A stretch of 64,000 nucleotides of DNA from the NCBI RefSeq assembly GCF_007990755.1, contig NZ_BJXA01000009.1, forward strand, positions 102,329 to 166,328, read 5' to 3'. The translations under genes were made by a program, and so were the position numbers. This DNA comes from Nocardia ninae NBRC 108245 (GTDB lineage: Bacteria; Actinomycetota; Actinomycetes; Mycobacteriales; Mycobacteriaceae). Of this stretch, positions 1-64,000 are shown in pieces. Every line of letters begins with the position of its first letter. Positions within the stretch are counted from its first letter, which is position 1. The notes below the pieces were generated by a model. The model was given only the letters and a program-made list of their open reading frames with translations. It had not been told where the DNA came from and searched no databases.

Positions 1-5
1 CGGAT

Positions 6-497
6 GTGGAGATCCGGAAGGCGGTCGATCGCTATCCGGACAAGCGAAACATCTTGTACCACTGCTTCTCTCCGGATTTGATGAGAGCCACCCATGAGTT
101 GATGGGTGAGGAGCTGGTGTTCCGGGCGCACTGCCGGGAACTGCTCGAACGCGTCGCAACCGGAAGGTCGACAAAGCCGGGTACGGCTGTCGAGGTCGCG
201 TTGGCGTGCATGGAGAACAGCTTGAAGGCTCCGCTGTCGACAGCGGCGGCGGGGCTGTACATGCGGATGTGGAAACAGGCCGAATTCGGCTTCTCGCAGC
301 AGTTTGAGGGTGTGGCTGACGACCTCCAGTACTACGAGGCTATTGCGGGGAGCGAGATCGACGAGCTGGAGCGGGTATCGCGCGTCAAGCTGGCGGTCGC
401 TGACCGGGTGCTGCACGACATTGAGTGCGACGGGATTCACTGGGGCGAAAGGGTGGACTGCGAGTTCGCGGACAAGCCGGTGAAAGCGGCGGCGTGA
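6..497 (+). CDS. Hypothetical protein, probably 5'-truncated by the window edge
   Basis: An open frame of 163 codons from a GTG at base 6 to TGA. The frame is open at the left edge, so the true start may lie outside the window. The product is mixed alpha-type and mildly acidic, with no membrane segment or recognisable motif. It opens the run of small plus-strand genes on the element. I do not recognise a family. Confidence 0.55.
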   Translation: MEIRKAVDRYPDKRNILYHCFSPDLMRATHELMGEELVFRAHCRELLERVATGRSTKPGTAVEVALACMENSLKAPLSTAAAGLYMRMWKQAEFGFSQQFEGVADDLQYYEAIAGSEIDELERVSRVKLAVADRVLHDIECDGIHWGERVDCEFADKPVKAAA

Positions 498-563
498 CGG
501 GCGAACAGGTTGGCGGCGGCGCGGTGGGACAGCGGGAGCCGTTGTGAAGACGGCGAATTCGTG

Positions 564-644
564 ATGGCGGTGTTGCCGCTGGTGTTGATGGCTGCGGCTG
601 GTCTAGCGGCGTTGATTGTGTTGGTGGTCTTGATGTTTCGGTGA
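564..644 (+). CDS. Possible 26-aa hydrophobic micropeptide
   Basis: A 26-codon frame (ATG at 564, TGA at 642) encodes an almost entirely hydrophobic peptide rich in Leu, Val, Ala and Met and ending in Phe-Arg. It would form one transmembrane helix. It lies between the first gene and a hairpin. The ribosome binding site is weak, so translation is uncertain. Tiny single-helix peptides are common in phage genomes, but no function can be assigned. Confidence 0.3.
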   Translation: MAVLPLVLMAAAGLAALIVLVVLMFR

Positions 645-657
645 ATGGGCTCTACTC

Positions 658-683
658 GACCGCATCCGATATCGGGTGCGGTC
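658..683 (+). other. Near-perfect hairpin upstream of the gene at 738
   Basis: Bases 658-670 pair with 671-683 (GACCGCATCC against GGGTGCGGTC, one G-T pair). No T-run follows directly, so it may be a weak terminator or an mRNA structure. It sits 55 bases before the next start codon, a position where other genes in this arm also have hairpins. Confidence 0.45.
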
Positions 684-737
684 TGCGGGGTGCCTATCCC
701 CCTTGTTGGAAGTCCGAATTTGAGAGTGAGGTGTCGG

Positions 738-1391
738 ATGAGCGCGAAGGATGAGCGCGGCAAGATCGTTGAGGTTCTGCGCGACAGAGTCGATGAAGAA
801 TCCGCCGAGGTTGTCGAGGACTACGCGTGGGGCAGCCACAAGAATCAGCACGTGAAGATGCGGCACTGGGTCGAGACAGCAACGTCCGGCCAGTACAAGG
901 GGCAGATGCGCCTTGTGCACCAATCGACGAACCCTCGACGAGACAACACGGTGTGGTTCAAACCGCAGCGGGGTCAGTACGGCAACTGGTTCATGTTCCT
1001 TGTTCGCTACGAGAACGGCCACGTCGATGGTGTCGGCCTCAGTACTTATCTGTCGGGCGAGCGCTGGGTTGAGTTCTACAACTCGGGGATCTGGGAGTTC
1101 CTCACCGAGAAGGAACGCGGGACGATCGCGTACCTGTTGCGTCGGTACAACCACGGCTCACCAAACGTGTGGGCGGACTGGCATGCGAAGGTCGACGAGG
1201 TGCGTACCTTGAGCATTCCCACCCTCGACGAATGGAAAGGGCTGAACGAGGGGCGGTACGTCAACGAATCAGACTACGAGCATCTTCGTACCTACCTCGA
1301 GATGGGCGGGCCGGACATTCGCACCGCGCAATGGTGGGGCTCGACAGGCAGGGTTGTAGACCTGGACGCAGGGGCAGAGGTCACCGCGTGA
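738..1391 (+). CDS. Hypothetical protein, paralogue of the product of 3767-4435
   Basis: 217 aa from the ATG at 738, preceded by a GAGTGAGGTG-type binding site. An upstream in-frame start at 645 would place a strong hairpin inside the coding region and is less likely. The protein aligns by eye along its length with the product of 3767-4435: both have an HWVET/VWIET segment, then a basic patch with Asp-Asn/Asp-Thr, then 'SGxW', and end in 'GGPD(I/L)R...WW'. The family is unknown to me. The stop overlaps the next start (GTGA). Confidence 0.7.
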   Translation: MSAKDERGKIVEVLRDRVDEESAEVVEDYAWGSHKNQHVKMRHWVETATSGQYKGQMRLVHQSTNPRRDNTVWFKPQRGQYGNWFMFLVRYENGHVDGVGLSTYLSGERWVEFYNSGIWEFLTEKERGTIAYLLRRYNHGSPNVWADWHAKVDEVRTLSIPTLDEWKGLNEGRYVNESDYEHLRTYLEMGGPDIRTAQWWGSTGRVVDLDAGAEVTA

Positions 1392-1714
1392 GCGCATCGC
1401 GAAACTTCGAGTGCTGCCCTACCGGCGACGAGCGCCGACGCCGTGCTCATATCAAGAAGATGGGTGCGTATGCGGCAAAGTTCGCTGCCGAAACTGTTTC
1501 GTACACAGACGATCCGCGATGGGAGGAACCGACTGACGAGGCGTTCGCGGAGCACTTCAAGGGCTGCGTCGTCCCAGCCCCGCTCGTGACGTACACGCAT
1601 ATCCGGGACATCTTCATGACCGAGTACGCCGAGGAGATCGCACTGTGCCGCAGGGAGTTCCACACCGATTGGAGTGACCGCCGGGCTGATGAATCAGCGG
1701 TCGATGAGGAGTAG
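1388..1714 (+). CDS. Hypothetical protein
   Basis: 108 aa beginning at the GTG at 1388, overlapping the previous stop by four bases, which implies translational coupling. It has an N-terminal Cys-Cys pair and a basic 'GDERRRRAHIKK' stretch, followed by an acidic C-terminus. No known domain is seen. A hairpin terminator follows at 1745. Confidence 0.65.
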   Translation: MSASRNFECCPTGDERRRRAHIKKMGAYAAKFAAETVSYTDDPRWEEPTDEAFAEHFKGCVVPAPLVTYTHIRDIFMTEYAEEIALCRREFHTDWSDRRADESAVDEE

Positions 1715-1744
1715 ATAGCTACCACTGAATACCGAAATTAGTTG

Positions 1745-1770
1745 GGACGCCGTATGTTCGGCGTCCTTTT
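1745..1770 (+). terminator. Intrinsic terminator
   Basis: An 8-bp stem (GGACGCCG with CGGCGTCC) with loop TATGTT, followed by TTTT. It ends the first transcription block but lies only 19 bases before the start codon at 1789, so downstream expression needs readthrough or a promoter in this short gap. Confidence 0.75.
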
Positions 1771-1788
1771 GCATGAGAGGTGGTTATT

Positions 1789-2469
1789 GTGGATAACGTT
1801 GAGGTGCTGGAAGCGGCGAAGCGGTTGTTCGAGGAGTTGCGAGCGGCCGGGGTTGATGCGTCGTTCGATGCAAATCCGGTCGAGCGCTATTGGGAACCGA
1901 TCGTCGACGTCAAGACGCCGGGGCACGTTTATCAGATCTGGGCGTTGAGTATCGAGGATTCCTACGATGTCTACGAACTCGTGAATGAGCGCCAGGGCTG
2001 GGCGGACTCCCCCACGGTCGCTGGCAATGTCGATTCGCGGCACGTGCTGGCACTGTTTCTCGGCTTGCGGGCTATGCACGAGGCGCAGGCCCGGTCGGAA
2101 AGTGAGAACGAGACGCGCTGTGGTGGTGCCGTTATCGAGGCTGGAGTCAAGTACGCCCAGTGGATTACAGCGATCCGTACGGGGCGCGAGCGGCCGGGGT
2201 GTGCCGAGATGTTTGCCTACTTCGCTGCGAAGGACCTTGCGGTGGCCGAGACATGCCGAGTCAACAATGAGTCGTTGGCGGAGTCGACGCCGGAGAAGCT
2301 TGCCGAGATCGGGATGTCGGCGCAACCGTGGAATCCGCAGGGGCTGACTGTCGATCAACGCCTGTTCATCGATGAGCGGGTCACGTCCGAAGCGGTGGAG
2401 TACCTGATCCGGATTGCGATGACTGGTCAACCGGGTCCGCAAGCTCCAACCGTAGTGAGCGATCGTTAG
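1789..2469 (+). CDS. Hypothetical protein
   Basis: 226 aa. The GTG at 1789 is preferred over the GTG at 1780 because GAGAGG at 1775-1780 is then correctly spaced. The N-terminus resembles an alpha/beta sandwich with a Trp-rich 'HVYQIWALSIEDSYDVYELV' segment; the C-terminal half is helical. No catalytic motif is recognised. A long minus-strand frame opposite this gene (1738-3261) is judged a compositional shadow. Confidence 0.65.
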   Translation: MDNVEVLEAAKRLFEELRAAGVDASFDANPVERYWEPIVDVKTPGHVYQIWALSIEDSYDVYELVNERQGWADSPTVAGNVDSRHVLALFLGLRAMHEAQARSESENETRCGGAVIEAGVKYAQWITAIRTGRERPGCAEMFAYFAAKDLAVAETCRVNNESLAESTPEKLAEIGMSAQPWNPQGLTVDQRLFIDERVTSEAVEYLIRIAMTGQPGPQAPTVVSDR

Positions 2470-2481
2470 CGAGGATTGGGT

Positions 2482-2994
2482 ATGTACGACGTTGGTCCTG
2501 AAGAGATGTGGGCTCGGATCGGTGCGCGGTGTGCCAATCGGTTCGATCGCGCGTGGTCGGCGCGCCTGGGTGCTGAGGGGTGGGCTGATCAGTGTCCGGG
2601 TGCCGATTGGTTCGAGGTGGCGGTGCGTCGGTTCGTTGATCTGTGCCATGAGCGAGATGTTGATCCGGCGCTGTACACCAACGAGGACAACACAGCATGG
2701 TTCGAGGTCGCACGCCAGCCGCAGTCCCTGCCGGGCTCCAAGTGGGTGAATGTGTACAGCTTGACTCGCCACTACGGCGGGCCGGAGGAGGGCGGCTGGT
2801 GGTATGACGAGGGCGAGTTGATGCTGTCGATCCAGGTGACCGACGAGGACGAGGTAGCCAGCACGGTGGAGGAGCTTGAACAGATCTATCCGAGCACCAA
2901 GGCGAGGTACAACTACCACGGCGGCGATGATCACTCGATCTACATTGAGGACAAGCCGGGTGCGGATTGGTCGAATCATCGACCGTGGGAGTAG
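2482..2994 (+). CDS. Hypothetical acidic, Trp-rich protein
   Basis: 170 aa from the ATG at 2482, with a GCGAGGA-like binding site just upstream. It is notably rich in Trp and Asp/Glu, with several W-D/E clusters and an acidic C-terminus. It is probably a soluble cytoplasmic protein of actinophage type. No family is recognised. Confidence 0.65.
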   Translation: MYDVGPEEMWARIGARCANRFDRAWSARLGAEGWADQCPGADWFEVAVRRFVDLCHERDVDPALYTNEDNTAWFEVARQPQSLPGSKWVNVYSLTRHYGGPEEGGWWYDEGELMLSIQVTDEDEVASTVEELEQIYPSTKARYNYHGGDDHSIYIEDKPGADWSNHRPWE

Positions 2995-3000
2995 GGAGTT

Positions 3001-3453
3001 GTGTTGAACGATTGTTGCGGGCCGCTGTGCAGGAAGATCGCGGCCGGTGCCGATGCTCCCGAACGTGGTGAGGCGTTGCCGACCGAGCAGTGCGGCGACG
3101 CCCCGATGGTCGGTGACCTGCTGATATTGGAGTCCGACTTCCGGTGCGTGGATCGGGAAGGGCCGAAGCGCTTCCACCATTTCGAGGTCGCGACCGCTGC
3201 GGCGGTGTCGTCGGTTGGGCAGGTTGAGTCGTTGAGGTTCTTGTGCGCGAAAGCGCCGCATTCCCGCTACTCACTGCATGCGAGATTCGGTGTCCTGCAC
3301 GTGATCTCGCAGGCTCGCATCGATTCCGGCGCGGTGATGAATCTGGCTGACCGGCGACTGTTTCGGGGTCTGACGAGGCAGTCACTGGTTCGGCGGCCGT
3401 TCGGCTCGTGGGCGGAGTTCTGGAAGGAGGCAGCCCCGTTCCGTCTAGGTTGA
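3001..3453 (+). CDS. Hypothetical protein with N-terminal Cys cluster
   Basis: 150 aa. The start is the GTG at 3001 (TTG at 3004 also possible) after an AGGGAG binding site, seven bases behind the previous gene. The N-terminus has CC...C spacing (Cys5, Cys6, Cys10) that could bind metal. The rest is basic, with several Arg clusters. Function unknown. Confidence 0.6.
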   Translation: MLNDCCGPLCRKIAAGADAPERGEALPTEQCGDAPMVGDLLILESDFRCVDREGPKRFHHFEVATAAAVSSVGQVESLRFLCAKAPHSRYSLHARFGVLHVISQARIDSGAVMNLADRRLFRGLTRQSLVRRPFGSWAEFWKEAAPFRLG

Positions 3454-3488
3454 GTTCTTCCCTTAACTGAATACCGTTGTATTGGACT

Positions 3489-3519
3489 GACTCCGACGCC
3501 TTGGCGTTGGAGTCTTTTT
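3489..3519 (+). terminator. Intrinsic terminator
   Basis: GACTCCGACGCC pairs with GGCGTTGGAGTC (one G-T pair) and is followed by TTTTT. It lies 19 bases before the ATG at 3538 and follows an AACTGAATAC sequence at 3465-3474. This is the same arrangement as at 1720-1770. Confidence 0.8.
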
Positions 3520-3537
3520 GTATTGCAAGGAGTTTCG

Positions 3538-3774
3538 ATGGAGCAAAGGCGAATGAGCACGTTGGTGGCGAAAGGCAAGGACGGCAATGTCGTCGCGCCT
3601 GGTAGCCCGGTTACCGATTTCCGTGGCGAGACAGCCGAATTCAAGTATGCGTCGCGGGCCAACACTGAGGGAAAGGACGGAAAGGTCGTCGTCAGGATGG
3701 TCGATGGTTGGGAGCCCGAGCACTACGCGAGGGTATGGGGGCTCACTGTCGAGCAGGAGGCCCGTCGTGGTTGA
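3538..3774 (+). CDS. Small conserved actinophage-type protein
   Basis: 78 aa from the ATG at 3538 with a CAAGGAG binding site. The pattern 'GNVVAPGSPVTDFRGE', then 'GKDGKVVVRMVDG', then 'Y...WGLTVE' matches a small protein I associate with actinophage genomes. It is a likely beta-rich fold of unknown role. It overlaps the next gene by eight bases. Confidence 0.7.
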   Translation: MEQRRMSTLVAKGKDGNVVAPGSPVTDFRGETAEFKYASRANTEGKDGKVVVRMVDGWEPEHYARVWGLTVEQEARRG

Positions 3775-4435
3775 GGTTGTCGGCGGTCGGATCGTCGCGG
3801 TGCGCCGGGATGCTCGCGACTGGGAGTCGGCGGTGACTACATCTGGAAACGTCGACCAGACGCCAGCAGGCGCGTGGACATCGCGGGTGTGGATCGAGAC
3901 GGCGGAATCTGGCGGGTTCGCTGGCCAGTGCCGCTTCGTCTGCCGGTCGACCGTCGTTCCGCGTGGTGACACGGTGGAATGGGGGCCGATATCGCGTGGG
4001 GATTGGCAGCCGCCTCGGCTATTCCTGGTGGAGACCGATCAGGGCGTGGTTACGACCCGCAACTATGAGGACGGTTTTACCCTGTGCCGATGGCTGGAGG
4101 TTCACGCGTCCGGGCTGTGGGCGTTGCTGAACGCGCCCGAGCGGTCTGCATTGGCTGAGGTGGTGGACTACGGCGCATTGCGGGACCTGAACCTTCGTCT
4201 GGCTTTTATGCGGGTGATCGATGCTGTGGAGGCCGCCGAGGTCGGTTCGACCGAGCAGTACCGCCAGCAGAATCCGTGGTCAGTCGTCGGCGATCCCGGT
4301 CACGAATCTCTGTACTTGCCGGACACCGACAAAAGGATGATGCCGATCGACGGTTACGTCTTCGACCTGGCCTGCTCCTACATCGAGAACGGTGGGCCAG
4401 ACCTTCGTAGGGAGGGGTGGTGGCTATCCAGCTGA
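3767..4435 (+). CDS. Hypothetical protein, paralogue of the product of 738-1391
   Basis: 222 aa. The start is fixed by an AGGAGG site seven bases before the GTG at 3767. It shares 'WIETAESGGFAGQ', 'SGLWALL' and the C-terminal 'IENGGPDLRREGWW' layout with the protein of 738-1391, so the two form a diverged paralogous pair 3 kb apart. Several Trp residues and no membrane segment. Function unknown. Confidence 0.7.
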   Translation: MVEVVGGRIVAVRRDARDWESAVTTSGNVDQTPAGAWTSRVWIETAESGGFAGQCRFVCRSTVVPRGDTVEWGPISRGDWQPPRLFLVETDQGVVTTRNYEDGFTLCRWLEVHASGLWALLNAPERSALAEVVDYGALRDLNLRLAFMRVIDAVEAAEVGSTEQYRQQNPWSVVGDPGHESLYLPDTDKRMMPIDGYVFDLACSYIENGGPDLRREGWWLSS

Positions 4436-4462
4436 TCTAGCCCGAGCGAGGTCAGGAGAGGA

Positions 4463-4523
4463 GTCTCGGCAGGTTAGCCGCTACCGGTTGTCGGTAGCGA
4501 GTGGTTCGATTCCACTGCGAGAC
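4463..4523 (+). other. tRNA-like structure, degenerate or mini-tRNA
   Basis: A 61-nt cloverleaf can be drawn. The acceptor GTCTCG (4463-4468) pairs with CGAGAC (4518-4523). A short D-like arm is GC-AGGTTA-GC. The anticodon-like stem GCTACC/GGTAGC (4480-4485/4493-4498) has loop GGTTGTC. A canonical T arm follows, AGTGG-TTCGATT-CCACT (4500-4516). It lies in a gene-free gap. It is short, lacks U33 at the usual place and has no encoded CCA, so it is a tRNA relic or tRNA mimic rather than a standard tRNA. Confidence 0.5.
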
Positions 4524-4571
4524 GCGACGTGGCCGCCATCGGGGCAGTCACAATGCGGAGAAGGAATCACG

Positions 4572-4904
4572 ATGGACGAGGTCATCTCGGAGCAGTCCCA
4601 GGGCGATGGACTGTCGATCCGTCTGGAGAAAGGCATGTGGCCGCTCCTGTACGCCAACAGCGACGGGCAAGACCTGCTCCACGTCGCGGTCTGGTTCAGC
4701 AGGGAAGACGACGCGCTGGTCGTGCAGATCGATACGACTGAAGAAGACCCGCGACGGCTGCGGGTGTACGTCAACGACGGCGCAGTGTTCGACCGGACGG
4801 TATTCGACGCCCGCGCCGACCATGGCGACCATCGCGACACGGTCGGCGACTACTACCGCGAGCTGAAGGCACGGCTCGAGCCGGTAACGGCAGACGCTGC
4901 CTGA
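4572..4904 (+). CDS. Hypothetical protein
   Basis: 110 aa from the ATG at 4572, with GGAGAAGGA upstream. It is acidic, with alternating beta-type segments ('LLHVAVWFS', 'DALVVQIDTTEED', 'RLRVYVNDG'), and probably a small beta fold. It is the first gene after the tRNA-like structure. No family recognised. Confidence 0.65.
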   Translation: MDEVISEQSQGDGLSIRLEKGMWPLLYANSDGQDLLHVAVWFSREDDALVVQIDTTEEDPRRLRVYVNDGAVFDRTVFDARADHGDHRDTVGDYYRELKARLEPVTADAA

Positions 4905-4960
4905 TCGGCACTTCGGCGTGACAGGCTGGTGGAAACACAGAGCGAAGGGGTGACGACACA

Positions 4961-5242
4961 GTGGACGACGAGGATGTAGTGGGGTTCCGACCGTGGCGAC
5001 ACATTGGCGACTTGGGAGAAGCAGACCTGATGCATTACGACTGGGCTCAGATACTGGCGTCCGCCGAAGACCTCGGTGAGGGGTGGAAGAAGGCGGTCGT
5101 GGTCCTCAAGGAGGGGGATTCGGCGCATTCACCGCTCTCATCGAAATGGGACTTTCAGGGTGCGGGCGAAATCACGTACAAGATCCATCCCTCGGGAGTC
5201 GACGTTTCGGTCGGCAATGGAATAAGGAAGTCTTACAAATGA
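4961..5242 (+). CDS. Hypothetical protein
   Basis: 93 aa from the GTG at 4961, with a GAAGGGG site upstream. It has an acidic N-terminus and a beta-type C-terminus. The stop overlaps the next ATG (ATGA), pointing to coupled translation with the gene at 5239. Function unknown. Confidence 0.6.
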   Translation: MDDEDVVGFRPWRHIGDLGEADLMHYDWAQILASAEDLGEGWKKAVVVLKEGDSAHSPLSSKWDFQGAGEITYKIHPSGVDVSVGNGIRKSYK

Positions 5243-5622
5243 CAACACGGAGCGAACTGCGGCAAACGTTCTATGAGAACATGCTGTCCGATTCCCCCTC
5301 GTCCGTGCGCTATTGGGCGCTGACCGAGTGGGATGAAAAGCCGGGCGAACCAGAGTTTAGCCGTCTGGTCGTGAAGGAGTTCGGTGACGAAGATGTGAAC
5401 GGTCCTGCGCTATCGCGTCACGAGGTGACTGTGGACGACATGGCGCGGGGTTGGCAGCTTCTTGTCAAACATGAGGCAGATGGCAAGTTCCATCATTGCG
5501 GTTCGTCGGATTCCGTGCGCACAGCGGAGAAATCGATCAACGCGGACGCCGCTGACTATGATGCGTGCGTGATTGACGCTGTCATTCAATTGGCCATTCT
5601 CGGCGAAGTAAGATACGGGTAG
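5239..5622 (+). CDS. Hypothetical protein
   Basis: 127 aa from the ATG at 5239, four-base overlap with the previous gene. A soluble, mixed alpha/beta sequence with one Cys near 'HHCGSSDS' and another in a helical C-terminus. No known motif. The longer frame from 5083 lacks a ribosome binding site. Confidence 0.6.
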   Translation: MTTRSELRQTFYENMLSDSPSSVRYWALTEWDEKPGEPEFSRLVVKEFGDEDVNGPALSRHEVTVDDMARGWQLLVKHEADGKFHHCGSSDSVRTAEKSINADAADYDACVIDAVIQLAILGEVRYG

Positions 5623-5626
5623 GACA

Positions 5627-5869
5627 ATGGGTATGGTGGGTGAGTATCTGACGTGGGAGCAGGCGGCGGGCGAAGTCCCGATCTCGACTGAGTTTGTTGC
5701 TGGAGTGGATTTCGATCCGGCCGACTTCGACGAGTGTGAGATTGTCCGAGAAGCGTCTGCCCGGCATGGGCAGGAGCGGGACTCAGTATTGCTGCGCCAA
5801 AACGACGACTTGCGGTCGGAAGTCGCTCAGTTGCGTCAGCAGCTGGCGGATTTGACTGGTACAGAATAG
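5627..5869 (+). CDS. Small acidic protein with C-terminal coiled coil
   Basis: 80 aa. The last 30 residues form a heptad-like 'LLRQNDDLRSEVAQLRQQLADL' pattern, a short coiled coil that suggests oligomerisation. The N-terminus is acidic and Phe/Tyr-containing. It sits four bases after the preceding stop. Confidence 0.6.
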   Translation: MGMVGEYLTWEQAAGEVPISTEFVAGVDFDPADFDECEIVREASARHGQERDSVLLRQNDDLRSEVAQLRQQLADLTGTE

Positions 5870-5908
5870 CTCGATCTAATCGACTTACAGACGAAGAGGT
5901 GGAATAGC

Positions 5909-6091
5909 ATGGCACTGCACGACAGGGAAACCCTCGATATCACGCCGGATCGCGATGGAATGCTGAACTACGCGCGGGCGATACTGAAGCAGGCGGAGCC
6001 GGGCAGCCCGGATGTAGATGTCGCCCACAAGATCCTGTCGGAGTACGGCATCGATCCGACAGACTTCGCCCAGAACCTCAACAAGAAGTAG
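5909..6091 (+). CDS. Small helical hypothetical protein
   Basis: 60 aa from the ATG at 5909 with GAAGAGGTGG upstream. Predicted helical, no Cys. Part of the run of small plus-strand genes. Function unknown. Confidence 0.6.
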   Translation: MALHDRETLDITPDRDGMLNYARAILKQAEPGSPDVDVAHKILSEYGIDPTDFAQNLNKK

Positions 6092-6134
6092 TTCACCCAC
6101 CGGTGACGATCTGGCACTTGAAGTAAGGGATGCA

Positions 6135-6314
6135 GTGGAAGACATCGAGTACTACGAGATGATAGATCGCGTGTGCGAGGATTTGGCACGGAACGCGAAA
6201 TACGGATACGACATCAACATCGATTTCTTGAATCGCGGTGGCCTCGAAACTCAACGACGACTGAAGGCCGCCCGAGATGAGGTAGACACAGAAGCGACAG
6301 AGGTGATCGGCTAA
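6135..6314 (+). CDS. Small acidic helical protein
   Basis: 59 aa. The GTG at 6135 is chosen because AAGGGA lies a few bases upstream. Longer frames begin inside the previous gene. The sequence is Asp/Glu-rich with a Tyr-rich centre. It ends two bases before the next GTG. Confidence 0.5.
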   Translation: MEDIEYYEMIDRVCEDLARNAKYGYDINIDFLNRGGLETQRRLKAARDEVDTEATEVIG

Positions 6315-6316
6315 TC

Positions 6317-6748
6317 GTGAGTGATCAACAGAAACCTCCCCCAGGGCGCGTGATGATTCCCGGACTGAACAGGTCAGTGCCGGATCGCACCGAAACTCCA
6401 GCTCAACGCCCGCAGCGGCCTACCATGTCCGAGAAGTACGGCATCCCGTTCGGAACCTATGATGTCAATGGGCGACGCTTCCGATTCAAGTACGATCCAC
6501 AGTTGTTTGGCACCAAGGTGCACGAATACGTCAACGGCAAATGGGACTGGCATGTTATGCCCGGCGACGTCTCGGACGCCGTTGCGACGATCAAGGCGGA
6601 AACCATCCCGTCAGAAACGTGTACGGAATGCGGGCGTCCACTCTCCGACCATGAATCCGTCGCGCAGGGCATGGGCGAGACTTGTATCGCAAAGAAGGCA
6701 GCGGAGCGGGAATGGGCTATGCAAGACGAGCCGAGAGATCGTGGCTGA
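6317..6748 (+). CDS. DUF6011-like zinc-binding protein
   Basis: 143 aa. The C-terminal part carries CxECGRPLxDxxSxxxGxGxxC (CTECGRPLSDHESVAQGMG followed by ETC), the pattern of the DUF6011 domain seen in actinophage proteins, probably a zinc site. The middle has a beta-rich 'GTYDVNGRRFRFKYD' segment. The N-terminus is Pro-rich and disordered. Role unknown; nucleic-acid binding is plausible. Confidence 0.65.
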   Translation: MSDQQKPPPGRVMIPGLNRSVPDRTETPAQRPQRPTMSEKYGIPFGTYDVNGRRFRFKYDPQLFGTKVHEYVNGKWDWHVMPGDVSDAVATIKAETIPSETCTECGRPLSDHESVAQGMGETCIAKKAAEREWAMQDEPRDRG

Positions 6749-6842
6749 CTACGATTCTTCGCTGGCTCGTGATTCTGTGGTGAAACGATTGAACGATAGA
6801 TTAGGAGGCGACGATGGGAAGTCGATTCGCTCTACATACTGA
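6741..6842 (+). CDS. Possible 33-aa peptide bridging two genes
   Basis: A GTG at 6741 overlaps the previous stop and reads 33 codons to 6842, running 29 bases into the next gene. It is basic and Ser-rich at the C-terminus. It may be a small coupled gene or only the spacer carrying the AGGAGG site for 6814. Confidence 0.25.
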   Translation: MADYDSSLARDSVVKRLNDRLGGDDGKSIRSTY

Positions 6843-7290
6843 CGAATCCTTTGTGCACGATGACGGTGTGTATGTGATCGCGGTCGAGGATGGCGTCAAG
6901 GGGTATCAGCGACATGATGGCCCGTGGCCCACTCTTGAGGAAGCGCAGGCTTACGTCGACGCGCAGAATGCGGACTTGGGCCTGTCACCAGAGCAGGCGC
7001 GGGCGATGGTTCAGTCCAGCCACTTCGGCGTTCCTTCAGCTGTCATTCTCGCGGAGCAGAACCCGGCGGGACGCGACGGCGAGGTCCGGTGTCGGCACGG
7101 CAACGCGATCGGTTCTCAGATCGGGTGCCAGCAATGCCAGGAGCAAGAGCGCGCGAAGCACTTGGCCGAGGTCGTGGGCATTGAGGTCCCCTGGCTCAGT
7201 GACCGAATCCAGGTGCGATGTGTCCTATGTGGTTGTGCGGCTGACGATTCCGGCCACGTGGGCACTCCTATCTCTGCGATGGCGGGATGA
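6814..7290 (+). CDS. Hypothetical protein with C-terminal Cys-rich segment
   Basis: 158 aa from the ATG at 6814, with a strong AGGAGG seven bases upstream. The C-terminal half contains C-R-H...C-Q-Q-C and C-V-L-C-G-C spacings, consistent with one or two zinc sites. The N-terminal part is a small beta/alpha unit. Overlaps the next gene by four bases. Confidence 0.65.
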   Translation: MGSRFALHTDESFVHDDGVYVIAVEDGVKGYQRHDGPWPTLEEAQAYVDAQNADLGLSPEQARAMVQSSHFGVPSAVILAEQNPAGRDGEVRCRHGNAIGSQIGCQQCQEQERAKHLAEVVGIEVPWLSDRIQVRCVLCGCAADDSGHVGTPISAMAG

Positions 7291-8138
7291 ACGACCTTGT
7301 CGGCCGGTTACTGGTCGTTGATTGGGACTACTTCTTCCCGAACCCCGCGATGATGACCGGTCCGGCGGGCGTGGATGCGTTCAACTACGACTGGGGCCAC
7401 GTCGAGTCGCCGTTCATGATCAACGACGTTTGGCAGACACGACTGACTCCGTTCGTGGAGCAGAATTTGCCGTTACCCCGTTGCGAACGATTCGAGGGCT
7501 TCTGGTCCCGGTTCGGCCTGTCGCAGTGGGAGGTCGGTTCGATATTCGTGTGTGAGTCGAACATGGAAGCGGGAGAGATCTTTCCAGCATCGTCGGTCCT
7601 CGATGCGTCAGACGACGCGGACGGATGGGCGGAGGTGTGGCTGTTCGACGCTCACCATGACTGCGGTTACCCCTCGGCCCTGCACCTCCGAGAACGGAGC
7701 CAATACGACTGCGGTAGCTGGATGGCCGAACACGCCGAGCGCGGTTCGGAACTCCACGTGCGCTACCCATGGTGGCGCGCCACCGAAGACGGCTCGACAT
7801 TCGCCGAAGTCGAGCCAGAGCCGTGGGTGCCGGTTGATCGGCGGTTGGATCAATGGCCCGATGCCGCAGAGGACTTGCCGGACAGTTGGGATGCGGTGGT
7901 GGTGTGCCGCAGCGGCGCATGGGTGCCATCCTGGAACGACGACCAATTCGATGTCTTCGTCGAATCCGCCGGGATACGCACTGTGTGGATCGACTCCAAC
8001 TTCGAAGCAGGGCCACGGAAGCAACCCGACCTTGCGCTGGCTCGGGCCGAATTGGACATCCGAGCAGAGCAGTATGCAGAGATCGCTGAAGCTAACCGGC
8101 GTCTGACCGTCCCGGCTAGTGATCAGGATGCTCGGTGA
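7287..8138 (+). CDS. Arginase/deacetylase-fold-like (UPF0489-like) protein, tentative
   Basis: 283 aa. An N-terminal 'LLVVDWDYFFP' strand, a central 'WLFDAHHDCGY' (D-x-H-x-D-like) and a later 'DAVVVCRSGAWVPSWNDD' motif recall the UPF0489 proteins, relatives of the arginase/histone-deacetylase fold with a metal-binding Asp/His cluster. The call is by motif only. It is the largest gene before the biosynthetic cassette, and coupled (ATGA) to its neighbours on both sides. Confidence 0.4.
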   Translation: MNDLVGRLLVVDWDYFFPNPAMMTGPAGVDAFNYDWGHVESPFMINDVWQTRLTPFVEQNLPLPRCERFEGFWSRFGLSQWEVGSIFVCESNMEAGEIFPASSVLDASDDADGWAEVWLFDAHHDCGYPSALHLRERSQYDCGSWMAEHAERGSELHVRYPWWRATEDGSTFAEVEPEPWVPVDRRLDQWPDAAEDLPDSWDAVVVCRSGAWVPSWNDDQFDVFVESAGIRTVWIDSNFEAGPRKQPDLALARAELDIRAEQYAEIAEANRRLTVPASDQDAR

Positions 8139-8440
8139 GTGCCGGTTTTCCGACCGAGGCAGACGTAGCCGATGGCTGGGAGATCAAAGAGTTGCCCGAA
8201 GTTGGTCGGGTGCTGGCGAAATGGGCCTATCGCCGATGGATGATCGTCTGGTGGGCCGAGAAGGAAGGGCGTTTCCAATGGCAGGTGCAGACCGACAAGA
8301 AGGCGCTGGACGGCGGGCCGAGTAAGACGGCAGCGGCGGCGAAGTCGGCGGCAGTCGCGCGCGCAAAACCGAAGCCGAAGCCGAAGCCGCGAGGAAACTT
8401 GTCGAGTCTGAAAGAGCGGCTGACGCTAGACGACTACTGA
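8135..8440 (+). CDS. Small basic protein with Ala/Lys-Pro tail
   Basis: 101 aa from the GTG at 8135 (GTGA overlap). The first 60 residues are Trp-rich. They are followed by a low-complexity Ala/Lys stretch and a (Lys-Pro)4 run before a short 'LSSLKERLTLDDY' tail. The basic tail suggests nucleic-acid contact. Function unknown. Confidence 0.6.
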   Translation: MSAGFPTEADVADGWEIKELPEVGRVLAKWAYRRWMIVWWAEKEGRFQWQVQTDKKALDGGPSKTAAAAKSAAVARAKPKPKPKPRGNLSSLKERLTLDDY

Positions 8441-8495
8441 GTGTTTAGGCGTGGCCGCCAAGGGATCGGCTGCGTGTTGTTCGAAGGAGGGGAAG

Positions 8496-8825
8496 ATGCC
8501 CGAATCGGTACGGATCGGCGGCAAACGACTACATCAGATGTCGCCCGTGGAACGGGGCAATTGGCTGAGGCGCATTGGGGCGCGACTTGACCAGCTGGAT
8601 AGACGAGGGCGAACGGCAGAGGCTGCGATCGTCGCGGCGAAGAGCCGGATTGTTGTCGCGCGGGCAGAATTGGAAGCTGCGGAAGCGGCGTACGAGGATG
8701 CTTTGCAGCACCGATCTGGCATCGATGACGATATCAATGCTGTGCGCTCCTCATTGCAGGATTTCGATGTTAATGAGCTGGCGGCAATAGGGATCGTTCT
8801 GCCAGCCTTCGATACGGATCGATAG
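8496..8825 (+). CDS. Coiled-coil hypothetical protein
   Basis: 109 aa from the ATG at 8496, preceded by GAAGGAGGGG, so this start is preferred over the frame opening at 8451. Residues 30-80 are a continuous Ala/Glu/Arg-rich helix typical of a coiled coil. No catalytic motif. Confidence 0.65.
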   Translation: MPESVRIGGKRLHQMSPVERGNWLRRIGARLDQLDRRGRTAEAAIVAAKSRIVVARAELEAAEAAYEDALQHRSGIDDDINAVRSSLQDFDVNELAAIGIVLPAFDTDR

Positions 8826-8844
8826 CCACACGAAGCGATAAACG

Positions 8845-8878
8845 ACAGGGTCTGTGCTCAACTGAGCACAGACCCTGT
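8845..8878 (+). terminator. Strong intrinsic terminator
   Basis: ACAGGGTCTGTGCTCA pairs perfectly with TGAGCACAGACCCTGT across an AC centre and is followed by TTCTGTT. It closes the block before 8922. Confidence 0.75.
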
Positions 8879-8921
8879 TTCTGTTGCGGCAGAGATTGGA
8901 ATGCCGGTTAGGAGGAGATTG

Positions 8922-9152
8922 ATGTCGTTCTTCGGAGCGTTGGCTCAAATGCGCGACGAACAGGATCGCAGGACGGAGGAAGCTGCGAAGTATCGGTTCT
9001 CCGTCGAGGACAGCCGAAAGACTTGGCACAGTTTGGTTGCCGAGGCCCAGAGTGCGCTTGCGGCCGGAGACCACGACCGAGCTGATGCTTTAGCAGAGCA
9101 GGCCGAGATAGCCGAGGAGGTGTATACGGCGTCTGTGTGCGGCACTTTGTAA
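8922..9152 (+). CDS. Small helical hypothetical protein
   Basis: 76 aa. The ATG at 8922 is chosen over the ATG at 8901 because AGGAGGAG lies directly upstream of it. It is a Glu/Ala/Arg-rich helical protein with a coiled-coil feel and one Cys near the end. It is the last small gene before the cassette leader. Confidence 0.6.
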   Translation: MSFFGALAQMRDEQDRRTEEAAKYRFSVEDSRKTWHSLVAEAQSALAAGDHDRADALAEQAEIAEEVYTASVCGTL

Positions 9153-9430
9153 GCCGCGTGCGTCCCATCTTCGGCATCGAATGCATGTCGGAAGTTTCCC
9201 AGTGCAGCTCTGCGAACGATTCAATTGTCGAGATCCACGGATGATTGGTTCGCAGAGTTTCCACACTCGGGAATCAACGAAACAGACCACAGGCACAGGG
9301 ATCGACTGTAGACTTGCTTAGTCCCCCGAATCACCTGTGTATGACACGGTCGCGTGAAAGTCATTGACCGCGTGCGTGAACAGTTCGAGAGTGCGGTTCA
9401 CAATCCGTGATCTTCGAGAGATTTTTCCAT
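9153..9430 (+). other. Gene-free structured leader of the biosynthetic cassette
   Basis: No convincing gene in 278 bases. A hairpin is seen: CTCTGCGAAC (9208-9217) pairs with GTTCGCAGAG (9248-9257), with possible outer pairing AGTG (9201-9204) to CACT (9264-9267). A second, weaker pairing is CGGTC/GACCG near 9348-9370. Followed by a terminator at 9431, the layout resembles an attenuator or riboswitch leader. No known riboswitch class is recognised. Confidence 0.4.
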
Positions 9431-9465
9431 GAGGCACACACCTTTTCTGGTGTGTGCCTCATTTG
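9431..9465 (+). terminator. Intrinsic terminator directly before the methyltransferase gene
   Basis: A perfect 12-bp stem, GAGGCACACACC with GGTGTGTGCCTC, loop TTTTCT, then ATTTG. Only 31 bases separate the stem from the ATG at 9492, so it either insulates the cassette or acts as the off-switch of the leader. Confidence 0.75.
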
Positions 9466-9491
9466 TCTTTACAGGAAGGGATATAGACCTG

Positions 9492-10169
9492 ATGAGCAAT
9501 GACGAGCTCAATTACTACACCACTCCACGTTCAACACCCTCGGGCAGCGAGACGATCTTCGGAATTTGGGAGCGTGGAGACTCTTTCAACGATTCGGTGA
9601 CGCCGTCAACCTTCGTCCCCGAATACCGATACCACATGATGATGAAACTTCTGTCGCTAACCAGCGAGGGCGACGCCGTATTCTCAATCGGCTGTGGAAA
9701 TGCCGCCGTCGAGGGCGCTCTTGTCGAGCGTGGACGGCTGGTCCACGCCGTAGATCTGTTCCCTGAAGCCGTTTCGCTCGCGCGGGCGAAGGGCGTCGAT
9801 GCGCATGTCGCGGACTTCTTCCAGACCTCGGCTGCCGACGTTGCGGGCTGCTCGGCGCTGTACGCCGATGGCATTCTTGGCCACCTGTTCGACCGCCACG
9901 ACGGCGTAGGCCCAGCGATTGACAAGCTCACCGATCTCGACCTGAACACCGGTATGCAGCTTGTGTTTTCGAACGATGCACCACCCGACCGGAACGCGCC
10001 ATACGCGGAGCATGAGCGGGTGCCAGGTTTCTGGTACGTCTCCAAGGACTACCTCGCCGAAGAGTTGACGGATGCCGGACTCTCCGTCAGCGAGAGCTAC
10101 TACTTCCCGTATGAGCGACCACTGAGCGGTCTCCGTAACCGCTCCATCTGTGTCGCTCACATTCGATAG
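9492..10169 (+). CDS. Class I SAM-dependent methyltransferase
   Basis: 225 aa from the ATG at 9492 with CAGGAAGGG upstream. The SAM motif I is 'VFSIGCGNAAVEGAL' (about residues 63-77), followed by an acidic strand end 'VHAVDLF' and 'DAHVADFF'. The substrate is not predictable. The N-terminal 60 residues ('YYTTPRSTPSG...SFNDSVTPSTFVPEYRYHMMM') are a cap-like extension. First gene of the cassette; presumably it O- or N-methylates a pathway intermediate. Not of DNA-methylase type: no DPPY or PC motif is seen. Confidence 0.75.
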   Translation: MSNDELNYYTTPRSTPSGSETIFGIWERGDSFNDSVTPSTFVPEYRYHMMMKLLSLTSEGDAVFSIGCGNAAVEGALVERGRLVHAVDLFPEAVSLARAKGVDAHVADFFQTSAADVAGCSALYADGILGHLFDRHDGVGPAIDKLTDLDLNTGMQLVFSNDAPPDRNAPYAEHERVPGFWYVSKDYLAEELTDAGLSVSESYYFPYERPLSGLRNRSICVAHIR

Positions 10170-10214
10170 AACACATTCTCAATTTCGCTCGAATTACCTG
10201 AAAGGGATTCGTCC

Positions 10215-11369
10215 ATGCCATCTTATTCAGACGATGGGATCGCTGAAAGAAGTGAGCACCGAGACCGTCTGTTGCAGATCGTCTCTAGCGTCGCCGATTC
10301 ATTGTGGGAGGGTGCCGACGCCAGCGAAGACAGTCGCGTTCTGGTCCCGGAGTCGATACGAATTCTCCGAGAGTCCGGGCTGATCAAGGCGTTGGCACCG
10401 GTAGATGTCGGCGGGTTCCAGGTTGACCCTGTGACCGAGATGGAACTGATCGCCGCTGTCACGGCGATCGACGGCGCAACAGGCTGGATGTTCTGGGCGC
10501 TGGCTGGCAGCACTGCGCGAGCAGCGTCCATGCTGCCCGAGGACGCGGTCACTGAGGTGTTCGGCAACGGGCAGTTCCCGCTCATCGCCTACGACGAACG
10601 CCCGTACGACAACGTGATTCGCATCCGCGATGGCCTCGCGGAGATCAACGGCACTTGGCGGTTCGGCACCGGAGTCAGTTGCGCCGACTGGGTGGTTGCG
10701 ATCGCCCACGCCGAAACATCGTCGACAGGAACCCCATTGATCGCGGCGATTGTGCCAACCAGGCATGTCGAGATCATCGACAGCTGGAATGCATCCGGAC
10801 TGTCGGGCACCGGCACAGTGGGCTATCGGATCGACGGCCTGGTGGTGCCGGAGCTACACACCTGGCCGTATCCGCCTTCGATGCCGGTACGCGGGGGCGC
10901 TCATTTCATCAGTCGCCGTGCGGCGATCAAACACCTCGGCTTCGCGTTGGGTCTGGCGCGCAGTTCCCTCGAGTGGTTCACCGACCACGTCATCGGTCGG
11001 CAACGCACAGCGGTGGTGTCGGCTTCGCTGTTTGCTGACCTGGCACGAGCGCGGCTGGACTTGGACGCCGCGTATGCGCTTGGCCTGAGCGAGGTCAGCA
11101 CGATCTGGATCGAAGCGGTGCGAACAAGCCACGTCACCGACCAGTCGTATCTGCGGTTGCGGGCAGTCGCCCGCCGAGTAACCGAAATCGCTATGGATGT
11201 GTGCGCACTGGCGGCGCGGTACGGGGATGCGTCGATGCTCGCCCGTCAGAACCCCCTGCAGCGGAACCTGCGGGATATCACGGCCGCCGCCGCGCACGCC
11301 GAGGTGAGTGCTGTGGTCCTGGACGAGTTCGGGACAGAACTGATCAAACAAGGTGGGGAGGAACGTTAG
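10215..11369 (+). CDS. Acyl-CoA-dehydrogenase-fold flavoprotein (group D monooxygenase-like)
   Basis: 384 aa from the ATG at 10215. Layout follows the acyl-CoA dehydrogenase fold: helical N-domain ('LRESGLIKALAPVDVGG'), middle beta domain ('GTWRFGTGVSCADWVV', 'SWNASGLSGTGT') and helical C-domain with 'IGRQR'. The 'GLSGTGT' segment and absence of an obvious catalytic Glu resemble flavin-dependent monooxygenases and N-oxygenases of this fold (HsaA, DszC, nitrososynthase types) more than true dehydrogenases. A separate flavin reductase would be needed. The next gene starts two bases after the stop. Likely role: oxidation or N-hydroxylation of an intermediate. Confidence 0.7.
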   Translation: MPSYSDDGIAERSEHRDRLLQIVSSVADSLWEGADASEDSRVLVPESIRILRESGLIKALAPVDVGGFQVDPVTEMELIAAVTAIDGATGWMFWALAGSTARAASMLPEDAVTEVFGNGQFPLIAYDERPYDNVIRIRDGLAEINGTWRFGTGVSCADWVVAIAHAETSSTGTPLIAAIVPTRHVEIIDSWNASGLSGTGTVGYRIDGLVVPELHTWPYPPSMPVRGGAHFISRRAAIKHLGFALGLARSSLEWFTDHVIGRQRTAVVSASLFADLARARLDLDAAYALGLSEVSTIWIEAVRTSHVTDQSYLRLRAVARRVTEIAMDVCALAARYGDASMLARQNPLQRNLRDITAAAAHAEVSAVVLDEFGTELIKQGGEER

Positions 11370-11371
11370 CT

Positions 11372-13285
11372 ATGAACAACCCTGTGATGACAGCGTTGCG
11401 GCCGGTGTACGCGCCGATCGTCGATGCTGAGGGCGGGTACTTCACGCTCAGGGATGGTCGCCGTTTCATGGATCTGGCATCGCAAACGCTGAATCTGGCT
11501 TTCGGGCAACGCGCGGCGGCTGTCACCGACGCTGTGATCGGACAGGCTCGATGTGTCCAGTTCGCCTCCAGTCGGTTCTCCACGGTGCCGTTTCTGGAGT
11601 TGAGCGCTGAACTTGCCCGGCTGGCCCCAGCGGGCTTGGATGCGGTGTCGCTGAAGATGAGTGACGGAAGCGACGCCGTGGAGACTGCGATGAAGATCGC
11701 GATGCTGCACACTCGCCGCCCCCATATCGGATGCCTGCCGGGAGCGTGGCACGGAGAAACCCACCTGACTCTCGGTCTGGCCAGTAGCCATCGTGGACGC
11801 ATCCTTGCCGACGACCGTGTCGCGGTGCATGCCGATGAGCCGACGATCGCGGCACTGACGCAGCTGGTCGCGGCTCGCCGCGATCTGGCAGCGGTGATCA
11901 TCGATCCGTTGATGGTGGCTCAGGGCCTGCCTGTCGAGGACATGCGCGAACAGCTACAGCGGCTGCGCGAGAGATGCGACGGCGCGGGAACGCTGCTGAT
12001 CTTCGATGAGATCCAAGCGTTCGGATGGTCGGTTGGCGGGCTTTTCACCACTGATGTGCACGGAGTCTCCCCTGACATCGTGTGTCTGGGTAAGGCGTTG
12101 GGGGCAGGTATGCCGCTGGCGGCCGTCGTCGCTCGCGACGAGCTATCGGCGGTGCTGGGTTACAACGACGCGGAGTTCACCGGAGGTGGTGGGCCGTTGG
12201 CTTGTGCGGCCGGGCTGGCGGGGCTTGAGGCATTGATCGGGATACAGGACGAGCTGCCGGTGCGGGCTGAGCAGTTCGGTGCCGCGCTCTGTGAGGTCTT
12301 CGACCGGTCGAAGTTCGACGTTCGCCGGGTGGGTCTGGTTGCCACGATCGCTCCGATTCAGGGGCGTTTGCGTGAGACCTGGGCCAATCAGGTCGTCGAG
12401 GGGGCAGCTGCCGCTGGGCTGTTCGTTCGCCTCACCGATCAGAATCGGCGATTGCTGGTCAAGCCTCCACACGTCCTGGCGATGGAGGAATTGCGGGCAG
12501 GGCTTACGCGGTTGGGGCGCATAGCCGATGAGGCGGCCAGTCGCGTGTTGTGGCGGCTGCCGGGATCGCTCGCCGACGAGACGACAGTGGTACGCAAACC
12601 TCTGAGGTCGAACCGGCATGCGGGTTACGTGACCGCGCTGCTGGACGTTGCCGCCGGGGATCTGGGAATGAAGGTCCGTGGGCCGGGTGCACAGCAGAAG
12701 CTCACCAGGGACCTGGCGGGCATCGGCGTTCCTGTGGCACCGATGTACGCGGTGCCTGGTGCAGATGCCGTGGACTACGGCTTCGTGCCTGGGCGCACCC
12801 TTCAGTGGGTGCTGTCGGCGCCGGAGACACCCGATTCGTGGGTGAACGGACTGGCATTGCGGCATCTGGAGGTGGTGGTTCGTGCCCACGACAACGGTAT
12901 GGTGATTGGCGATCGGTGGCCAGGTAATGCCATTGTGAACAACCGCGCCGAGCTGACGCTGATCGATTTCGAGCTTGGCTACGACGGGCCGATCCATGTC
13001 GCGGCGCTGTTCGAGGAGGCATTCTGCATCTTGCAGACTCTGGTAGCGATTCCCGCTGATCGGAGGATCAGAGACGATCTGTCGGCGCGGATGCTGGACC
13101 AGCTGGTAGCGCGGCACGGGAGCCAGCAGGCGGCAGCGATGCTGCGCGGACTTGTCCGGTTCTACGGTGATCCGGCTCGGCCGGTGCATTCGCACTCGGA
13201 CCCCGCGTCGCATTACACCGGGCTACTGTTGGCGGCATTGTCTCGGGTCACAGGCGATCAGCACCAGGACAACACACCGAATTGA
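11372..13285 (+). CDS. Class III PLP aminotransferase fused to a kinase-like domain
   Basis: 637 aa from the ATG at 11372. Residues 1 to about 400 are a class III (ornithine/GSA-type) aminotransferase: 'DGSDAVETAMKIA' for the phosphate cup, Asp212 in 'LIFDEIQAFG', and the PLP lysine Lys241 in 'CLGKALGAGMP'. Residues about 405-637 resemble a Bud32/aminoglycoside-phosphotransferase fold: hinge-like 'GFVPGRTLQWVL', catalytic-loop 'IGDRWPGNAIV' (Asp514, Asn519) and metal-binding 'LIDFELGY' (Asp532). Fusions of class III PLP enzymes with phosphotransferases are known for phosphorylation plus phospho-lyase chemistry, but there the kinase usually comes first. Here it is C-terminal. Confidence 0.75.
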   Translation: MNNPVMTALRPVYAPIVDAEGGYFTLRDGRRFMDLASQTLNLAFGQRAAAVTDAVIGQARCVQFASSRFSTVPFLELSAELARLAPAGLDAVSLKMSDGSDAVETAMKIAMLHTRRPHIGCLPGAWHGETHLTLGLASSHRGRILADDRVAVHADEPTIAALTQLVAARRDLAAVIIDPLMVAQGLPVEDMREQLQRLRERCDGAGTLLIFDEIQAFGWSVGGLFTTDVHGVSPDIVCLGKALGAGMPLAAVVARDELSAVLGYNDAEFTGGGGPLACAAGLAGLEALIGIQDELPVRAEQFGAALCEVFDRSKFDVRRVGLVATIAPIQGRLRETWANQVVEGAAAAGLFVRLTDQNRRLLVKPPHVLAMEELRAGLTRLGRIADEAASRVLWRLPGSLADETTVVRKPLRSNRHAGYVTALLDVAAGDLGMKVRGPGAQQKLTRDLAGIGVPVAPMYAVPGADAVDYGFVPGRTLQWVLSAPETPDSWVNGLALRHLEVVVRAHDNGMVIGDRWPGNAIVNNRAELTLIDFELGYDGPIHVAALFEEAFCILQTLVAIPADRRIRDDLSARMLDQLVARHGSQQAAAMLRGLVRFYGDPARPVHSHSDPASHYTGLLLAALSRVTGDQHQDNTPN

Positions 13286-13298
13286 CGGAGGTTTTCGA

Positions 13299-15131
13299 AT
13301 GTGCGGCATTGTGGGGATGACCTCACCAAATGCGAACGTCACCGGATCGGCGGCGACGCGTTTGGCGGTCCTCGAATACCGCGGCTACGACTCCTGGGGC
13401 GTGGTCGCCCTAACCGAGGATGCTGGGCTATCGGTTACCAAGGACGTGGGGTCCATCGGCAGGGCGCTCGGAGCGGGTCTCAATGACCGGCTCCCGGCGT
13501 CGTCGCTGGCGCTCGGGCATACCCGATGGGCTACCCACGGCGGTGTCACTCAGGCCAACGCGCACCCGCACCTGTCCTTCGACGGTTCGGTGGCGATCGT
13601 TCACAACGGAGTGATCGAGAACCACGCGCAGCTGCGCCGGGAGTTGGAAGCCGACGGCATCAGTTGTGTGTCTGGCACCGATTCCGAGATTGCGGCGCAC
13701 CTGATCGCGCGCTTCCTCGGACAGGGGCACTCGATTGTGGAAGCCATTGCGGCGGCGACGAGGCGGCTGACTGGCGAGTACGCGTTGGCGGTATTGGCCG
13801 TGGCTGACCCGGTGACGGTGTGGGGAGCCAAACGCAAGAGCCCGCTACTGGCTGCGCACGACGGCACGCTGGGTGTGTTGGCTTCGGATCAGATGGCGTT
13901 GGATGCGACCAGCGTTCTGATCCTGGAGGACGGTGACATTGTGGCGCTTCGCCCTGATGGAGCCGAGCTGTTCACCACGGGCACCGATGGCGCTCCCGAG
14001 CCGATTGAGCGTGCGTACACCCGCCTCGATGGCGGGCACGAGAAAGCGGACAAGGGCCAGTACCCGCATTGGATGATCAAGGAGATCCACGAGACCCCGG
14101 ATGCGGTTCGCAACGCGCTGACCTTGCCCGCTGATCAGTTCTCCTCGGTTCTGGCCAGCGACCGTCCGGCGACGATCATCGGTGCGGGCAGCGCCTATTA
14201 CGTGGCGTCGATGGGGTCCTACTTGTTGTCCTCGCTGGCGGGTGTGCGAGCAACAGCACTTCCTGCCGACGAAGCGGAGTACTTGACCCATTTTCGGGCC
14301 GGTGACCCGCTCATCGCGGTGTCACAGAGCGGGGAGACCTTCGACACCTTGGAAGTGTGTCGCGCTGCTGTCGCTGAGGGCGCGGTGCTGACTTCCATCT
14401 GCAACGTGCCGAATTCGACCCAAGAGCGGTTGGCCACCCACCGATTGCAGCAGCGCTCCGGCCCGGAGATCTGTGTGCTGTCGACCAAGAGCATCGTTTC
14501 GCAGGTCGTGCTGCTGGCGCGTCTGGCGTTGGAAACCGGCCGCGCGAACGGCACCGTGACCGATGCGGGGTACCGCCAGCACATGGAGTCGCTGGAGCGG
14601 CTGCCCGAGACCCTGACCAACTGCATCGCAACCCTCAGCACAGCCGTGCAAGGGCTGGCGGCGAAGTACTCGACGGTGGCCGACTGGTTCTTCCTTGGTC
14701 GGGGCATCCTTTACCCCGCAGCGTGCGAAGGCGCGTTGAAGTTCAAAGAAGTCAACTACCACCATGCCGAAGGCATGGCGGCTGGGATGTTCAAGCACGG
14801 CACCATCTCGTTGATCGACGAGAATTTCTACACGGTGGCGTTGTTGCCGTCCAAGCAGGCTGCGCCGGACCGCTACGGGGCAACGTTGGCAGCAGTGAGC
14901 GAGGTCGCGGCCCGCAGCGGACCGGTGATCGGTATCGGTCCTGCCGACATCGAGGCCGACGACGTGGCCGACTTCGTGGAGTACCTGCCGCTGCCCTATC
15001 ACGGCGACGACATCGCCGATCTGGTGTTGCAGCTGGTCGCCGGGCAGATGCTTGCCTACTACTGCGCGCTGGATCTGGGCCGTGAGATCGATCAGCCCAG
15101 GTCGCTGGCCAAGTCGGTCACCGTGCGTTAG
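13299..15131 (+). CDS. glmS: Glutamine-fructose-6-phosphate aminotransferase paralogue (GlmS-like)
   Basis: 610 aa from the ATG at 13299 with GACGGAGG upstream, full family length. The glutaminase domain is intact: Cys2 nucleophile, 'HTRWATHGG' (Trp77, His80), 'NGVIENH' and 'GTDSE'. Two SIS sugar-isomerase domains follow with 'SQSGET', 'ALKFKEVNYHHAE' and the C-terminal lid 'LAKSVTV', ending in Arg where Glu is usual. It should make glucosamine-6-phosphate from fructose-6-phosphate and glutamine, or act on a related ketose phosphate. A host would already have its own glmS, so this copy probably serves the cassette. Confidence 0.85.
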   Translation: MCGIVGMTSPNANVTGSAATRLAVLEYRGYDSWGVVALTEDAGLSVTKDVGSIGRALGAGLNDRLPASSLALGHTRWATHGGVTQANAHPHLSFDGSVAIVHNGVIENHAQLRRELEADGISCVSGTDSEIAAHLIARFLGQGHSIVEAIAAATRRLTGEYALAVLAVADPVTVWGAKRKSPLLAAHDGTLGVLASDQMALDATSVLILEDGDIVALRPDGAELFTTGTDGAPEPIERAYTRLDGGHEKADKGQYPHWMIKEIHETPDAVRNALTLPADQFSSVLASDRPATIIGAGSAYYVASMGSYLLSSLAGVRATALPADEAEYLTHFRAGDPLIAVSQSGETFDTLEVCRAAVAEGAVLTSICNVPNSTQERLATHRLQQRSGPEICVLSTKSIVSQVVLLARLALETGRANGTVTDAGYRQHMESLERLPETLTNCIATLSTAVQGLAAKYSTVADWFFLGRGILYPAACEGALKFKEVNYHHAEGMAAGMFKHGTISLIDENFYTVALLPSKQAAPDRYGATLAAVSEVAARSGPVIGIGPADIEADDVADFVEYLPLPYHGDDIADLVLQLVAGQMLAYYCALDLGREIDQPRSLAKSVTVR

Positions 15132-15151
15132 CCGACCACCCCCCAACCATA

Positions 15152-15188
15152 AGAACCCCGACCGGTTTCGACCGGTCGGGGTTCTTTC
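15152..15188 (+). terminator. Strong intrinsic terminator after the glmS-like gene
   Basis: A perfect 15-bp stem (AGAACCCCGACCGGT with its complement) closed by a TTCG tetraloop and followed by TTCGTTG. It splits the cassette between the glmS-like and MetRS-like genes. Confidence 0.85.
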
Positions 15189-15251
15189 GTTGTGGGCGTA
15201 TGGCGGCGGAAAACCACACAGAATCCATTGATACGAAAGGGGTTATCTCAA

Positions 15252-16799
15252 TTGCGTTGGCTACTGATTCCCATGCAACCCACACCGAACGGCCGCCTGC
15301 ACATCGGGCACGGAGGCGGACCGTACCTGCGAGCCGATGTCATCGCCCGCGCGTTGCGCCGCGACGGCGAACACGTCGAGATCATCAGCGGCAGTGATGC
15401 TTACGAGAACTGGGTACTCGCCGATGGCCTCGCCACTGGGCGCACGCCCGAACAGACCTGCGCGGTGTATCACGCAGGGATCAAATCTGATCTGGATCGG
15501 CTTGGTGTCGAGCTGAATCTGTGGGTCGACCCTCTCAGCGCCGAGCACAACAGTGGCTACGTCCACGTTCAGGAACGATTGCTCTCGACGCTGTCTGATA
15601 GTGGTCGCGCCGAGCTGTTCACCGAGCGGGTGCCTTTGGGTGTGGAATCCGGTCGGCCGCTGATGGGAGTGTGGATCGCGGGCGAGTGCCCCAACTGTGG
15701 CGCGGCGGCAGGCGGGAACTCCTGTACCGCATGCAGTGACAGCTTCTCCCCCGACTTGCTGCGCAATCCGCGCTCGCGGTTGACGAACGAGCAGATCACT
15801 TGGGTTGATCGCCCGAATTGGTTCGCTCCTGCCCCCCGCGCGGTGTTGGAAGCGTTGGCCGCTACCGGCCTGCCGGGGCAGTTCCAGGTTCCGGTGCAGA
15901 CGTTCCTCGACAGAAAGGGCGCGCGAATCCGGTTGTCGCTGCCTGGCGAATGGGGCGTGCCTAGCTCGCTGGCTCCGACTGATTCGGTGCTGTCGAACAC
16001 CTACTACGGCTATAGCGTGTATTGTGGCCAGCTCTACAGCGACCTGCGTTCCGGTGTCGGCAACGCGTTGGACCGCGATTCCGGAGTCACCGTGGTCGGG
16101 CTGTTCGGCAGCGACAACTCGATCGCCGGGTTGGTGGCTCCGCAGGTGCTGGCGGTTGGTACCGCGTTCAAGGCGTTCGACCACACGGTGATCAACCACA
16201 TGCTGCATTTCGAGGGCCGCAAATGCAGCACCAGCCAGCAACACGGCATCTGGATCGAAGACGTGATCGACAAGACCAACGTCAGCAGCGACGAGCTGCG
16301 CTACTGCCTGACCCAAATCCCGTTGGACCGCAACGTTTCCGACATCGATACCGGAAGGATCGTCACCACGGTCAACCGGCTGAGGGTGTGGCGAACAGCC
16401 ACATTGGGGCCGGTGCTGGAGGCGCTGAAGCCTGGTGCCAGCACTCCGACAGCGCCAGTTGAGTTGCGGGCAGCACTTGAGCGCCAACAGCAATACTTGC
16501 GACCTCCGGTGGTGGACCTGGTCGATGCAACCGATGTTCTGACTGACTGGATGTTCAAGCGCGATCCCCAGCATTGCGAGACTGAGGCCGTTGCCGAATG
16601 GCTGCTCGGTGTCGCACTTCTGGGCGCGCCGATCCTGCCGATATTGGCCGGGCAGCTGTGGACGGAACTCGGGTTGCCTGGTGTCCCATCGCGTTCCGTA
16701 CTGAATCACGCGGTGCAGCTGTCTCGAACGTCAGCGGGGCTTGATCTGAGGATGCATACGCCTCTGAATGCCGAGGACATCGCGGGCATCGCCAGATAG
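15252..16799 (+). CDS. MetRS-like class I aminoacyl-tRNA synthetase paralogue
   Basis: 515 aa. The TTG at 15252 is preferred: GAAAGGGG precedes it and the protein then begins directly with the Rossmann strand. HIGH is intact (residues 17-20 in 'GRLHIGHGGG'). A zinc knuckle has four Cys (146, 149, 158, 161), as in MetRS. 'GLFGSDNS' takes the place of the MetRS 'GKDN' strand, and the KMSKS loop is altered to 'RKCSTS' (324-328). A reduced helical C-terminal region follows. Smaller than a standard MetRS core and divergent in anticodon-binding parts. Likely an amino-acid-activating ligase in the pathway (compare MshC, a CysRS-type enzyme that joins Cys to a glucosamine). A drug-resistant synthetase is the alternative. 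Confidence 0.75.
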   Translation: MRWLLIPMQPTPNGRLHIGHGGGPYLRADVIARALRRDGEHVEIISGSDAYENWVLADGLATGRTPEQTCAVYHAGIKSDLDRLGVELNLWVDPLSAEHNSGYVHVQERLLSTLSDSGRAELFTERVPLGVESGRPLMGVWIAGECPNCGAAAGGNSCTACSDSFSPDLLRNPRSRLTNEQITWVDRPNWFAPAPRAVLEALAATGLPGQFQVPVQTFLDRKGARIRLSLPGEWGVPSSLAPTDSVLSNTYYGYSVYCGQLYSDLRSGVGNALDRDSGVTVVGLFGSDNSIAGLVAPQVLAVGTAFKAFDHTVINHMLHFEGRKCSTSQQHGIWIEDVIDKTNVSSDELRYCLTQIPLDRNVSDIDTGRIVTTVNRLRVWRTATLGPVLEALKPGASTPTAPVELRAALERQQQYLRPPVVDLVDATDVLTDWMFKRDPQHCETEAVAEWLLGVALLGAPILPILAGQLWTELGLPGVPSRSVLNHAVQLSRTSAGLDLRMHTPLNAEDIAGIAR

Positions 16800-16813
16800 C
16801 CGCGAACACCAAG

Positions 16814-16844
16814 GCGGGGCGGGCAGTGTGCCCGCCCCGCTTTT
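16814..16844 (+). terminator. Intrinsic terminator before the dapF-like gene
   Basis: An 11-bp GC-rich stem (GCGGGGCGGGC with GCCCGCCCCGC), loop AGTGT, then TTTTGTTT. It lies 22 bases before the next start codon. Confidence 0.85.
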
Positions 16845-16866
16845 GTTTGAAAGGAGCAGTGACATC

Positions 16867-17655
16867 ATGTATTTCGACAAACTGCACGGGGCTGGCAATG
16901 ACTTCATTCTCGTCGACAGCGTCGAAGCCGGTTGGGCAGATAGAGCAGAAGAGCTGTGCGCTCGCCGCACCGGCATTGGTGCGGACGGACTGGTCATTGT
17001 CAGTCGGCTCAGCGCCGATCCGGTGGTTGTGGATGTGGCGGTGTTCAACCGCGATGGTTCGGTCGGTCCCATGTGCGGCAATGCGTTGCGCTGTGTGGCG
17101 TGGGTCGTGGCCAGGGACTCGTCGGTGGCGGAGATGACGCTGATCATGTCCGGCGTTGAGCATCAGGCGCGGGTAGACGCTGCGGGGGTATGGGTGACCG
17201 CCGAGGTCGGCGAGGTTCACTCGGAGTTCCTGCGTGCCGAGGTGGATGGGCACACGATGTGGTTCGACTCGGCTTACACCGGCACCGAGCACATGGTGAC
17301 GATCGTGGAGAACGTCGATGAGGTCGATGTAGTCCGATGGGGCCGGGTAGTTCGCCACGATCGCGCACTTCCGTTGGGAGCGAACGTCAACTTCATCGAA
17401 GCTGTCGGCCCTCGAGAGCTCAAGATCCGGACCTATGAACGAGGAGTGGAGCAGGAGACCCTGTCCTGTGGCAGTGGAGCCGTTGCTGCGGCGGCGATTG
17501 CGAGTACACGTGATCTTCTCGAAGGTGATGGGCAGATAACCGTCCACAATCGTTCCGGGACACCACTGTTGGTGCGTCCCCACTCCGTACGGACCGCCCG
17601 AACTCGCTGGCTCGGCGGCCCTGTTACCCACGTCTTCTCCGGTCGGCTGACCTAG
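16867..17655 (+). CDS. dapF: Diaminopimelate-epimerase-like protein (DapF family)
   Basis: 262 aa from the ATG at 16867 with GAAAGGAG upstream. It opens with the family signature 'KLHGAGNDF'. The two catalytic cysteines are Cys70 in 'NRDGSVGPMCGNALRC' and Cys201 in 'ERGVEQETLSCGSG'. Length is a little below usual DapF (about 275). It should be a cofactor-independent amino-acid epimerase/racemase. A second copy beside GlmS and an amino-acid ligase suggests inversion of an amino-acid stereocentre in the cassette product rather than lysine or cell-wall supply. Last gene of the plus-strand block. Confidence 0.8.
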   Translation: MYFDKLHGAGNDFILVDSVEAGWADRAEELCARRTGIGADGLVIVSRLSADPVVVDVAVFNRDGSVGPMCGNALRCVAWVVARDSSVAEMTLIMSGVEHQARVDAAGVWVTAEVGEVHSEFLRAEVDGHTMWFDSAYTGTEHMVTIVENVDEVDVVRWGRVVRHDRALPLGANVNFIEAVGPRELKIRTYERGVEQETLSCGSGAVAAAAIASTRDLLEGDGQITVHNRSGTPLLVRPHSVRTARTRWLGGPVTHVFSGRLT

Positions 17656-17719
17656 CCTGCTGCCCGCAATCCCAATCGGAACGGCGAGCCGCAGGCGGAG
17701 TACCTCGGTGAGAAGCCGG

Positions 17720-18040
17720 TCAGCGGCGGGTGGTGTCGATGATGTTGGGGAAGCTGCTGGCGGCTCCTGAGCGGCGGCCGTTGGTGCGGATGTCCCAGCG
17801 GGTTCCGGGTGTCAGCTGCGCGTAGCGGTCGAAAGACCGGTTGCCTGCGCCGTATCCGTCGTTGACTGAGAACGTTCCGCAGGAGGTGATGACGCGTTTG
17901 TCGCCTTGGCGGCCGTCGATGATCATGCGGTCTTCGATGCGGCAGTTGGTGTGGAGTTGTTCGTTGCCGGGCGAGCAGCCGGTGGTGAGGGCCAGTGCTG
18001 CGAGAGTGGCCGCGATCAGTGCGGCGCGGGTGGTGGTCAT
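17720..18040 (-). CDS. Phage-type small lipoprotein
   Basis: 106 aa from the ATG at 18040 (GGAG nine bases upstream). It has a signal peptide with lipobox 'LTTGC' ending at Cys22, so it should be lipid-anchored outside the membrane. The mature part 'CGTFSVND...GNRSFDRYAQLTPGTRWDIRTNG...FPNII' follows the layout of small lipoproteins found in many phages. A role in superinfection exclusion is possible but unproven. It is the leftmost minus-strand gene, facing the cassette. Confidence 0.65.
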   Translation of the reverse strand: MTTTRAALIAATLAALALTTGCSPGNEQLHTNCRIEDRMIIDGRQGDKRVITSCGTFSVNDGYGAGNRSFDRYAQLTPGTRWDIRTNGRRSGAASSFPNIIDTTRR

Positions 18041-18060
18041 GGGGTGTTCTCCAGGTGTTG

Positions 18061-18082
18061 GGCCGCAGCGGATGCTGCGGCC
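18061..18082 (-). other. Hairpin between the lipoprotein gene and the gene at 18142
   Basis: A perfect 9-bp stem GGCCGCAGC/GCTGCGGCC with loop GGAT. It lies downstream of the minus-strand gene pair 18142-18872 and may terminate or protect its mRNA. No clear T-run. Confidence 0.45.
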
Positions 18083-18141
18083 GGGTGATCATCTTGCGGA
18101 GCTGGCCGGCATATGGTTGACCTGCGCTTTTCGTGCGGTGA

Positions 18142-18510
18142 TCAGGCTTTTTCCCAGATGTCGACGAGCTTGGTGGCGGGCCGGACTTCCTCGAATGCGC
18201 CGTCCCAGTGGCTGCCGCCGTGGGATTCGTAGACGCCGTGTTTGCGGAAGTGCTGGATATCGCGGTTCGTGTGTTCGACCTGGAAGACCATGTAGGTGGG
18301 CTTTTCCCAGTCGCCTTCGCCGCCGCCTTCGCAGTCGGACACGGTGATGCTCATGTCGCCGAGGGTGATTTTCGTGTCGTCGGACCAGACGAGGTGTTCA
18401 TGGACCGTCCACCAGCCCTGGCTACCCCGGTATTCCTGACGGACCTTGGGGTCACGCTCTCCGGTAGGCCAGTTCGCCAGCAGCTCTTCGAGTTCGGAGG
18501 CGGTGATCAC
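18142..18510 (-). CDS. Hypothetical protein, tandem paralogue of its upstream neighbour
   Basis: 122 aa from the GTG at 18510, overlapping the upstream stop (GTGA). The C-terminal half ('YMVFQVEHTNRDIQHFRKHGVYESHGG...EEVRPATKLVDIWEKA') matches the product of 18507-18872 position by position, so the pair is a tandem duplication. Cytoplasmic, acidic, Trp-containing. Function unknown. Confidence 0.65.
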   Translation of the reverse strand: MITASELEELLANWPTGERDPKVRQEYRGSQGWWTVHEHLVWSDDTKITLGDMSITVSDCEGGGEGDWEKPTYMVFQVEHTNRDIQHFRKHGVYESHGGSHWDGAFEEVRPATKLVDIWEKA

Positions 18511-18872
18511 GCGATGGCCTCCCACACGGTGACGACCTTGTCCACGCCGTGGACTTCCTCGGTCGGTCCTTCGTAGTAGCCGCCGTCGTGGGAGGCGTAC
18601 CAGCCGTTGCGCTTGAAGGTGCGGACCCTGTCGTGTTCGTCGGTGATGGTGAAGATGAACCAGTAGTCGTCGCCGGAGCCTTCGCCGCCGAAGTCGTCGA
18701 CGATGCGGGCGGTGCCGATGTTGGGCAGGATGGCGGCTTTGTCGCCGTAGCTGATGGCCTCGTAGAACTCGTCCCATGCGGTGTTGCTGGCGTCGCTGTG
18801 GTAGTCGTCATCCCAGTCCTCGTCGTCGAGGCGGGCAACGGCTGCGCCGATGTCATCGATGGTGTAGCTCAT
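18507..18872 (-). CDS. Hypothetical acidic protein, tandem paralogue of its neighbour
   Basis: 121 aa from the ATG at 18872. A copy of the 13-bp CACAACTGAATAG element lies 11 bases upstream and its 3' side provides the AGGGA binding site. C-terminal pattern 'FIFTITDEHDRVRTFKRNGWYASHDGGYYEGPTEEV...VWEAIA' is shared with the next gene. Strongly acidic N-terminus. Function unknown. Confidence 0.7.
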   Translation of the reverse strand: MSYTIDDIGAAVARLDDEDWDDDYHSDASNTAWDEFYEAISYGDKAAILPNIGTARIVDDFGGEGSGDDYWFIFTITDEHDRVRTFKRNGWYASHDGGYYEGPTEEVHGVDKVVTVWEAIA

Positions 18873-18883
18873 CGTCGTTTTCC

Positions 18884-18896
18884 CTATTCAGTTGTG
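18884..18896 (-). promoter_or_regulatory. Start-associated element CACAACTGAATAG, copy 1
   Basis: An exact 13/13 copy of the repeated element, followed by GGAAAACGACG and the ATG at 18872. It sits at the head of the 18142-18872 gene pair. Inferred to be a -10-type or start-associated expression signal. Confidence 0.6.
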
Positions 18897-19116
18897 GGTG
18901 TTTGGTTTTCAGTGGCGTTTGTGGATGAGCGGGCAGTCTGGTGTCGGAGCCGTTATTCCGGTTCGTTGCCAGCGCCTTCCGTGCGGGCTACGCTGTCGGC
19001 AACTCCCTTTCCGAGGACGACGCAAGAGCGTCGTTTGTGGCGAGAATCGGCGAGCCAGAGGACCGTCTACCCTGCGCACAGCGGGAGAGATATAGGCGGT
19101 CCTCGCTCATGGAAGT
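18897..19116. other. Spacer without a confident gene
   Basis: A 220-base gap between minus-strand genes. A plus-strand frame from GTG 18941 (68 codons, running antisense into the 3' end of the next gene) reads like protein over 'RAGYAVGNSLSEDDARASF' but has no binding site and the wrong polarity for this block. I leave it unannotated. The gap may instead hold the promoter for the genes leftwards of it. Confidence 0.4.
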
Positions 19117-20304
19117 TCACGCCGCAGTTGCGGTGACCGGTTCGTAGACCGTGCGGGTTTCGGTACGGGGTGTGACCTGGTAGAGCCTGCCGTCCCAGGT
19201 GCAGTCCCAGGAGTCCCAACAGCCGTCGATCCGGTAGTGGAGCTGCCCGCCCGTCTCGAAATCGATTGCCACGACCAGGTACTGGTGTGTCCTGCCAGCG
19301 TTGCAGCCGTGGTCGGTTTGGCGAACGTGGCCCAGGCCGGGGACATCGAAGCCGTCCGGGTGCTTCGCGCACATGTCCCTGATGGCCATCCAGCCGGTGC
19401 CGGGTCCATACGAGGTGTCGAATTCGTGGGCGAGCAACAGCCGCTCGACGTGCTTGTCATCCATGTCGGTTGTTTCCTTCCGGGCGGGGAGATCGGTTGG
19501 TGCGGTATCGAGTTCGATCAGGTAGCTGGTGTTGGAGAGGTGGTGGGCCAGGTAGTCGTGGTCGGGGCGCAGGAACGTCAGGTAGTTCTCGGCGACGAAG
19601 CGGGAGGACCAGCCTTTGAGCAGGCTGGTGATGGTGCGTTGCAGCGCCCACCTGTAGGCCCACGTCGGGGATGCGGTGTAGCCGGAGGGGATGAGGATGC
19701 GCTCCAGCGCGGTCGCATAGATCTCCTCCCGAAACAGTCGGACCTTCTCTTCGAATGCCAGTGCGCGGATCTTGCCCATGTCCATCTCGACTTCCGCGCC
19801 ATCACGAAGCACGTTCTCGTACAAAGGCTTTCCGGGCGTGTAGGCCACCGACCGGTGCAGGCTGTCGTGGTCGTAACGTCGTTGCACAGCGTCGGTGAAG
19901 AACGAGCGGCTGTCCTGGTTGAGGTTGATGGGTTTGCGTCCGTGCAGCCGTTCCCAGGCCGGGCGCAGCAGCTTGTAGAGGTCCTCGTCGACCTTGCCGC
20001 CGCAGGCGCGCAGGATCACGAAGTCGCGCATGTGTTTGCGCCAGGAGCCGTTGCGCAGCTCCCACGCCGAGTGGCTGAGCTTGAGCGTTGTCAACTCGTC
20101 GAGCGTGGCCACGCGGTTGGTACCTTCGGGCAGCCAATCCTCGAAGGTCACGTCCCACAAGATGTCGACCTTGAAGCCGAAATCCTCATTGCCGATACGC
20201 ATTTCGACGTTGTCGGCGATGTAATCCCAGTCCTTGGGGTCGCGACCGAAATCCACGCGATGTGAGTGGGCCGCCCATGACCCGATCAGCAGAGTGCGCA
20301 TCAA
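19117..20304 (-). CDS. Nucleotidyltransferase-like protein (phage DUF7275 type) with extra C-terminal domain
   Basis: 395 aa from the ATG at 20304. The N-terminus 'LLIGSWAAHSHRVDFGRDPKDWDYI' with a later 'FKVDILWDV' has the G-S...D-W-D spacing of nucleotidyltransferase-superfamily proteins in large phages. The middle is helical and rich in His/Asp/Arg. The last about 115 residues, after 'ETTDMDDKHVERLLL', form a separate Cys/Trp-containing module and could be a fused gene. It is the distal gene of the block with Pnkp and RNA ligase, so a role in RNA end repair is plausible but inferred. Confidence 0.5.
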   Translation of the reverse strand: MMRTLLIGSWAAHSHRVDFGRDPKDWDYIADNVEMRIGNEDFGFKVDILWDVTFEDWLPEGTNRVATLDELTTLKLSHSAWELRNGSWRKHMRDFVILRACGGKVDEDLYKLLRPAWERLHGRKPINLNQDSRSFFTDAVQRRYDHDSLHRSVAYTPGKPLYENVLRDGAEVEMDMGKIRALAFEEKVRLFREEIYATALERILIPSGYTASPTWAYRWALQRTITSLLKGWSSRFVAENYLTFLRPDHDYLAHHLSNTSYLIELDTAPTDLPARKETTDMDDKHVERLLLAHEFDTSYGPGTGWMAIRDMCAKHPDGFDVPGLGHVRQTDHGCNAGRTHQYLVVAIDFETGGQLHYRIDGCWDSWDCTWDGRLYQVTPRTETRTVYEPVTATAA

Positions 20305-20630
20305 GCCGCCTGCTTGTAGTGCACGGCGTGGAGGAGTTGGCGGGCGTAGCTGACCGCGCCGACGACGATGGCGTTTTCCACGGTCATGCCCAGGTATTCG
20401 GCGGCTTCGTAGCAGACGGCCAGCTCGTCGTCGGTGAACCGCAGATCCATGCTCTCGACAGTCGGTCCTGTCCGCTCCAACCTGGCGAACACGGTGTCGA
20501 AGGTGTCGGTGGTCGGAAGGGTGCCGGAAGCGAGCAGCGGGCGTTCGATCTCGGTCACGAAGTACCGGATGACGGCGCAGAAGTCCCGGACACGCTCGCT
20601 GTGCGTGGGGTTGGTCAAGTCAGTGTCCAA
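20301..20630 (-). CDS. Small helical hypothetical protein
   Basis: 109 aa from the TTG at 20630, overlapping the upstream gene by 11 bases and the downstream gene by four. Helical, with 'FTDDELAVCYEAAEYLGMTVENAIVVG' in the C-half. No motif recognised. Confidence 0.6.
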   Translation of the reverse strand: MDTDLTNPTHSERVRDFCAVIRYFVTEIERPLLASGTLPTTDTFDTVFARLERTGPTVESMDLRFTDDELAVCYEAAEYLGMTVENAIVVGAVSYARQLLHAVHYKQAA

Positions 20631-20892
20631 TCGTCGTGCCCATGGCGTGGTAGAGGTCCACGCGGGGCGGCAGGATGTTGAGAATGTGTGCGGCGGTGTA
20701 CACCACAGCGAACGTCGTTGCAGTGCGGTGTCTTTCGAGGAGACGATCGAAGGCGTGGGAGATGAGTTGCCCTTCGGGGGCGGCGATCTCGTAGGCCAGG
20801 ATCGCCACCGCCAAGCCGATGAGTGCTCGCTCCCCCGTGAGGTGCCGTCTCCACACGATCGGTCCGGTCGTGGCCGGTGTGGGTGAATCCAT
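20620..20892 (-). CDS. Small membrane protein of actinophage type
   Basis: 90 aa from the ATG at 20892. 'WRRHLTGERALIGLAVAILAYEIAAPEGQLISHAFDRLLERH' then a second hydrophobic stretch 'FAVVYTAAHILNIL' gives two probable membrane helices. The pattern fits a family of small actinophage membrane proteins (DUF7427-like). Function unknown; a holin-like role cannot be excluded, although no lysin is adjacent. Confidence 0.6.
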   Translation of the reverse strand: MDSPTPATTGPIVWRRHLTGERALIGLAVAILAYEIAAPEGQLISHAFDRLLERHRTATTFAVVYTAAHILNILPPRVDLYHAMGTTIGH

Positions 20893-20897
20893 GCCGG

Positions 20898-21125
20898 TTA
20901 CCGGGTGAGCAGGGTTTCGAGTTCAGCGAAGATCGGCTTGGCCAGTTCCCGCATGGTTTCGCGGATCTGGCCTTGCACGTCGGCCAGGTCGGCGGCCGAG
21001 GGCTCGGGGCTGGCCGAGAGTTCGTGGTCGACGACGATCAGCCAGATGTCTGCGAGGGGGCAGACTTCGCCGAGCTGGTAGGTCACGGCGTAGAGCGCGG
21101 CGAGGCGCTTCTGGAGATCAGTCAC
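20898..21125 (-). CDS. Small helical hypothetical protein
   Basis: 75 aa from the GTG at 21125, which lies inside the last codons of the Cys-rich peptide gene (21118-21255). Amphipathic helices with one Cys. No family recognised. Confidence 0.5.
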   Translation of the reverse strand: MTDLQKRLAALYAVTYQLGEVCPLADIWLIVVDHELSASPEPSAADLADVQGQIRETMRELAKPIFAELETLLTR

Positions 21126-21255
21126 AGTCGAAGTCCTCAGTCTCGCGCGGGTATTCGTCGTCGGCGTCGTATCCGTCGTAATCGGTGTAGTAGTCGCCGC
21201 AGTCGCATTCGCACGGCTTGCCGAAACGGGGCTCATAGGGATCGCAGCCGCTCAC
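21118..21255 (-). CDS. 45-aa acidic Cys/Tyr-rich peptide
   Basis: A GTG at 21255 reads 45 codons. The first part has Cys4 and then C-E-C-D-C within 'GKPCECDCGDYYTDYDGY'. The second half is almost all Asp, Glu and Tyr and ends in Cys-Asp. The start overlaps the upstream stop (GTGA), and the end overlaps the next gene by eight bases, so it fits a translationally coupled operon. Could bind metal or mimic nucleic acid; no function is known. Confidence 0.5.
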   Translation of the reverse strand: MSGCDPYEPRFGKPCECDCGDYYTDYDGYDADDEYPRETEDFDCD

Positions 21256-21473
21256 CGGGTCTCCTCCAAGTCGATGATGAAACGCAGCCCGAACCGGCGC
21301 GCGATCAGGTCGAGGTGGCGCAGCAGCTGGCCCGCGATGGCGAGCAGTTCTCCAATCGGAGGTTGGCCCCCGCCATCGGCCGGGGTGTCTGCCAGGGGGA
21401 TGCCGATCACCTTCGCGGGTGCGGGTTCGCGCTGGAACCGGTCGGCCACGGGGTTCGGGTCAGAAGCTGGCAT
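21252..21473 (-). CDS. Small hypothetical protein
   Basis: 73 aa from the ATG at 21473, overlapping the end of the Pnkp-like gene by 14 bases. Pro-rich N-terminus and a helical C-terminus 'GELLAIAGQLLRHLDLIARRFG'. No motif recognised. Confidence 0.55.
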   Translation of the reverse strand: MPASDPNPVADRFQREPAPAKVIGIPLADTPADGGGQPPIGELLAIAGQLLRHLDLIARRFGLRFIIDLEETR

Positions 21474-22398
21474 CAGGGTCTCCCACCCGGAACACGGTGA
21501 GCCCCAAGGCATGCCACATCCGGACAACCTGCTGCCGGTCGTCGATGACACCGATGATGTGGTAGCGGTCGCGGACCTCATCGAACATCTTGTACTTGAC
21601 GACCGCGTCGGGCCTCTTGTCTCCCTCGTCGCGCAAAGACAGTTCGTCCCAGGCGATTTCCTCGTTGTCGAGCCACTGGGCGCAGTCTTCGATGCAGATG
21701 TCGTCGCGTCCGGAGAAGATCAGGATGTTGATGCCGTCGTTACCGGTGTCGTAGTCGTGGTCGCGGTCGTAGTGCCAGGCAAGGGCGTTGACAAGGGTCT
21801 TGGTGGCCTCGATGACCGGGTCTTCGAGGACGCGGGTGTAGTCGAACGGATTGCGCCAGGAGTTGTCGGCCAGTGTGCCGTCGAGGTCGACGATGATGGC
21901 CCTGGGCTTGGTCACGTCCGGCACGTACGGGGTCAGGTCGAGCCGGTCGAAGGTGGGGGTGATCGGTGGCCACGGCGGCGGGAACCGCCGGAAGTAGTCC
22001 TTGATCGCTTCCGCCGGAACGGTGTGCCCGCCAGCGGCGGCGCGGGCCTCGACGTTGGCGATGCACTGCTCTTCGGTCGCGACCACATCCAGGCAGCGGA
22101 ACTGCGCGCCGTGGGCGTGTGCGAAGTCGGCCCAGCGGCGACCGTCGCGGACGCGTCCATGGGTGGCGTCGATGATCGGGCTCCAGCCTTTGCGAAGCCC
22201 TACTTCGGCGCACGCGGTCATCAGCTCGGTGATCAGGTTTTCCTGCCGGTAGGACAGGATGCCGGACTGGCCGAAGACCATCCGCCGGAAGTCGTCGCGG
22301 GAGAAGCGGGCGGAGCCGGGTTCGGAGCGGACCAGGGAGTACGCGAGTTCGGTCTTACCTGCGCCTTGCGGGCCGCGCATGATGGAAAGTGTTGTCAT
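21460..22398 (-). CDS. Polynucleotide 5'-kinase/3'-phosphatase (T4 Pnkp-like)
   Basis: 312 aa, close to the 301 aa of T4 Pnkp, with the same domain order. The N-terminal kinase has P-loop 'GPQGAGKT' (residues 9-16) and 'FSRDDFRR'. The C-terminal HAD-type phosphatase has 'VDLDGTLAD' (Asp171, Asp173) and a later 'GVIDDRQQVV' acidic motif. It should phosphorylate 5'-OH ends and remove 3'-phosphates from RNA. With the RNA ligase at 23350-24666 it forms an end-healing and sealing pair as in T4, where it repairs host-cleaved tRNA. Confidence 0.85.
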   Translation of the reverse strand: MTTLSIMRGPQGAGKTELAYSLVRSEPGSARFSRDDFRRMVFGQSGILSYRQENLITELMTACAEVGLRKGWSPIIDATHGRVRDGRRWADFAHAHGAQFRCLDVVATEEQCIANVEARAAAGGHTVPAEAIKDYFRRFPPPWPPITPTFDRLDLTPYVPDVTKPRAIIVDLDGTLADNSWRNPFDYTRVLEDPVIEATKTLVNALAWHYDRDHDYDTGNDGINILIFSGRDDICIEDCAQWLDNEEIAWDELSLRDEGDKRPDAVVKYKMFDEVRDRYHIIGVIDDRQQVVRMWHALGLTVFRVGDPDASF

Positions 22399-22401
22399 TG
22401 T

Positions 22402-22599
22402 TCAGTTTTCGATCTCGATGTCGGCATCAAGGGGCAGCGCGACCTTCAGCAGACCCTTGGCGGGGTAGTCGACGGTGGCCAGGACGTAGGAACTCGCGGT
22501 GAAGTCCAGATCACGGATCGTGCCGCGTTTGCGTTTGCTTCCTTCTCCGGTGACCAGGATCTTGTCGCGATGCTCGACGGTGAGGTGTTGTGCTTTCAT
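22402..22599 (-). CDS. Small beta-rich hypothetical protein
   Basis: 65 aa from the ATG at 22599 (ATGA overlap). Basic centre 'GEGSKRKRGTIRDLDF' between beta-type segments. It lies between the RNA-repair genes. Function unknown. Confidence 0.55.
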   Translation of the reverse strand: MKAQHLTVEHRDKILVTGEGSKRKRGTIRDLDFTASSYVLATVDYPAKGLLKVALPLDADIEIEN

Positions 22600-22934
22600 G
22601 CCGCGTCCGCCATCTGCGCCCAAGCGCGTTGTGCCTGAATGATTTCGGTGCGCGAGACGACGAAGCTGCGTTCGCGGGTCATCATGCGGTTGGTCAGCAC
22701 GACGACCACGCCGCGCTGGGTGACCATCGGGTTGCCCTTCCAGGTGCGATCCACGGCCCCGATGCGTGCGCGGATGATCAGGGCGGCGGTGGCCAGGTCG
22801 GTGCGCTTCCCGGCGTCGCTTTCGCGCAGCTTCAGCAACGTCCGGTCCGGAGAGATCGCGACGGTGGTGTAGCCGGTCGGGCTCACCTTGACCTCCAACG
22901 TGGGGGTGAGGGTCGCGGGCTTGCACGGGGTCAT
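22596..22934 (-). CDS. Hypothetical protein in the RNA-repair block
   Basis: 112 aa from the ATG at 22934, coupled by four-base overlaps on both sides. Beta-rich N-terminus, then basic 'LLKLRESDAGKRTDLATAAL' and 'TNRMMTRERSFVVSRTEI'. No recognised family. The coupling suggests co-expression with Pnkp and the ligase. Confidence 0.55.
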   Translation of the reverse strand: MTPCKPATLTPTLEVKVSPTGYTTVAISPDRTLLKLRESDAGKRTDLATAALIIRARIGAVDRTWKGNPMVTQRGVVVVLTNRMMTRERSFVVSRTEIIQAQRAWAQMADAA

Positions 22935-23353
22935 GACGGGCTCCTGTTCACGAGGGAGGGATGGCCGAGTGAGTGCGCGGCGGTGATCAGCCGGGCAGCC
23001 AGATAGAGGGATTCGTCGGGGGTGAGCCACAGTTCGCGCTCGTCGTCGCCGAGGGAGACCATGCGCGGTTCGTGGCAGGCGATGACGCTGTGGCGGTCGG
23101 CGACCGGCCATTCCACGTAGCCGGGGGTGATGGTCGCCTTGTCGGCGGCGTCGGGGAGTTCGACGACCACGACCCGGCTGCGCAAGCGCTCGGCGATGTC
23201 TTCGAGATCGAAGAACCCTTCGAGACGTACTTCGTCGGTCGCGCCGTCGCTGCTCACTCGTGGTGAGGTGGCCCAGTACTGTTCTGCGGCATGGTCTTCG
23301 AACGCGCCCAGCAGTGCTTCGCCGATCTGCTCTTCGGTCAGGAACCCGCTCAT
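22931..23353 (-). CDS. Hypothetical protein in the RNA-repair block
   Basis: 140 aa from the ATG at 23353 (ATGA overlap with the ligase gene). Acidic, mixed alpha/beta ('VVVVELPDAADKATITPG', 'ADRHSVIACHEPRMVSLGDDERELWL'). No catalytic motif recognised. Immediately downstream of the RNA ligase gene. Confidence 0.55.
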   Translation of the reverse strand: MSGFLTEEQIGEALLGAFEDHAAEQYWATSPRVSSDGATDEVRLEGFFDLEDIAERLRSRVVVVELPDAADKATITPGYVEWPVADRHSVIACHEPRMVSLGDDERELWLTPDESLYLAARLITAAHSLGHPSLVNRSPS

Positions 23354-24666
23354 GCGGCGTCCGCGAGTTCGGTTGCTGATTCCACGGATTCGATGTCGGC
23401 GACACCTGCGTCGAGTTCGCCGGTTTCGTGGCGCAGGAACGCGGGGGACTTGGCCTTGAGCAGGGTCGGTTTGAGGCCGTCGCGGCGGATCACGACGCCT
23501 TCGTCGACGAGGTCGCGGTTGCCGAATTCCATCGGGATCGCCTGCACGTGTCCGGCGTCGAAGTAGCGGATATCCATCCACTCGTCGACGGCGAAGTCAC
23601 CGGCCTTGCCGCGCCACAGGACCGGGACCGGGTTCAGGCCGATGGTGTGGCAGAACTCGACGAGCTGATCCCAGCTCAGATCGGTCTGGTAGCCCTGGGC
23701 GTTGATCCGGGTGACCCGGTAGACCCACAGCTCGGCCATGTTGGCGGGGATGTCGTAGGTGTAGCCGCGCTGGATCGGGGTGCCGTCCGGGTTCCAGCCG
23801 ATCAACTCGCCGTAGACCATGAATCCCTCGGGCAGCAAGCCATCGAGCAACCGGCCGTGCCGAGTCCACAGGTCCACACCATCGACGGCGGCGTAGTGAT
23901 GGTTCTGGCTCGGGTCGCCTGCGTCCTTGATCACGCGCCGCGACCCGTAGGCGGGGGCGTATTCGTAGGTCTGGATCGGGACGCCTGTGCGTTCGGCGAT
24001 CCAGTGCCCGAGGCGGGCCAGCCGCGTGCGGGGCTTGGGCAGCCGGGTGGGGACCATACCGACACGGATGGAGGTGCCGTGGACCTTCTGGCTGACGATG
24101 ATCTCTTCGTGGTCGCCGATCAGGTCGCGGTTCCTCCACCAGTTCGCGGTGTCCACGTGCTCCGGGAAATGCCTGGCGGCAACGCGGGTCTGCTTGGGCC
24201 GCTGCATGTTCGGTGCGCGGCCTTCACGGACAGGGATGGTGTACTTGCGGCAGATCTCGACGCCGCCGAAGTGATCGAAGACATCGCCTTCACGCAGCAG
24301 CGTCGGATCGAGGCCCAGACCGGTCAGCGAGTTCAGCGGCATCACCAACGCGTCTGAGCGGTGCCCTGCGAACTTGATCGCCTTGACACGGGCGTTGAGT
24401 TCGAAGTATCCGGCTTGCAGAGGGTCGGCGTTGTAGTGCGCTTCACGAAACAGGTTGTTGGCGTGGGCGTACGCCTCTGACAGCTGTACTTCGGTCGGGA
24501 AGAACAGTGCCAGCTCACCGACTTCGTATTGGTCCTTGGAGACGATGGCTTGGCGTCCGTAGATCGGGACACCGACGATGCGGTCACGGCCTTTCAGGGC
24601 CACGGTGGCGGGAATGCGCACGACGATAGCGGCGTATTCCGGGTTTTTGGGTCGCGGGATATGCAC
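23350..24666 (-). CDS. RNA ligase, Rnl5-like (two-domain nucleotidyltransferase)
   Basis: 438 aa from the GTG at 24666. The N-terminal about 180 residues form a beta-rich module as in the Rnl5 (Naegleria) group. The nucleotidyltransferase motifs follow in order: motif I 'SQKVHGTS' with adenylated Lys194, motif III 'GFMVYGELIGW', motif IV 'DEGVVIRR', motif V 'LLKAKSPAFL'. It should seal 3'-OH/5'-phosphate RNA ends using ATP. With the Pnkp-like enzyme two genes downstream it probably reverses RNA or tRNA cleavage by host defence ribonucleases. Confidence 0.8.
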   Translation of the reverse strand: MHIPRPKNPEYAAIVVRIPATVALKGRDRIVGVPIYGRQAIVSKDQYEVGELALFFPTEVQLSEAYAHANNLFREAHYNADPLQAGYFELNARVKAIKFAGHRSDALVMPLNSLTGLGLDPTLLREGDVFDHFGGVEICRKYTIPVREGRAPNMQRPKQTRVAARHFPEHVDTANWWRNRDLIGDHEEIIVSQKVHGTSIRVGMVPTRLPKPRTRLARLGHWIAERTGVPIQTYEYAPAYGSRRVIKDAGDPSQNHHYAAVDGVDLWTRHGRLLDGLLPEGFMVYGELIGWNPDGTPIQRGYTYDIPANMAELWVYRVTRINAQGYQTDLSWDQLVEFCHTIGLNPVPVLWRGKAGDFAVDEWMDIRYFDAGHVQAIPMEFGNRDLVDEGVVIRRDGLKPTLLKAKSPAFLRHETGELDAGVADIESVESATELADAA

Positions 24667-24703
24667 GATAGTTCCTATGAAATTGTTTGCGGGAGTGAAG
24701 ATT

Positions 24704-24871
24704 TCAGAGGGGTATCGCGCAGATGATTCCCGCGCAGAACATCGCGATGGAGGCGCTGACCTGGAGCCGTAATCGGGCTGCGGTGAGCGTGCGATGGTAT
24801 CGGGTGTAGTCGGCGACGGCGTGGCTAGGCAGCAGCATCGCGAGACAGGTGAGGATCAGCCAGAACAGCAT
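24704..24871 (-). CDS. 55-aa peptide with two membrane helices
   Basis: Starts at the ATG at 24871 with AGGGAA nine bases upstream and ends in TGA at 24704. Two hydrophobic stretches ('LFWLILTCLAMLLP' and 'ASIAMFCAGIICAIPL') flank a basic loop 'RYHRTLTAARLRL'. It fills an otherwise empty 220-base gap. Likely inner-membrane; role unknown. Confidence 0.5.
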   Translation of the reverse strand: MLFWLILTCLAMLLPSHAVADYTRYHRTLTAARLRLQVSASIAMFCAGIICAIPL

Positions 24872-24890
24872 GGGCGGTTCCCTGTGGGAG

Positions 24891-25301
24891 TCAGGCGGCG
24901 AGGTTGTGTTCCTGGACGCACCGACGAATTCTGGCTTCGGACATACGGTTTTCGGCCAACATCTGATCAGCGATGGACGCGTTCAGGTACAGCCGGGCGA
25001 AGACATCTCGGGGTACATGAATGACGGGATAGAGCGGTCGCGGCGGCGCGCTGGTGCGCTTGGCTTTCTTGCGGATCTTGTCGAGTTCGGTGACTGCTTT
25101 GCGGCAGGTGTCGCAGTTCTCGCCACGTCTGCGGTGGCGGCCCCACATCGCTTCGGTGCCACAGACTGGCGGAGACTTGGGATTCGGGTTCTTGTGTTGC
25201 GCCTCGGCGGCAAGGCATTCCGTGCATGCTGGCTCTTTGCGCCTGCGGTGCCGGTTGTATCCGGTGCGGGTGCCGCGCCGATCGGCGCAGGCAGCGTTCA
25301 T
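24891..25301 (-). CDS. Zinc-finger-repeat protein of actinophage type
   Basis: 136 aa from the ATG at 25301. Two related Cys units, 'C...GTRTGYNRHRRRKEPACTEC' (split around residues 5-29) and 'CGTEAMWGRHRRRGENCDTC', have the CGT-x-x-x-x-RHRRR-x-x-x-CxxC layout seen in many actinophage DNA-binding proteins. The C-terminal half is helical and may contain an HTH-like 'ADQMLAENRMSEARIRRCV'. A transcriptional role is plausible. Confidence 0.6.
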   Translation of the reverse strand: MNAACADRRGTRTGYNRHRRRKEPACTECLAAEAQHKNPNPKSPPVCGTEAMWGRHRRRGENCDTCRKAVTELDKIRKKAKRTSAPPRPLYPVIHVPRDVFARLYLNASIADQMLAENRMSEARIRRCVQEHNLAA

Positions 25302-25651
25302 GCCACGCCAGCGCGTTCAAGGGGCGGATCGAAGCTTTCGACAATGCGGCGGGCGCGGGTCAGATAGGTTTCGCCGTTGATCGTTTTGCCTTCCCACGAC
25401 AGGACGACTGCGATTCCTGCCTCCACCGTGTGCGGTCCGTCGAGATCAGCGGTGGTGTGGACGTTCTCCCACGAGCAGGGACGCGTGCCGCCTGGCTCTG
25501 TGCCGCACCACAGTTCACCAGTGTTGGGATTGTGGAACACTCCGCCGATGAACTGGCCGCGATCGGATTCGAAACTGCACTCGGCGATGAGGCGAACGTC
25601 GCCGAAGCGGGCGGGATCGCGGCTCTCGAGTTGGATGATCTTGTCGGGCAT
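25298..25651 (-). CDS. Hypothetical protein
   Basis: 117 aa from the ATG at 25651, overlapping the next start by four bases. Beta-rich, with two Cys in 'GELWCGTEPGGTRPCSWENV' and a C-terminal 'WEGKTINGETYLTRARRIVESF'. Not recognised. Confidence 0.6.
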   Translation of the reverse strand: MPDKIIQLESRDPARFGDVRLIAECSFESDRGQFIGGVFHNPNTGELWCGTEPGGTRPCSWENVHTTADLDGPHTVEAGIAVVLSWEGKTINGETYLTRARRIVESFDPPLERAGVA

Positions 25652-25715
25652 GAAACGAACCTAACAGGCGGTAATGCCCGAAACCAAGCAAAATGGCAGT
25701 TCAGAGGCATGTGAT

Positions 25716-26312
25716 CTACGACACAGCTGCTAACTGATGTAGAGCGTCGAGCCCGACCCACTCCTGTCCGCACGCCAGACACGAGCACGAAGGCCGGTCC
25801 GTGGCCTGCAGCGCATCCTTCCGTACCCGATCCCCCACATCATCCCGCGTAAACACCTGTGCTACAAGACATTCCGGGCACCTGCCACGGATTCCGAACG
25901 TGCGCCGAGCGTTCAGCAGGGTCTCCGCGTCGGCGACCCAGCCATCTACCGTCGTGGCCATGGCCTCGATCGCCGCCGTGTCTTGCGGACGCCACCGCGC
26001 CGGGCTGCCCAACCCGAACACCGCATCCTGCGACACTTCTCCCCCGCACCATTGCCCCACCTGCTGCTCGACCGAGCGCAACCAGTCCAACACGTCCAGG
26101 CGGAGCGGCGGCACGGACTTGGCGACCGAGCGTCTGCGAATACCGTTGTCGTGCTGCAACATTGGATGCTCGGCCATCTCATCCCATAGGCTCGGCCGCC
26201 GCGCGGTAAAGGTGTCGTTCACCCGCAGGAAGCGCGGGCTCGCCAGCTGATCGATCGCGTCGGCCAGGCGGGCGACCGCCAACCGGAACCGTAGTTCAAC
26301 GACATCGCCCAT
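25716..26312 (-). CDS. Phage protein with C-terminal zinc ribbon (DUF7341-like)
   Basis: 198 aa from the ATG at 26312, with the 13-bp element 12 bases upstream. Helical body, then a C-terminal zinc-ribbon 'RCPECL...CSCLACGQEW' (two CxxC units about 35 residues apart). The layout matches a family of actinophage proteins of unknown function. Confidence 0.6.
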   Translation of the reverse strand: MGDVVELRFRLAVARLADAIDQLASPRFLRVNDTFTARRPSLWDEMAEHPMLQHDNGIRRRSVAKSVPPLRLDVLDWLRSVEQQVGQWCGGEVSQDAVFGLGSPARWRPQDTAAIEAMATTVDGWVADAETLLNARRTFGIRGRCPECLVAQVFTRDDVGDRVRKDALQATDRPSCSCLACGQEWVGLDALHQLAAVS

Positions 26313-26324
26313 TCTGGCACCTCA

Positions 26325-26337
26325 CTATTCAGTTGTG
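26325..26337 (-). promoter_or_regulatory. Start-associated element CACAACTGAATAG, copy 2
   Basis: Exact 13/13 copy, followed by TGAGGTGCC and the ATG at 26312. Confidence 0.6.
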
Positions 26338-26423
26338 TGGCCAGCATATCTACCGCGCTCATCCGAGACGAGATCAATCGCCGGTATACGTCTCCGGTGC
26401 GTGGTCGTACAAAGGGATCGATA

Positions 26424-26975
26424 CTACAATTCCTCGGTGTCGGGGCTGTCGCCGGTATCGGGTTCAGAGAATTGTTCACCGAACATGCTCGTCAGTTCGG
26501 CAGCCGATGGAGTTGCCACCGTAAACTGCGAAACCCAGTTTCGCTCCCGATAGATCAACCGGCGCAGCTTGGTGTAATCAAAGCGAGCCCACGTCAGCTC
26601 TGCCACAGAACTATGACTGGCGACACCCCACAAGCCTCCCGACCTTGCATACTCAGCGAACGCATCCGCCAGGCGGGCCACCGCCGATCCGATATCCGGA
26701 TGGCCGACTGACCGATTGATCGCGTCCTTCAAAGGCGTGGTGACACATTCCTCCAGGCAGTAAATTCCCAGATCGTTCAACATCGTCATGCCGTCTGTAT
26801 CATCCTCGGTCTCGACGTTGAACGGCTGCATCCACTCTCGCCTGGTCGAGATCATAAAGGCGGCTCGCAGAATATCCACCCCCGGATGATCTTTCGGGAT
26901 TCGGCCGCTCATCGCGGAGACCAAATCTCGGGTGGTCGGGATCGACGCGCGGCCAACCCGGACATTGTGCGTCAT
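26424..26975 (-). CDS. Hypothetical protein
   Basis: 183 aa. The ATG at 26975 is preferred over an upstream in-frame start at 27047 because GAGGAAGAAAG lies right before it and the longer version would overlap the upstream gene. The sequence before it (CCGAACGAATGAGGAA) also resembles the repeated element with a one-base deletion. Helical protein with acidic tail. No family recognised. Confidence 0.6.
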   Translation of the reverse strand: MTHNVRVGRASIPTTRDLVSAMSGRIPKDHPGVDILRAAFMISTRREWMQPFNVETEDDTDGMTMLNDLGIYCLEECVTTPLKDAINRSVGHPDIGSAVARLADAFAEYARSGGLWGVASHSSVAELTWARFDYTKLRRLIYRERNWVSQFTVATPSAAELTSMFGEQFSEPDTGDSPDTEEL

Positions 26976-26988
26976 TGCTCTTTCTTCC

Positions 26989-27753
26989 TCATTCGTTCGG
27001 ACTATCTGTTGCGCCACCGGGGATTTGATGAACGCCGATACCGCCAACCGGGTCCTGCGCCCGCAGGAAGGCTCGTCCGTTTGCTTGCACTGCGCCTAAC
27101 ACGTTGTTGTTGGCGACAGGGTCCAGCGTCAGGGCTTGGAGCCACGACAACGCGACGGGGCTGGGTCGTGTGCAGTCAGTGACCCAGTCTGCGGTCTGGA
27201 GACGAGTGTCGCAGTAGTGGAAGGTGGGAATGGTGTCATCGTCGTGCACGTCAGGAAGTGCACACGCGTACAAGATGCCGCGAGGATCGAAGATCATCGC
27301 ACCGATGACCTTCCCGTTCTTGGCCGTGGATGCTCCGAAGAGGGTGGCCAGCCTTATCTCGATGGGGATTTCGGAGGGCCTGGCGAAGGCTTCGATCCCA
27401 CCGCGCCAGCTGAGCCCGATCCCCCATAGATCCGGGTACCTGGCACGGAACTGTCGTGGCAGGTTCAGTAGCGGCAGCCAATCCTCCTGGGCGGCAGGCC
27501 AGCAGAAACGGGAGTACGTGAACTTCCTGGAGTCCGGCGCGTCAGCGGCTACACCCCAGTAGAGGGTGCCGTCCGTAAGCGGATCACTGGGTTCTGCTCT
27601 CGCATGGATGTGGTAGCCGATCATGGTCCACAATGCAGCGCGGACGACAGGTTCTTGCGGAACCGTGACAGGATGGCTCCCGGAATGGCTCACCATTCCT
27701 CTCCGCATAGGCGCTGTCTCGGCCACCTTCTCCGGCCCTTCCGCTTCATTCAC
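26989..27753 (-). CDS. Hypothetical protein
   Basis: 254 aa from the GTG at 27753, which has an AATAGGA site upstream. The ATG at 27786 is possible (265 aa). Trp- and Pro-rich soluble protein with 'IGLSWRGGIEAFARPSEIPIEIRLATLFG' in the centre. No catalytic motif recognised. Confidence 0.55.
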   Translation of the reverse strand: MNEAEGPEKVAETAPMRRGMVSHSGSHPVTVPQEPVVRAALWTMIGYHIHARAEPSDPLTDGTLYWGVAADAPDSRKFTYSRFCWPAAQEDWLPLLNLPRQFRARYPDLWGIGLSWRGGIEAFARPSEIPIEIRLATLFGASTAKNGKVIGAMIFDPRGILYACALPDVHDDDTIPTFHYCDTRLQTADWVTDCTRPSPVALSWLQALTLDPVANNNVLGAVQANGRAFLRAQDPVGGIGVHQIPGGATDSPNE

Positions 27754-27791
27754 TCGGCCATTCCTATTTCCGTATTCATATTCCATTGCGT

Positions 27792-28013
27792 CTAGTTGAC
27801 CAGCCGGATGTCGATCGCTTTGAGCCGGTCGTTCTCGCCATCGGCGATTTCGAACTCGACTCGCTCCTCCGGGCGGAGATACCGGTAGCCATCTTCGTTC
27901 TTCCGGTTGCTCGGTATCTCCGTATAGTGGACGTAGATATCACTTCCGTCGTCGTTGGCGATAAAGCCGAAACCGCGCTCGATGTTGAACCACTTCACTG
28001 AACCTTCAGGCAT
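27792..28013 (-). CDS. Cold-shock domain protein carried by the element
   Basis: 73 aa from the ATG at 28013 with GAGAGG upstream. RNP1-like '[15 protein letters not shown]' and RNP2-like 'DIYVHYTEI' are intact. An insertion '[12 protein letters not shown]' before the last strands distinguishes it from the host copy at 59136. It should bind single-stranded nucleic acid and melt RNA structure. Confidence 0.85.
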
Positions 28014-28045
28014 TGGGTGTAGCCCTCTCGCGTCTCACTACTGCT

Positions 28046-28405
28046 CTACCTGTGGCCTCGCGCCTGGGCGGCCCGCAGACCTTCAGAGTTCTCGTCGTAT
28101 TCCTGTTGGATCTTGTCCCAGAGCGGGGTCCATTCAGGTCCGAATTCGTCTCGCAGATACTTCAGTGCTGGGCGTCGACTATCGAGGCCGAAGCTGATCT
28201 GGCCTGGGTCGCCGATTGTCGGACTTCTGTCCCACCATCGGAATGCGGGATGGCCATCGGTCGGATAGCAGATGGAACTGACCCGGATTCCGTCCTCCGC
28301 GTGGCCGACCCACTTGGCCCAGCGCCCGCAGCTCGCACCGGTATGGAACAGCCAAGTGACTCCGTCGCCACGGGAAACGATCATCGTTCTGCCTCTAGGT
28401 CCCAT
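28046..28405 (-). CDS. Hypothetical protein
   Basis: 119 aa from the ATG at 28405, which has AGGAG eight bases upstream. A GTG at 28450 in the same frame is less well placed. Trp-rich N-half and a helical, charged C-half. Function unknown. Confidence 0.55.
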   Translation of the reverse strand: MGPRGRTMIVSRGDGVTWLFHTGASCGRWAKWVGHAEDGIRVSSICYPTDGHPAFRWWDRSPTIGDPGQISFGLDSRRPALKYLRDEFGPEWTPLWDKIQQEYDENSEGLRAAQARGHR

Positions 28406-28439
28406 GGCGGCGGAGTCTCCTGGGGGCCGTATCGGAACG

Positions 28440-28805
28440 TCATCTTGCACCGTCCTCGTCGTCGTCGGTCAGCGCCGCCGCGCCATTCGCCTTCAGTTCC
28501 TCCACACCTTCGGCCAACTGCAGTGCGCTGATGTTTTCGCCGAGCCGCTGGTCAAGGTCGTCGTTCGACGTGCCGGGAACCGCTTCGGACGGTGAAACTG
28601 CTGCGGCAGTGCCGAATTCGGCGTATGGCACTAGCGACGGCCGCGTGACGCGACCAGATGTGAGATTGCGGATCGCGAGCAGCCGCCTGCGCACGGCCGC
28701 CCCCGTTCTGCGCAGATAGCTCTGCCGGACGACGCGACGGTCGAACGGGGGGTTGAACACGCGAGACCCGAAATAGAAATCCATTACTCCCCAATCCTCG
28801 GTCAT
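28440..28805 (-). CDS. Hypothetical basic protein with acidic tail
   Basis: 121 aa from the ATG at 28805. The sequence just upstream, CCACAACGAATTTC, matches the 13-bp element with one base deleted. Arg-rich 'RRVVRQSYLRRTGAAVRRRLL' in the first half, acidic 'ALTDDDEDG' at the end. Possibly nucleic-acid binding; not recognised. Confidence 0.5.
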   Translation of the reverse strand: MTEDWGVMDFYFGSRVFNPPFDRRVVRQSYLRRTGAAVRRRLLAIRNLTSGRVTRPSLVPYAEFGTAAAVSPSEAVPGTSNDDLDQRLGENISALQLAEGVEELKANGAAALTDDDEDGAR

Positions 28806-28841
28806 TGAAATTCGTTGTGGTTGCGGGTATTTGACGGCCGT

Positions 28842-29357
28842 TCACGTTGCGGTCGAATGGGCCACGGATCGTGGGCGCATCAGCGTCCGGACAATCTGCT
28901 CGGCCTCGACCGGCGGTAGGCGGAACCGGTGCAGCATTGATGTCGTAATCCATCCCCGCGCAGGGCAAGCGCGGGCAAACAGCATCGTGCGGGCGTGGAG
29001 AGCCTCGACCAGCATCGCCGTCGCGCTGATCAATGCGTCCTGGTCCTGTTGCGCTACTGCGGATCTCACGAGGCTCTTAGCGACGGAGACCGTGGCGACA
29101 GCATCGGCGATTTCGGCGTCGGAGACCGCGCATTTATCGTCGGAGGCCACGATGACGGACGGGTCGTCGAGTTGCTGGGCGCGCTGCCTCAGCACGCATT
29201 CTGCGAAAGTGCAGCGGGCGTGAAGATCAAGGATCATCGTCGCCATCGCCTGCCCGACTGGCCCCGGATCGAAGATGCAGCAGGCCAGGAGAGCGTGGTC
29301 GACACTCACGTGCACTGTGGGCGAGAAGGGACCCGTTGCGCTGTCCATGACATCCAT
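28842..29357 (-). CDS. Hypothetical helical protein
   Basis: 171 aa from the ATG at 29357. Predominantly helical and Ala-rich, with several Cys (CC, C, C) in the first half and 'FARACPARGWITTSML' near the end. No known motif. Confidence 0.55.
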   Translation of the reverse strand: MDVMDSATGPFSPTVHVSVDHALLACCIFDPGPVGQAMATMILDLHARCTFAECVLRQRAQQLDDPSVIVASDDKCAVSDAEIADAVATVSVAKSLVRSAVAQQDQDALISATAMLVEALHARTMLFARACPARGWITTSMLHRFRLPPVEAEQIVRTLMRPRSVAHSTAT

Positions 29358-29360
29358 TGG

Positions 29361-29615
29361 TCAGCCCGCCATCCTCGACAGCTCGCGCCGGTCGTCCCTC
29401 CACGGAGGGAAGATCGGCAGCTCCAGCGTTGGCGGGTTTGGGTCGGCGACGATGCGCCGAGCAAGTTGCGGCTTCACGCGGCCAACCTCGTTCAGCTCGC
29501 GCTCGGCGCAGCGCGCCAGTTTGCGCGCGTCACGACGCTCCAGGAGCCACAATCCGAGGAAGAAGCAGCCGATGAAAGTGGCCGTGATCGCGAGACTGAT
29601 CGCCGCGACGATCAC
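29361..29615 (-). CDS. Small single-pass membrane protein
   Basis: 84 aa from the GTG at 29615 (GTGA overlap with the upstream gene). One N-terminal membrane helix ('AAISLAITATFIGCFFLGLWLL') followed by a basic cytoplasmic tail. Function unknown. Confidence 0.55.
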   Translation of the reverse strand: MIVAAISLAITATFIGCFFLGLWLLERRDARKLARCAERELNEVGRVKPQLARRIVADPNPPTLELPIFPPWRDDRRELSRMAG

Positions 29616-30115
29616 GACGGCCCCATCGTGGTGAATGTGTGCCGGATGCCGTCGACAAGGTCGCGGAATAGCGGGATCTCATCCTTCACCGGTGGGTCGA
29701 TCCAGATGTGCCGAGGGTCGCCGGGCATGGGCAGCGATATCCGCAGCCCGAGGAACGCGGTGACCTTGTGCACAAGCAGTACGGCGCTGAAGGCGAGTTC
29801 CCGCTGCAGCCCTGCGTCCTCGGGCGCGGCGGTAGCGAGGAACTGCCAGCGGCGGTCGTGCCCGCAGGCATCGGTCACGGAGACATGAGAGATGACCGGT
29901 GCGCGAATGTCCAACTGCAGCAGGCGTGTTCGCATCAGTGTGCCGATGGACTTGGGCATGCTCACGACCCGGATACCGCTTTCGGGTCCAGCGTGCATGT
30001 ACAGGGTTCCCAGATAGGGATCGAGCTGTGCGTTGAGCCCGAATTCTTCGGCGTACTGGTCGCATCGCTGTTCTGCGGCAATCGAGGATAGGGAGTGTGT
30101 TGTGTTGGTGCCCAT
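29612..30115 (-). CDS. Hypothetical protein
   Basis: 167 aa if the ATG at 30115 is used. The binding site is weak, and a longer version to 30202 is also open. Mixed alpha/beta with 'LYMHAGPESGIRVVSMPKSI' and 'AFLGLRISLPMPGDPRHIWIDPP'. Its first about 50 codons overlap the 3' end of the next frame upstream (see 29962). Confidence 0.55.
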   Translation of the reverse strand: MGTNTTHSLSSIAAEQRCDQYAEEFGLNAQLDPYLGTLYMHAGPESGIRVVSMPKSIGTLMRTRLLQLDIRAPVISHVSVTDACGHDRRWQFLATAAPEDAGLQRELAFSAVLLVHKVTAFLGLRISLPMPGDPRHIWIDPPVKDEIPLFRDLVDGIRHTFTTMGPS

Positions 30116-30333
30116 AGGAACTCGCAATTCAATCGCTCGTACTTGAGTTGGCCGTCGTCGACTACGAAGACCTTGAGTGCTGGGGAGTGGCTGTTCTTCC
30201 ACGCGTCAACAAAGCCGCGTGCTGCTGTTTCGCACGCACAGCGGTCGATGACCAAGTCGCCTGTCTCGCTCACGTAGACCAGCCGGATATGGACATCCGG
30301 CTCATCCGGTCGCGGGCTGCGTCGCGGCGACAT
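29962..30333 (-). CDS. Hypothetical protein, long overlap with the downstream gene
   Basis: About 123 aa from the ATG at 30333 (GTG at 30342 also possible). The N-terminal part 'VHIRLVYVSETGDLVIDRCACETAARGF' and 'ALKVFVVDDGQLKYERLN' looks like a genuine small alpha/beta protein. After about residue 75 the frame overlaps the gene at 29612 and becomes Ser/Thr/Pro-rich. Either a real overlap or a frame disruption near 30115. Confidence 0.4.
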   Translation of the reverse strand: MSPRRSPRPDEPDVHIRLVYVSETGDLVIDRCACETAARGFVDAWKNSHSPALKVFVVDDGQLKYERLNCEFLWAPTQHTPYPRLPQNSDATSTPKNSGSTHSSIPIWEPCTCTLDPKAVSGS

Positions 30334-30376
30334 ACAGATCACCCGGCGCGCATCGCCCAGTTGATAGACATGGCGC

Positions 30377-30670
30377 TCACCGCTGAGGGAACAGCCGGAG
30401 TCCGCATCGCCTGGGCTGCAGCGGAGGCGGCCACGGCTGCTCCTGGATCACGAGACCAACCGTTTCCAGAACGGTGAGCCCAATGCTCTCGGTGAGCGCC
30501 CTGACTGTTTCTACAGCTTCAGCCGCCTTCATAGCATCGGCGGCCTGCGTGACCGTCAGCGTCCGGCCCGGCAAGAAGGAAACGACCCAGCCCCCGTCGC
30601 CTACCGACTTCGCCTGATGCTCGGTCTTGTCGCTGGTCATCATCGGCTGTCCTAATACATGTTCTGACAT
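30377..30670 (-). CDS. Small hypothetical protein
   Basis: 97 aa from the ATG at 30670, the first gene after the minus-strand promoter at 30731-30759. Helical centre 'AADAMKAAEAVETVRALTESIG' and a Pro/Arg-rich tail. Function unknown. Confidence 0.5.
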   Translation of the reverse strand: MSEHVLGQPMMTSDKTEHQAKSVGDGGWVVSFLPGRTLTVTQAADAMKAAEAVETVRALTESIGLTVLETVGLVIQEQPWPPPLQPRRCGLRLFPQR

Positions 30671-30730
30671 GGCCTATCTCCCCGTCTGACACTGCGGATC
30701 GCGTGTGTCGTCTATGGTGACGATCGACAC

Positions 30731-30759
30731 ATATGACGTTAGCGCTGTCAACTTGTCAA
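30731..30759 (-). promoter_or_regulatory. Sigma-70-type promoter for the minus-strand block
   Basis: On the minus strand TTGACA (30754-30759) is followed by a 17-base spacer and TCATAT (30731-30736). A second TTGACA overlaps the spacer (30746-30751). It drives leftward towards 30670 and back-to-back with the XRE gene at 30825, so it is probably controlled from that locus. Confidence 0.55.
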
Positions 30760-30824
30760 CGCAAGGCGTAGCCCATAGTTTTGGTTGAGCGGTAGGATTT
30801 GCTCACTGAATGGAAGGAGCTGCC

Positions 30825-31682
30825 TTGCCGAAGTCACCCACGGTTGCGCGGATGGAGCTGCTACTGCGCCTGAGTCAGTGGAAGACCAACCTCAACATCG
30901 ACCCGGCGACCGGCGCGAAGGCGCTGAAGATCACCTCAAACTACTGGCATCAGTTGTTCTCGGATCGGCGCGCGCTGACGGACGAGCACTTCAACGCCAT
31001 GCTGAACCTGTTCGGCGTGGACGACGATGAACGGGAATCTCTGGTCGGCTTACGCCGTGATGCCCGCGAACGCGGATGGTGGATGCAGTACCAGAGCTTG
31101 TTCGATGACGAGAACTTGAGGCTGCTCGGACTGGAGTACGGCGCGGAATCCATCCAGTCCTACGAAGGGCTGGTCGTGCCCGGCTTGCTGCAGACGGAAG
31201 AGTATGCCCGCGCCATCATGGCTTCTGATGTCGCGCGCATTCGCCCGCTGGACGCGGACTTGTACATCGAAGTTCGAATGAGGCGTCAACAGCGCTTGTC
31301 CGGAAGCGATCCGCTCCAACTCACCGCGCTGATCCACCAGGCCGCGCTCGAGCAGCTGACCGGCAATGCAGCAGTCACGCGAGGCCAGCTCCAGCACATG
31401 GCGTCGATGATGACGAACCAGCCGACCGTCGACATCAGAATCGTGCCGTTCACGGCCGCGACCCGGCCGATTCTGTCGGGCTCACCGTTTCACATCATCT
31501 ACTTCGCGAGCCCGATGCTCAGCCCGCTCGTGTGGCACGAATCGGTGGTGACACGTGGCATCGTCGACGATGCGAGCAAGATCCGCGACCTCCGCATCCT
31601 CTTCGAGCGACAGCTGGAGCTAGCGTTGAGTCGTGAGGACTCATTGACCTTGATCGAGCAAACGGCAGATAGGATAGCCTGA
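30825..31682 (+). CDS. XRE-family regulator with DUF5753 domain (Scr1-type)
   Basis: 285 aa. The TTG at 30825 is chosen because GGAAGGAG lies five bases upstream; an ATG at 30810 overlaps that site. N-terminal HTH-like region (about residues 5-70) is degenerate; residues about 90-280 match the DUF5753 layout ('LEYGAESIQSYEGLVVPGLLQTEEYARAI', 'VRMRRQQRL', 'LQHMASM...VDIRIVPF'). Such proteins pair with a DUF397 protein, as here. The pair is proposed elsewhere to work as regulator/effector or toxin-antitoxin-like units. Confidence 0.8.
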   Translation: MPKSPTVARMELLLRLSQWKTNLNIDPATGAKALKITSNYWHQLFSDRRALTDEHFNAMLNLFGVDDDERESLVGLRRDARERGWWMQYQSLFDDENLRLLGLEYGAESIQSYEGLVVPGLLQTEEYARAIMASDVARIRPLDADLYIEVRMRRQQRLSGSDPLQLTALIHQAALEQLTGNAAVTRGQLQHMASMMTNQPTVDIRIVPFTAATRPILSGSPFHIIYFASPMLSPLVWHESVVTRGIVDDASKIRDLRILFERQLELALSREDSLTLIEQTADRIA

Positions 31683-31687
31683 GAATT

Positions 31688-32062
31688 ATGAGCGCAATCA
31701 AGCCCGCGATCCCGGTAGGCGGTGGCTTCTACAAGCCATCTCGCTCTAACGATGGACCCAACTGTGTCTCTTGGAAGTTCGTCGATGGGCGGGTGCTCAT
31801 CCAGGACTCCAAGTACGCTGGCGACCCCGACAAGCAGCCGACAATCGATTGCACAGACGACCAGTGGGCCGCGTTGCTCGAACTGACTCTGAGCGCCAAC
31901 TCCGGCACGACCGGCAACCTCGAAGTCGTCCTTCACTCCAACGGCGCAGGCACTCTCAAGGGAGTTGACGTGGAAGGCCAGCCGGTGAGGTTGGACTACA
32001 CCCCGACGGAGTGGGATTTCTGGGCGAAAGGTGTCGCGGACGGCGAAGCGCACCGCCCCTGA
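31688..32062 (+). CDS. DUF397-like partner of the XRE/DUF5753 regulator
   Basis: 124 aa from the ATG at 31688, five bases after the regulator. Signature 'FYKPSRSNDGPNCVSWKFVDGRVLIQDSKY...W..L' matches the DUF397 pattern (F-x-K-S-S...C-V-x-V...V-x-V-R-D-S-K). It is longer than usual, with a beta-rich C-terminal extension after about residue 65. Likely acts with the upstream protein. Confidence 0.75.
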   Translation: MSAIKPAIPVGGGFYKPSRSNDGPNCVSWKFVDGRVLIQDSKYAGDPDKQPTIDCTDDQWAALLELTLSANSGTTGNLEVVLHSNGAGTLKGVDVEGQPVRLDYTPTEWDFWAKGVADGEAHRP

Positions 32063-32082
32063 CACCGCTCGCAACAACGTAC

Positions 32083-32108
32083 AGGCCCGGTCCCCAAGGA
32101 CCGGGCCT
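32083..32108 (+). terminator. Bidirectional-looking terminator hairpin
   Basis: A perfect 11-bp stem AGGCCCGGTCC/GGACCGGGCCT with loop CCAA, between the DUF397 gene and the convergent minus-strand block. T-run absent. Confidence 0.6.
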
Positions 32109-32172
32109 GGCTCAGTTGCGGAATTCGAGTTCGTGCCCTCCCGGACTCCAGCTGTCGGCATCGGGACCAACA

Positions 32173-32469
32173 CTAGCGACTCACGGTGGACTGAGGGGTT
32201 GAACCACCCCCGAAGTTGCAGACGTGGACCGTGAGCAGGTCTGCTTCGTCGAGTGGGGTGAGGGCGCGTTGCAGGCCGGAGACCAGCACTTCCCCGCAAT
32301 GTCCGCAGGAGTAGCTGATGCCGTCGACTTCCTCGGCATCGTGTTCGGTCAGATAGGTTGCGCTGCCGCCGAACTCGATCAGCGTGTCATCGTCGTCAAT
32401 GCCGTTGTCCCACATCAACGACAGCAGCTCGCGGCCGAACAGGTACAGGGTGAACGATTTCATGCTCAT
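32173..32469 (-). CDS. Small protein with CxxC motif
   Basis: 98 aa from the ATG at 32469 (ATGA overlap). Contains 'SYSCGHCGEVLV', a single CxxC, and a third Cys near the C-terminus. Acidic centre 'DNGIDDDDTLIEFGG'. Last gene of the minus-strand replication arm. Function unknown. Confidence 0.55.
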   Translation of the reverse strand: MSMKSFTLYLFGRELLSLMWDNGIDDDDTLIEFGGSATYLTEHDAEEVDGISYSCGHCGEVLVSGLQRALTPLDEADLLTVHVCNFGGGSTPQSTVSR

Positions 32470-32666
32470 CGCATGTCCTGGGCCATATCCCAGAGCACCC
32501 AGGCGATCACGGCGAGGGTGAGCACTGGCCACAGCGGGACGATCAGGAAGCCGATACCGACCGCGATCAGGTGGTCGATCGGGTCCATCTCGTGGACAAG
32601 GGATTCGGCGAACACGAACACCAGATACAGCGCCGCCAGGACGAACCCGCAGATCAGATAACCCAT
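32466..32666 (-). CDS. Small membrane protein
   Basis: 66 aa with two hydrophobic helices ('MGYLICGFVLAALYLVFVFA' and 'VGIGFLIVPLWPVLTLAVIA') and a short acidic loop. Next to a second small membrane protein gene with a similar layout. Function unknown. Confidence 0.6.
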   Translation of the reverse strand: MGYLICGFVLAALYLVFVFAESLVHEMDPIDHLIAVGIGFLIVPLWPVLTLAVIAWVLWDMAQDMR

Positions 32667-32669
32667 CGG

Positions 32670-32879
32670 CTACACCGCGTTCTTGGCGGTGAGGATGCTG
32701 CGCACGCTGAACGCGATGCCAGCAAGGTAGAACAGTGGCCACAGCGCGATCATCGCGAAGAACACCGCGACCGACAGCGCCAGTTCGAGGCCGGAGATGT
32801 CGTCGACGGCGACGCGGACGGCGACCAGGACGGCGAACCCGATGGCCATCAACAGCCCGAACAGCAGGTAGGTACCCAC
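32670..32879 (-). CDS. Small membrane protein
   Basis: 69 aa from the GTG at 32879 with TTGGAG upstream. Two probable membrane helices ('LLFGLLMAIGFAVLVAV' and 'VAVFFAMIALWPLFYLAGIAF'), each containing a 'LWP' or similar kink as in the neighbour at 32466. The two may be diverged duplicates. Confidence 0.6.
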   Translation of the reverse strand: MGTYLLFGLLMAIGFAVLVAVRVAVDDISGLELALSVAVFFAMIALWPLFYLAGIAFSVRSILTAKNAV

Positions 32880-32881
32880 AA

Positions 32882-33355
32882 CTACTCCAAACAGGTTGTG
32901 TAACAGGAACAAACAGGAGCCGCGTACAGCTGGGCGAGGACTTCCGCCACCGCCGCCGGATCGCACGGTGCGACAAAGATCTTGACGCCTGGCAACTCGC
33001 CGGCCTCGGCCACACGTTTGGCCAACGGCATGACCGTGACCTGCGCGTCATCACCGAAGAACACACCAGTAAGCGCATCGGAGACCGCGCGGGCTAACTT
33101 CTCGATATCGGGTCGGCGGACCGCAGGTGGTGTCGGACGAGTCTTTGGTGTCGCTTTCGGCCTGGGCATGATGAACTCCATGCCCAGCACCACCGGCCCC
33201 TCGATCATCGTGGGCCGCTGCGCGCGAGCCGCGAGCGCGACCGTGGCCCGCCACGGTTTGAGGTGGCGGGAAGTTTCATACAGGTGCCCGGTGCGGCTGA
33301 TGCTTTTCGAACCCTGTGGTGCGGGCCGCCCGGCCACGAAGAATCGCGTCACCAC
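32882..33355 (-). CDS. rusA: RusA-type Holliday junction resolvase
   Basis: 157 aa from the GTG at 33355. Family signature: N-terminal 'FVAGRPAPQGSKS', central 'RPDIEKLARAVSDALTGVFFGDDAQVTVM' with the D-x-x-K...D-A-L...D-D-x-x-V acidic active-site residues. Homodimeric endonuclease resolving four-way junctions during recombination and packaging. Fits the recombination genes upstream in the same block. Confidence 0.8.
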   Translation of the reverse strand: MVTRFFVAGRPAPQGSKSISRTGHLYETSRHLKPWRATVALAARAQRPTMIEGPVVLGMEFIMPRPKATPKTRPTPPAVRRPDIEKLARAVSDALTGVFFGDDAQVTVMPLAKRVAEAGELPGVKIFVAPCDPAAVAEVLAQLYAAPVCSCYTTCLE

Positions 33356-33639
33356 ACGCGGGCCTGCCCGTCCGCGATACCGCGCAGCCGCTCAACGGCG
33401 CGCTTGTAGTAGCGCGTGTTGGGCATCTCCGGCACCGGGATACCCGCCCACACCATGCCGCCCGGCCCCGTAGCGAGCCCGTAGGCGGCGCAGTCGGCCA
33501 TGACGGGACATCCCCGGCACGCTTCGACCACTGCGGCCTCCTGGCCGCTTCCCCGGTTGTCGGACTCCCAGGTCCCCAACTCCTCGGCGGGCGCGCCCCT
33601 GCATTTTGCGCGCACCATCCAATCTCTCTCGACACCCAA
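33349..33639 (-). CDS. whiB: WhiB-like iron-sulfur regulator
   Basis: 96 aa from the TTG at 33639 (GGGGGA upstream). Four cysteines are in the Wbl arrangement: Cys13, then 'CRGCPVMADC' (C-x2-C-x5-C), followed by 'GGMVWAGIP', equivalent to the G-[VI]-W-G-G turn. A basic C-terminus follows. Expected to hold a 4Fe-4S cluster and modulate the host sigma factor or phage promoters; WhiB proteins of actinophages are known (TM4 WhiBTM4). A degenerate copy of the 13-bp element (33659-33668, CTATTGAGTT on plus) precedes it. Confidence 0.85.
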   Translation of the reverse strand: MGVERDWMVRAKCRGAPAEELGTWESDNRGSGQEAAVVEACRGCPVMADCAAYGLATGPGGMVWAGIPVPEMPNTRYYKRAVERLRGIADGQARVW

Positions 33640-33666
33640 AACCCATCCCCCACAACCACTATTGAG

Positions 33667-34437
33667 TTATTCACGCACCTGCGTGTTGATCAGCCGCGCC
33701 AGCTCCTCGCAGTAGGTGCGGCCCTGAAATGTCGTCACCGGCATGCTCAGATACGCCGAATGCTGTCCCCTGACCAGATAGTTCAGGGCGTCGTCGACGG
33801 CGCGGCGTGCACTCCACCAGCCGATCTCGAATCGCTGGCTGTGACGGTGCTGGATCGCACGCTCCACCAGGTCCACACCCCAGCGGGCCGGATCGGAGAA
33901 CGAGAACCGGGCGGTCAGATCCGCGAACCCCCGCAACGGCGAGTTCGCCGGACAGCAGGGGATCGGGTCGCGCGGATTGGCGACCTCCCAGACCGGGAAC
34001 CCGGTCGGCCACGGCGCATGTGCTCCGGCGATGCCGTAGCCGACGCTGCTGCCGTCGATACTCGGCCAATCCGGTGCCCGGAGCGGGTTGGCGATCAACG
34101 CCGCGAAGGCCAGCTCCACATCCGGATACTGCCCGGCCGCCATCCGTTCCAACAGCATCGTCAGTACCGTCGCGCCTTGGCTGTAAGCGATCACGCCGAC
34201 CAGATTGTCGGTGAACCGGATTGCCGAGATCAGCCGCGCCAGCCCCAGCTCCACCGATGCTTCGTAGTCGATGCCCCACAACTGAGGTGCCGGACCGTAG
34301 GACGCCGGGTACTGCACAGCCACGCAGTCAAACCGCGAGGTATCCAGCTCACGAGTGACGTGGGAGGGCATACCGTAGACGCGGTCGCGTTCTGGCTGCG
34401 GCTCCCCCGTACCAGCGAGGGTCAGGACGGTGATCAC
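33667..34437 (-). CDS. Alpha/beta serine hydrolase (PE-PPE/cutinase/LysB-like)
   Basis: 256 aa. N-terminal 'VLTLAGTGEPQ' oxyanion-type strand, nucleophile elbow 'IAYSQGA' (G-x-S-x-G variant Y-S-Q-G), likely Asp in 'VANPRDPIPCCP' and a His in 'GQHSAYL'. This is the layout of PE-PPE-domain and cutinase-like hydrolases, which include phage LysB mycolylarabinogalactan esterases. It has no signal peptide and sits inside the replication arm rather than a lysis cassette, so its role is unclear. Confidence 0.65.
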   Translation of the reverse strand: MITVLTLAGTGEPQPERDRVYGMPSHVTRELDTSRFDCVAVQYPASYGPAPQLWGIDYEASVELGLARLISAIRFTDNLVGVIAYSQGATVLTMLLERMAAGQYPDVELAFAALIANPLRAPDWPSIDGSSVGYGIAGAHAPWPTGFPVWEVANPRDPIPCCPANSPLRGFADLTARFSFSDPARWGVDLVERAIQHRHSQRFEIGWWSARRAVDDALNYLVRGQHSAYLSMPVTTFQGRTYCEELARLINTQVRE

Positions 34438-34880
34438 TCGGCGAAGGTGATCTTCTTGGCCGTGTTCGCAATCCGCAGGCGCGCCACCGCGTCGATCAGC
34501 TTCGGGTCGATCGAACGGGCGTTGGTCAGCACGGCGGTGAGATCCTGTGCCAGCGTGGGTGTTTCGGTGAGCTTGAGCTTGACGGCCATCGCGAGCGCGC
34601 CGACCGCGATCAGGTCGTCGAGCTGAGCTTCGGCGATGCGGATGCCCCGGCCGCTGCTGCCTTTGGGCGACCAGGTGTCTCCGAGGAGGCTCTTCTCCGG
34701 CTCGGGCAGCTCGATCACCGCCGCCGGACGCACGTCGCTGAACGCGTCCATGTCATAGTCGTGGCGATCGGTGTGCACGTAGTAGCGGTCGTTATCCCAG
34801 TCGTTGGCGGACACGACGAAGGTCGTTCCGTCGCTGTCGCGGTCGCCGATGTTGACCTTGAAAAGCTTGGCGTTGGTCAC
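34434..34880 (-). CDS. Hypothetical protein
   Basis: 148 aa from the GTG at 34880, with the 13-bp element eight bases upstream. Two parts: a beta-rich N-terminus ('TTFVVSANDWDNDRYYVHTD') and a helical C-terminus ('LIDAVARLRIANTAKKI'). Overlaps the hydrolase start by four bases. Function unknown. Confidence 0.6.
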   Translation of the reverse strand: MTNAKLFKVNIGDRDSDGTTFVVSANDWDNDRYYVHTDRHDYDMDAFSDVRPAAVIELPEPEKSLLGDTWSPKGSSGRGIRIAEAQLDDLIAVGALAMAVKLKLTETPTLAQDLTAVLTNARSIDPKLIDAVARLRIANTAKKITFAE

Positions 34881-34887
34881 GATGTCC

Positions 34888-34900
34888 CTATTCAGTTGTG
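34888..34900 (-). promoter_or_regulatory. Start-associated element CACAACTGAATAG, copy 3
   Basis: Exact 13/13 copy followed by GGACATC and the GTG at 34880. Confidence 0.6.
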
Positions 34901-34918
34901 AGAGTGCTTGTTTGACGG

Positions 34919-35356
34919 TCAGAACGGTGGCGCTGCGTCGAAACCGCCACCGCCGCCGGTGTTCTGGGCGGCATCACGGATTCCGGAGCTGTCACGGGAG
35001 GACTTGACCACGGTCGCGGTCGAGTAGCGCAGCGCCGGGCCGACCTCTTCGACCTCGAGTTCGTAGGTCGTGCGCTTCTCGCCGTCCTTCTCGTAGGAGC
35101 GCTGCTTCAGCCTCCCAGTGACGATAATCCGCGCACCCTTGGTCAGGCTCTCAGCGACGTGCTCGGCGTACTCGCGCCAAACGTTGCAGCGCAGGAAAAG
35201 CGCCTCGCCGTCTTTCCATTCGTTAGAATTCTTGTCGAACACACGCGGCGTCGACGCGACGGTGAAGTTCGCCACGGCCGCGCCAGCGGGGACGAATCGC
35301 AATTCGGGATCTGCCGTCAGATTACCGATCACGGTAATGACCGTATCGCCTGCCAT
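34919..35356 (-). CDS. ssb: Single-stranded DNA-binding protein
   Basis: 145 aa from the ATG at 35356. Typical SSB OB-fold: '[13 protein letters not shown]', '[11 protein letters not shown]', '[34 protein letters not shown]'. A short Gly linker leads to the acidic tip 'FDAAPPF', which replaces the usual DDDIPF but keeps the terminal Pro-Pro-Phe. Protects single strands in element replication and recruits partners. The 13-bp element lies 13 bases upstream. Confidence 0.9.
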
Positions 35357-35369
35357 ATCCAGTTATGTC

Positions 35370-35382
35370 CTATTCAGTTGTG
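35370..35382 (-). promoter_or_regulatory. Start-associated element CACAACTGAATAG, copy 4
   Basis: Exact 13/13 copy, followed by GACATAACTGGAT and the ATG at 35356. The following ATAACTGGATA is itself a partial second copy. Confidence 0.6.
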
Positions 35383-35396
35383 CGACAGGGCCACCC

Positions 35397-35433
35397 GCCG
35401 TCCCGCTGCAACCCCCTGCTGCAGCGGGACGGC
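35397..35433 (-). other. GC-rich hairpin upstream of ssb
   Basis: GCCGTCCCGCTGCA (35397-35410) pairs with TGCAGCGGGACGGC (35420-35433). It lies between the upstream genes and the element copy before ssb. No T-run follows on the minus strand. It probably ends the upstream transcript so that ssb relies on its own signal. The remainder of the gap to 35556 shows nothing else I can name. Confidence 0.5.
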
Positions 35434-35556
35434 CCACCCCATTCGAATGGATTCTCGATCGCTGCGTTTCAGATCACGCAGCCCGCGTCGTCAGATTCCG
35501 ACGCCTTCACCGACAGAATACCCGCCGAGGCAACCCTAGACAATGCCGAAACCTGT

Positions 35557-35829
35557 TTAACGAGTGGGAAGTTCGTCCGCCAGTTCCCAGCACAAGTACG
35601 GCATTCCAGCGTATGTTCGTCCAGCGTCCACAAGGCCCGCGTCCGGTGGTGTCAGACACCGCACGTATGGCCGTCTGCGGTTGTATTGCACATCCTGATG
35701 CCGCAGCACAGCTGCTTCCCCGGCGAAGGTCTGATGGCATTGCGTGCAATGGTGGACGGTGTGAGAACTCAGTGGCCATACATTGGTGCAGCCCCGGCAT
35801 TTCACCATCTCGGCCGACATCGTCTTCAC
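35557..35829 (-). CDS. FDXHR-type putative zinc-finger protein
   Basis: 90 aa from the ATG at 35829. 'VKCRGCTNVWPLSSHTVHHCTQCHQTFAGE...H' gives C-x2-C-x-x-x-W...H-H-C-x2-C-H-x-T-F, the pattern of the small putative zinc-binding (FDXHR) proteins of actinophages. DNA binding is likely; target unknown. Confidence 0.7.
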   Translation of the reverse strand: MKTMSAEMVKCRGCTNVWPLSSHTVHHCTQCHQTFAGEAAVLRHQDVQYNRRRPYVRCLTPPDAGLVDAGRTYAGMPYLCWELADELPTR

Positions 35830-35936
35830 TATCCTTCATCCAATCAGCCGCATTTCGTTCACGGCCTAGACACGTTTTTAATCGTCGAGCAGCACGCCAG
35901 CCGCGACATGACGAACATCGTTGCCTGGCATCAGTT

Positions 35937-36653
35937 CTACGCGTCTTCCGTTTCTGGTTCGTCGCTGTCAATCTCGCCACCATCGCGCACGTATCGCGCA
36001 GCCTCGGCGACGGGAATAGCCAGCGCCAGGGCGCGGCCGAGCATCGCTTCGAGCGTCCATGGCTCCACGGGAGGATCGGGCACGAGGTGGCGGAGCGGGC
36101 TGTCAGCCAGCAGTTCATGGAGGGCTGTCCGCATGTAATCGACGCCGAAGACGTTCAGGTCCTCGGCGCGCCACCAATCATCGCCGTGCATGGTGTCGAC
36201 ACCCCAGAGACCTTCGTTCTGCCACGTGACACCCAACCCGCCGAGCTGGCGCGGGCTCACCGAGGCCAACTCCTCCGGCACCCGCACATACGCGCACATA
36301 CCAAGCTCGCCGACGTGTACGCACACCGCGACGCCGTCGTGCTCGGCGTGCGCGGCCACTGGCAGAAAACTGCGTGGGCAATCATGTGGATCGGTTGCTC
36401 CGAGCCAGTTGACCGGGGTCTCGGCTCCCAGCCGGGCGAGCAGCTGCTTCCAGGTCAAGATGAGTGGCGGCCCGTCCAGGGCGGCTCCCGGACAGTCACG
36501 CTTAGGCAGGCCGTGCCAGTCGTCCCCACATCGGCACTGGTCATACATGGCGAACGGCTCGTCGATCAGAACCTGATCGATGGCCGCAAGCACGTCCGCC
36601 TCGGGGTTCTCCACCGCTTCCCTCACCCAATCCTTGCCATGTGCCCCCGCCAC
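35937..36653 (-). CDS. Hypothetical protein
   Basis: 238 aa from the GTG at 36653, overlapping the helicase gene by 31 bases. Contains 'DQCRCGDDWHGLPKRDCPG' (possible metal site) and an acidic C-terminus. The close coupling to the helicase suggests a replication-associated role, which is inference. Confidence 0.6.
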   Translation of the reverse strand: MAGAHGKDWVREAVENPEADVLAAIDQVLIDEPFAMYDQCRCGDDWHGLPKRDCPGAALDGPPLILTWKQLLARLGAETPVNWLGATDPHDCPRSFLPVAAHAEHDGVAVCVHVGELGMCAYVRVPEELASVSPRQLGGLGVTWQNEGLWGVDTMHGDDWWRAEDLNVFGVDYMRTALHELLADSPLRHLVPDPPVEPWTLEAMLGRALALAIPVAEAARYVRDGGEIDSDEPETEDA

Positions 36654-38152
36654 GGCAGCGTAACGATCGTCGGTGCCGGGCCTGTTCGGTTCTTGCCCAC
36701 GTGGATCTCGACATCCCCCGTGCGCAGTCCTTCAAATGTTGGATGGTACAGCAGGGCAACGACATCGGCGTTCTGCTCCAAATCGCCGGATTCTTTCAAA
36801 TCGCTGGGCTGTGGTGGTTTGTTCTCATGCTCGGGACCGCGATTGAGCTGGCTGGCGATGACAACCGGAATGTCGAGTTCTTTCGCCATGATCGAGCATT
36901 GCCACGATGCGTGCGCGATCACTTCACGTCGAGGCAGCCCGCCTTTCGACGGTTTGACGAGCCCGATGTGGTCAATCGCCAACAGCCCCAATCCCACCGA
37001 GCGCTTCATCTGCTGCGCGACCGAACGAATATGCTCAATCGTCATCGACGAGTGGTCCAGCATCCACAGCTCAGTGTCATCGACACGGCCGGAGTTCAAA
37101 TAGGTTTGCACTCGATGCATGTGTGTCTCGTCGAGTTCGCGTTTGGTGATCTGCCCGTAGTGTGCGCCCGCGCCCGCTGCGACGAGACGGCTGGTCATTT
37201 CCAGCTCCGGCATTTCCAGAGAGCAGACCAGCGTTGCCACACCTGCTTCGGCGATATGTTGCGCGACATTCAACACCGAAATGGTTTTGCCCGCACCGGG
37301 GCGGCCCGCGAACACATACGTGCGTTTGGGATGCAGTCCGCCGGAAAGGACTTCATTCAGCGTCTCCCATGGTGTCGGGTACACGCGCTGTTCGGACGGT
37401 GGCGCGTTGAGCCACTTCCACCAGTCGCCGATCACTTCGTCGTACCGGCGTACGCCTTCCGGTGCTTTGCGGCGCAGCAACACGAACTCGTCGAGCTGGT
37501 GTTCGGCGGCGATGTGGTCGGCGGCGTCCTTGCCGGTCGCTGGCTCGACGATGACGACTTCGGCGTGCTCGCTCAGCAGCTCCGCGACGCGCTCGGCGTG
37601 CGCCAAGCCGACCTCATCCATGTCGCGGACGACGAACACCAGACGACCGCGCAGCGGTGTCCAGTCGAACCGATCCGGTGACGTGCTCGACCCTTGTGGC
37701 GGCGAAACAGCTTGTGCACCAATGGATGCCAGTGCTCGAACATCCTTCTCTCCTTCGACGACATACACGGGGAGGTCAGGGTCGGCGGCCAGGTGCTCGA
37801 CGCCGAACAGTGCGGTGCCGCTCTTGTTGCCCGACTGCGCGAACTTCTTCTTGCGACCGGTGTCGTCGTAGAACCGGACGACGCGGCGACCATCGGAATA
37901 GCTGTATTCGGTTTCGGCGGAATCGAACAGGTCCGACATGGTCAAACCGAGCAGTTCCAGAATGTGGTCTCGGTCGCCGTTGTGGACCCACAGCAACACC
38001 CCATCGGAGGTGCGGCGAAACACCGTGCCGCGATCCTCGGGGCTGTGGCCGGGTGTGGAGGCCGAGCCGTGATCACCCTTGTCATCGACGATGCAGTTGT
38101 TGAGGCGGAGCCGATCAAGGAGGCGTTCGTAGGCCGTTGCCTGATCGGGCAT
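36623..38152 (-). CDS. TOPRIM primase-DnaB helicase (Twinkle/T7 gp4-like)
   Basis: 509 aa from the ATG at 38152. Residues about 100-220 form a TOPRIM fold: 'VYVVEGEKDVRAL' (Glu) and 'LVFVVRDMDEVG' (Asp-x-Asp). The C-terminal RecA/DnaB-type domain has Walker A 'GRPGAGKT', 'TLVCSLEMPELEMTSRL' and 'GLLAIDHIGLV' (Walker B), with 'DLKESGDLEQNADVV', the DnaB H3-type motif. The N-terminus lacks a clear zinc-finger, so primase activity is uncertain. Replicative helicase of the element. Confidence 0.85.
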   Translation of the reverse strand: MPDQATAYERLLDRLRLNNCIVDDKGDHGSASTPGHSPEDRGTVFRRTSDGVLLWVHNGDRDHILELLGLTMSDLFDSAETEYSYSDGRRVVRFYDDTGRKKKFAQSGNKSGTALFGVEHLAADPDLPVYVVEGEKDVRALASIGAQAVSPPQGSSTSPDRFDWTPLRGRLVFVVRDMDEVGLAHAERVAELLSEHAEVVIVEPATGKDAADHIAAEHQLDEFVLLRRKAPEGVRRYDEVIGDWWKWLNAPPSEQRVYPTPWETLNEVLSGGLHPKRTYVFAGRPGAGKTISVLNVAQHIAEAGVATLVCSLEMPELEMTSRLVAAGAGAHYGQITKRELDETHMHRVQTYLNSGRVDDTELWMLDHSSMTIEHIRSVAQQMKRSVGLGLLAIDHIGLVKPSKGGLPRREVIAHASWQCSIMAKELDIPVVIASQLNRGPEHENKPPQPSDLKESGDLEQNADVVALLYHPTFEGLRTGDVEIHVGKNRTGPAPTIVTLPWRGHMARIG

Positions 38153-38391
38153 CAGTTACCCGCAGCGTCGCGGTAGTCCAGGTGGCGCATGCCCGCCATG
38201 ACCATCGCGCCGCAGTACGGGCAATGGTATTGCCCCAGCGGTGCACCGACGAGTTGCTGCGGTTCCCACGGCCATGGGCACGGTTCACCCGACTCGTTGA
38301 CCGGCCCGTCGATATCTGGTTGCGGCAGTTCGATATTCATCGCGTCGACGGGCTCGATGTCGAACCAGTTGCGCCTGCTGACGGCGCTCAT
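38152..38391 (-). CDS. Small protein with C-terminal zinc-binding motif
   Basis: 79 aa from the ATG at 38391, the stop touching the helicase start. 'GQYHCPYCGAMVMAGMRHLDYRDA' has CxxC and a His. Pro-rich N-terminal half. Possibly a helicase accessory, from position only. Confidence 0.55.
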   Translation of the reverse strand: MSAVSRRNWFDIEPVDAMNIELPQPDIDGPVNESGEPCPWPWEPQQLVGAPLGQYHCPYCGAMVMAGMRHLDYRDAAGN

Positions 38392-38972
38392 GCTGCGACC
38401 CCTCCGGCCAGAGTCGCGTAGAAGTAGTCGGCGACGGGCTGAAGCATCGCCAGGTTGTTTCCGCGCGGTCGCAACCACGTGCGGGCGCGGTTGCAGGCCA
38501 GGCATTCGCGGTGTCCCTTCGCGAGCTTGCTGGGGATCAGGTTCTTCTCGGCAAGTTGGTGCCCACGCGGGCAATGGGCTTTCGATGCCAAGAAGTGGGT
38601 GCCGTGGCGAACTGAGTCGAGCTGGTTCTCCGAGGGTGTTCCGTAGCGCAGGTTGCTCAGCCGGTTGTCGGTGGCCTTGCCGTTGTCGTGGAGAACCTGG
38701 TATCCCGGCGGACGTGGACCGAGGAATGCGGCGGCGACGAGGCATTGCAGTTCGATGCGCCTACAGGTGCCGGGTCGTGACAGTTGGACGCTGAGGTAGC
38801 CGTGGCGGTTCAGCGTCGGCGACAGGGTCCGGGGGTGGATGGTTTGGGGGACACCGTTGCGACGCTCGATCACGCGAGGGAGTGAGCGGACGCGGCCCCG
38901 GTCGCTGACCTGGTAGTAGCCTTCCCAGCCGGGAAGGTCACGCCAGTTCTCGATTCGTTGTGGGCTGGGCAT
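38388..38972 (-). CDS. NUMOD4/HNH homing-type endonuclease
   Basis: 194 aa from the ATG at 38972. N-terminal NUMOD4 motif 'WRDLPGWEGYYQVSDRGRVRSL', HNH core 'VLHDNGKATDNRLSNLRYGTPSEN' and a C-terminal zinc-finger 'CPRGH...HRECLACNRAR'. Free-standing homing endonucleases of this type cut near their own insertion site in phage genomes. It overlaps the upstream gene by 35 bases and splits the replication genes, which fits an intruding element. Confidence 0.8.
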   Translation of the reverse strand: MPSPQRIENWRDLPGWEGYYQVSDRGRVRSLPRVIERRNGVPQTIHPRTLSPTLNRHGYLSVQLSRPGTCRRIELQCLVAAAFLGPRPPGYQVLHDNGKATDNRLSNLRYGTPSENQLDSVRHGTHFLASKAHCPRGHQLAEKNLIPSKLAKGHRECLACNRARTWLRPRGNNLAMLQPVADYFYATLAGGVAA

Positions 38973-39456
38973 TGTCGAGTTCCTTTGCGGGGATCTCGCG
39001 CGCCAATGCCGCACGCATCATGGTTGTCCAGTTGTCTCGCACCCATTGCTTGAGTTCGGCGACGTGGTAGGCGCGTTCGGCTGCCGGATCGCCGTGGATG
39101 CCTTCAGGGGTGGGATAAGTTGGTTCCCAGCACATTCCGGTGATGCGCTGGATCTGCCCGGAGTACGGGTACTCCGACCAAGCGCGAAACCATGACCGCA
39201 ACCGCGCTTCAGAGGTGTTGGGCGGCAACGTCTTCACGATGGCGATGACATCGCCGGGCATGATCGGGTAGGGGTTAGGTCGCTGGTAGTAGATCCGGAC
39301 CGCTTGGACCGCTTCGTCGGGCCATACGTCGGTACCGGTGAGTACGTCGGCCCATGCGCGAATGCGCACGGGGTCCGGATCGGGCAGGCGTGGGTCGAGC
39401 GCGGCGGCGTAGGCGTAGGCGCGGCTGGCGCTGTCGACCGCCGCGTCGGCGCTCAC
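38938..39456 (-). CDS. Phage replication protein, helicase loader/inhibitor-like (tentative)
   Basis: 172 aa from the GTG-type start at 39456. 'WADVLTGTDVWPDEAVQAVRIYYQRPNPYPIMPGDVIAIVK' resembles the N-terminal helical domain of G39P-type helicase loader/inhibitors common in actinophage replication modules. Located between the initiator and the helicase, the expected place. The C-terminus 'LDNAQPTTNRELA' may be altered by the HNH insertion. Confidence 0.5.
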   Translation of the reverse strand: MSADAAVDSASRAYAYAAALDPRLPDPDPVRIRAWADVLTGTDVWPDEAVQAVRIYYQRPNPYPIMPGDVIAIVKTLPPNTSEARLRSWFRAWSEYPYSGQIQRITGMCWEPTYPTPEGIHGDPAAERAYHVAELKQWVRDNWTTMMRAALAREIPAKELDNAQPTTNRELA

Positions 39457-40346
39457 CCTGCCGCCTTCAATTCGCGAGGCGGATCGAATTCGACAGCGAA
39501 TTCCGGGGAGACAATCTCCGTGGAACTGCCTGTGCGGCGTAATTGCTGTCCGATTTGAATGGCGGACATCGCGCGTTCTTCGGCGGTCTTTCGCTGATTC
39601 TTTTTCCGCCAGGTCGGCAGCGGAAGGTCATTCCACCGTTCCTGATTCAGCCATGTCGCTGGATGCGGAATGAATTGTGCTTCGTCTCCGGCGGGGAGAT
39701 TCGGATCGGTGATGAATACTCGAGTGAGGCTGATCAGCTCGACATAGCTCATTTTGCGGAGCGCGCTGTTGAATGCTCGTCGCGCTGCCGGTTTTCCGAC
39801 TTTGCGAGGATAGCATTCCCACCACTCGTCGAACAAGACGTTTGCATCGGCGGGGGGTTTGGGGGGATCACCCTGGTTCTTGTTCTTTGAAAGATCGTAG
39901 TCCGAAGGACGGAGATCTTTTAAAGAACTATCTTCTTCTTTCTCTGTTCGATGACGAACCACCTGGTCTGTGGCGGCCGTCACCGCCTTGCCCCTGCTCT
40001 TCTGCCTACGCACAGCACCGGATTTCACACCCGCTGAGCTGGCCTTACCACGCTGCGCGTCCACGTCGGCGCGGCTGCGCTGATGCTCGGTGTAGTCCAA
40101 GAACTGGATGCCGGAGCCGTCCTCGAGGAATGCAACTCCGTCGAGTTTCCGCAGCAGTTCCACGACATCTTTGCGGCAGATCTGCCGCAGAATTGTGGTA
40201 GGAACGAAGCCGTCACTGTGATGCAGGGCGCAGTACACCCACAGCCGGATCAGCTTGAACCGCGCTGAATCCGACCAGCCCGCGAACTTCGGATGATCAG
40301 GGAAATCCAGTGTCAGTGTGATGTACGCGCGAGGATCATTCGGCAT
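39453..40346 (-). CDS. Phage replication initiator (DnaD/DnaT-like)
   Basis: 297 aa from the ATG at 40346. An N-terminal winged-helix-type domain ('SARFKLIRLWVYCALHHSDGFVPTTILRQI...VVELLRKLDGVAFLED') is followed by a low-complexity linker and a C-terminal 'LFDEWWECYPRKVGKPAARRAFNSAL...FIPHPATWLNQERW', the signature of phage replication proteins. It probably binds the origin and recruits the helicase. The coding sequence of the linker holds a long inverted repeat at 39882-39928. Confidence 0.7.
   Translation of the reverse strand: MPNDPRAYITLTLDFPDHPKFAGWSDSARFKLIRLWVYCALHHSDGFVPTTILRQICRKDVVELLRKLDGVAFLEDGSGIQFLDYTEHQRSRADVDAQRGKASSAGVKSGAVRRQKSRGKAVTAATDQVVRHRTEKEEDSSLKDLRPSDYDLSKNKNQGDPPKPPADANVLFDEWWECYPRKVGKPAARRAFNSALRKMSYVELISLTRVFITDPNLPAGDEAQFIPHPATWLNQERWNDLPLPTWRKKNQRKTAEERAMSAIQIGQQLRRTGSSTEIVSPEFAVEFDPPRELKAAG
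39882..39928. repeat. AT-rich nested inverted repeat in the initiator gene (origin candidate)
   Basis: GTTCTTTGAAAGATC (39882-39896) pairs with GATCTTTTAAAGAAC (39914-39928), 14 of 15 positions, around an inner GTCC-GAA-GGAC. The flanks to 39955 are unusually T-rich for this GC-rich element. Position inside the initiator gene recalls lambda, where the origin lies within gene O. Confidence 0.45.
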
Positions 40347-40349
40347 GAC

Positions 40350-40655
40350 TCACCTCGATTCAGCATTCCACACGCTGTTAGCGATATCGATCGCACGTTT
40401 CCGAGCGATATTTTCCGGAAGCTTCCTGTCGTCCCAAACGATGAACAGGAAATCGTCGCGGCTATACGCAGTTCTCGGCTTCCAGCCGATATTCTTTCCG
40501 GCTCGCAACGCCGCCTTACGAACGGCGCTCAGCGCATTTTCCGCGCAGTCCACGACGAGCATTCCGCAGTAGCCGTCATATCTCGAATCAAGACTCTGTT
40601 GCATATGTTCTTCGAACAGCGACACCAGCTCGTCGAATTCGATCAGCTCGCGCAT
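40350..40655 (-). CDS. Hypothetical protein
   Basis: 101 aa from the ATG at 40655. Helical N-half and 'GYCGMLVVDCAENALSAVRKAALRAGKN' then a beta-type 'SRDDFLFIVWDDRKLP'. No family recognised. Overlaps the upstream stop by one base. Confidence 0.55.
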   Translation of the reverse strand: MRELIEFDELVSLFEEHMQQSLDSRYDGYCGMLVVDCAENALSAVRKAALRAGKNIGWKPRTAYSRDDFLFIVWDDRKLPENIARKRAIDIANSVWNAESR

Positions 40656-41035
40656 CAGCGGACCACCCGGCCACGAAGACGCGCGTCGGCACGCTCGACG
40701 GCAGCACCCCACTGGCCTCCGTAGTCCTGGTGGCGCTGAACCTCGTCGAGCCAGCCGCAGGCGTCTCCGGCGAGCCCGTACAGATCTTCGAGCACGGTGG
40801 CGATGTCACAGCCGACCGGCCGGGAATCCCAGTCCTCCAGCACGGCAAGAGCAACCCCGGCCCGCGCGGCGGCGTGGCCGATGATGCAGGACGGGCGGCC
40901 GTCGCGGACGTAGCGGCAAGTCGGCCCGCCGTCGTCCTCGTAACCTGCACTCTGGTAGACGAACTCGGGGTTTTCGCGGGCAACGGCCCGCACCTGCTGG
41001 ACGAGGGCGTCGAGGTCGATCACGATGTCGGTCAT
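40655..41035 (-). CDS. Hypothetical actinophage-type protein
   Basis: 126 aa from the ATG at 41035. 'YQSAGYEDDGGPTCRYVRDGRPSCIIGHAAARAGV' is a pattern I associate with small actinophage proteins of unknown function. Acidic and Cys-containing. The start codon overlaps a CTACTGAATG sequence, a partial match to the 13-bp element. Confidence 0.6.
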   Translation of the reverse strand: MTDIVIDLDALVQQVRAVARENPEFVYQSAGYEDDGGPTCRYVRDGRPSCIIGHAAARAGVALAVLEDWDSRPVGCDIATVLEDLYGLAGDACGWLDEVQRHQDYGGQWGAAVERADARLRGRVVR

Positions 41036-41120
41036 TCAGTAGTCCTCAATAGCGATTGGTAGCGGATCTGGGTGCCGGTGGGGGGAGGGCGTCGAGCTGG
41101 CTGAGCCGCCGAGCTGAGTG

Positions 41121-41157
41121 AGGTGTCCGGCGGGACGCTCGTCACCGCCGGACACCT
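41121..41157 (-). terminator. Terminator hairpin after the recT operon
   Basis: A perfect 13-bp stem AGGTGTCCGGCGG/CCGCCGGACACCT with an 11-base loop, 13 bases beyond the stop of the gene at 41170. No T-run, as is common in actinobacteria. Confidence 0.65.
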
Positions 41158-41169
41158 ACGTTGTCGGGG

Positions 41170-41607
41170 CTACTCCTGCGGCTCCGCAATTTCGTCGCCG
41201 GGTTGCAGGGCTGCGACCTTGCGTTGGAATTCGGGGAAGTGGGTGTCGTGTCCGTACCACTGCAGGGCGTGGTCGGAGGCGTCGTCGCTGCCCGGTGTGC
41301 CTGCGACGAAGGTCTTCAGTTCGGCCAGACTCTCGAACCAGCGCGCGGTCTCCAACAGGCTGGCGCAGTGTTCCAGCTTGCCCTTGGCCTCGCCGTGCAG
41401 GCTTTCCCACGCATCGCAGCCGCTACAAGAGCCGTAGCCGATGATCAGCACGCCGAAGCGATGGTGCTCGTCGAGTGGTGCGCCGGGCCACCAGCCGCTG
41501 TTGCGCACGACGGCCGCGACAGTGCCTTGGTAGTCCTCGTTGAGGTCGACGGCCACGACGGTCTGGACACCAACTTCGTTGAGCACCCGCAACTCTGGTG
41601 TCCTCAC
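41170..41607 (-). CDS. Hypothetical protein with Cys motif, coupled to recT
   Basis: 145 aa from the GTG at 41607 (GTGA overlap with recT). Central 'VLIIGYGSCSGCDAWESL' with CxxC, and Trp-rich 'HALQWYGHDTHFPEF' towards the C-terminus. I know similar unnamed proteins from actinophages; function unknown. Confidence 0.6.
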   Translation of the reverse strand: MRTPELRVLNEVGVQTVVAVDLNEDYQGTVAAVVRNSGWWPGAPLDEHHRFGVLIIGYGSCSGCDAWESLHGEAKGKLEHCASLLETARWFESLAELKTFVAGTPGSDDASDHALQWYGHDTHFPEFQRKVAALQPGDEIAEPQE

Positions 41608-42398
41608 AGCGCGCCCTCGCCGTCGTGCTCGGCGATCTGGTCGGCAGTGATGTCGAGAACATCGGCGTCGAGCGGCTCGGCGTCGTCGTAGGTACTCGGG
41701 TCCATGACCGCGCCCCGGCTACCCGCATTGTCCTGGCGCGGTTGCGGTTCGGCCGAGGTGTGCACGTACGGCTCAAGCTCACGGATCGCGGTCTTGCGAT
41801 ACATGACCCCCGTCACCGACTGCCACGGCGAATCCTTGCGGTCGGTGCCGTAGCTCTTGGCCTTCGCAGCAGCGATCCGCTCGGGACTGGCCTCGGCCAC
41901 CGTCGAGGGTGTGCCGTCCCAGTGCAAGGCAAATGCGTAGGCGCTCACCGGCTTTCCCCGTTCACCCGACGCCGGGACGTGGGTGGGCAACTGATCGGTC
42001 AGAGGGTCGAAGGAGTACTCGTCACGCTCGAACACCGTGCGCGCCAACACCTTCTGGTAGTGCCCTGAGTTGAGGACGCGCTTGATGATTCCGTGGTAGC
42101 CCTCCTCGCCGCTGATCTGGTTGCCGCGAGGGACGAGATAGAAGTACTTGGTGCCGGGCTCGTGGCCGAGCCGGGCGCATTCGATCAGCGCCCGCATCAG
42201 ACTCGCGCCCTGGTCGGCTTGCACAATGGACAGCAGTTTCGGATTCTTCCTGACCGCCATCTCGGCGACCATCATCCAGCGCCCCACATCGCCACGGATC
42301 GCAGCGGGCATCGACTTACCCAGCTCATTCTGATACTTGGCGACCACGGCAAGCGGGTTCGCCTGGCGTGCAACCTCTTTCGAGATGGACTCAGCCAC
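41604..42398 (-). CDS. recT: RecT-family single-strand annealing protein
   Basis: 264 aa from the GTG at 42398 with GAGGAG upstream. RecT features: 'VARQANPLAVVAKYQNEL', 'GDVGRWMMVAEMAVRKNP', 'LMRALIECARLGHEPGTKYFYLVPRGNQISGEEGYHGIIKRVLNSG' (shown here in parts of the core), and 'SVTGVMYRKTAIRELEPYV'. Acidic C-terminal tail. Anneals 3' overhangs made by the YqaJ exonuclease two genes upstream; together a Red-like recombination pair. Confidence 0.9.
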   Translation of the reverse strand: MAESISKEVARQANPLAVVAKYQNELGKSMPAAIRGDVGRWMMVAEMAVRKNPKLLSIVQADQGASLMRALIECARLGHEPGTKYFYLVPRGNQISGEEGYHGIIKRVLNSGHYQKVLARTVFERDEYSFDPLTDQLPTHVPASGERGKPVSAYAFALHWDGTPSTVAEASPERIAAAKAKSYGTDRKDSPWQSVTGVMYRKTAIRELEPYVHTSAEPQPRQDNAGSRGAVMDPSTYDDAEPLDADVLDITADQIAEHDGEGAL

Positions 42399-42409
42399 TC
42401 GGATCTCCT

Positions 42410-42422
42410 CTATTCAGTTGTG
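42410..42422 (-). promoter_or_regulatory. Start-associated element CACAACTGAATAG, copy 5
   Basis: Exact 13/13 copy followed by AGGAGATCCGA and the GTG at 42398. Confidence 0.6.
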
Positions 42423-42428
42423 GTGTAG

Positions 42429-42839
42429 CTAGATGCCGCGTCGCTCCGGCAGCACCGGGACGGCAGGCTGGTCACCTGTCGCGATGGTCAAAGGGATTGC
42501 TGCGCGCTCGATCCGCCGCACGCAGTCATGGGTGCCACGCGAACCCGGCAGCAGCGCCGCGACAGCGTGGACGTAGCCGCCGAGGTCGACCATTTGCTGG
42601 TTGCGGATCACTCCGGCGGGCTTGCCGTAGCGATCCCAGTCGGCGGGGACCGTCCGCACCGGCAGGCCAAGGCCCGACCAGATCGCGGCGGCCATCCGGT
42701 CGGCACCGCGAGCACCGCCGTGCACCAGCTCCAGATCCGGCGGACAACCCAACTGGGTCCACACCGACACCAGCACCCGTTTGAGCAAGTCGTAGTCCGT
42801 CCAGCGCCGCGATCCCGTGAACAGGATGCGGGCACTCAT
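42429..42839 (-). CDS. SLOG-superfamily protein (DUF2493, YspA-like)
   Basis: 136 aa from the ATG at 42839 (ATGA overlap with the exonuclease gene). N-terminal 'RILFTGSRRWTD', then 'LELVHGGARGADRMA' and 'PADWDRYGKPAGVIRNQQMV', the signature of the DUF2493/YspA-type SLOG (Rossmann-like nucleotide-ligand-binding) family frequent in actinophages. Ligand and role unknown. Confidence 0.75.
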   Translation of the reverse strand: MSARILFTGSRRWTDYDLLKRVLVSVWTQLGCPPDLELVHGGARGADRMAAAIWSGLGLPVRTVPADWDRYGKPAGVIRNQQMVDLGGYVHAVAALLPGSRGTHDCVRRIERAAIPLTIATGDQPAVPVLPERRGI

Positions 42840-43792
42840 CCCGCGACGGCCGCCCCGGCGATGCTGCTGGCATCGGCCTTCGGGCGGGGCGCGGACTTGA
42901 GGTAGGGGTCGCCGTCTCCCGACCACGGCCGCATGCGGTAGGCGATGGCCTGCTCACCGCACACCGCTTTCCAGCCGGTGCCCATCCGGGCGGCGATCTC
43001 GATGCGAATCCCCGACAGGTGGTCCTCGGCCTTCTCGGCGGCGGCTTGGGCCTCCCACCACCGGTCTGCGAGTTCGGTGGGGATCTGGATGATTTGGGAG
43101 CGGTCGATGTCGGGATGCAGTTCGCGCATCGCCCGATAGGTGGCAGTGTGACTATCGAGGTTCGGCAGGATTCCTCGCTGCAGCTCGTCCCAGAACTGAG
43201 CACCCTCGGCGACAAGGTATTCGAGGTCTTCGGTGGTGGGGCGGATGCGATAGGAGCGCGGGTCGTTACCGCCGATCAGTGCGCGCAGGACCATGCTGTC
43301 GAGGTCGAGAACTGAGCAATACCAGGCGATTTGGCAGCGGTAGTAGATCGGAATGTTGTCGGAACCGTCACGACCCCACTTCTCGTAGTGGTCGGTGCCG
43401 GGCGCTTTGATCTCGATGCCGTCGACGAGTTCGCCGCCGGACCAGATCAGGCCATCCGGGTTGGCGATCTGCCACGGCCGGTCGCGGTGGCGGTAGGTGC
43501 CGCCGGTGGTCATCGTCAGTCCGGCAGGCAGGTGGTTGCGCTCGTACTCGGCGTAGATGACCGGTTCGAGAAGCGTGCCCCACCGCATCGGATCGGATTC
43601 CTGCACCGGCCGCAGCCGGTCCTTCTTACGGTGCCACAGCGAGTATCGAGATTCCCAAGGTGAAAGCCCCACGACAGCCGCGATCTCGCTACCGCCGATC
43701 CCGCTGGCGCGTGCCTCGTGCCAGTCCAGCGAGCCGGAGGGAAACTGGCCGACCAGGACGGCGTTGTTGACAGTGGCAGTGTGGTGTGACAA
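42836..43792 (-). CDS. YqaJ-type viral recombinase exonuclease
   Basis: 318 aa from the TTG at 43792 (AAAAGGAA upstream). PD-(D/E)XK nuclease motifs in YqaJ order: 'GIGGSEIAAVVGLSPW', 'GTLLEPVIYAEYE', 'ANPDGLI' (Asp) and 'GIEIKAPG' (E-x-K). It resects double-strand ends to give 3' overhangs for RecT. First gene of the leftward early operon after the promoter at 44052-44081. Confidence 0.85.
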   Translation of the reverse strand: MSHHTATVNNAVLVGQFPSGSLDWHEARASGIGGSEIAAVVGLSPWESRYSLWHRKKDRLRPVQESDPMRWGTLLEPVIYAEYERNHLPAGLTMTTGGTYRHRDRPWQIANPDGLIWSGGELVDGIEIKAPGTDHYEKWGRDGSDNIPIYYRCQIAWYCSVLDLDSMVLRALIGGNDPRSYRIRPTTEDLEYLVAEGAQFWDELQRGILPNLDSHTATYRAMRELHPDIDRSQIIQIPTELADRWWEAQAAAEKAEDHLSGIRIEIAARMGTGWKAVCGEQAIAYRMRPWSGDGDPYLKSAPRPKADASSIAGAAVAG

Positions 43793-44233
43793 GAAACTGT
43801 TCCTTTTGGAAGGAACATCCAGCCCGGTTCAGGATATTGCCGAATAACCTGACCCTTATTCTTGGGGCTTTCGGACGCGAATCGAATGATTTAATGCACG
43901 GCAAATTCACGCAGCACCCCTCGGGGAAGCTGCGTTAAGGAATTCGCGTACTGTCACGCGATTTGCGGAATCGGTCAGGGCGGTTCATCCGAGAGAGCTT
44001 CGCTACCCTCAGAGCCACTGCGCTGACCTGGCGTTTTGCTCGGTTTTGAGCATCATACCCGCGCTTCCGGGATCGTGTCAAACGCGCCGATATTCTGCTA
44101 CAAAGATGCTGCAAAACCGCCGAACATCAGGACACGATTCAATCACATCGAATATTGACGGAGCCGTGTTACATGCGGCAATATACCTTGAGCCATGATC
44201 ACGAACTGATCGGTAAGTATCGTTAGGAGCACC
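43793..44233. promoter_or_regulatory. Divergent control region between early operon and regulator gene
   Basis: No gene in 441 bases. Contains a minus-strand TTGACA (44076-44081), an 18-base spacer and TATGAT (44052-44057), an excellent promoter for the exonuclease-recT-replication arm. Directly downstream is GCTCAAAACCGAGC (plus 44037-44050 in reverse), an interrupted palindrome that could be an operator. A GCAGC...GCTGC hairpin lies at 43911-43933 in the leader. Rightward, the regulator gene at 44234 has GTTAGGAG as binding site. Confidence 0.65.
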
Positions 44234-44611
44234 ATGCCAGCGCCCAAGCCGCTTCCTCCAGAGTGGGCGAAAGACATGAGGGCCGCTGGGCTAGTCGACG
44301 AGGACGGGAAGCCGAGCCGAGCAGCACTACAGGCAGCGTCGGCGCTGAACCCGTCCCAGATACACAACGCGATCTACGGCAGCCTCACCGCCACCGGAGG
44401 CGTCAAAGACACTACGATCAAGGCCCTAGCGAAGGCACTACGGCAGTCCCCGGAAGTCATACGCACGCGAATCAACAAGAACCTCCGAGTCAAGGTGGCG
44501 CTAACAGCCGCCGAACTGGACCTCCTCACGTGGTACCGCAACCTAGACGCAGACGCGCAAGCGAGGGAAGACCAGAAGGTCGCCGACTCCAAGAAGCAGG
44601 CGAAACCCTAA
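44234..44611 (+). CDS. HTH regulator (repressor/Cro-like)
   Basis: 125 aa from the ATG at 44234 with TTAGGAG upstream. HTH-like stretch 'KPSRAALQAASALNPSQIHNAIYG' then 'DTTIKALAKALRQSPEVIRTRI', i.e. an XRE-type layout. Basic N-terminus and Lys-rich tail. Divergent from the early operon, the usual position of a phage repressor. Likely binds the control region 43793-44233. Confidence 0.65.
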   Translation: MPAPKPLPPEWAKDMRAAGLVDEDGKPSRAALQAASALNPSQIHNAIYGSLTATGGVKDTTIKALAKALRQSPEVIRTRINKNLRVKVALTAAELDLLTWYRNLDADAQAREDQKVADSKKQAKP

Positions 44612-44664
44612 GCCGTAGAGGCGGACCTACCAACCGTAGGCCCACCCTCACGGTCTACCGAACT

Positions 44665-44943
44665 TCAGCGAGCGCGCCCCTGCGGCGGATAGACCGACGA
44701 TGGCGGAACGTCGCGCACCGCCGCATCCCGTTGCTCGAGTTCGCGCTGACGAAGCAGCTCATCAATCAAGGCATCGCGCCCGGCGCTGTTGATATCGATC
44801 GTGTCATCGAGACCCGAGCCGTATCGAATTGTGGTGTGCGTACAGCCATCCCACTCGATGCTGTCGATCTCCAGCGAGCCCGACAGCGCCGGAATCGTCA
44901 CAGCCCTCCCGCCAGTGTCCCCACCTTCGTCTTGATCCCTCAT
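44665..44943 (-). CDS. Hypothetical protein, convergent with the regulator
   Basis: 92 aa from the ATG at 44943 with GGGGAGAAA upstream. Beta-rich 'LSGSLEIDSIEWDGCTHTTIRYGSG', an acidic middle and a Gln/Arg-rich helix. Faces the HTH gene. Function unknown. Confidence 0.5.
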   Translation of the reverse strand: MRDQDEGGDTGGRAVTIPALSGSLEIDSIEWDGCTHTTIRYGSGLDDTIDINSAGRDALIDELLRQRELEQRDAAVRDVPPSSVYPPQGRAR

Positions 44944-45520
44944 CGACGCGCTTTCTCCCCCGACCTCAAACCTGTTGCCCCCCTTAGAGGTTGATGGAAA
45001 GTCGAACCTGCTGTGCGAGGTCAATACGTCGTGTTGCCAGCGGGTGATCGACTAGTACCAATCTCGATGAGGACATCCATCTCTCGGATTTCGTGAAACT
45101 TCTGCCGTTCCGGAACCCCACGGGCGCAATGGCATTCGTGCCGTGGTCTGCACCATGCGTCCCTGGACCGCGCCTGCCGCTACCTCCCTTGAGTTGATTC
45201 GAATACTTGTTCGATTGCCACCTATAGGGTAACCCCGAAGTATTCCCAAAGTAAGCGGCGATGTAACCGTGATGCCTGTCACGTTCAATTGTTGTGGAGT
45301 TGATCTTGCGTTGCCCGACTCGGTCGTGTCAACGCCCCGGTTACAGGACTTAGAGCTTCCACAGACCCCCGACGATTTCGACACGATTTCACCGCCTCCC
45401 GCGCGCACGTCGACACCCCTCCGGCCGACGTGAACACGAGACGGCAGGACGCGCGCATCCCACTGGCCACGGCTTAAACCATGACCTGAATCACTGCACG
45501 CCGGAAGGATAAGCCGTTGC
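44944..45520. other. Gap without a recognised gene
   Basis: About 580 bases. The only long frame is a minus-strand one (45052-45747) that runs antisense through the EspR-like start and has low-complexity Arg/Gly composition, so it is not called. No tRNA, repeat array or clear terminator is seen. Confidence 0.5.
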
Positions 45521-45552
45521 AACTTGCTAGTGCAAGTTCTGTGGGCTAAATT
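45521..45552 (+). promoter_or_regulatory. Promoter with overlapping palindromic operator for the EspR-like gene
   Basis: A perfect inverted repeat AACTTGC-TAGT-GCAAGTT (45521-45538) overlaps a TTGCTA -35 (45524-45529). A 17-base spacer leads to TAAATT (45547-45552). The EspR-like start is 102 bases further on. The layout predicts repression or autoregulation by an HTH dimer. Confidence 0.6.
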
Positions 45553-45654
45553 CGAACGGGGGTACATCGAAGGCAGTGCCATGCCATCATTTAGCCGCCG
45601 CAGGCCAGCAGGCCCCTTTCGGGACCAGCCAGCACACAGGAAGGGCTGAAGAAG

Positions 45655-46083
45655 ATGATGCCGAATACCGGCCACGGCAAGTCGGCGGAACCCGATGACG
45701 GTCCCCCGTTCGCAGAGCGTCTGCGCTTCCTTTTCGACCGCGTCCATCCACGCGATCGACGCCCCTACACCCAGACCGAGGTGGTCGACATCATCCGCCG
45801 CAACGGCGGCAAGATGACCACTGGATACCTATCGCAACTCTTGTCTGGCAAGCGCCAATCTCCTTCGCTGGACACCGTCAACGACATCATCGCTGCGTTC
45901 GGTGTGCCCCTGGACTTCTTCGGATCGCGAAAGTCATACGAGGAGATACGGAGTTACATCGAATGGATGGCCAGCGTGCGCGACTCCGGCGTCAAGCACG
46001 TCGCCAATCGCGCCTACGACCCCACCCGTGTGTTTGAAGTAGGGTTCGCCGAACTGCGCCGCACAAGTGGCGGCGAGGACTGA
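45655..46083 (+). CDS. EspR-like HTH transcriptional regulator
   Basis: 142 aa from the ATG at 45655 (ATG at 45658 equally possible). 'FAERLRFLFDRVHPRDRRPYTQTEVVDIIRRNGGKMTTGYLSQLLSGKR' followed by 'IAAFGVPLDFF' and 'IEWMASVRDSGVKHVANRA' matches the mycobacterial EspR layout: N-terminal arm, HTH with 'YLSQL.SG', C-terminal helical dimer domain. Convergent with the PAP2-like gene, eight bases apart. Probably regulates its own promoter and the neighbouring membrane/ImmA genes. Confidence 0.8.
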   Translation: MMPNTGHGKSAEPDDGPPFAERLRFLFDRVHPRDRRPYTQTEVVDIIRRNGGKMTTGYLSQLLSGKRQSPSLDTVNDIIAAFGVPLDFFGSRKSYEEIRSYIEWMASVRDSGVKHVANRAYDPTRVFEVGFAELRRTSGGED

Positions 46084-46090
46084 CCCGGAT

Positions 46091-46714
46091 TCAGACGACG
46101 AGCATGTAGGCAGCCACAGATATTGCCGCACCCAGCAGCGCACCGACGATGACCTGGCCGCGAGTGTGATCCCCCAGATAGACCCTTGACCAGGCGATCA
46201 CCGCTGTGACTGGCACCGCTGACAGGAGCCACGGTGAGATCATCATCGCCAGTAATACGGTGTTACCAGCCGCAACAGCGGTGTGCACGCTGACCTTCCA
46301 ACGCCCCACGATGGTCACCACTGCGACAACGACCAGCATTGCCACGCAGGCCACGAGCCAGGCAATCAGCTCTCTCGGTGCGTCGGCCAGGACCTCGATG
46401 ACCAGGCCGACGGCGACAATCGCCAAGCTCCCTGGAAGCACCCAACGCCGCCCTTTGATATCTGTCACGTGATGATCGTTGGCTGAGCCGAATCGCATCC
46501 CGACGAAGATGAGCGCCATAGGAATCACGCTGGTGAACATTGCGATGAACACACCCCACAACGGCGCAGCTACCGCGAACGAGGCGAGGATGGGCGTGAC
46601 GATATTGATGACCGAGGGTGCGCCCAGCTCGGTGACCATCCGCGCCACTCGCCCACGGATCGTCGGCACAGCGGCAAGGGTCGTCGGCCCGGTCACGTCC
46701 GTCGTATGGGTCAC
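46091..46714 (-). CDS. PAP2-superfamily-like membrane protein
   Basis: 207 aa from the ATG at 46714. Five or six membrane helices. The late segment 'WKVSVHTAVAAGNTVLLA' (S-x-H) and 'AWSRVYLGDHTRGQVIVGALLG' (S-R-x5-H) correspond to the two C-terminal PAP2 phosphatase motifs, although the final Asp of SRxxxxxHxxxD is Gln and the first KxxxxxxRP motif is not clear. Activity is doubtful. Overlaps the next membrane protein gene by four bases. Confidence 0.6.
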   Translation of the reverse strand: MTHTTDVTGPTTLAAVPTIRGRVARMVTELGAPSVINIVTPILASFAVAAPLWGVFIAMFTSVIPMALIFVGMRFGSANDHHVTDIKGRRWVLPGSLAIVAVGLVIEVLADAPRELIAWLVACVAMLVVVAVVTIVGRWKVSVHTAVAAGNTVLLAMMISPWLLSAVPVTAVIAWSRVYLGDHTRGQVIVGALLGAAISVAAYMLVV

Positions 46715-47829
46715 GCCAGCGCCTTCCGTTCTTTTCGATATGCCTTCGCCAACATCAGCGCCCAGCGACGTTCTGATTCGTCGTCGAGAACGGCTTGGAT
46801 GTTCTCACTCGACAGTGCCGGTCTACGACGGCCGTGGACGAGCCATTGCGCCACTGCCGTTGCCATCTCTGTCGGCTTGACGGCCACCTCGGTCGGCAGC
46901 GCGCCATCGGCGTGCGCGAGGCCGCTATCCATCGCTCCAGTCTCCATGCTCAGTGCGTCGAACAGCTCAGTGATTCGATCGTCGGCTTTCTCGTCGGCGC
47001 TACTTCCTCGACGAGATTGACGCCGTACGCCCGGCCACCGTGCCACGAGTTCCCTGTAGACCGATCCGACACCAAGCAGAACCAGGCGCGCACGGACCCA
47101 CGACACGACCGGCGAGAGCATCAGCCCGACGAAGATCGCCAATACTCCTACCGCCGCCACAGCACTGGTGATCTTGAACACTACGGGTGTATGAGGCACA
47201 GCTGCGTATCGCACCATCACGAAGTAGACGAACCGAATCCACGCCCAAATCGTCACCGCGACAAGCCCGGTCGCCCACAGTGTCAAGCTCCACCCTCCGA
47301 GGCTGCGCAGATCAGCCGCCCGGACAGACATCACAATCAGCACTGGACACAACACGCCGGGAAACACCACGCCAGCAATCCCGGCCTCCGCGTAGCCCGG
47401 CAAATGGCCGTATGCCTGGTCGAACTGGAAGCCTCCAGCGACCTGCGGCATCTGTGGAGTGGCGAGGAAGATCGCCACTGCGCTCAACGAACCAACCACC
47501 GCGATCGCGGAAAGTACTGCCGCCCCGCGCTTCACGCGCTCATGGGTGGATGTGACCGCGAAAGTCAGCACGCCCAGCGACGCCGCCATCGCATTGAACA
47601 GCACGATCCGCAACGCGGTCGAGAAGTTCGAGAACGGCACCAGCTCCTGCACAGCCGCTTCACCGAATGGGGTATTCATGGTCAAGTGCAGTGCCGGGGC
47701 AAGGATCGCCAGCGACATGCTGCCCAACACCCAAGTACGCGACCACCACCAACGCCAAGCCCGAGACGCGAACGCGATCCACATCAATGGCGCAAGATAC
47801 AACGCATTCAACTGAAAGCTTCTCCCCAC
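46711..47829 (-). CDS. Multi-pass membrane protein (MAB_1171c/DUF6545-like)
   Basis: 372 aa from the ATG at 47829. About seven hydrophobic helices in the first 260 residues, then a cytoplasmic tail 'SVYRELVARWPGVRR' and a helical end. This topology and its neighbours (EspR-like, PAP2-like, ImmA-like) recall a recurring actinobacterial module whose membrane member is annotated as a MAB_1171c family putative transporter. Function unknown. Confidence 0.6.
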   Translation of the reverse strand: MGRSFQLNALYLAPLMWIAFASRAWRWWWSRTWVLGSMSLAILAPALHLTMNTPFGEAAVQELVPFSNFSTALRIVLFNAMAASLGVLTFAVTSTHERVKRGAAVLSAIAVVGSLSAVAIFLATPQMPQVAGGFQFDQAYGHLPGYAEAGIAGVVFPGVLCPVLIVMSVRAADLRSLGGWSLTLWATGLVAVTIWAWIRFVYFVMVRYAAVPHTPVVFKITSAVAAVGVLAIFVGLMLSPVVSWVRARLVLLGVGSVYRELVARWPGVRRQSRRGSSADEKADDRITELFDALSMETGAMDSGLAHADGALPTEVAVKPTEMATAVAQWLVHGRRRPALSSENIQAVLDDESERRWALMLAKAYRKERKALA

Positions 47830-48305
47830 CGAGAACGCAATCGCGGCGCTCCGCGACTGCCAAACTGCAAACGGTTCAACAACATACCGGCGAACTGCTC
47901 AGCCGCCGTCTCCTCATCGGCATCCCCTGCGCTGCCGCACTCACGCCGCAGCATCAGCGCAGCCAAGCCATGCATGCTTTCCGGCAGTATCGACTGGGCT
48001 AGATCGACGACCGGACGGCCTCGATGCCCCAGAACGATGTGCCCCATTTCGTGAGCGACCGTGCGGTCCACCTTGTACACCCACGGCGCATAGGAGACTT
48101 CGTCACGGTCGGCGAAGTGTGTCCACTGGCCGAAGACCCCTGGCGGCATGCTGTCGTCCTTGGACACAGTCAGCGGACGACCCCGTTCCCGCGCGATCGC
48201 CTGCACGACACCATCGAGAGATGCGGCTTCCTCAGCCGTCGCCACTGTGAACACGCGGTCAATCGCGGCCACGATGGTACGACTGTCGCTCACGGCGTCA
48301 TACAA
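47808..48305 (-). CDS. ImmA/IrrE-like metallopeptidase
   Basis: 165 aa from the TTG at 48305. Zinc-protease motif 'VAHEMGHIVLGHRG' (H-E-x-x-H) with a downstream 'AAEQFAGMLL' Glu, as in ImmA/IrrE (DUF955) proteins, which cleave partner HTH regulators. It overlaps the membrane protein gene by 22 bases. A natural substrate would be the EspR-like or another HTH regulator here. Confidence 0.75.
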   Translation of the reverse strand: MYDAVSDSRTIVAAIDRVFTVATAEEAASLDGVVQAIARERGRPLTVSKDDSMPPGVFGQWTHFADRDEVSYAPWVYKVDRTVAHEMGHIVLGHRGRPVVDLAQSILPESMHGLAALMLRRECGSAGDADEETAAEQFAGMLLNRLQFGSRGAPRLRSRWGEAFS

Positions 48306-48473
48306 CCATGAAAAGCGTTCCAGTCAAACTGATTCATGCACGTTTGTGCAGAACGCAGGCACACCGCCTAGCGAACTGGTCGCATGTCCACAATTGCGGC
48401 ATCATCGCTGAACCTGCTGTTACGCAACAGTTCACGCAACCACCGGCCGGAGCATGGCTGCACGCAACGTGAC

Positions 48474-48926
48474 TCACCCGGTACGGGCCGAAGCGGGCCA
48501 GCCTTGTTCGCTGTAGGTAGCGCCAGTGAAATGGGCACCGATGCCTGCGGCGGAGTACGAGATGATGGCTTCCGGCAGTGCATCCAAGGCGAACCAGCGC
48601 AGTTCATGGCACTTGTCCGGCTCACGGTTGGTCGGCTCGCCGGTCCAGAGACGTACCTCGAAGAACAGGCCGAGGCGCGGATCGCGACCAGAGCCGACGA
48701 CATGCGCGGTGTGGATGTGACGCAGGTCGGCCGGGTCGATATGGACGCCGGTTTCCTCGTTCGCCTCACGGGCCGCTGCGGCTGTCGCCGATTCGCTCGC
48801 CTCCAGCTTCCCCGCAGGAAGGTGCCAGAGGCCATCGAACTCATCGGCGCTGCGGCGCTTGCTGAGCAGCAGGCGGCCGTTGCGAATGAGCAGAACGTGA
48901 ACATCGACCAGGTGCCCGGTTGTCAT
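48474..48926 (-). CDS. Nudix hydrolase
   Basis: 150 aa from the ATG at 48926 with GGGAGA upstream. Complete Nudix box within 'GKLEASES' and 'AAAREANEETGV' (G-x5-E-x7-R-E-x-x-E-E-x-G). N-terminal 'VDVHVLLIRNGRLLLSKR' strand. Hydrolyses a nucleoside diphosphate derivative; substrate unknown. Separately transcribed from the EspR module. Confidence 0.85.
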   Translation of the reverse strand: MTTGHLVDVHVLLIRNGRLLLSKRRSADEFDGLWHLPAGKLEASESATAAAAREANEETGVHIDPADLRHIHTAHVVGSGRDPRLGLFFEVRLWTGEPTNREPDKCHELRWFALDALPEAIISYSAAGIGAHFTGATYSEQGWPASARTG

Positions 48927-48997
48927 GCAGCTCTCCCACTCGTTCCGCACCCGCCAGTGGCCGACATCAGCAAGGGTCAGTGATCATCCGGATACTT

Positions 48998-49609
48998 TCA
49001 CAACGCCGGGAGGGCATGTGATGAGATCACATCCCAGGTGAAGATTCCCTGATCGACGTCGACATCGACCGCCAGGAAGTACAGAGTGTCGACGGCAAGC
49101 GATACTGGAGTTTCAACACCCGCGAGCGCACGCTCCAAAGGAGCGGAGTCGCGCTCGGCGGTTCCGTAGCCGAGGGAGACGTGCGGCAACGGCGGAGGGG
49201 CAGGCAGAGCCCGTTCTGTCCCGAATACCTGCTCAGCCGCGTCGCGGGTCGCGGTGTAGAGCTGCTTCCACTGCGTGTCTTCGGGAGCGGCCACCAGAAC
49301 GCCATAGTCGTGCAACAGCGGCCCATTCATCGGGATCGCGAACGAGGAGCTATCGGCGGCGACCGCCGAGAGAGCTTCGGCGTATCGGTCGAGCGCGTCT
49401 TGATCTACCTCGTTGCGCCACCACGGGATTCTGGTAACTGTCGCATGCTGCCAGCGAGGTTCAACCGCTGTACAACCCTCGAACGCATCGACGGCATCAA
49501 CGACCGGCTGCACCGACGCGATGAATTCAAAGCTCGGTACGACGTAGACGTGCAGCGAACCGTGCAGCTGCGGCCAGTCGAGATGGGGTGAATTGAAGAA
49601 GTTCCGCAC
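48998..49609 (-). CDS. 2H phosphoesterase (2'-5' RNA ligase family)
   Basis: 203 aa from the ATG at 49609. Two H-x-[TS] motifs define the fold: 'QHATVTRI' and 'LPHVSLGY'. Members act on 2',3'-cyclic phosphates or 2'-5' linkages in RNA or small cyclic nucleotides. In this element it could process cyclic-phosphate ends before Pnkp, or degrade a defence second messenger; both are inferences. Confidence 0.8.
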   Translation of the reverse strand: MRNFFNSPHLDWPQLHGSLHVYVVPSFEFIASVQPVVDAVDAFEGCTAVEPRWQHATVTRIPWWRNEVDQDALDRYAEALSAVAADSSSFAIPMNGPLLHDYGVLVAAPEDTQWKQLYTATRDAAEQVFGTERALPAPPPLPHVSLGYGTAERDSAPLERALAGVETPVSLAVDTLYFLAVDVDVDQGIFTWDVISSHALPAL

Positions 49610-49864
49610 GGCACGATCCTATGGGGCACGAGCACCTCGGGACCGATCGGACGGCTTGCGCGGCGGCTCTGCCCCGGTCCGTCGCCTTCAGTCTGGGGTT
49701 CGTTCCCTAACGACGCCTCGATGCACTGCTCTGGTGGGGTGCTGCTGGTTGGTGGCGAGGGAGGAAGTACCCCGTACCGCACAGGCATGGATACACCCCG
49801 AGCGCCGCTCCGTATGGGTATGCAGAGGCAGTTCGGGTCGGTCGATGTGCACGCGCGACGGGGA

Positions 49865-50071
49865 TTACTCGTCGCGCCGGGACTGGGAAACTCCGAGGGG
49901 CCGATACACCCAGCCATGGGTGTGCCTGTCCGAGTCCGCCTTTACCAGGTCGGCCCGCTCGTGATCGGAAATGTGACCGTGCCCGACTCCGGACTGGAGC
50001 AGGGCACGGCCGCACTTGCCCCTCTGACGGGCGACGACTCCGGCGGCTAAGACGGTTAGACCGATACCGGA
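49865..50071 (-). pseudogene. Start-less open frame, probable gene remnant
   Basis: A 69-codon minus-strand frame bounded by stops with no ATG, GTG or TTG. It reads plausibly as protein: 'RQRGKCGRALLQSGVGHGH', 'HERADLVKADSDRHTHGWVYRP'. Likely the C-terminal end of a gene whose start was lost or lies in another frame after a frameshift. Confidence 0.3.
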
Positions 50072-50310
50072 TCACCCGTAAGAACTCCACGGGCGCAGGG
50101 AGGCAATGCATTTGGGGTTTCGCGGAGATTCAGGTACACCGCAGATCCGTCGTTGCCGTGCACTCCCGGTTCGCTTGGGGCGCAGCACAACTGGCCGATC
50201 TCGCGGTACCAAACCGCGTTCAACGCACAGAGCAGAAGCCTCGACGGGCTTCGAATGCCTGCTCGCGCTGCAAGAACCACAGTCTGCGGCATACCTATCG
50301 CGTCGGACAA
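50056..50310 (-). CDS. Possible small hypothetical protein
   Basis: 84 aa from TTG 50310 or ATG 50292. The C-terminal part 'VWYREIGQLCCAPSEPGVHG' and 'AVYLNLRETPNALPP' looks protein-like. It runs into the start-less frame at 49865, so the two may be halves of one broken gene. Weak evidence. Confidence 0.25.
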   Translation of the reverse strand: MSDAIGMPQTVVLAARAGIRSPSRLLLCALNAVWYREIGQLCCAPSEPGVHGNDGSAVYLNLRETPNALPPCARGVLTGDPVSV

Positions 50311-50503
50311 CCGTCACGACGCCCAGTGATACGTCTGCCGATTCTTCCCACCTAGGTGACGCCTCAATACTGTGGCAATTCGTTGACGCCGCAACGCGTC
50401 TCGTGTCACGATCAGATCCGTCGCAGTCAGCGACACCCCCAGGCGTGTGAGCTACGCGCGATTCTTTGAGCCGTCCACCAGGACGGCGCGAATGGAGTCG
50501 CGC

Positions 50504-50722
50504 ATGAGCAAAATCCGATTCGACCGCCGTCGCCCCGACATCCAATGGGCACTCGCCCACGGATGGGAATTCACCAGATACAGCAAAAGCGGCCACCTCA
50601 AGTTCGTACACACCCGAACCGGGGCCACCCTGTCACTCGCCAACACCCCCAGCGACTACCGAGGCGCACAAAACGCCATCGCCCGCATCCGCCGCAAGAC
50701 CCCACAGGCGGTGTACGCATGA
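50504..50722 (+). CDS. HicA-like small RNA-binding protein
   Basis: 72 aa from the ATG at 50504 (ATG at 50492 possible). 'WEFTRYSKSGHLKFVHTRTGATLSLANTPSDYRGAQNAIARIRRKT' resembles the HicA/YcfA double-stranded-RNA-binding-like fold, with the G-H-x-K-F centre and His. No HicB antitoxin is adjacent; such lone HicA-like proteins occur in actinophages. Coupled (ATGA) to the excisionase-like gene. Confidence 0.6.
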   Translation: MSKIRFDRRRPDIQWALAHGWEFTRYSKSGHLKFVHTRTGATLSLANTPSDYRGAQNAIARIRRKTPQAVYA

Positions 50723-51021
50723 GCCTGCCAGAGCTCTACACCACCGAGGAAGTCGCCCAGGCCCTCCGACTCCCATCAACAAACTGGCTCGAAGACGCCG
50801 CACGACTGGACGAGATCCCCCACACTCGCCTCGGTCGCCGACTTCGATTCACCCGCCAGCAGTACGAGCAGGTCATCGAGATCCACGCCAAGAACGTCAA
50901 GCCACCAACACCACTGCAGCCCAAGCCCACCCGCACACCCCAGCCCGCCGCCGAGCCCGTCACGAAGGCACGGCGGCTTCAGGCTCGCATACCCGCTCGC
51001 ATGCGCAACGCGGCGGCGTAG
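50719..51021 (+). CDS. xis: Excisionase-like HTH protein
   Basis: 100 aa from the ATG at 50719. A MerR/Xis-type winged helix: 'LYTTEEVAQALRLPSTNWLEDAARLDEIPHTRLGRRLRFTRQQYEQVIE'. Pro/Lys-rich linker and basic tail. Placed next to and convergent with the integrase, as expected for a recombination directionality factor. Confidence 0.75.
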   Translation: MSLPELYTTEEVAQALRLPSTNWLEDAARLDEIPHTRLGRRLRFTRQQYEQVIEIHAKNVKPPTPLQPKPTRTPQPAAEPVTKARRLQARIPARMRNAAA

Positions 51022-51050
51022 CGCGACACGACGGGACCGACCACCATCAA

Positions 51051-51084
51051 CAGCCAGCCGTGGCGACTGGGCAACGGCTGGCTG
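51051..51084 (+). terminator. Bidirectional terminator between xis and int
   Basis: CAGCCAGCCGT pairs with ACGGCTGGCTG (11 bp) around a 12-base loop, followed by TTCTGTTGTT. It separates the convergent xis and int genes. Confidence 0.8.
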
Positions 51085-51092
51085 TTCTGTTG

Positions 51093-52703
51093 TTATGCGG
51101 ACAGCCTCAGATCCGGCTGCGCCAATTCCAAGGCCCGCTCACGCAGCAGCGAATTCAACACTGCGACCGGCGAAGTCGGCGACATCTCCAGCCTCGCATC
51201 CAACGCCGTGAACCACGCCTCGGTCAGGTCGGCCATCAGCCGGTCGATCATGACCTGGGTGATGTGGGTATACCGTGCCTGCATGGACGAGTCCTCGTGA
51301 CCAATACGTGAGTCGATCAGCTTTTGTGGTGTTCCCAACTCCTCCAGCAACGTCCTGTGCGAGTGCCGATTTCCATGCGGGGTCATGCCTTTCGCGATAG
51401 GCATCCAACACCCGTCCGATCTGCCGTGCGCGTTCCGCCCCCGCACAGGGATGCCGGGGAAGCTTTCGACGCTCACCGGCACCGGATGCTCTGGCGAAGC
51501 CTTACCGCGACTCGGGTACCAGCCTGATACTGCTGGTGTGTAGAGCCATGCGTAGAAGCCCGAGCGCCGCCAGTGCGCGGCTTCTGGCACTGCAATAGGT
51601 TTGGTGTACCCCAGCTCGTCAGCGGCGCGTAACACACGGCGACGCGTCAGCTCGGACACGTTGTCCCGGCCGCGCAGCACCGCTGATACAGCGTGGACTG
51701 TCACTTGTGCGTGCTCAGCGATCATCTTCTGCGTGATTCCGCTGGCGCTGCCTCGGCTTCGCCGTTTCGCCTGCCCTCGGAACAAATAAGTGAAGCCGTG
51801 GCATTCGCACGGCTGCGGGTTCGTTCGAGTGATGAAGTCAGCGATCAACCGCCACAGGAACTCTGGCAGGTCGATGTCGCGCTTGGACCCGTTCTTGGGA
51901 TCGCACCGCACGAGCTTTCCGCCGATTTCGGCAAGCTGCCATTCCACACGCAGGCGGCGTTTAGTCACGTAGGTGGTTTCCAGGCCGACCAGCTCCCCCA
52001 AGCGCACCCCTGTGAAGAACTTCACCATCATCGCGACAAACTCGTCGTCCCTGCCGGACAGCAGTGCCATGCGCTCGGCAATCAACAGCGCGCCGAGGGC
52101 GTTGGTGATGACCTTCTCCGGTGCCCGGTTCGCCTTCCTACCGACCCGGCGGCCTCGGTTCCGCTTACGTCGAGCCGGGTTCGTTCGAATCTTCCCGGCA
52201 TCGACAGCGTCTTCGAGGATGACGTGCAGCACAGCGCGGTAGACAGTAATGCTGTCGACGGCGTAACCCGCTGCGCGCAATGCCTTCTCCCAATCGGCGA
52301 CAGCTTTTCGACTGATCTCGCCCAACCGCATCGGCCCGAACGTCGGCAACAGATGGCACTGGATGTGGGACTCATAGTTATGGATCGTCGTGTCGGCCAG
52401 ATCCTGATCCTCCAGCCACTCTTCGACGAAGTCGGCGAACAACTGGTCGCCTCCGTCGGAGAGGTGCACCGTCCTCGACTCGAAGGGCAGTGTGGTGATC
52501 GCCACTGTCGGTGTGACATTGACCGAATGGGTTGTCGTCGTGATGATCCGGTACTCGATTTCCTTGACCTGGATCGCCTCCAGGGCAAGTTCCTTCGTGG
52601 GGTATCGATGGGGATTGCCATGCTCGTTACGGATCGTCTCGTATGTGCTCGGAGCGGTCTTGAAGCGGGCTTCCCAGTAGGACTTGCGGTTGATAGCAGG
52701 CAT
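51093..52703 (-). CDS. int: Tyrosine integrase with inserted LacI-type HTH
   Basis: 536 aa from the ATG at 52703. Core-binding SAM-like domain about residues 85-170. Catalytic Arg234 in 'FFTGVRLGEL', H-x-x-R as His443/Arg446 ('TPHGNRHSH'), His469 in 'IGHEDSS' and nucleophile Tyr478 in 'ARYTH'. Between the first Arg and the H-x-x-R box lies an extra segment, about residues 322-369, reading 'TQKMIAEHAQVTVHAVSAVL' and 'NVSELTRRRVLRAADELGY', a LacI-family headpiece. Longer than the usual about 400 aa because of it. Integrates the element at tRNA-Thr. Confidence 0.85.
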   Translation of the reverse strand: MPAINRKSYWEARFKTAPSTYETIRNEHGNPHRYPTKELALEAIQVKEIEYRIITTTTHSVNVTPTVAITTLPFESRTVHLSDGGDQLFADFVEEWLEDQDLADTTIHNYESHIQCHLLPTFGPMRLGEISRKAVADWEKALRAAGYAVDSITVYRAVLHVILEDAVDAGKIRTNPARRKRNRGRRVGRKANRAPEKVITNALGALLIAERMALLSGRDDEFVAMMVKFFTGVRLGELVGLETTYVTKRRLRVEWQLAEIGGKLVRCDPKNGSKRDIDLPEFLWRLIADFITRTNPQPCECHGFTYLFRGQAKRRSRGSASGITQKMIAEHAQVTVHAVSAVLRGRDNVSELTRRRVLRAADELGYTKPIAVPEAAHWRRSGFYAWLYTPAVSGWYPSRGKASPEHPVPVSVESFPGIPVRGRNAHGRSDGCWMPIAKGMTPHGNRHSHRTLLEELGTPQKLIDSRIGHEDSSMQARYTHITQVMIDRLMADLTEAWFTALDARLEMSPTSPVAVLNSLLRERALELAQPDLRLSA

Positions 52704-53049
52704 GTCACGTCTCCCACGTGTGCGGGTGGGAGACGTACAGCGCAACGGACGACTGTGCGACGACTTGCGTCATGGGGATCTCCTGGCGTCGTGCGCCGGG
52801 TCCGGCGCGAGGGACTAGGCCGACAACAGACACCCGTGTAGGCGTCGGTGTTGCCGGAATTCGCGCCGATCAAGTCCCTCGACGCACCTGCGGTGAGATA
52901 CACCAGCAGGTCAGTTGCGATAGCACGCCCAGCATAACCAGGTAATCGGATGGCGCGCAACGCTGTTCGCTGTCACCAGCAGCGGACGGCGACACGATCG
53001 GCGACACGCCGAAGATCGAGGCCGAAATCTGAACGGGCTTCGCTGCCGG

Positions 53050-53110
53050 TTAGCTCAGTCGGCCGCCGTGCCGGTCGGCTGCTCGGCAATCTCGGCAAGA
53101 TCTCGGTAAA
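53050..53110. repeat. Repeats near the integrase-side attachment region
   Basis: CTCGGCAA occurs at 53082-53089 and 53091-53098, with a related CTCGGTAA at 53102-53109, spaced about 9-11 bases like arm-type integrase sites. TTAGCTCAGTCGG at 53050-53062 is an inverted copy of 13 bases of the D arm of the tRNA-Thr fragment (53349-53361). No convincing gene lies between 52746 and 53326. Confidence 0.4.
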
Positions 53111-53326
53111 AAGTTCCGTGCCGAACCCGGTCGAACCGTACCGAATCCCACCGAACGCAGCGGTCCGCCTGTCCGGCAGGGCGAAGTGGAAGGGTCGTTT
53201 TCTACGCGGAATGCGGTCCTATAAGCGCATGTAGAACGCATTGGCGCTGGTTCGACGCGATTCGCGCGAACGATCACGAGGAGTACGCGAGGCGATGGAA
53301 AATGGCTCACGGCTCAGAAGGGGGTC

Positions 53327-53367
53327 TCATTACGAGTGAAGCGCTCTACCGACTGAGCTAAGGCGGC
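53327..53367 (-). tRNA. tRNA-Thr (anticodon CGT), 5' half only, at the element junction
   Basis: Read on the minus strand from 53367: GCCGCCT acceptor strand, D arm TAGCTCAGTCGGTAGAGC and anticodon stem-loop CTTCA-CTCGTAA-TGA, anticodon CGT (53332-53334). After TGA the sequence departs from any tRNA: no variable loop, T arm or complementary 3' acceptor strand. The break falls in the anticodon stem, marking the attachment core. The 3' half should lie at the other end of the element, outside the window. Confidence 0.75.
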
Positions 53368-53447
53368 GTGCCTTTCGGCGTGGCGAGTCTATCGTCTCGG
53401 GGGGTGGAACGCGAAAACGGGTGGTCACCGGGGCGGATCGGTCGGCG

Positions 53448-54653
53448 TCAGGTGGTTTGGGCGGCCATCAGGGCGGCGGCCAGGGCGGCCAGGGCGAAGC
53501 GGGGTTTGACGTTGAGGTCGAGGGCTTCGCGGCAGGCCAGGACGGCGTCGATGGATTTCAGCAGACCCTCGGGGCGGACGCGTTGGGCCAGGTCGTGGAT
53601 CTGGTCGGACATGTCGGGGTGGGTGAGGGCGACGCCGGAGCCGTTGCGGGCGGCGCCGAAGCGGACGGCGAGGGCGTCGCGGTAGACGCCGGCCACGTCG
53701 ATGAGGGCGCGGTCGAGGGAGTCGCGGCCGGTGCGGGTGGCGCGCGACTTCTGCCGTCGTTCCAGGTCTTTCAGTACGCCGGCCGAACCTCGGGTGGCGC
53801 CTGCGGCACCTTTACCGGTGCCGCCCGCGCCCATCGCGGTGGCGAGTTCTTCGCGTTCGCGGTCGTCGCGGGTGGCGCTCATCTGTTTGGCTTCGTCGTC
53901 GGCGGCCTTGACCAGTTCGTCGGCCGCGGCATAGGCGGCGCCGGGCTTCGAGGCGGCGCCGACCAGGGCCAGCGCCCGCTGGCGGCGAGCCCGCGCTTCT
54001 TCGTCGGTGGCCAGGCGCCGGGCCCGGCCGACGTGTCCGCCGCTGATCGAGGCGGCCCAGTTCGCGGTCTTCTCATCCAGTTTGTCGCGGTCGCGCAGCA
54101 CCTGCGCGATGGCGGGCACCGACGGCGTGACCAGGTGCACATGCCTGCAGCGGGAGCGCAGCGTCACCGAGATGTCCTCGGGGTCGACCGAGGGCGCGCA
54201 CAGCAGGAACACCGTTCGTTCCGGCGGCTCCTCGACCACCTTCAGCAGCACGTTGCCCGCAGCCTCGGTCAACCGGTCGGCGTCCTCGATGACGACCACC
54301 TGCCAGCGCCCGGTGCTCGGCCTGCGCGAGGCGATCTGCACGATCTCGCGCATCTCCTTGGTGCTGATGCTCAGCCCCTCCGGGATCACCCGGCGCACGT
54401 CACCGTGCGTGCCCGCCATGGTGGTGGTGCAGGCATGGCAGCGGCCGCAGCCCGGCGAGCCGGGGTCGGTGCATTGCAGCGCCGCCGCGAAGCACAGTGC
54501 CGCAACGGATCTGCCCGATCCGGGCGGCCCGGTGAACAGCCACGAGTGCGTCATCGCGCCCTGCACCACCTCGGCGCGAGCCGCGACCGAGGCGGCCGTC
54601 AGCGCGGACTCGACCGCATCCTGGCCGACCAACCGATCGAAGACACCTGCCAC
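53448..54653 (-). CDS. holB: DNA polymerase III subunit delta prime
   Basis: 401 aa from the GTG at 54653. AAA+ clamp-loader fold: 'VFDRLVGQDAVESAL', Walker A-like 'TGPPGSGRS', four-Cys zinc module 'CTDPGSPGCGRCHAC', and sensor-type 'VEEPPERTVFLLCAPS' with 'LRSRCRHV'. Part of the DNA polymerase III clamp loader. First host gene beyond the tRNA; base composition is richer in GC than the element. Confidence 0.85.
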   Translation of the reverse strand: MAGVFDRLVGQDAVESALTAASVAARAEVVQGAMTHSWLFTGPPGSGRSVAALCFAAALQCTDPGSPGCGRCHACTTTMAGTHGDVRRVIPEGLSISTKEMREIVQIASRRPSTGRWQVVVIEDADRLTEAAGNVLLKVVEEPPERTVFLLCAPSVDPEDISVTLRSRCRHVHLVTPSVPAIAQVLRDRDKLDEKTANWAASISGGHVGRARRLATDEEARARRQRALALVGAASKPGAAYAAADELVKAADDEAKQMSATRDDREREELATAMGAGGTGKGAAGATRGSAGVLKDLERRQKSRATRTGRDSLDRALIDVAGVYRDALAVRFGAARNGSGVALTHPDMSDQIHDLAQRVRPEGLLKSIDAVLACREALDLNVKPRFALAALAAALMAAQTT

Positions 54654-54772
54654 GCCGTACACCCTAGCCGCCCGTACCGACACGGATCGCGGGGTCGGCT
54701 CGGTGCGACGCGCGGACCGGTATTGCTTCTGTCGCGGGCCGGGCGGATCCTCGACAGGGAGGTGTAATCACC

Positions 54773-55318
54773 GTGAAAATTCTGTTGATCACCGGCGATG
54801 CGGCCGAAGACCTCGAGGTCATGTATCCGTATCAGCGCCTGCTCGAAGAGGGCCACGAGGTGGACATCGCGGCCCCCGCCGTCAAGAAACTCCAGTTCGT
54901 GGTGCACGACTTCGTAGACGGCTTCGACACCTACACCGAAAAGCTCGGGCACAGTTGGCCTGCCGACGTCGCGTTCGCCGACGTCGACCCGGCCGGTTAC
55001 GACGCGTTGGTCGTGCCGGGCGGCCGGGCACCGGAGTATCTGCGCAACAACCCGGACTGCCAGCGCCTCGCGCGGCACTTCGCGGAGGCTGGCAAGCCCA
55101 TCGCCGCGCTCTGCCACGGACCGCTGATCCTCGCTGCCGCAGGGGTTTTGGTCGGTCGCTCGTGCAGCGCCTACCCGGCCTTGGCCCCGGATATCGAGGC
55201 AGCCGGGGCCAAGTTCGTGGACAGCGAGGCTTATGTGGACGAAAACATCGTCACCGGCCGCGCCTGGCCCGATCACCCCGCTTGGATGCGTGAATTCCTC
55301 AGGGTGCTGGGCAAATAG
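54773..55318 (+). CDS. DJ-1/PfpI-family protein
   Basis: 181 aa from the GTG at 54773 after GGGAGGTG. Flavodoxin-like DJ-1 fold: 'ILLITGDAAEDLEVMYPYQRL' (with the acidic residue), 'DALVVPGGRAPEYLR' and nucleophile elbow Cys in 'IAALCHGP'. Members are glyoxalases, amidases or stress chaperones; substrate here unknown. Chromosomal. Confidence 0.8.
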   Translation: MKILLITGDAAEDLEVMYPYQRLLEEGHEVDIAAPAVKKLQFVVHDFVDGFDTYTEKLGHSWPADVAFADVDPAGYDALVVPGGRAPEYLRNNPDCQRLARHFAEAGKPIAALCHGPLILAAAGVLVGRSCSAYPALAPDIEAAGAKFVDSEAYVDENIVTGRAWPDHPAWMREFLRVLGK

Positions 55319-55337
55319 CGTCGGCTGAGCACAGAGC

Positions 55338-55841
55338 TCAGGAGATCCGCGAGTAGGTGGTGTTCGCGCCGTCGAGTTCCTCGCGGATGATGTCGGCGTG
55401 CCCGGAGTGCTGCGAGATCTCGCGAAAGATGTGCAGCAGCGTGTAGCGCACCGTCCACCACTCGCGCTCCGGCGACCACGGGGCGGTCGGGGTCGGGACC
55501 GAGATGTCCAGGCTGTCCACCGTGCGGATCAGCTCCGCTGTGGCCGCCGCGACCTCGTCCCATTCGGCGAGCAGGCCGTCGACGGTCTCGCCCTCGGCCA
55601 TCAGGTACTCGCCCGCCATTCGCGAGACATCGAGCTGGGCGTTCTCATCGCGCTCGGTGAGCACGGTGATCCAGTGGCGTTCGCAGCTGATCAGGTGGTG
55701 CAGCAGCCCGCCGAGGGTCAGTTCGCTGGCGGTGGTGCGCCTGCGTGCCTGTTCGTCGTCGATGCCGCGCACCGTGATGCGGAACAGTTCTCGCTGTTCG
55801 GCGAGCATGCTGATCAGCTCTTCGCGTTCCTGGTCGGCCAT
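55338..55841 (-). CDS. DinB/YfiT-like four-helix protein (mycothiol-dependent type)
   Basis: 167 aa from the ATG at 55841 with GAAAGGAT upstream. 'TLGGLLHHLISCERHWI', 'WDEVAAATAELI' and 'TLLHIFREISQHSGHADIIRE' give the three-His metal site of the DinB/DUF664 family, which in actinobacteria includes mycothiol S-transferases. Chromosomal. Confidence 0.75.
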   Translation of the reverse strand: MADQEREELISMLAEQRELFRITVRGIDDEQARRRTTASELTLGGLLHHLISCERHWITVLTERDENAQLDVSRMAGEYLMAEGETVDGLLAEWDEVAAATAELIRTVDSLDISVPTPTAPWSPEREWWTVRYTLLHIFREISQHSGHADIIREELDGANTTYSRIS

Positions 55842-55905
55842 GGGCAATCCTTTCGCGGGTCGTGCACTTCGGACCGTAGGTTACGGCCCGGCACGACCCG
55901 CGAGC

Positions 55906-58812
<2,907 letters not shown>

Positions 58813-59135
58813 CGGCGAATACACCTTTCCTGTCGACCCGCGCGGGCGCTTTTCGGCGCTGTGCGCGGCTGGGGCAAGCGGGGACGACGGCTGGGCGTCG
58901 CCACCAGACACGTTTATACCTTGACGCTACGTGTGGCCGAGTGCTTGCGACTTGAACCACAGAGCGTACGCGCGTCACTGCGACTCAGTATGCCTTGTGT
59001 TCAGGCCCCGGCTGTGCCACGGCGTGTTCACAGGCTCCTGACCTCAGTCGCCGGGTGTGTCTTTGCCCCGGATATAGCTCGTCCCCCACCTCCGGCTGAC
59101 CGGCGGTGAGGGACGAGTGTGTTGGATTGCGTCGC

Positions 59136-59342
59136 TCAGCTGAGCGCGCGAACTCCGGTGGCCTGCGGGCCCTTGGTGCCCTGGCCGACCTCGAACTCGA
59201 CCTTCTGGTTCTCTTCGAGGGTGCGGAAGCCCGACCCCTGAATTTCGGAGTAGTGGACGAAGACGTCAGCGGAGCCGTCCTCGGGCGCGATGAAGCCGAA
59301 CCCCTTCTCCGCGTTGAACCACTTCACAGTTCCCTGTGCCAT
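59136..59342 (-). CDS. cspA: Cold-shock protein, host copy
   Basis: 68 aa from the ATG at 59342 with GAGAAGGAA upstream. '[15 protein letters not shown]' and 'DVFVHYSEI' nucleic-acid-binding motifs. Same neighbourhood as cspA in mycobacteria (topA on one side, DUF1998 helicase on the other). Distinct from the element-borne copy at 27792. Confidence 0.9.
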
Positions 59343-59778
59343 TCTGTTCCTTCTCTTTTCTTACCGGAACGGCGGACAACTGGGTTCGTCCACCGGGCCC
59401 GTTCCGACCGCTGTACTGTTGGTTCCCCCTGCAGGAAAGCACCAAGCACACCGTTCGCAACATCGATCCTGCTGACGGTTTGGACTTTGGATCCGACCCT
59501 CGAACACAGAAGCTTGCGACCAGGAACCAGTGAACCATGTCTTCGAGCAATTCAACAGTCGAGTTACCGACAATTTGCAAAAAAGTTGATCTTGCGAATG
59601 CGCAGGTGCGGGACACAATGCCGGAATCCAGACTTGAGGTTCGTTTGCCTCCCGATAACCGAGTGCGCGTATGGCAAAGAGCCTGTGACCCAGGTCGCTA
59701 TTTGGTATCGAATTGGCAGGTAGACGTTCCTAACCGTCCACGTTTCACACTTTCTGAGCGTGTCGTGGCGCGCGCCGC
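59343..59778. other. Divergent intergenic region cspA/helicase
   Basis: 436 bases. It should hold the long 5' leader and promoter of cspA and the promoter of the helicase. A plus-strand frame from 59537 (81 codons) has no binding site and is not called. No clear promoter consensus could be fixed by eye. Confidence 0.5.
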
Positions 59779-62151
59779 ATGAATCCGACCAACTCGACCG
59801 CTCGCACGGCACCCCCTAACGGCCTCAGCTACGGGACATCGTTGCTGAATCGTGTCCTAGTCGGAGTGCCCGCCGACGAGCCCCGGTTGACCCACGTCGT
59901 CGAGCTACCCGCCCGCGCCGCCGAGCTCACCACCTGGCCCGATTGGACATCGCCGGAGGTGATCTCGGCATTACGGGACACCGGCGTCGACGCGCCGTGG
60001 AGCCATCAGACCCGCACCGCCGACCTCGCGCACGGCGGCGCCCACGTGGTGGTCAGCACCGGCACAGCATCCGGCAAGTCGATGGGTTATCAGCTACCGG
60101 TATTGACCGCGCTGCGTGAAGACCCGCGCGCCACTGCCATTTATCTGGCACCCACCAAAGCGCTCGGCGCGGATCAGCTGCGGGCCGTCGGCGCGCTGAC
60201 ACACGAGGGACCGCTGCGCGATATTCACCCAGCAACCTATGACGGCGATACTCCCGCCGAGATCAGGCAGTGGGTGCGGGCGAACGCACGCTGGGTTTTC
60301 ACCAATCCCGACATGCTGCATCTTGGCATCTTGCGCTCGCATCAGCGCTGGGCTCGGGTGCTGCGCAGGCTGCGCTACATCGTGGTCGACGAATGCCATG
60401 CCTACCGGGGCGTTTTCGGGTCGCACGTGGCGCTGGTGCTGCGCAGGCTGCGGCGGATCGCCGCGCGCTACGGCGCGGATCCGGTGTTCGTGCTGTGCTC
60501 AGCCACCACGGCGGAGCCCGCGGCCGCCGCCTCCCGGTTGATCGGAGCGCCGTGTGTCGCGGTCACCGAGGACGGATCACCGCAGGGGCCACGCACCGTC
60601 GCGCTGTGGGAGCCGCCCCTGCTCACCACTGTGACCGGCGAAAACGGCGCGCCGGTGCGGCGGGCGGCCACCACGGAGGCCGCGCAGATCATGGCCGACC
60701 TGGTGGTCGAGGGCGCGCGGACGCTGACCTTCGTGCGGTCCCGTCGCGCCGCCGAGCTCACCGCGATGGACGCGCGGCGGTTGCTGAGTGAGGTCGATCC
60801 GGACCTCGCCGAGCGCGTCGCCGCGTACCGGGCCGGATACCTCGCGGAGGATCGGCGCGAGCTGGAGACGGCGTTGTCGGACGGTTCGCTGCTCGGCGCG
60901 GCCACCACCAACGCACTCGAACTCGGGGTCGATATCGCCGGGCTCGATGCCGTGGTGATCTGCGGTTTTCCCGGCACCGTCGCCTCGTTCTGGCAGCAGG
61001 CGGGCCGGGCGGGCCGGCGCACCCAGGGGTCCTTGGTCATCCTGGTGGCCAGGGACGATCCGCTGGATACCTACCTCGTGCATCACCCGGAAGCTTTGCT
61101 GGACAAGCCCGTCGAGGCCACCATCACCGACCCGCGCAATCCCTATGTACTGGGTCCCCAGTTGCTCTGCGCGGCGTTGGAGCTGCCGCTCACCGACGCC
61201 GAGGTGGACGAACTCGGCGCGCGGGAGGTGCTGGCCGGTCTCGCCGAGAAGGGATTGATCAGGCGTCGCGTGGTCACGGGCGCCGAGGAGCGGGGACGCT
61301 GGTACGTCACCGCGGAGACGCAGCCGCACGACGCCGTCGATGTGCGCGGCGGGATCGGTACGCCGGTGGCCATCGTCGACGGCGAGACCGGGCGATTGCT
61401 CGGCACGGCCGATGCCGGACGGGCGCCGGCGACGCTGCATCAGGGCGCCGTCCACCTGCATCAGGGTGAGACCTTCGTCGTCGACGAGCTGGATCTGGAG
61501 GGCGGCGTCGCGTTCGTGCACGCCGCCGAACCGGGGTGGACCACCAGCGCTCGCTCGGTCACCTCGATCGCCATCGACGAGCTGACCGACGAGCGGCGCT
61601 ACGGCCGGGTGACCATTGCGTTGGCGCAGGTCAGGGTGACCAGTCAGGTGGTCGGGTATCTGCGCACCCTGGTCACCGGCGAGGTGCTCGACCTGGTCGA
61701 ACTCGACATGCCCGAGCACACCCTGCCTACCAGGGCGGTGCTTTATACGGTGTGCCCGGAGTTGTTGACGCTGGTCGGTATCGACCCGGCGGACGTGCCC
61801 GGCGCGCTGCACGCCGCCGAGCATGCGGCGATCGGGCTGTTGCCGCTGGTGGCGACCTGCGATCGGTGGGATATCGGCGGGGTCTCCATCGCCGAGCATC
61901 CGGATACCGGGCTGCCGACGGTGTTCGTCTACGACGGTCAGCCGGGCGGGGCGGGCTTCGCCGAGCGCGGGTACGCCCAGTTGCAGCGCTGGCTGGCGGC
62001 CACCCTCGCCGTGATCGAGTCCTGCGCCTGCGCCGCGGGCTGCCCGTCGTGCGTCCAGTCGCCCAAGTGCGGGAACGGGAACCATCCGCTCGACAAGGCC
62101 GGTGCGGCGCGCCTACTCACCGCAGTGCTGGCCGAGCTGTCGGTCCGGTGA
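59779..62151 (+). CDS. DEAD/DEAH helicase with DUF1998 domain (YprA/MrfA-like)
   Basis: 790 aa from the ATG at 59779. Helicase motifs in order: 'VVSTGTASGKS' (I), 'YLAPTKAL' (Ia), 'VVDECHAY' (II, DECH), 'LCSATT' (III), 'FVRSRR' (IV), 'ATTNALELGVDI' (V) and 'QQAGRAGRR' (VI). The C-terminal DUF1998 zinc site is 'SCACAAGCPSC' then 'CGNGNHPLDK'. Related MrfA acts in mitomycin-type DNA damage repair. Chromosomal. Confidence 0.85.
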   Translation: MNPTNSTARTAPPNGLSYGTSLLNRVLVGVPADEPRLTHVVELPARAAELTTWPDWTSPEVISALRDTGVDAPWSHQTRTADLAHGGAHVVVSTGTASGKSMGYQLPVLTALREDPRATAIYLAPTKALGADQLRAVGALTHEGPLRDIHPATYDGDTPAEIRQWVRANARWVFTNPDMLHLGILRSHQRWARVLRRLRYIVVDECHAYRGVFGSHVALVLRRLRRIAARYGADPVFVLCSATTAEPAAAASRLIGAPCVAVTEDGSPQGPRTVALWEPPLLTTVTGENGAPVRRAATTEAAQIMADLVVEGARTLTFVRSRRAAELTAMDARRLLSEVDPDLAERVAAYRAGYLAEDRRELETALSDGSLLGAATTNALELGVDIAGLDAVVICGFPGTVASFWQQAGRAGRRTQGSLVILVARDDPLDTYLVHHPEALLDKPVEATITDPRNPYVLGPQLLCAALELPLTDAEVDELGAREVLAGLAEKGLIRRRVVTGAEERGRWYVTAETQPHDAVDVRGGIGTPVAIVDGETGRLLGTADAGRAPATLHQGAVHLHQGETFVVDELDLEGGVAFVHAAEPGWTTSARSVTSIAIDELTDERRYGRVTIALAQVRVTSQVVGYLRTLVTGEVLDLVELDMPEHTLPTRAVLYTVCPELLTLVGIDPADVPGALHAAEHAAIGLLPLVATCDRWDIGGVSIAEHPDTGLPTVFVYDGQPGGAGFAERGYAQLQRWLAATLAVIESCACAAGCPSCVQSPKCGNGNHPLDKAGAARLLTAVLAELSVR

Positions 62152-62465
62152 CGACGCCGAGCTCGGTTCGTGACGGCACCGAGCTCCGCGTGTGATCGAA
62201 TGTCTACCTGACCTGGGGCGATCCGCCCGGGAGCCGGACTCGGTAGCCGCGGACCGCGGTCCGGGCTCCCTGGTCGAATAAAGAGGAATGTATTCAGGTT
62301 AACTGCGCTATTGCCACATCGCCGCCTGCGTACATGCGCATTCGTTCGTTTCTTTATCCGCGTCGCTGCGGACAATTGTGCCGTCTGAAATTATTTGGCC
62401 AGGCTATTTACCGATTTCCGCTACTCGCGACAACGCCTGAGTGCGAGTCCGCACTTAGGTTTCTC
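62152..62465. other. AT-richer intergenic region
   Basis: 314 bases between convergent genes. Unusually AT-rich for this chromosome around 62275-62420. No gene; a possible small stem GGAGCCGG...CCGGGCTCC-like lies near 62230-62268. Nothing else supported. Confidence 0.45.
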
Positions 62466-62825
62466 TCAGTTTTCAACAGGTCCGGCTCGTGCGACAGCGC
62501 GCACCCTGTAGGTTCCTAACAGACCCATTGGTACATTCCTGTTAACAATCACAGTCGCGTCCCACTCGGCGACTTCGCACTGTTCCATCCGGGCCGCCAT
62601 CCGCCGCACCACCGCTGCCGCCGCAGCGCATCCCGCGTCGACCCCCTCGGCCAATGCCGCAGCTGCCGCCAGCGCCGCCGAGTCGGCTGCTGCCTGCGCC
62701 CGATGCCGGGTGACAACCACCACACCGACCTGCCCGATCATCAGCGTCGCCGCGATGAGCGCCGTGAGGGCGAGACACGCGAAGACCGTCGCCGCGCCGT
62801 CATCGGCCCGAAGCTTGCCCCTCAT
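62466..62825 (-). CDS. TadE/TadG-like pilus-assembly protein (Rv3654c-type)
   Basis: 119 aa from the ATG at 62825. 'DDGAATVFACLALTALIAATLMIGQVG' is a class III signal/membrane segment typical of TadE/TadG-like pseudopilins. 'AAADSAALAAAAALAEG' follows. Secreted or membrane-anchored. Part of the Flp-pilus-like cluster that follows the helicase in mycobacteria and nocardiae. Confidence 0.75.
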   Translation of the reverse strand: MRGKLRADDGAATVFACLALTALIAATLMIGQVGVVVVTRHRAQAAADSAALAAAAALAEGVDAGCAAAAAVVRRMAARMEQCEVAEWDATVIVNRNVPMGLLGTYRVRAVARAGPVEN

Positions 62826-62869
62826 CCGCTCCCCCGCCGCTCTGTGACTGCTTCTCTGTTCACGCGCTG

Positions 62870-63184
62870 TCACGGTGTCGTTCCCGGCTCGCGGACCGCG
62901 ACGGCGTCCGCGTGCAGCGTGAGCAGCGGCAGCAGGGGCGCGCGGGTGGTGACTCGGGCGATCACGTGGTTGCCCTCGCTGCGCAGCGAGATGTCTGCGG
63001 CCGGAGGTGCGACGCGGCGGGCAGCGGCGATCGCGTTCGCTTCGTCGCCGCGGGCGGACAGGCGGGCCGCCTCGCGGGCGGCGTCGACACAACGGACCTG
63101 GGTCGACGCCGCCAGCAATGCTCCGATACACAGCACAACCGCGACGACCAGGGTGGCGAGCGCGATCGCCGCCTCGACCGTCAC
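62870..63184 (-). CDS. TadE-like pilus protein, start uncertain
   Basis: At least 104 aa. 'DDRGSVTVEAAIALATLVVAVVLCIGALLAA' is the TadE prepilin-type leader and helix. The only in-frame start inside it is the GTG at 63184, which would cut the leader, so a true start further upstream (overlapping the next gene) or a missed start is likely. 'RCVDAAREAARLSARGD' follows, typical of TadE. Confidence 0.65.
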   Translation of the reverse strand: MTVEAAIALATLVVAVVLCIGALLAASTQVRCVDAAREAARLSARGDEANAIAAARRVAPPAADISLRSEGNHVIARVTTRAPLLPLLTLHADAVAVREPGTTP

Positions 63185-63246
63185 CGAACCCCGATCATCA
63201 CCGAGAGCCTTTGCACCCCAACGGTTTACCCCGAATCGCCAGGCTG

Positions 63247-63486
63247 CTACACGGTGGTGTTGAGGGCGCGGTCGATGATCTTCGTCAGCGCGTTCACAAT
63301 GCTGTCGCCGGTCACCACCCCGTACAGCACGGCACCGAACGCCGCGGCGGCGATGGTCCCGATCGCATACTCGGCCGTGCTCATCCCGTCGTCGGCGGTC
63401 GCCGCGTGCAGGATTCGCGAACGCAGCTCCATATATACAGCCCTCGAACCGTGGATCGCGTTGCTCGTCACTCGCTCGATCAGCAC
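63247..63486 (-). CDS. DUF4244 Flp-pilin-like protein
   Basis: 79 aa. 'ADDGMSTAEYAIGTIAAAAFGAVLYGVV' matches the DUF4244 small pilin-like family with the G-M-S-T-A-E-Y-A processing motif. Probably the major subunit of the Tad pilus. The first start at 63486 or the ATG at 63432 could be used. Confidence 0.8.
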   Translation of the reverse strand: MLIERVTSNAIHGSRAVYMELRSRILHAATADDGMSTAEYAIGTIAAAAFGAVLYGVVTGDSIVNALTKIIDRALNTTV

Positions 63487-63591
63487 CTGATTCCCCTCTC
63501 ACTGCGGCCCGCGCGGCCGATCCGCGCGGACACGTTCCGGTAGGCCGAGCAGACGGTGCGTGCACGCCGCCAAGCACCCGCCCGCGCTCGC

Positions 63592-63996
63592 TCACAGCAG
63601 CCCACCGCCGAGCACCCGGCCGGCGAGACCGATCACCACCGGCACGATGCCGAGGCAGACGAACGCGGGGAGGAAGCAGAGGCCGAGGGGCCCTCCGATC
63701 AGTACGCCGGCCCGCTCGGCCTTCGCCGCTGCGGCATCCTCGACTGCACTCCGTCGCTGTTCGGCCAGTTCGCCGACCGCGACTGCCAGCGAGGCGCCCG
63801 AGCGCGCGGACCGGCGCGCCATCCGCGCCAACGACTCCACCTCTTCGGCGCCCGCCCGGCCGGTTTCGTCTGCCGCCGCGCGCTCCCAGGCCGTAGCAGG
63901 ATCGGCACCGAGGGCGAGCAGGTCCGCGGCTCGTCGCAGCGCCTCCCCCAGCGGTTCCGGCGCGCCGGGTGCCACCGCCCGCGCCGCGCCCGCCAT
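63592..63996 (-). CDS. TadC-like type II secretion F-domain protein, 5'-truncated by window edge
   Basis: The visible 134 codons carry the C-terminal F domain: 'LGEALRRAADLLALGADPATAWERA', 'SARSGASLAVAVGELAEQRR' and two C-terminal membrane segments 'GVLIGGPLGLCFLPAFVCLGIVPVVIGLA'. The N-terminus lies beyond base 64000. Inner-membrane platform of the Tad pilus. Confidence 0.75.
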   Translation of the reverse strand: MAGAARAVAPGAPEPLGEALRRAADLLALGADPATAWERAAADETGRAGAEEVESLARMARRSARSGASLAVAVGELAEQRRSAVEDAAAAKAERAGVLIGGPLGLCFLPAFVCLGIVPVVIGLAGRVLGGGLL

Positions 63997-64000
63997 CGGC

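Follow-up and report, generated by a model that had tools for sequence, protein, structure and literature searches.

A prophage-borne gene core with an altered GlmS in Nocardia ninae: a possible masked antimetabolite cassette

Gene content and genomic context

The window, a 64,000-nucleotide stretch of Nocardia ninae NBRC 108245 DNA, carries genes of six families on one strand (Table 1): a SAM methyltransferase (MT), an ACAD-fold flavoprotein (ACAD), an aminotransferase-kinase fusion (ATK), GlmS, a MetRS-like ligase (MetRSL) and DapF. Pfam and TIGR models confirmed this content, as listed in the first-pass annotation. Gene starts were picked from start codons, ribosome sites and relatives. Position 9153, the left boundary given earlier, is the base immediately following the stop codon of the upstream ORF. 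Three stem-loops lie before or between the genes; terminator-like sites are no more numerous in the scan than in shuffled sequences. The promoter scan returned no site, while shuffles averaged 1.4, and both Rfam matches score under the gathering thresholds.

Table 1 Features of the cassette and of the surrounding element (positions in the window)
Feature	Position	Strand	Evidence or remark
Stem-loop, 14 bp, terminator-like	9429..9462		before MT
MT, SAM methyltransferase, accessory	9492..10169	+	Pfam Methyltransf_11, E 2.9e-4
ACAD-fold flavoprotein, class D monooxygenase type, core gene 1	10215..11369	+	Pfam Acyl-CoA_dh_2, 1.6e-13
ATK, class III aminotransferase and Bud32/RIO-type kinase, core gene 2	11372..13285	+	Aminotran_3, 3.7e-48; kinase half by profile
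Altered GlmS, core gene 3, candidate inhibitor-insensitive target copy	13299..15131	+	TIGR01135, above cutoff
Stem-loop, 16 bp, terminator-like	15151..15186		between GlmS and MetRSL
MetRSL, MetRS-like ligase of hydrazine-synthetase type, core gene 4	15252..16799	+	tree, motifs
Stem-loop, 12 bp	16814..16840		between MetRSL and DapF
DapF-type epimerase, accessory	16867..17655	+	TIGR00652, above cutoff
Phage integrase	51093..52745	-	phrog_1, 1.4e-40
Right att repeat, 82 bp	53327..53408		identical to contig C9:62135-62216

ACAD, ATK, GlmS and MetRSL occur in the same order in six genomic places, i.e., the window, four further Nocardia genomes (one of which is Nocardia bovistercoris) and Frankia sp. 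AiPa1. Identities to the proteins of the five other loci are 50-54% for ACAD, 49-59% for ATK and 51-58% for MetRSL, and dN/dS values of 0.12-0.47 per core gene (six pairs each) indicate purifying selection on all four. The recurring unit consists of four genes, not six. MT and DapF accompany the core in the window only, and the six-gene unit proposed in the first-pass annotation is accordingly narrowed: co-occurrence in the five other loci holds for the core genes and never includes MT or DapF. The core is sporadic in the genus (5/150 genomes). Two of the Nocardia copies reside in contigs 7.0 and 8.5 Mb long and are therefore chromosomal. In a sample of 10 ORFs from the flanks of the other core loci, comparison with PHROGs revealed no structural or integrase family; regulators and a DNA-binding family were found, and a family of no assigned function adjoins the core at locus L085. 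These other loci may nevertheless derive from prophages. The core genes include neither an exporter nor a flavin reductase.

The element around the cassette is a prophage of about 93.5 kb, featuring att repeats, an integrase, and structural and replication genes. The 82-bp direct repeat overlaps a tRNA-Thr gene, and PHROGs matches comprise integrase, RecE, RecT, SSB, primase/helicase, terminase, portal and endolysin families. The locus had been described as phage-like, a description that these data bear out and extend. Phage records contain only distant matches to MetRSL (9 records) and GlmS (38 records), all below 60% identity, with no match to MT and no near DNA match to positions 18000-34000 of the window. 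Likewise, scans of viral contigs with ATK and MetRSL as queries revealed no relatives. This gene set was not found in the open papers surveyed, in agreement with the earlier statement that the set has no described phage precedent.

Features of the core and accessory proteins

The cassette GlmS is a full-length, two-domain protein, catalytically complete in sequence, including the glutaminase half. It retains Cys1, K485, E488, H504 and K603 (E. coli numbering), which we take to be the catalytic residues. The seven GlmS proteins encoded by the six core loci and next to the ATK homologue of a Thiothrix plasmid form a single clade (100/100). All seven members of this clade are changed at thirty positions whose conservation among 32 canonical GlmS proteins reaches 90% or more; these changes fall on a long branch, on which drift predicts many fixed differences. 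The canonical set (n=32) leaves out L099, L089 and a Campylobacter-labelled row identical to E. coli. Some of the changed positions adjoin catalytic residues in sequence. Residues 302 and 303 are changed substrate-site residues of the cassette GlmS; the host GlmS carries the same two residues, which rules them out as candidates for resistance. A degenerate-pattern search for a GlmS motif gave no matches. The same genome also encodes a normal host GlmS, and the cassette protein is a second copy beside the normal enzyme, an arrangement expected of a self-resistance target.

In ATK, the class III aminotransferase motif, including the PLP lysine, is conserved. The kinase half of the window protein alone has no Pfam match; a four-row profile of this half matches a Bud32-type kinase chain (E 2.2e-5), and the sequence contains D-x4-N and IDFE motifs. 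The Frankia protein has lost the kinase motif. An ATK homologue and GlmS occur together, with neither ACAD nor MetRSL, on the Thiothrix plasmid pTunz7, and are the sole metabolic pair seen on this 14-kb replicon. Scanning genome contigs with ATK alone yielded no loci. A three-row ATK alignment yielded 62, near-full-length matches being restricted to L015, L016 and L017; L018, L019 and L028 were also viewed, and the other 56 were analysed by tblastn with the six cassette proteins. G168 was discarded as an ATK carrier, as only the aminotransferase part matched and an internal stop was present. Branching in an ATK tree of eight rows is not resolved.

MetRSL carries HIGH and K-x-STS motifs; in the tree it falls among the MetRS-like halves of hydrazine synthetases and apart from MetRS. 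The NCBIfam MetRS model scores 354 bits against a cutoff of 551, and none of Y15, W253, H301 and W305, which presumably form the methionine pocket of E. coli MetRS, is kept in the six MetRSL proteins. Since MetRSL belongs with the tRNA-independent ligases of hydrazine synthetases, the earlier suggestion of a tRNA modification precursor is unlikely; nothing found here speaks for DNA or surface modification, which had also been considered. With five cupins as tblastn queries, no cupin gene was detected at any of the six core loci: the lone match in the window, at 28.5 kb, is at chance level (E 0.41), and the five other loci gave none. Both of the closest MetRS-like relatives have cupin genes nearby. 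Elsewhere, the window genome contains two fused cupin-MetRS genes, and a cupin could therefore act in trans.

The solved structures closest to ACAD are HsaA, XiaF and Rv3094c, presumably C- or S-oxygenases and not N-hydroxylases; ACAD is proposed as a candidate amine N-hydroxylase. The family assignment of MT is weak, the E value in Table 1 being that of the best Pfam match. A single MT homologue (65%) was found in 148 genus genomes besides its own. DapF is 38% identical to the host DapF and contains, judged by eye, what we take to be the two DapF cysteine motifs. The active-site motifs reported earlier are thus present in GlmS (catalytic residues), the aminotransferase (PLP lysine) and, by eye, DapF.

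A possible masked GlmS antimetabolite

We propose, with a probability of about 0.4, that the cassette is a self-contained antimetabolite set, directed against cell-wall synthesis and combining an aminohexitol phosphate made by ATK, N-hydroxylation by ACAD, a mask added by MetRSL and an immune GlmS copy. The aminotransferase half of ATK would aminate fructose-6-phosphate at C2, yielding 2-amino-2-deoxyhexitol-6-phosphate, a putative mimic of the GlmS reaction intermediate, and the kinase half may form or maintain the phosphorylated product. ACAD would then N-hydroxylate the amine of the aminohexitol phosphate. By analogy with the published reaction of its relatives, MetRSL would adenylate an amino acid for transfer to the hydroxylamine. 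The predicted product, the masked form, would remain an N-aminoacyl-N-hydroxy conjugate, since N-N bond formation would require a cupin that the loci lack. The substituted GlmS may shield the producer as an inhibitor-insensitive target copy, and MT and DapF, added in this phage, may modify an amino acid of the diaminopimelate type that MetRSL then uses. In the accessible part of PMC8664883, a MetRS-like domain deprived of its cupin gives an N-acyl-N-hydroxy amide or N-aminoacyl-N-hydroxylamines. Similarly, the available text of PMC9272926 lists 2-amino-2-deoxyglucitol-6-P, with a Ki of 25 uM, and the corresponding mannitol isomer as GlmS inhibitors, the aminohexitol-6-P compounds being limited by low uptake.

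The fixed gene order in six places and purifying selection argue for the antimetabolite set, as do the association of GlmS with ATK on pTunz7 even where the other two core genes are missing, the single clade and the thirty changes of the seven GlmS proteins with their catalytic residues kept, the separate host GlmS, the grouping of MetRSL with relatives that have cupin genes nearby combined with the lack of cupins at the core loci, and the neighbours of the distant ATK relative L017. The latter gene is flanked by phosphatase and dehydrogenase genes, the partner types of the three-gene azasugar clusters (aminotransferase, phosphatase, dehydrogenase), in which the aminotransferase aminates fructose-6-P. 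The cassette shares with these clusters a class III aminotransferase and the proposed amination of a ketose phosphate. Unlike them, it features a kinase domain and lacks phosphatase and dehydrogenase genes, neither of which is among the cassette genes of the window. ATK was rejected as an azasugar aminotransferase: of the 16 fixed residues of the consensus SGNXFR...PYCXRC, the best match in five ATKs retains 4. This mismatch argues against the antimetabolite set, as do the opposite strand of the L017 dehydrogenase, the kinase motif lost in Frankia, the missing exporter and flavin reductase, the activities of the solved ACAD relatives and the 302/303 changes shared with the host GlmS. Long-branch drift could also explain the GlmS changes, and the fused cupin-MetRS proteins could act in trans.

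Other known systems resemble the cassette in part. In hydrazine synthetases (Spb40, Tri28, PyrN), which combine a MetRS-like protein and a zinc cupin, the separate MetRS-like proteins group with MetRSL, and a flavin oxygenase gene lies, as here, within the same operon-like run. The cassette differs in lacking the cupin, in having an ACAD-type oxygenase in place of the lysine/ornithine N-hydroxylase, and in encoding ATK and GlmS, which have no counterpart there. Valanimycin-type assembly (VlmH/VlmR amine hydroxylase) shares the two-component-type flavin oxygenase and aminoacyl transfer to a hydroxylamine; this transfer depends on the tRNA-dependent VlmA, whereas the cassette has a MetRS-like ligase, and no counterparts of VlmO and VlmB were seen among its genes. 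As in clusters with a duplicated resistant target, the cassette encodes an essential enzyme once more in changed form; among the papers surveyed, none was found to describe a cluster whose GlmS is resistant. Phage-borne biosynthetic clusters (Dragos 2021, as cited in the accessible part of PMC10023795) are similar in that a prophage carries a possible interbacterial weapon, and differ in that the cassette is a four-enzyme small-molecule set. In the available text of a survey that covered the prophages of 2406 actinobacterial genomes, no cluster dedicated to a known antiphage molecule is reported.

Competing explanations and wider implications

The main rival, which we consider rather unlikely, is an ordinary pathway to an amino-acid/amino-sugar conjugate. 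GlmS would be a pathway enzyme, supplying glucosamine-6-phosphate or aminating a related ketose phosphate, MetRSL would join an amino acid to the amine, much as MshC ligates an amino acid to an amine in mycothiol, and ATK and ACAD would tailor the sugar. The catalytic completeness of GlmS down to its glutaminase half is consistent with this, as is the co-occurrence of all four genes, and the GlmS changes could reflect another substrate. However, the host GlmS is already present, the ATK-GlmS pair also occurs apart from MetRSL and ACAD, and the relatives of MetRSL use hydroxylamines as substrates. An altered, self-resistant GlmS would fit the pattern better than GlmS as the source of an amino sugar. 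The conjugate-making cassette of the first-pass annotation therefore stands as to its amino-sugar and amino-acid-activating families in a phage, and GlmS as the amino-sugar maker becomes one of two readings.

Formation of an N-N bond on an amino-sugar or aminopolyol hydroxylamine, either with a cupin from elsewhere in the genome or through a cupin-free rearrangement, appears improbable. The family placement of MetRSL, the two fused cupin-MetRS proteins and the substitution of an amine-oxidising type of flavoprotein for the lysine N-hydroxylase would suit such a pathway, but cupins are absent at 6/6 core loci, yet lie near both closest MetRS-like relatives.

If the antimetabolite set is real, the pairing of a natural inhibitor with an amino-acid mask and an immune copy of GlmS would provide a compound, a solution to its delivery and a resistance map. 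GlmS is a promising antimicrobial target, and its intermediate-like inhibitors are weakly active because they enter cells poorly (PMC9272926, accessible part). The set would also show that a hydrazine-synthetase ligase can work without a cupin, and that a phage can be endowed with enzymes for a small-molecule antimetabolite. The most extended version, a natural aminohexitol-phosphate GlmS antimetabolite with an N-hydroxy-aminoacyl mask and an immune GlmS, in which ATK and the altered GlmS would form a portable poison-antidote core used by phages and plasmids as a weapon or addiction device, is unlikely as a whole. Least probable is an addiction or exclusion device of mobile elements, by which cells losing the element, or competitors, would suffer from an ATK poison made from a central metabolite and countered by the altered GlmS as antidote: two Nocardia copies are chromosomal and no result indicates a short-lived antidote, even though the core is sporadic, lies inside a prophage in the window, and has its ATK-GlmS pair as the only metabolic genes of a 14-kb plasmid.

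Conserved four-gene core and its prophage setting

The genes for an ACAD-fold flavoprotein (ACAD), a class III aminotransferase-kinase fusion (ATK), GlmS and a MetRS-like ligase (MetRSL) occur in the same order in Frankia sp. AiPa1 (locus L014 = L016), in Nocardia bovistercoris (L015) and in three further genomes of the window's genus (L084, L085 and L086). Identity to the window proteins across these five loci is 50-54% for ACAD, 49-59% for ATK, 61-75% for GlmS and 51-58% for MetRSL. The six-family co-occurrence raised in the first-pass annotation thus holds for these four families but not for the SAM methyltransferase (MT) and DapF, which have no tblastn match (E 1e-3) within the five other core stretches of 16-22 kb. 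Pairwise dN/dS values for the core genes (six pairs per gene) range from 0.12 to 0.47, with constraint on each half of ATK (0.15-0.41).

In overlapping genome samples, the ATK alignment (E<=1e-60) matched 5 of 150 genomes of the genus, 2 of 401 in the family sample, 1 of 35 in the Frankia order and, in the phylum sample, the window's own genome (1/296); a single-ATK query (E<=1e-30) matched 3 of 394 in the class sample, two of them full-length. MmyB-type regulators (PF17765) lie immediately upstream of the core in L015 (6495-7268) and L084 (12652-13407, reverse strand), which suggests local ligand-dependent control. In one Nocardia genome, the core is followed by a TIR-domain protein, possibly a defence gene (L085, 4829-5743, reverse strand; PF13676 just under cutoff; phrog_13899).

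All six open reading frames and family assignments of the earlier annotation were confirmed on re-examination. ACAD and ATK are separated by 2 bases, and ATK and GlmS by 13. The gene run probably comprises more than one transcription unit, as the three perfect stem-loops listed below and the hairpin at 8845-8878 make up four of the window's six hairpins whose stems reach 11 bp or more. A simple scan found 6 terminator sites, against a mean of 5.5 in shuffles.

Genes and hairpins of the cassette region (window positions; gene starts as chosen here)
Feature	Start or extent	Remark
Hairpin	8845-8878	
Perfect stem-loop	9429-9462	5' of MT
MT	9492	
ACAD	10215	
ATK	11372	
GlmS	13299	N-terminus MCGIVG
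Perfect stem-loop	15151-15186	GlmS/MetRSL gap
MetRSL	15252	TTG preceded by GAAAGGGG
Perfect stem-loop	16814-16840	MetRSL/DapF gap
DapF	16867	

An 82-bp direct repeat, located at 53327-53408 and at position 62135 of the contig, overlaps a tRNA-Thr gene (anticodon CGT). Because terminase, portal and endolysin genes are found between the repeats, along with genes for integrase, RecE, RecT, SSB, primase/helicase, RNA ligase and polynucleotide kinase, the element is a prophage of ~93.5 kb, the right part of which is contained in the window. The polynucleotide kinase and RNA ligase constitute an RNA-repair pair (21460-24666).

The altered GlmS and its aminotransferase-kinase partner

GlmS accompanies ATK even where ACAD and MetRSL are absent. 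The two genes are adjacent on the Thiothrix unzii plasmid pTunz7; of 72,556 plasmid records, no other matches ATK over 80% of its length. This 14-kb plasmid carries a two-gene version of the system (L005, 3274-6969), consisting of ATK and the altered GlmS, next to ParA, a recombinase and small genes.

Identity between the cassette GlmS and the GlmS of the host is 37%. Cassette and pTunz7 sequences form one clade relative to 32 canonical rows (support 100/100; label shuffles as low, 0/500), in which the joining of Thiothrix is to be read with caution, since the Thiothrix and Enterococcus-labelled rows are long branches. The functional residues Cys1, K485, E488, H504 and K603, as well as S347, Q348, S349 and T352, are unchanged. 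In contrast, at 30 positions conserved in at least 90% of the canonical rows, the canonical residue is found in none of the seven cassette-clade rows; these include A299, C300, A400, L486, E501, A508, N600 and the C-terminal E608, which is replaced by R in all seven. On sequence grounds, such a pattern would look like that expected of a self-resistant target or of an enzyme for a related substrate. Many fixed differences would also arise from a long branch alone.

The N-terminal half of ATK belongs to the class III aminotransferases and retains the PLP lysine. The C-terminal half of the window protein has no Pfam match; among four ATK members scanned, APH was matched in one (2.2e-4) and RIO1 in one (4.5e-4). 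A four-row profile of this half matched a Bud32-type kinase chain (2.2e-5), GDRWPGN aligning with GDLTTSN and LIDFELGY with LIDFGLSV. The kinase motif is intact in five of the six core ATKs and in Thiothrix, and is lost in Frankia and in L017, a locus of an actinomycete MAG. Kinase activity may be dispensable in Frankia, as the catalytic Asp and Asn are gone from an intact reading frame (L014, 5549-7498).

In L017 (9027-12976), the ATK with a degenerate motif is flanked by an inositol-monophosphatase-family gene and, on the opposite side and other strand, a zinc dehydrogenase gene, an azasugar-like layout that the published consensus does not cover. Genes of these two types accompany the aminotransferase in azasugar clusters, where it adds the amino group at C2 of fructose-6-phosphate (PMC8382821). 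The azasugar aminotransferase consensus is missing from ATK, and membership of that family was therefore rejected. By analogy, the neighbourhood offers a lead on the kind of ATK substrate only.

The MetRS-like ligase and the flavoprotein

The top NCBIfam model for MetRSL is a MetRS model (354 bits, below the cutoff of 551). HIGH, K[CL]STS and Asp52 are kept, and the methionine pocket is not. In the tree, the six MetRSL proteins and the MetRS-like proteins from Burkholderia arboris and Robbsia andropogonis fall together, on long branches. The Robbsia gene is preceded by a lysine N-hydroxylase gene and directly followed by a cupin gene; in Burkholderia, a cupin gene lies ~1.2 kb downstream. None was detected in the six core loci by tblastn with five cupin queries, except for a chance-level match in the window (E 0.41, 28.5 kb).

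The nearest solved structures to ACAD are HsaA, XiaF and Rv3094c, which are class D flavin monooxygenases. Given its partner MetRSL, we infer that ACAD acts as an N-hydroxylase. In valanimycin biosynthesis, isobutylamine is N-hydroxylated by a two-component flavin oxygenase; for alanosine biosynthesis, the hypothesis is that diaminopropionate is hydroxylated by a flavin-dependent enzyme of the acyl-CoA-dehydrogenase type (PMC11705231). The MetRS-like domain of PyrN joins Glu to N6-hydroxylysine independently of tRNA and, without the cupin, the ester gives N-glutamyl-N6-hydroxylysine with a half-life below 10 min (PMC8664883). By analogy, cupin-less core loci are predicted to yield an N-aminoacyl-N-hydroxy product. 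A cupin may nevertheless act in trans, since two fused cupin-MetRS reading frames of the hydrazine synthetase type, identified by eye, lie elsewhere in the window genome (L002 and L003, on contigs C34 and C100 of G000). Judging from these frames, the strain may make other N-N compounds.

Proposed pathway and accessory genes

If acting on fructose-6-phosphate, ATK would produce 2-amino-2-deoxyglucitol- or -mannitol-6-phosphate. According to PMC9272926, the glucitol form inhibits GlmS with a Ki of 25 uM, the mannitol form is reported as stronger, arabinose-5-phosphate oxime has a Ki of 14.3 uM, and such inhibitors are held back by poor uptake. N-hydroxylation and aminoacylation would build and mask a mimic of this aminohexitol-phosphate type, and its maker would be shielded by the altered GlmS. 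From gene association and published inhibitor chemistry, we assign this whole chain, from ATK-made inhibitor to immune GlmS, a tentative probability of about 0.4. Searches of the open-access literature, PMC8382821, PMC11705231, PMC9272926, PMC8664883 and PMC10023795 among it, turned up no such cassette.

The window DapF is 38% identical to the host DapF; 148 genus genomes yielded a single homologue of it (56%), with the other cassette genes absent nearby. Besides its own copy, MT also has one homologue (65%) in these genomes, which adjoins diaminopimelate-decarboxylase-like (LysA-like) and dapD-like genes in genome G794. The two links of MT to diaminopimelate-type enzymes do no more than hint that the phage version of the cassette uses a diaminopimelate-type amino acid. 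The G794 genes belong to another biosynthetic cluster (L132, reverse strand, about 7000-15600), which also features asparagine-synthase-like and chlorinating enzymes.
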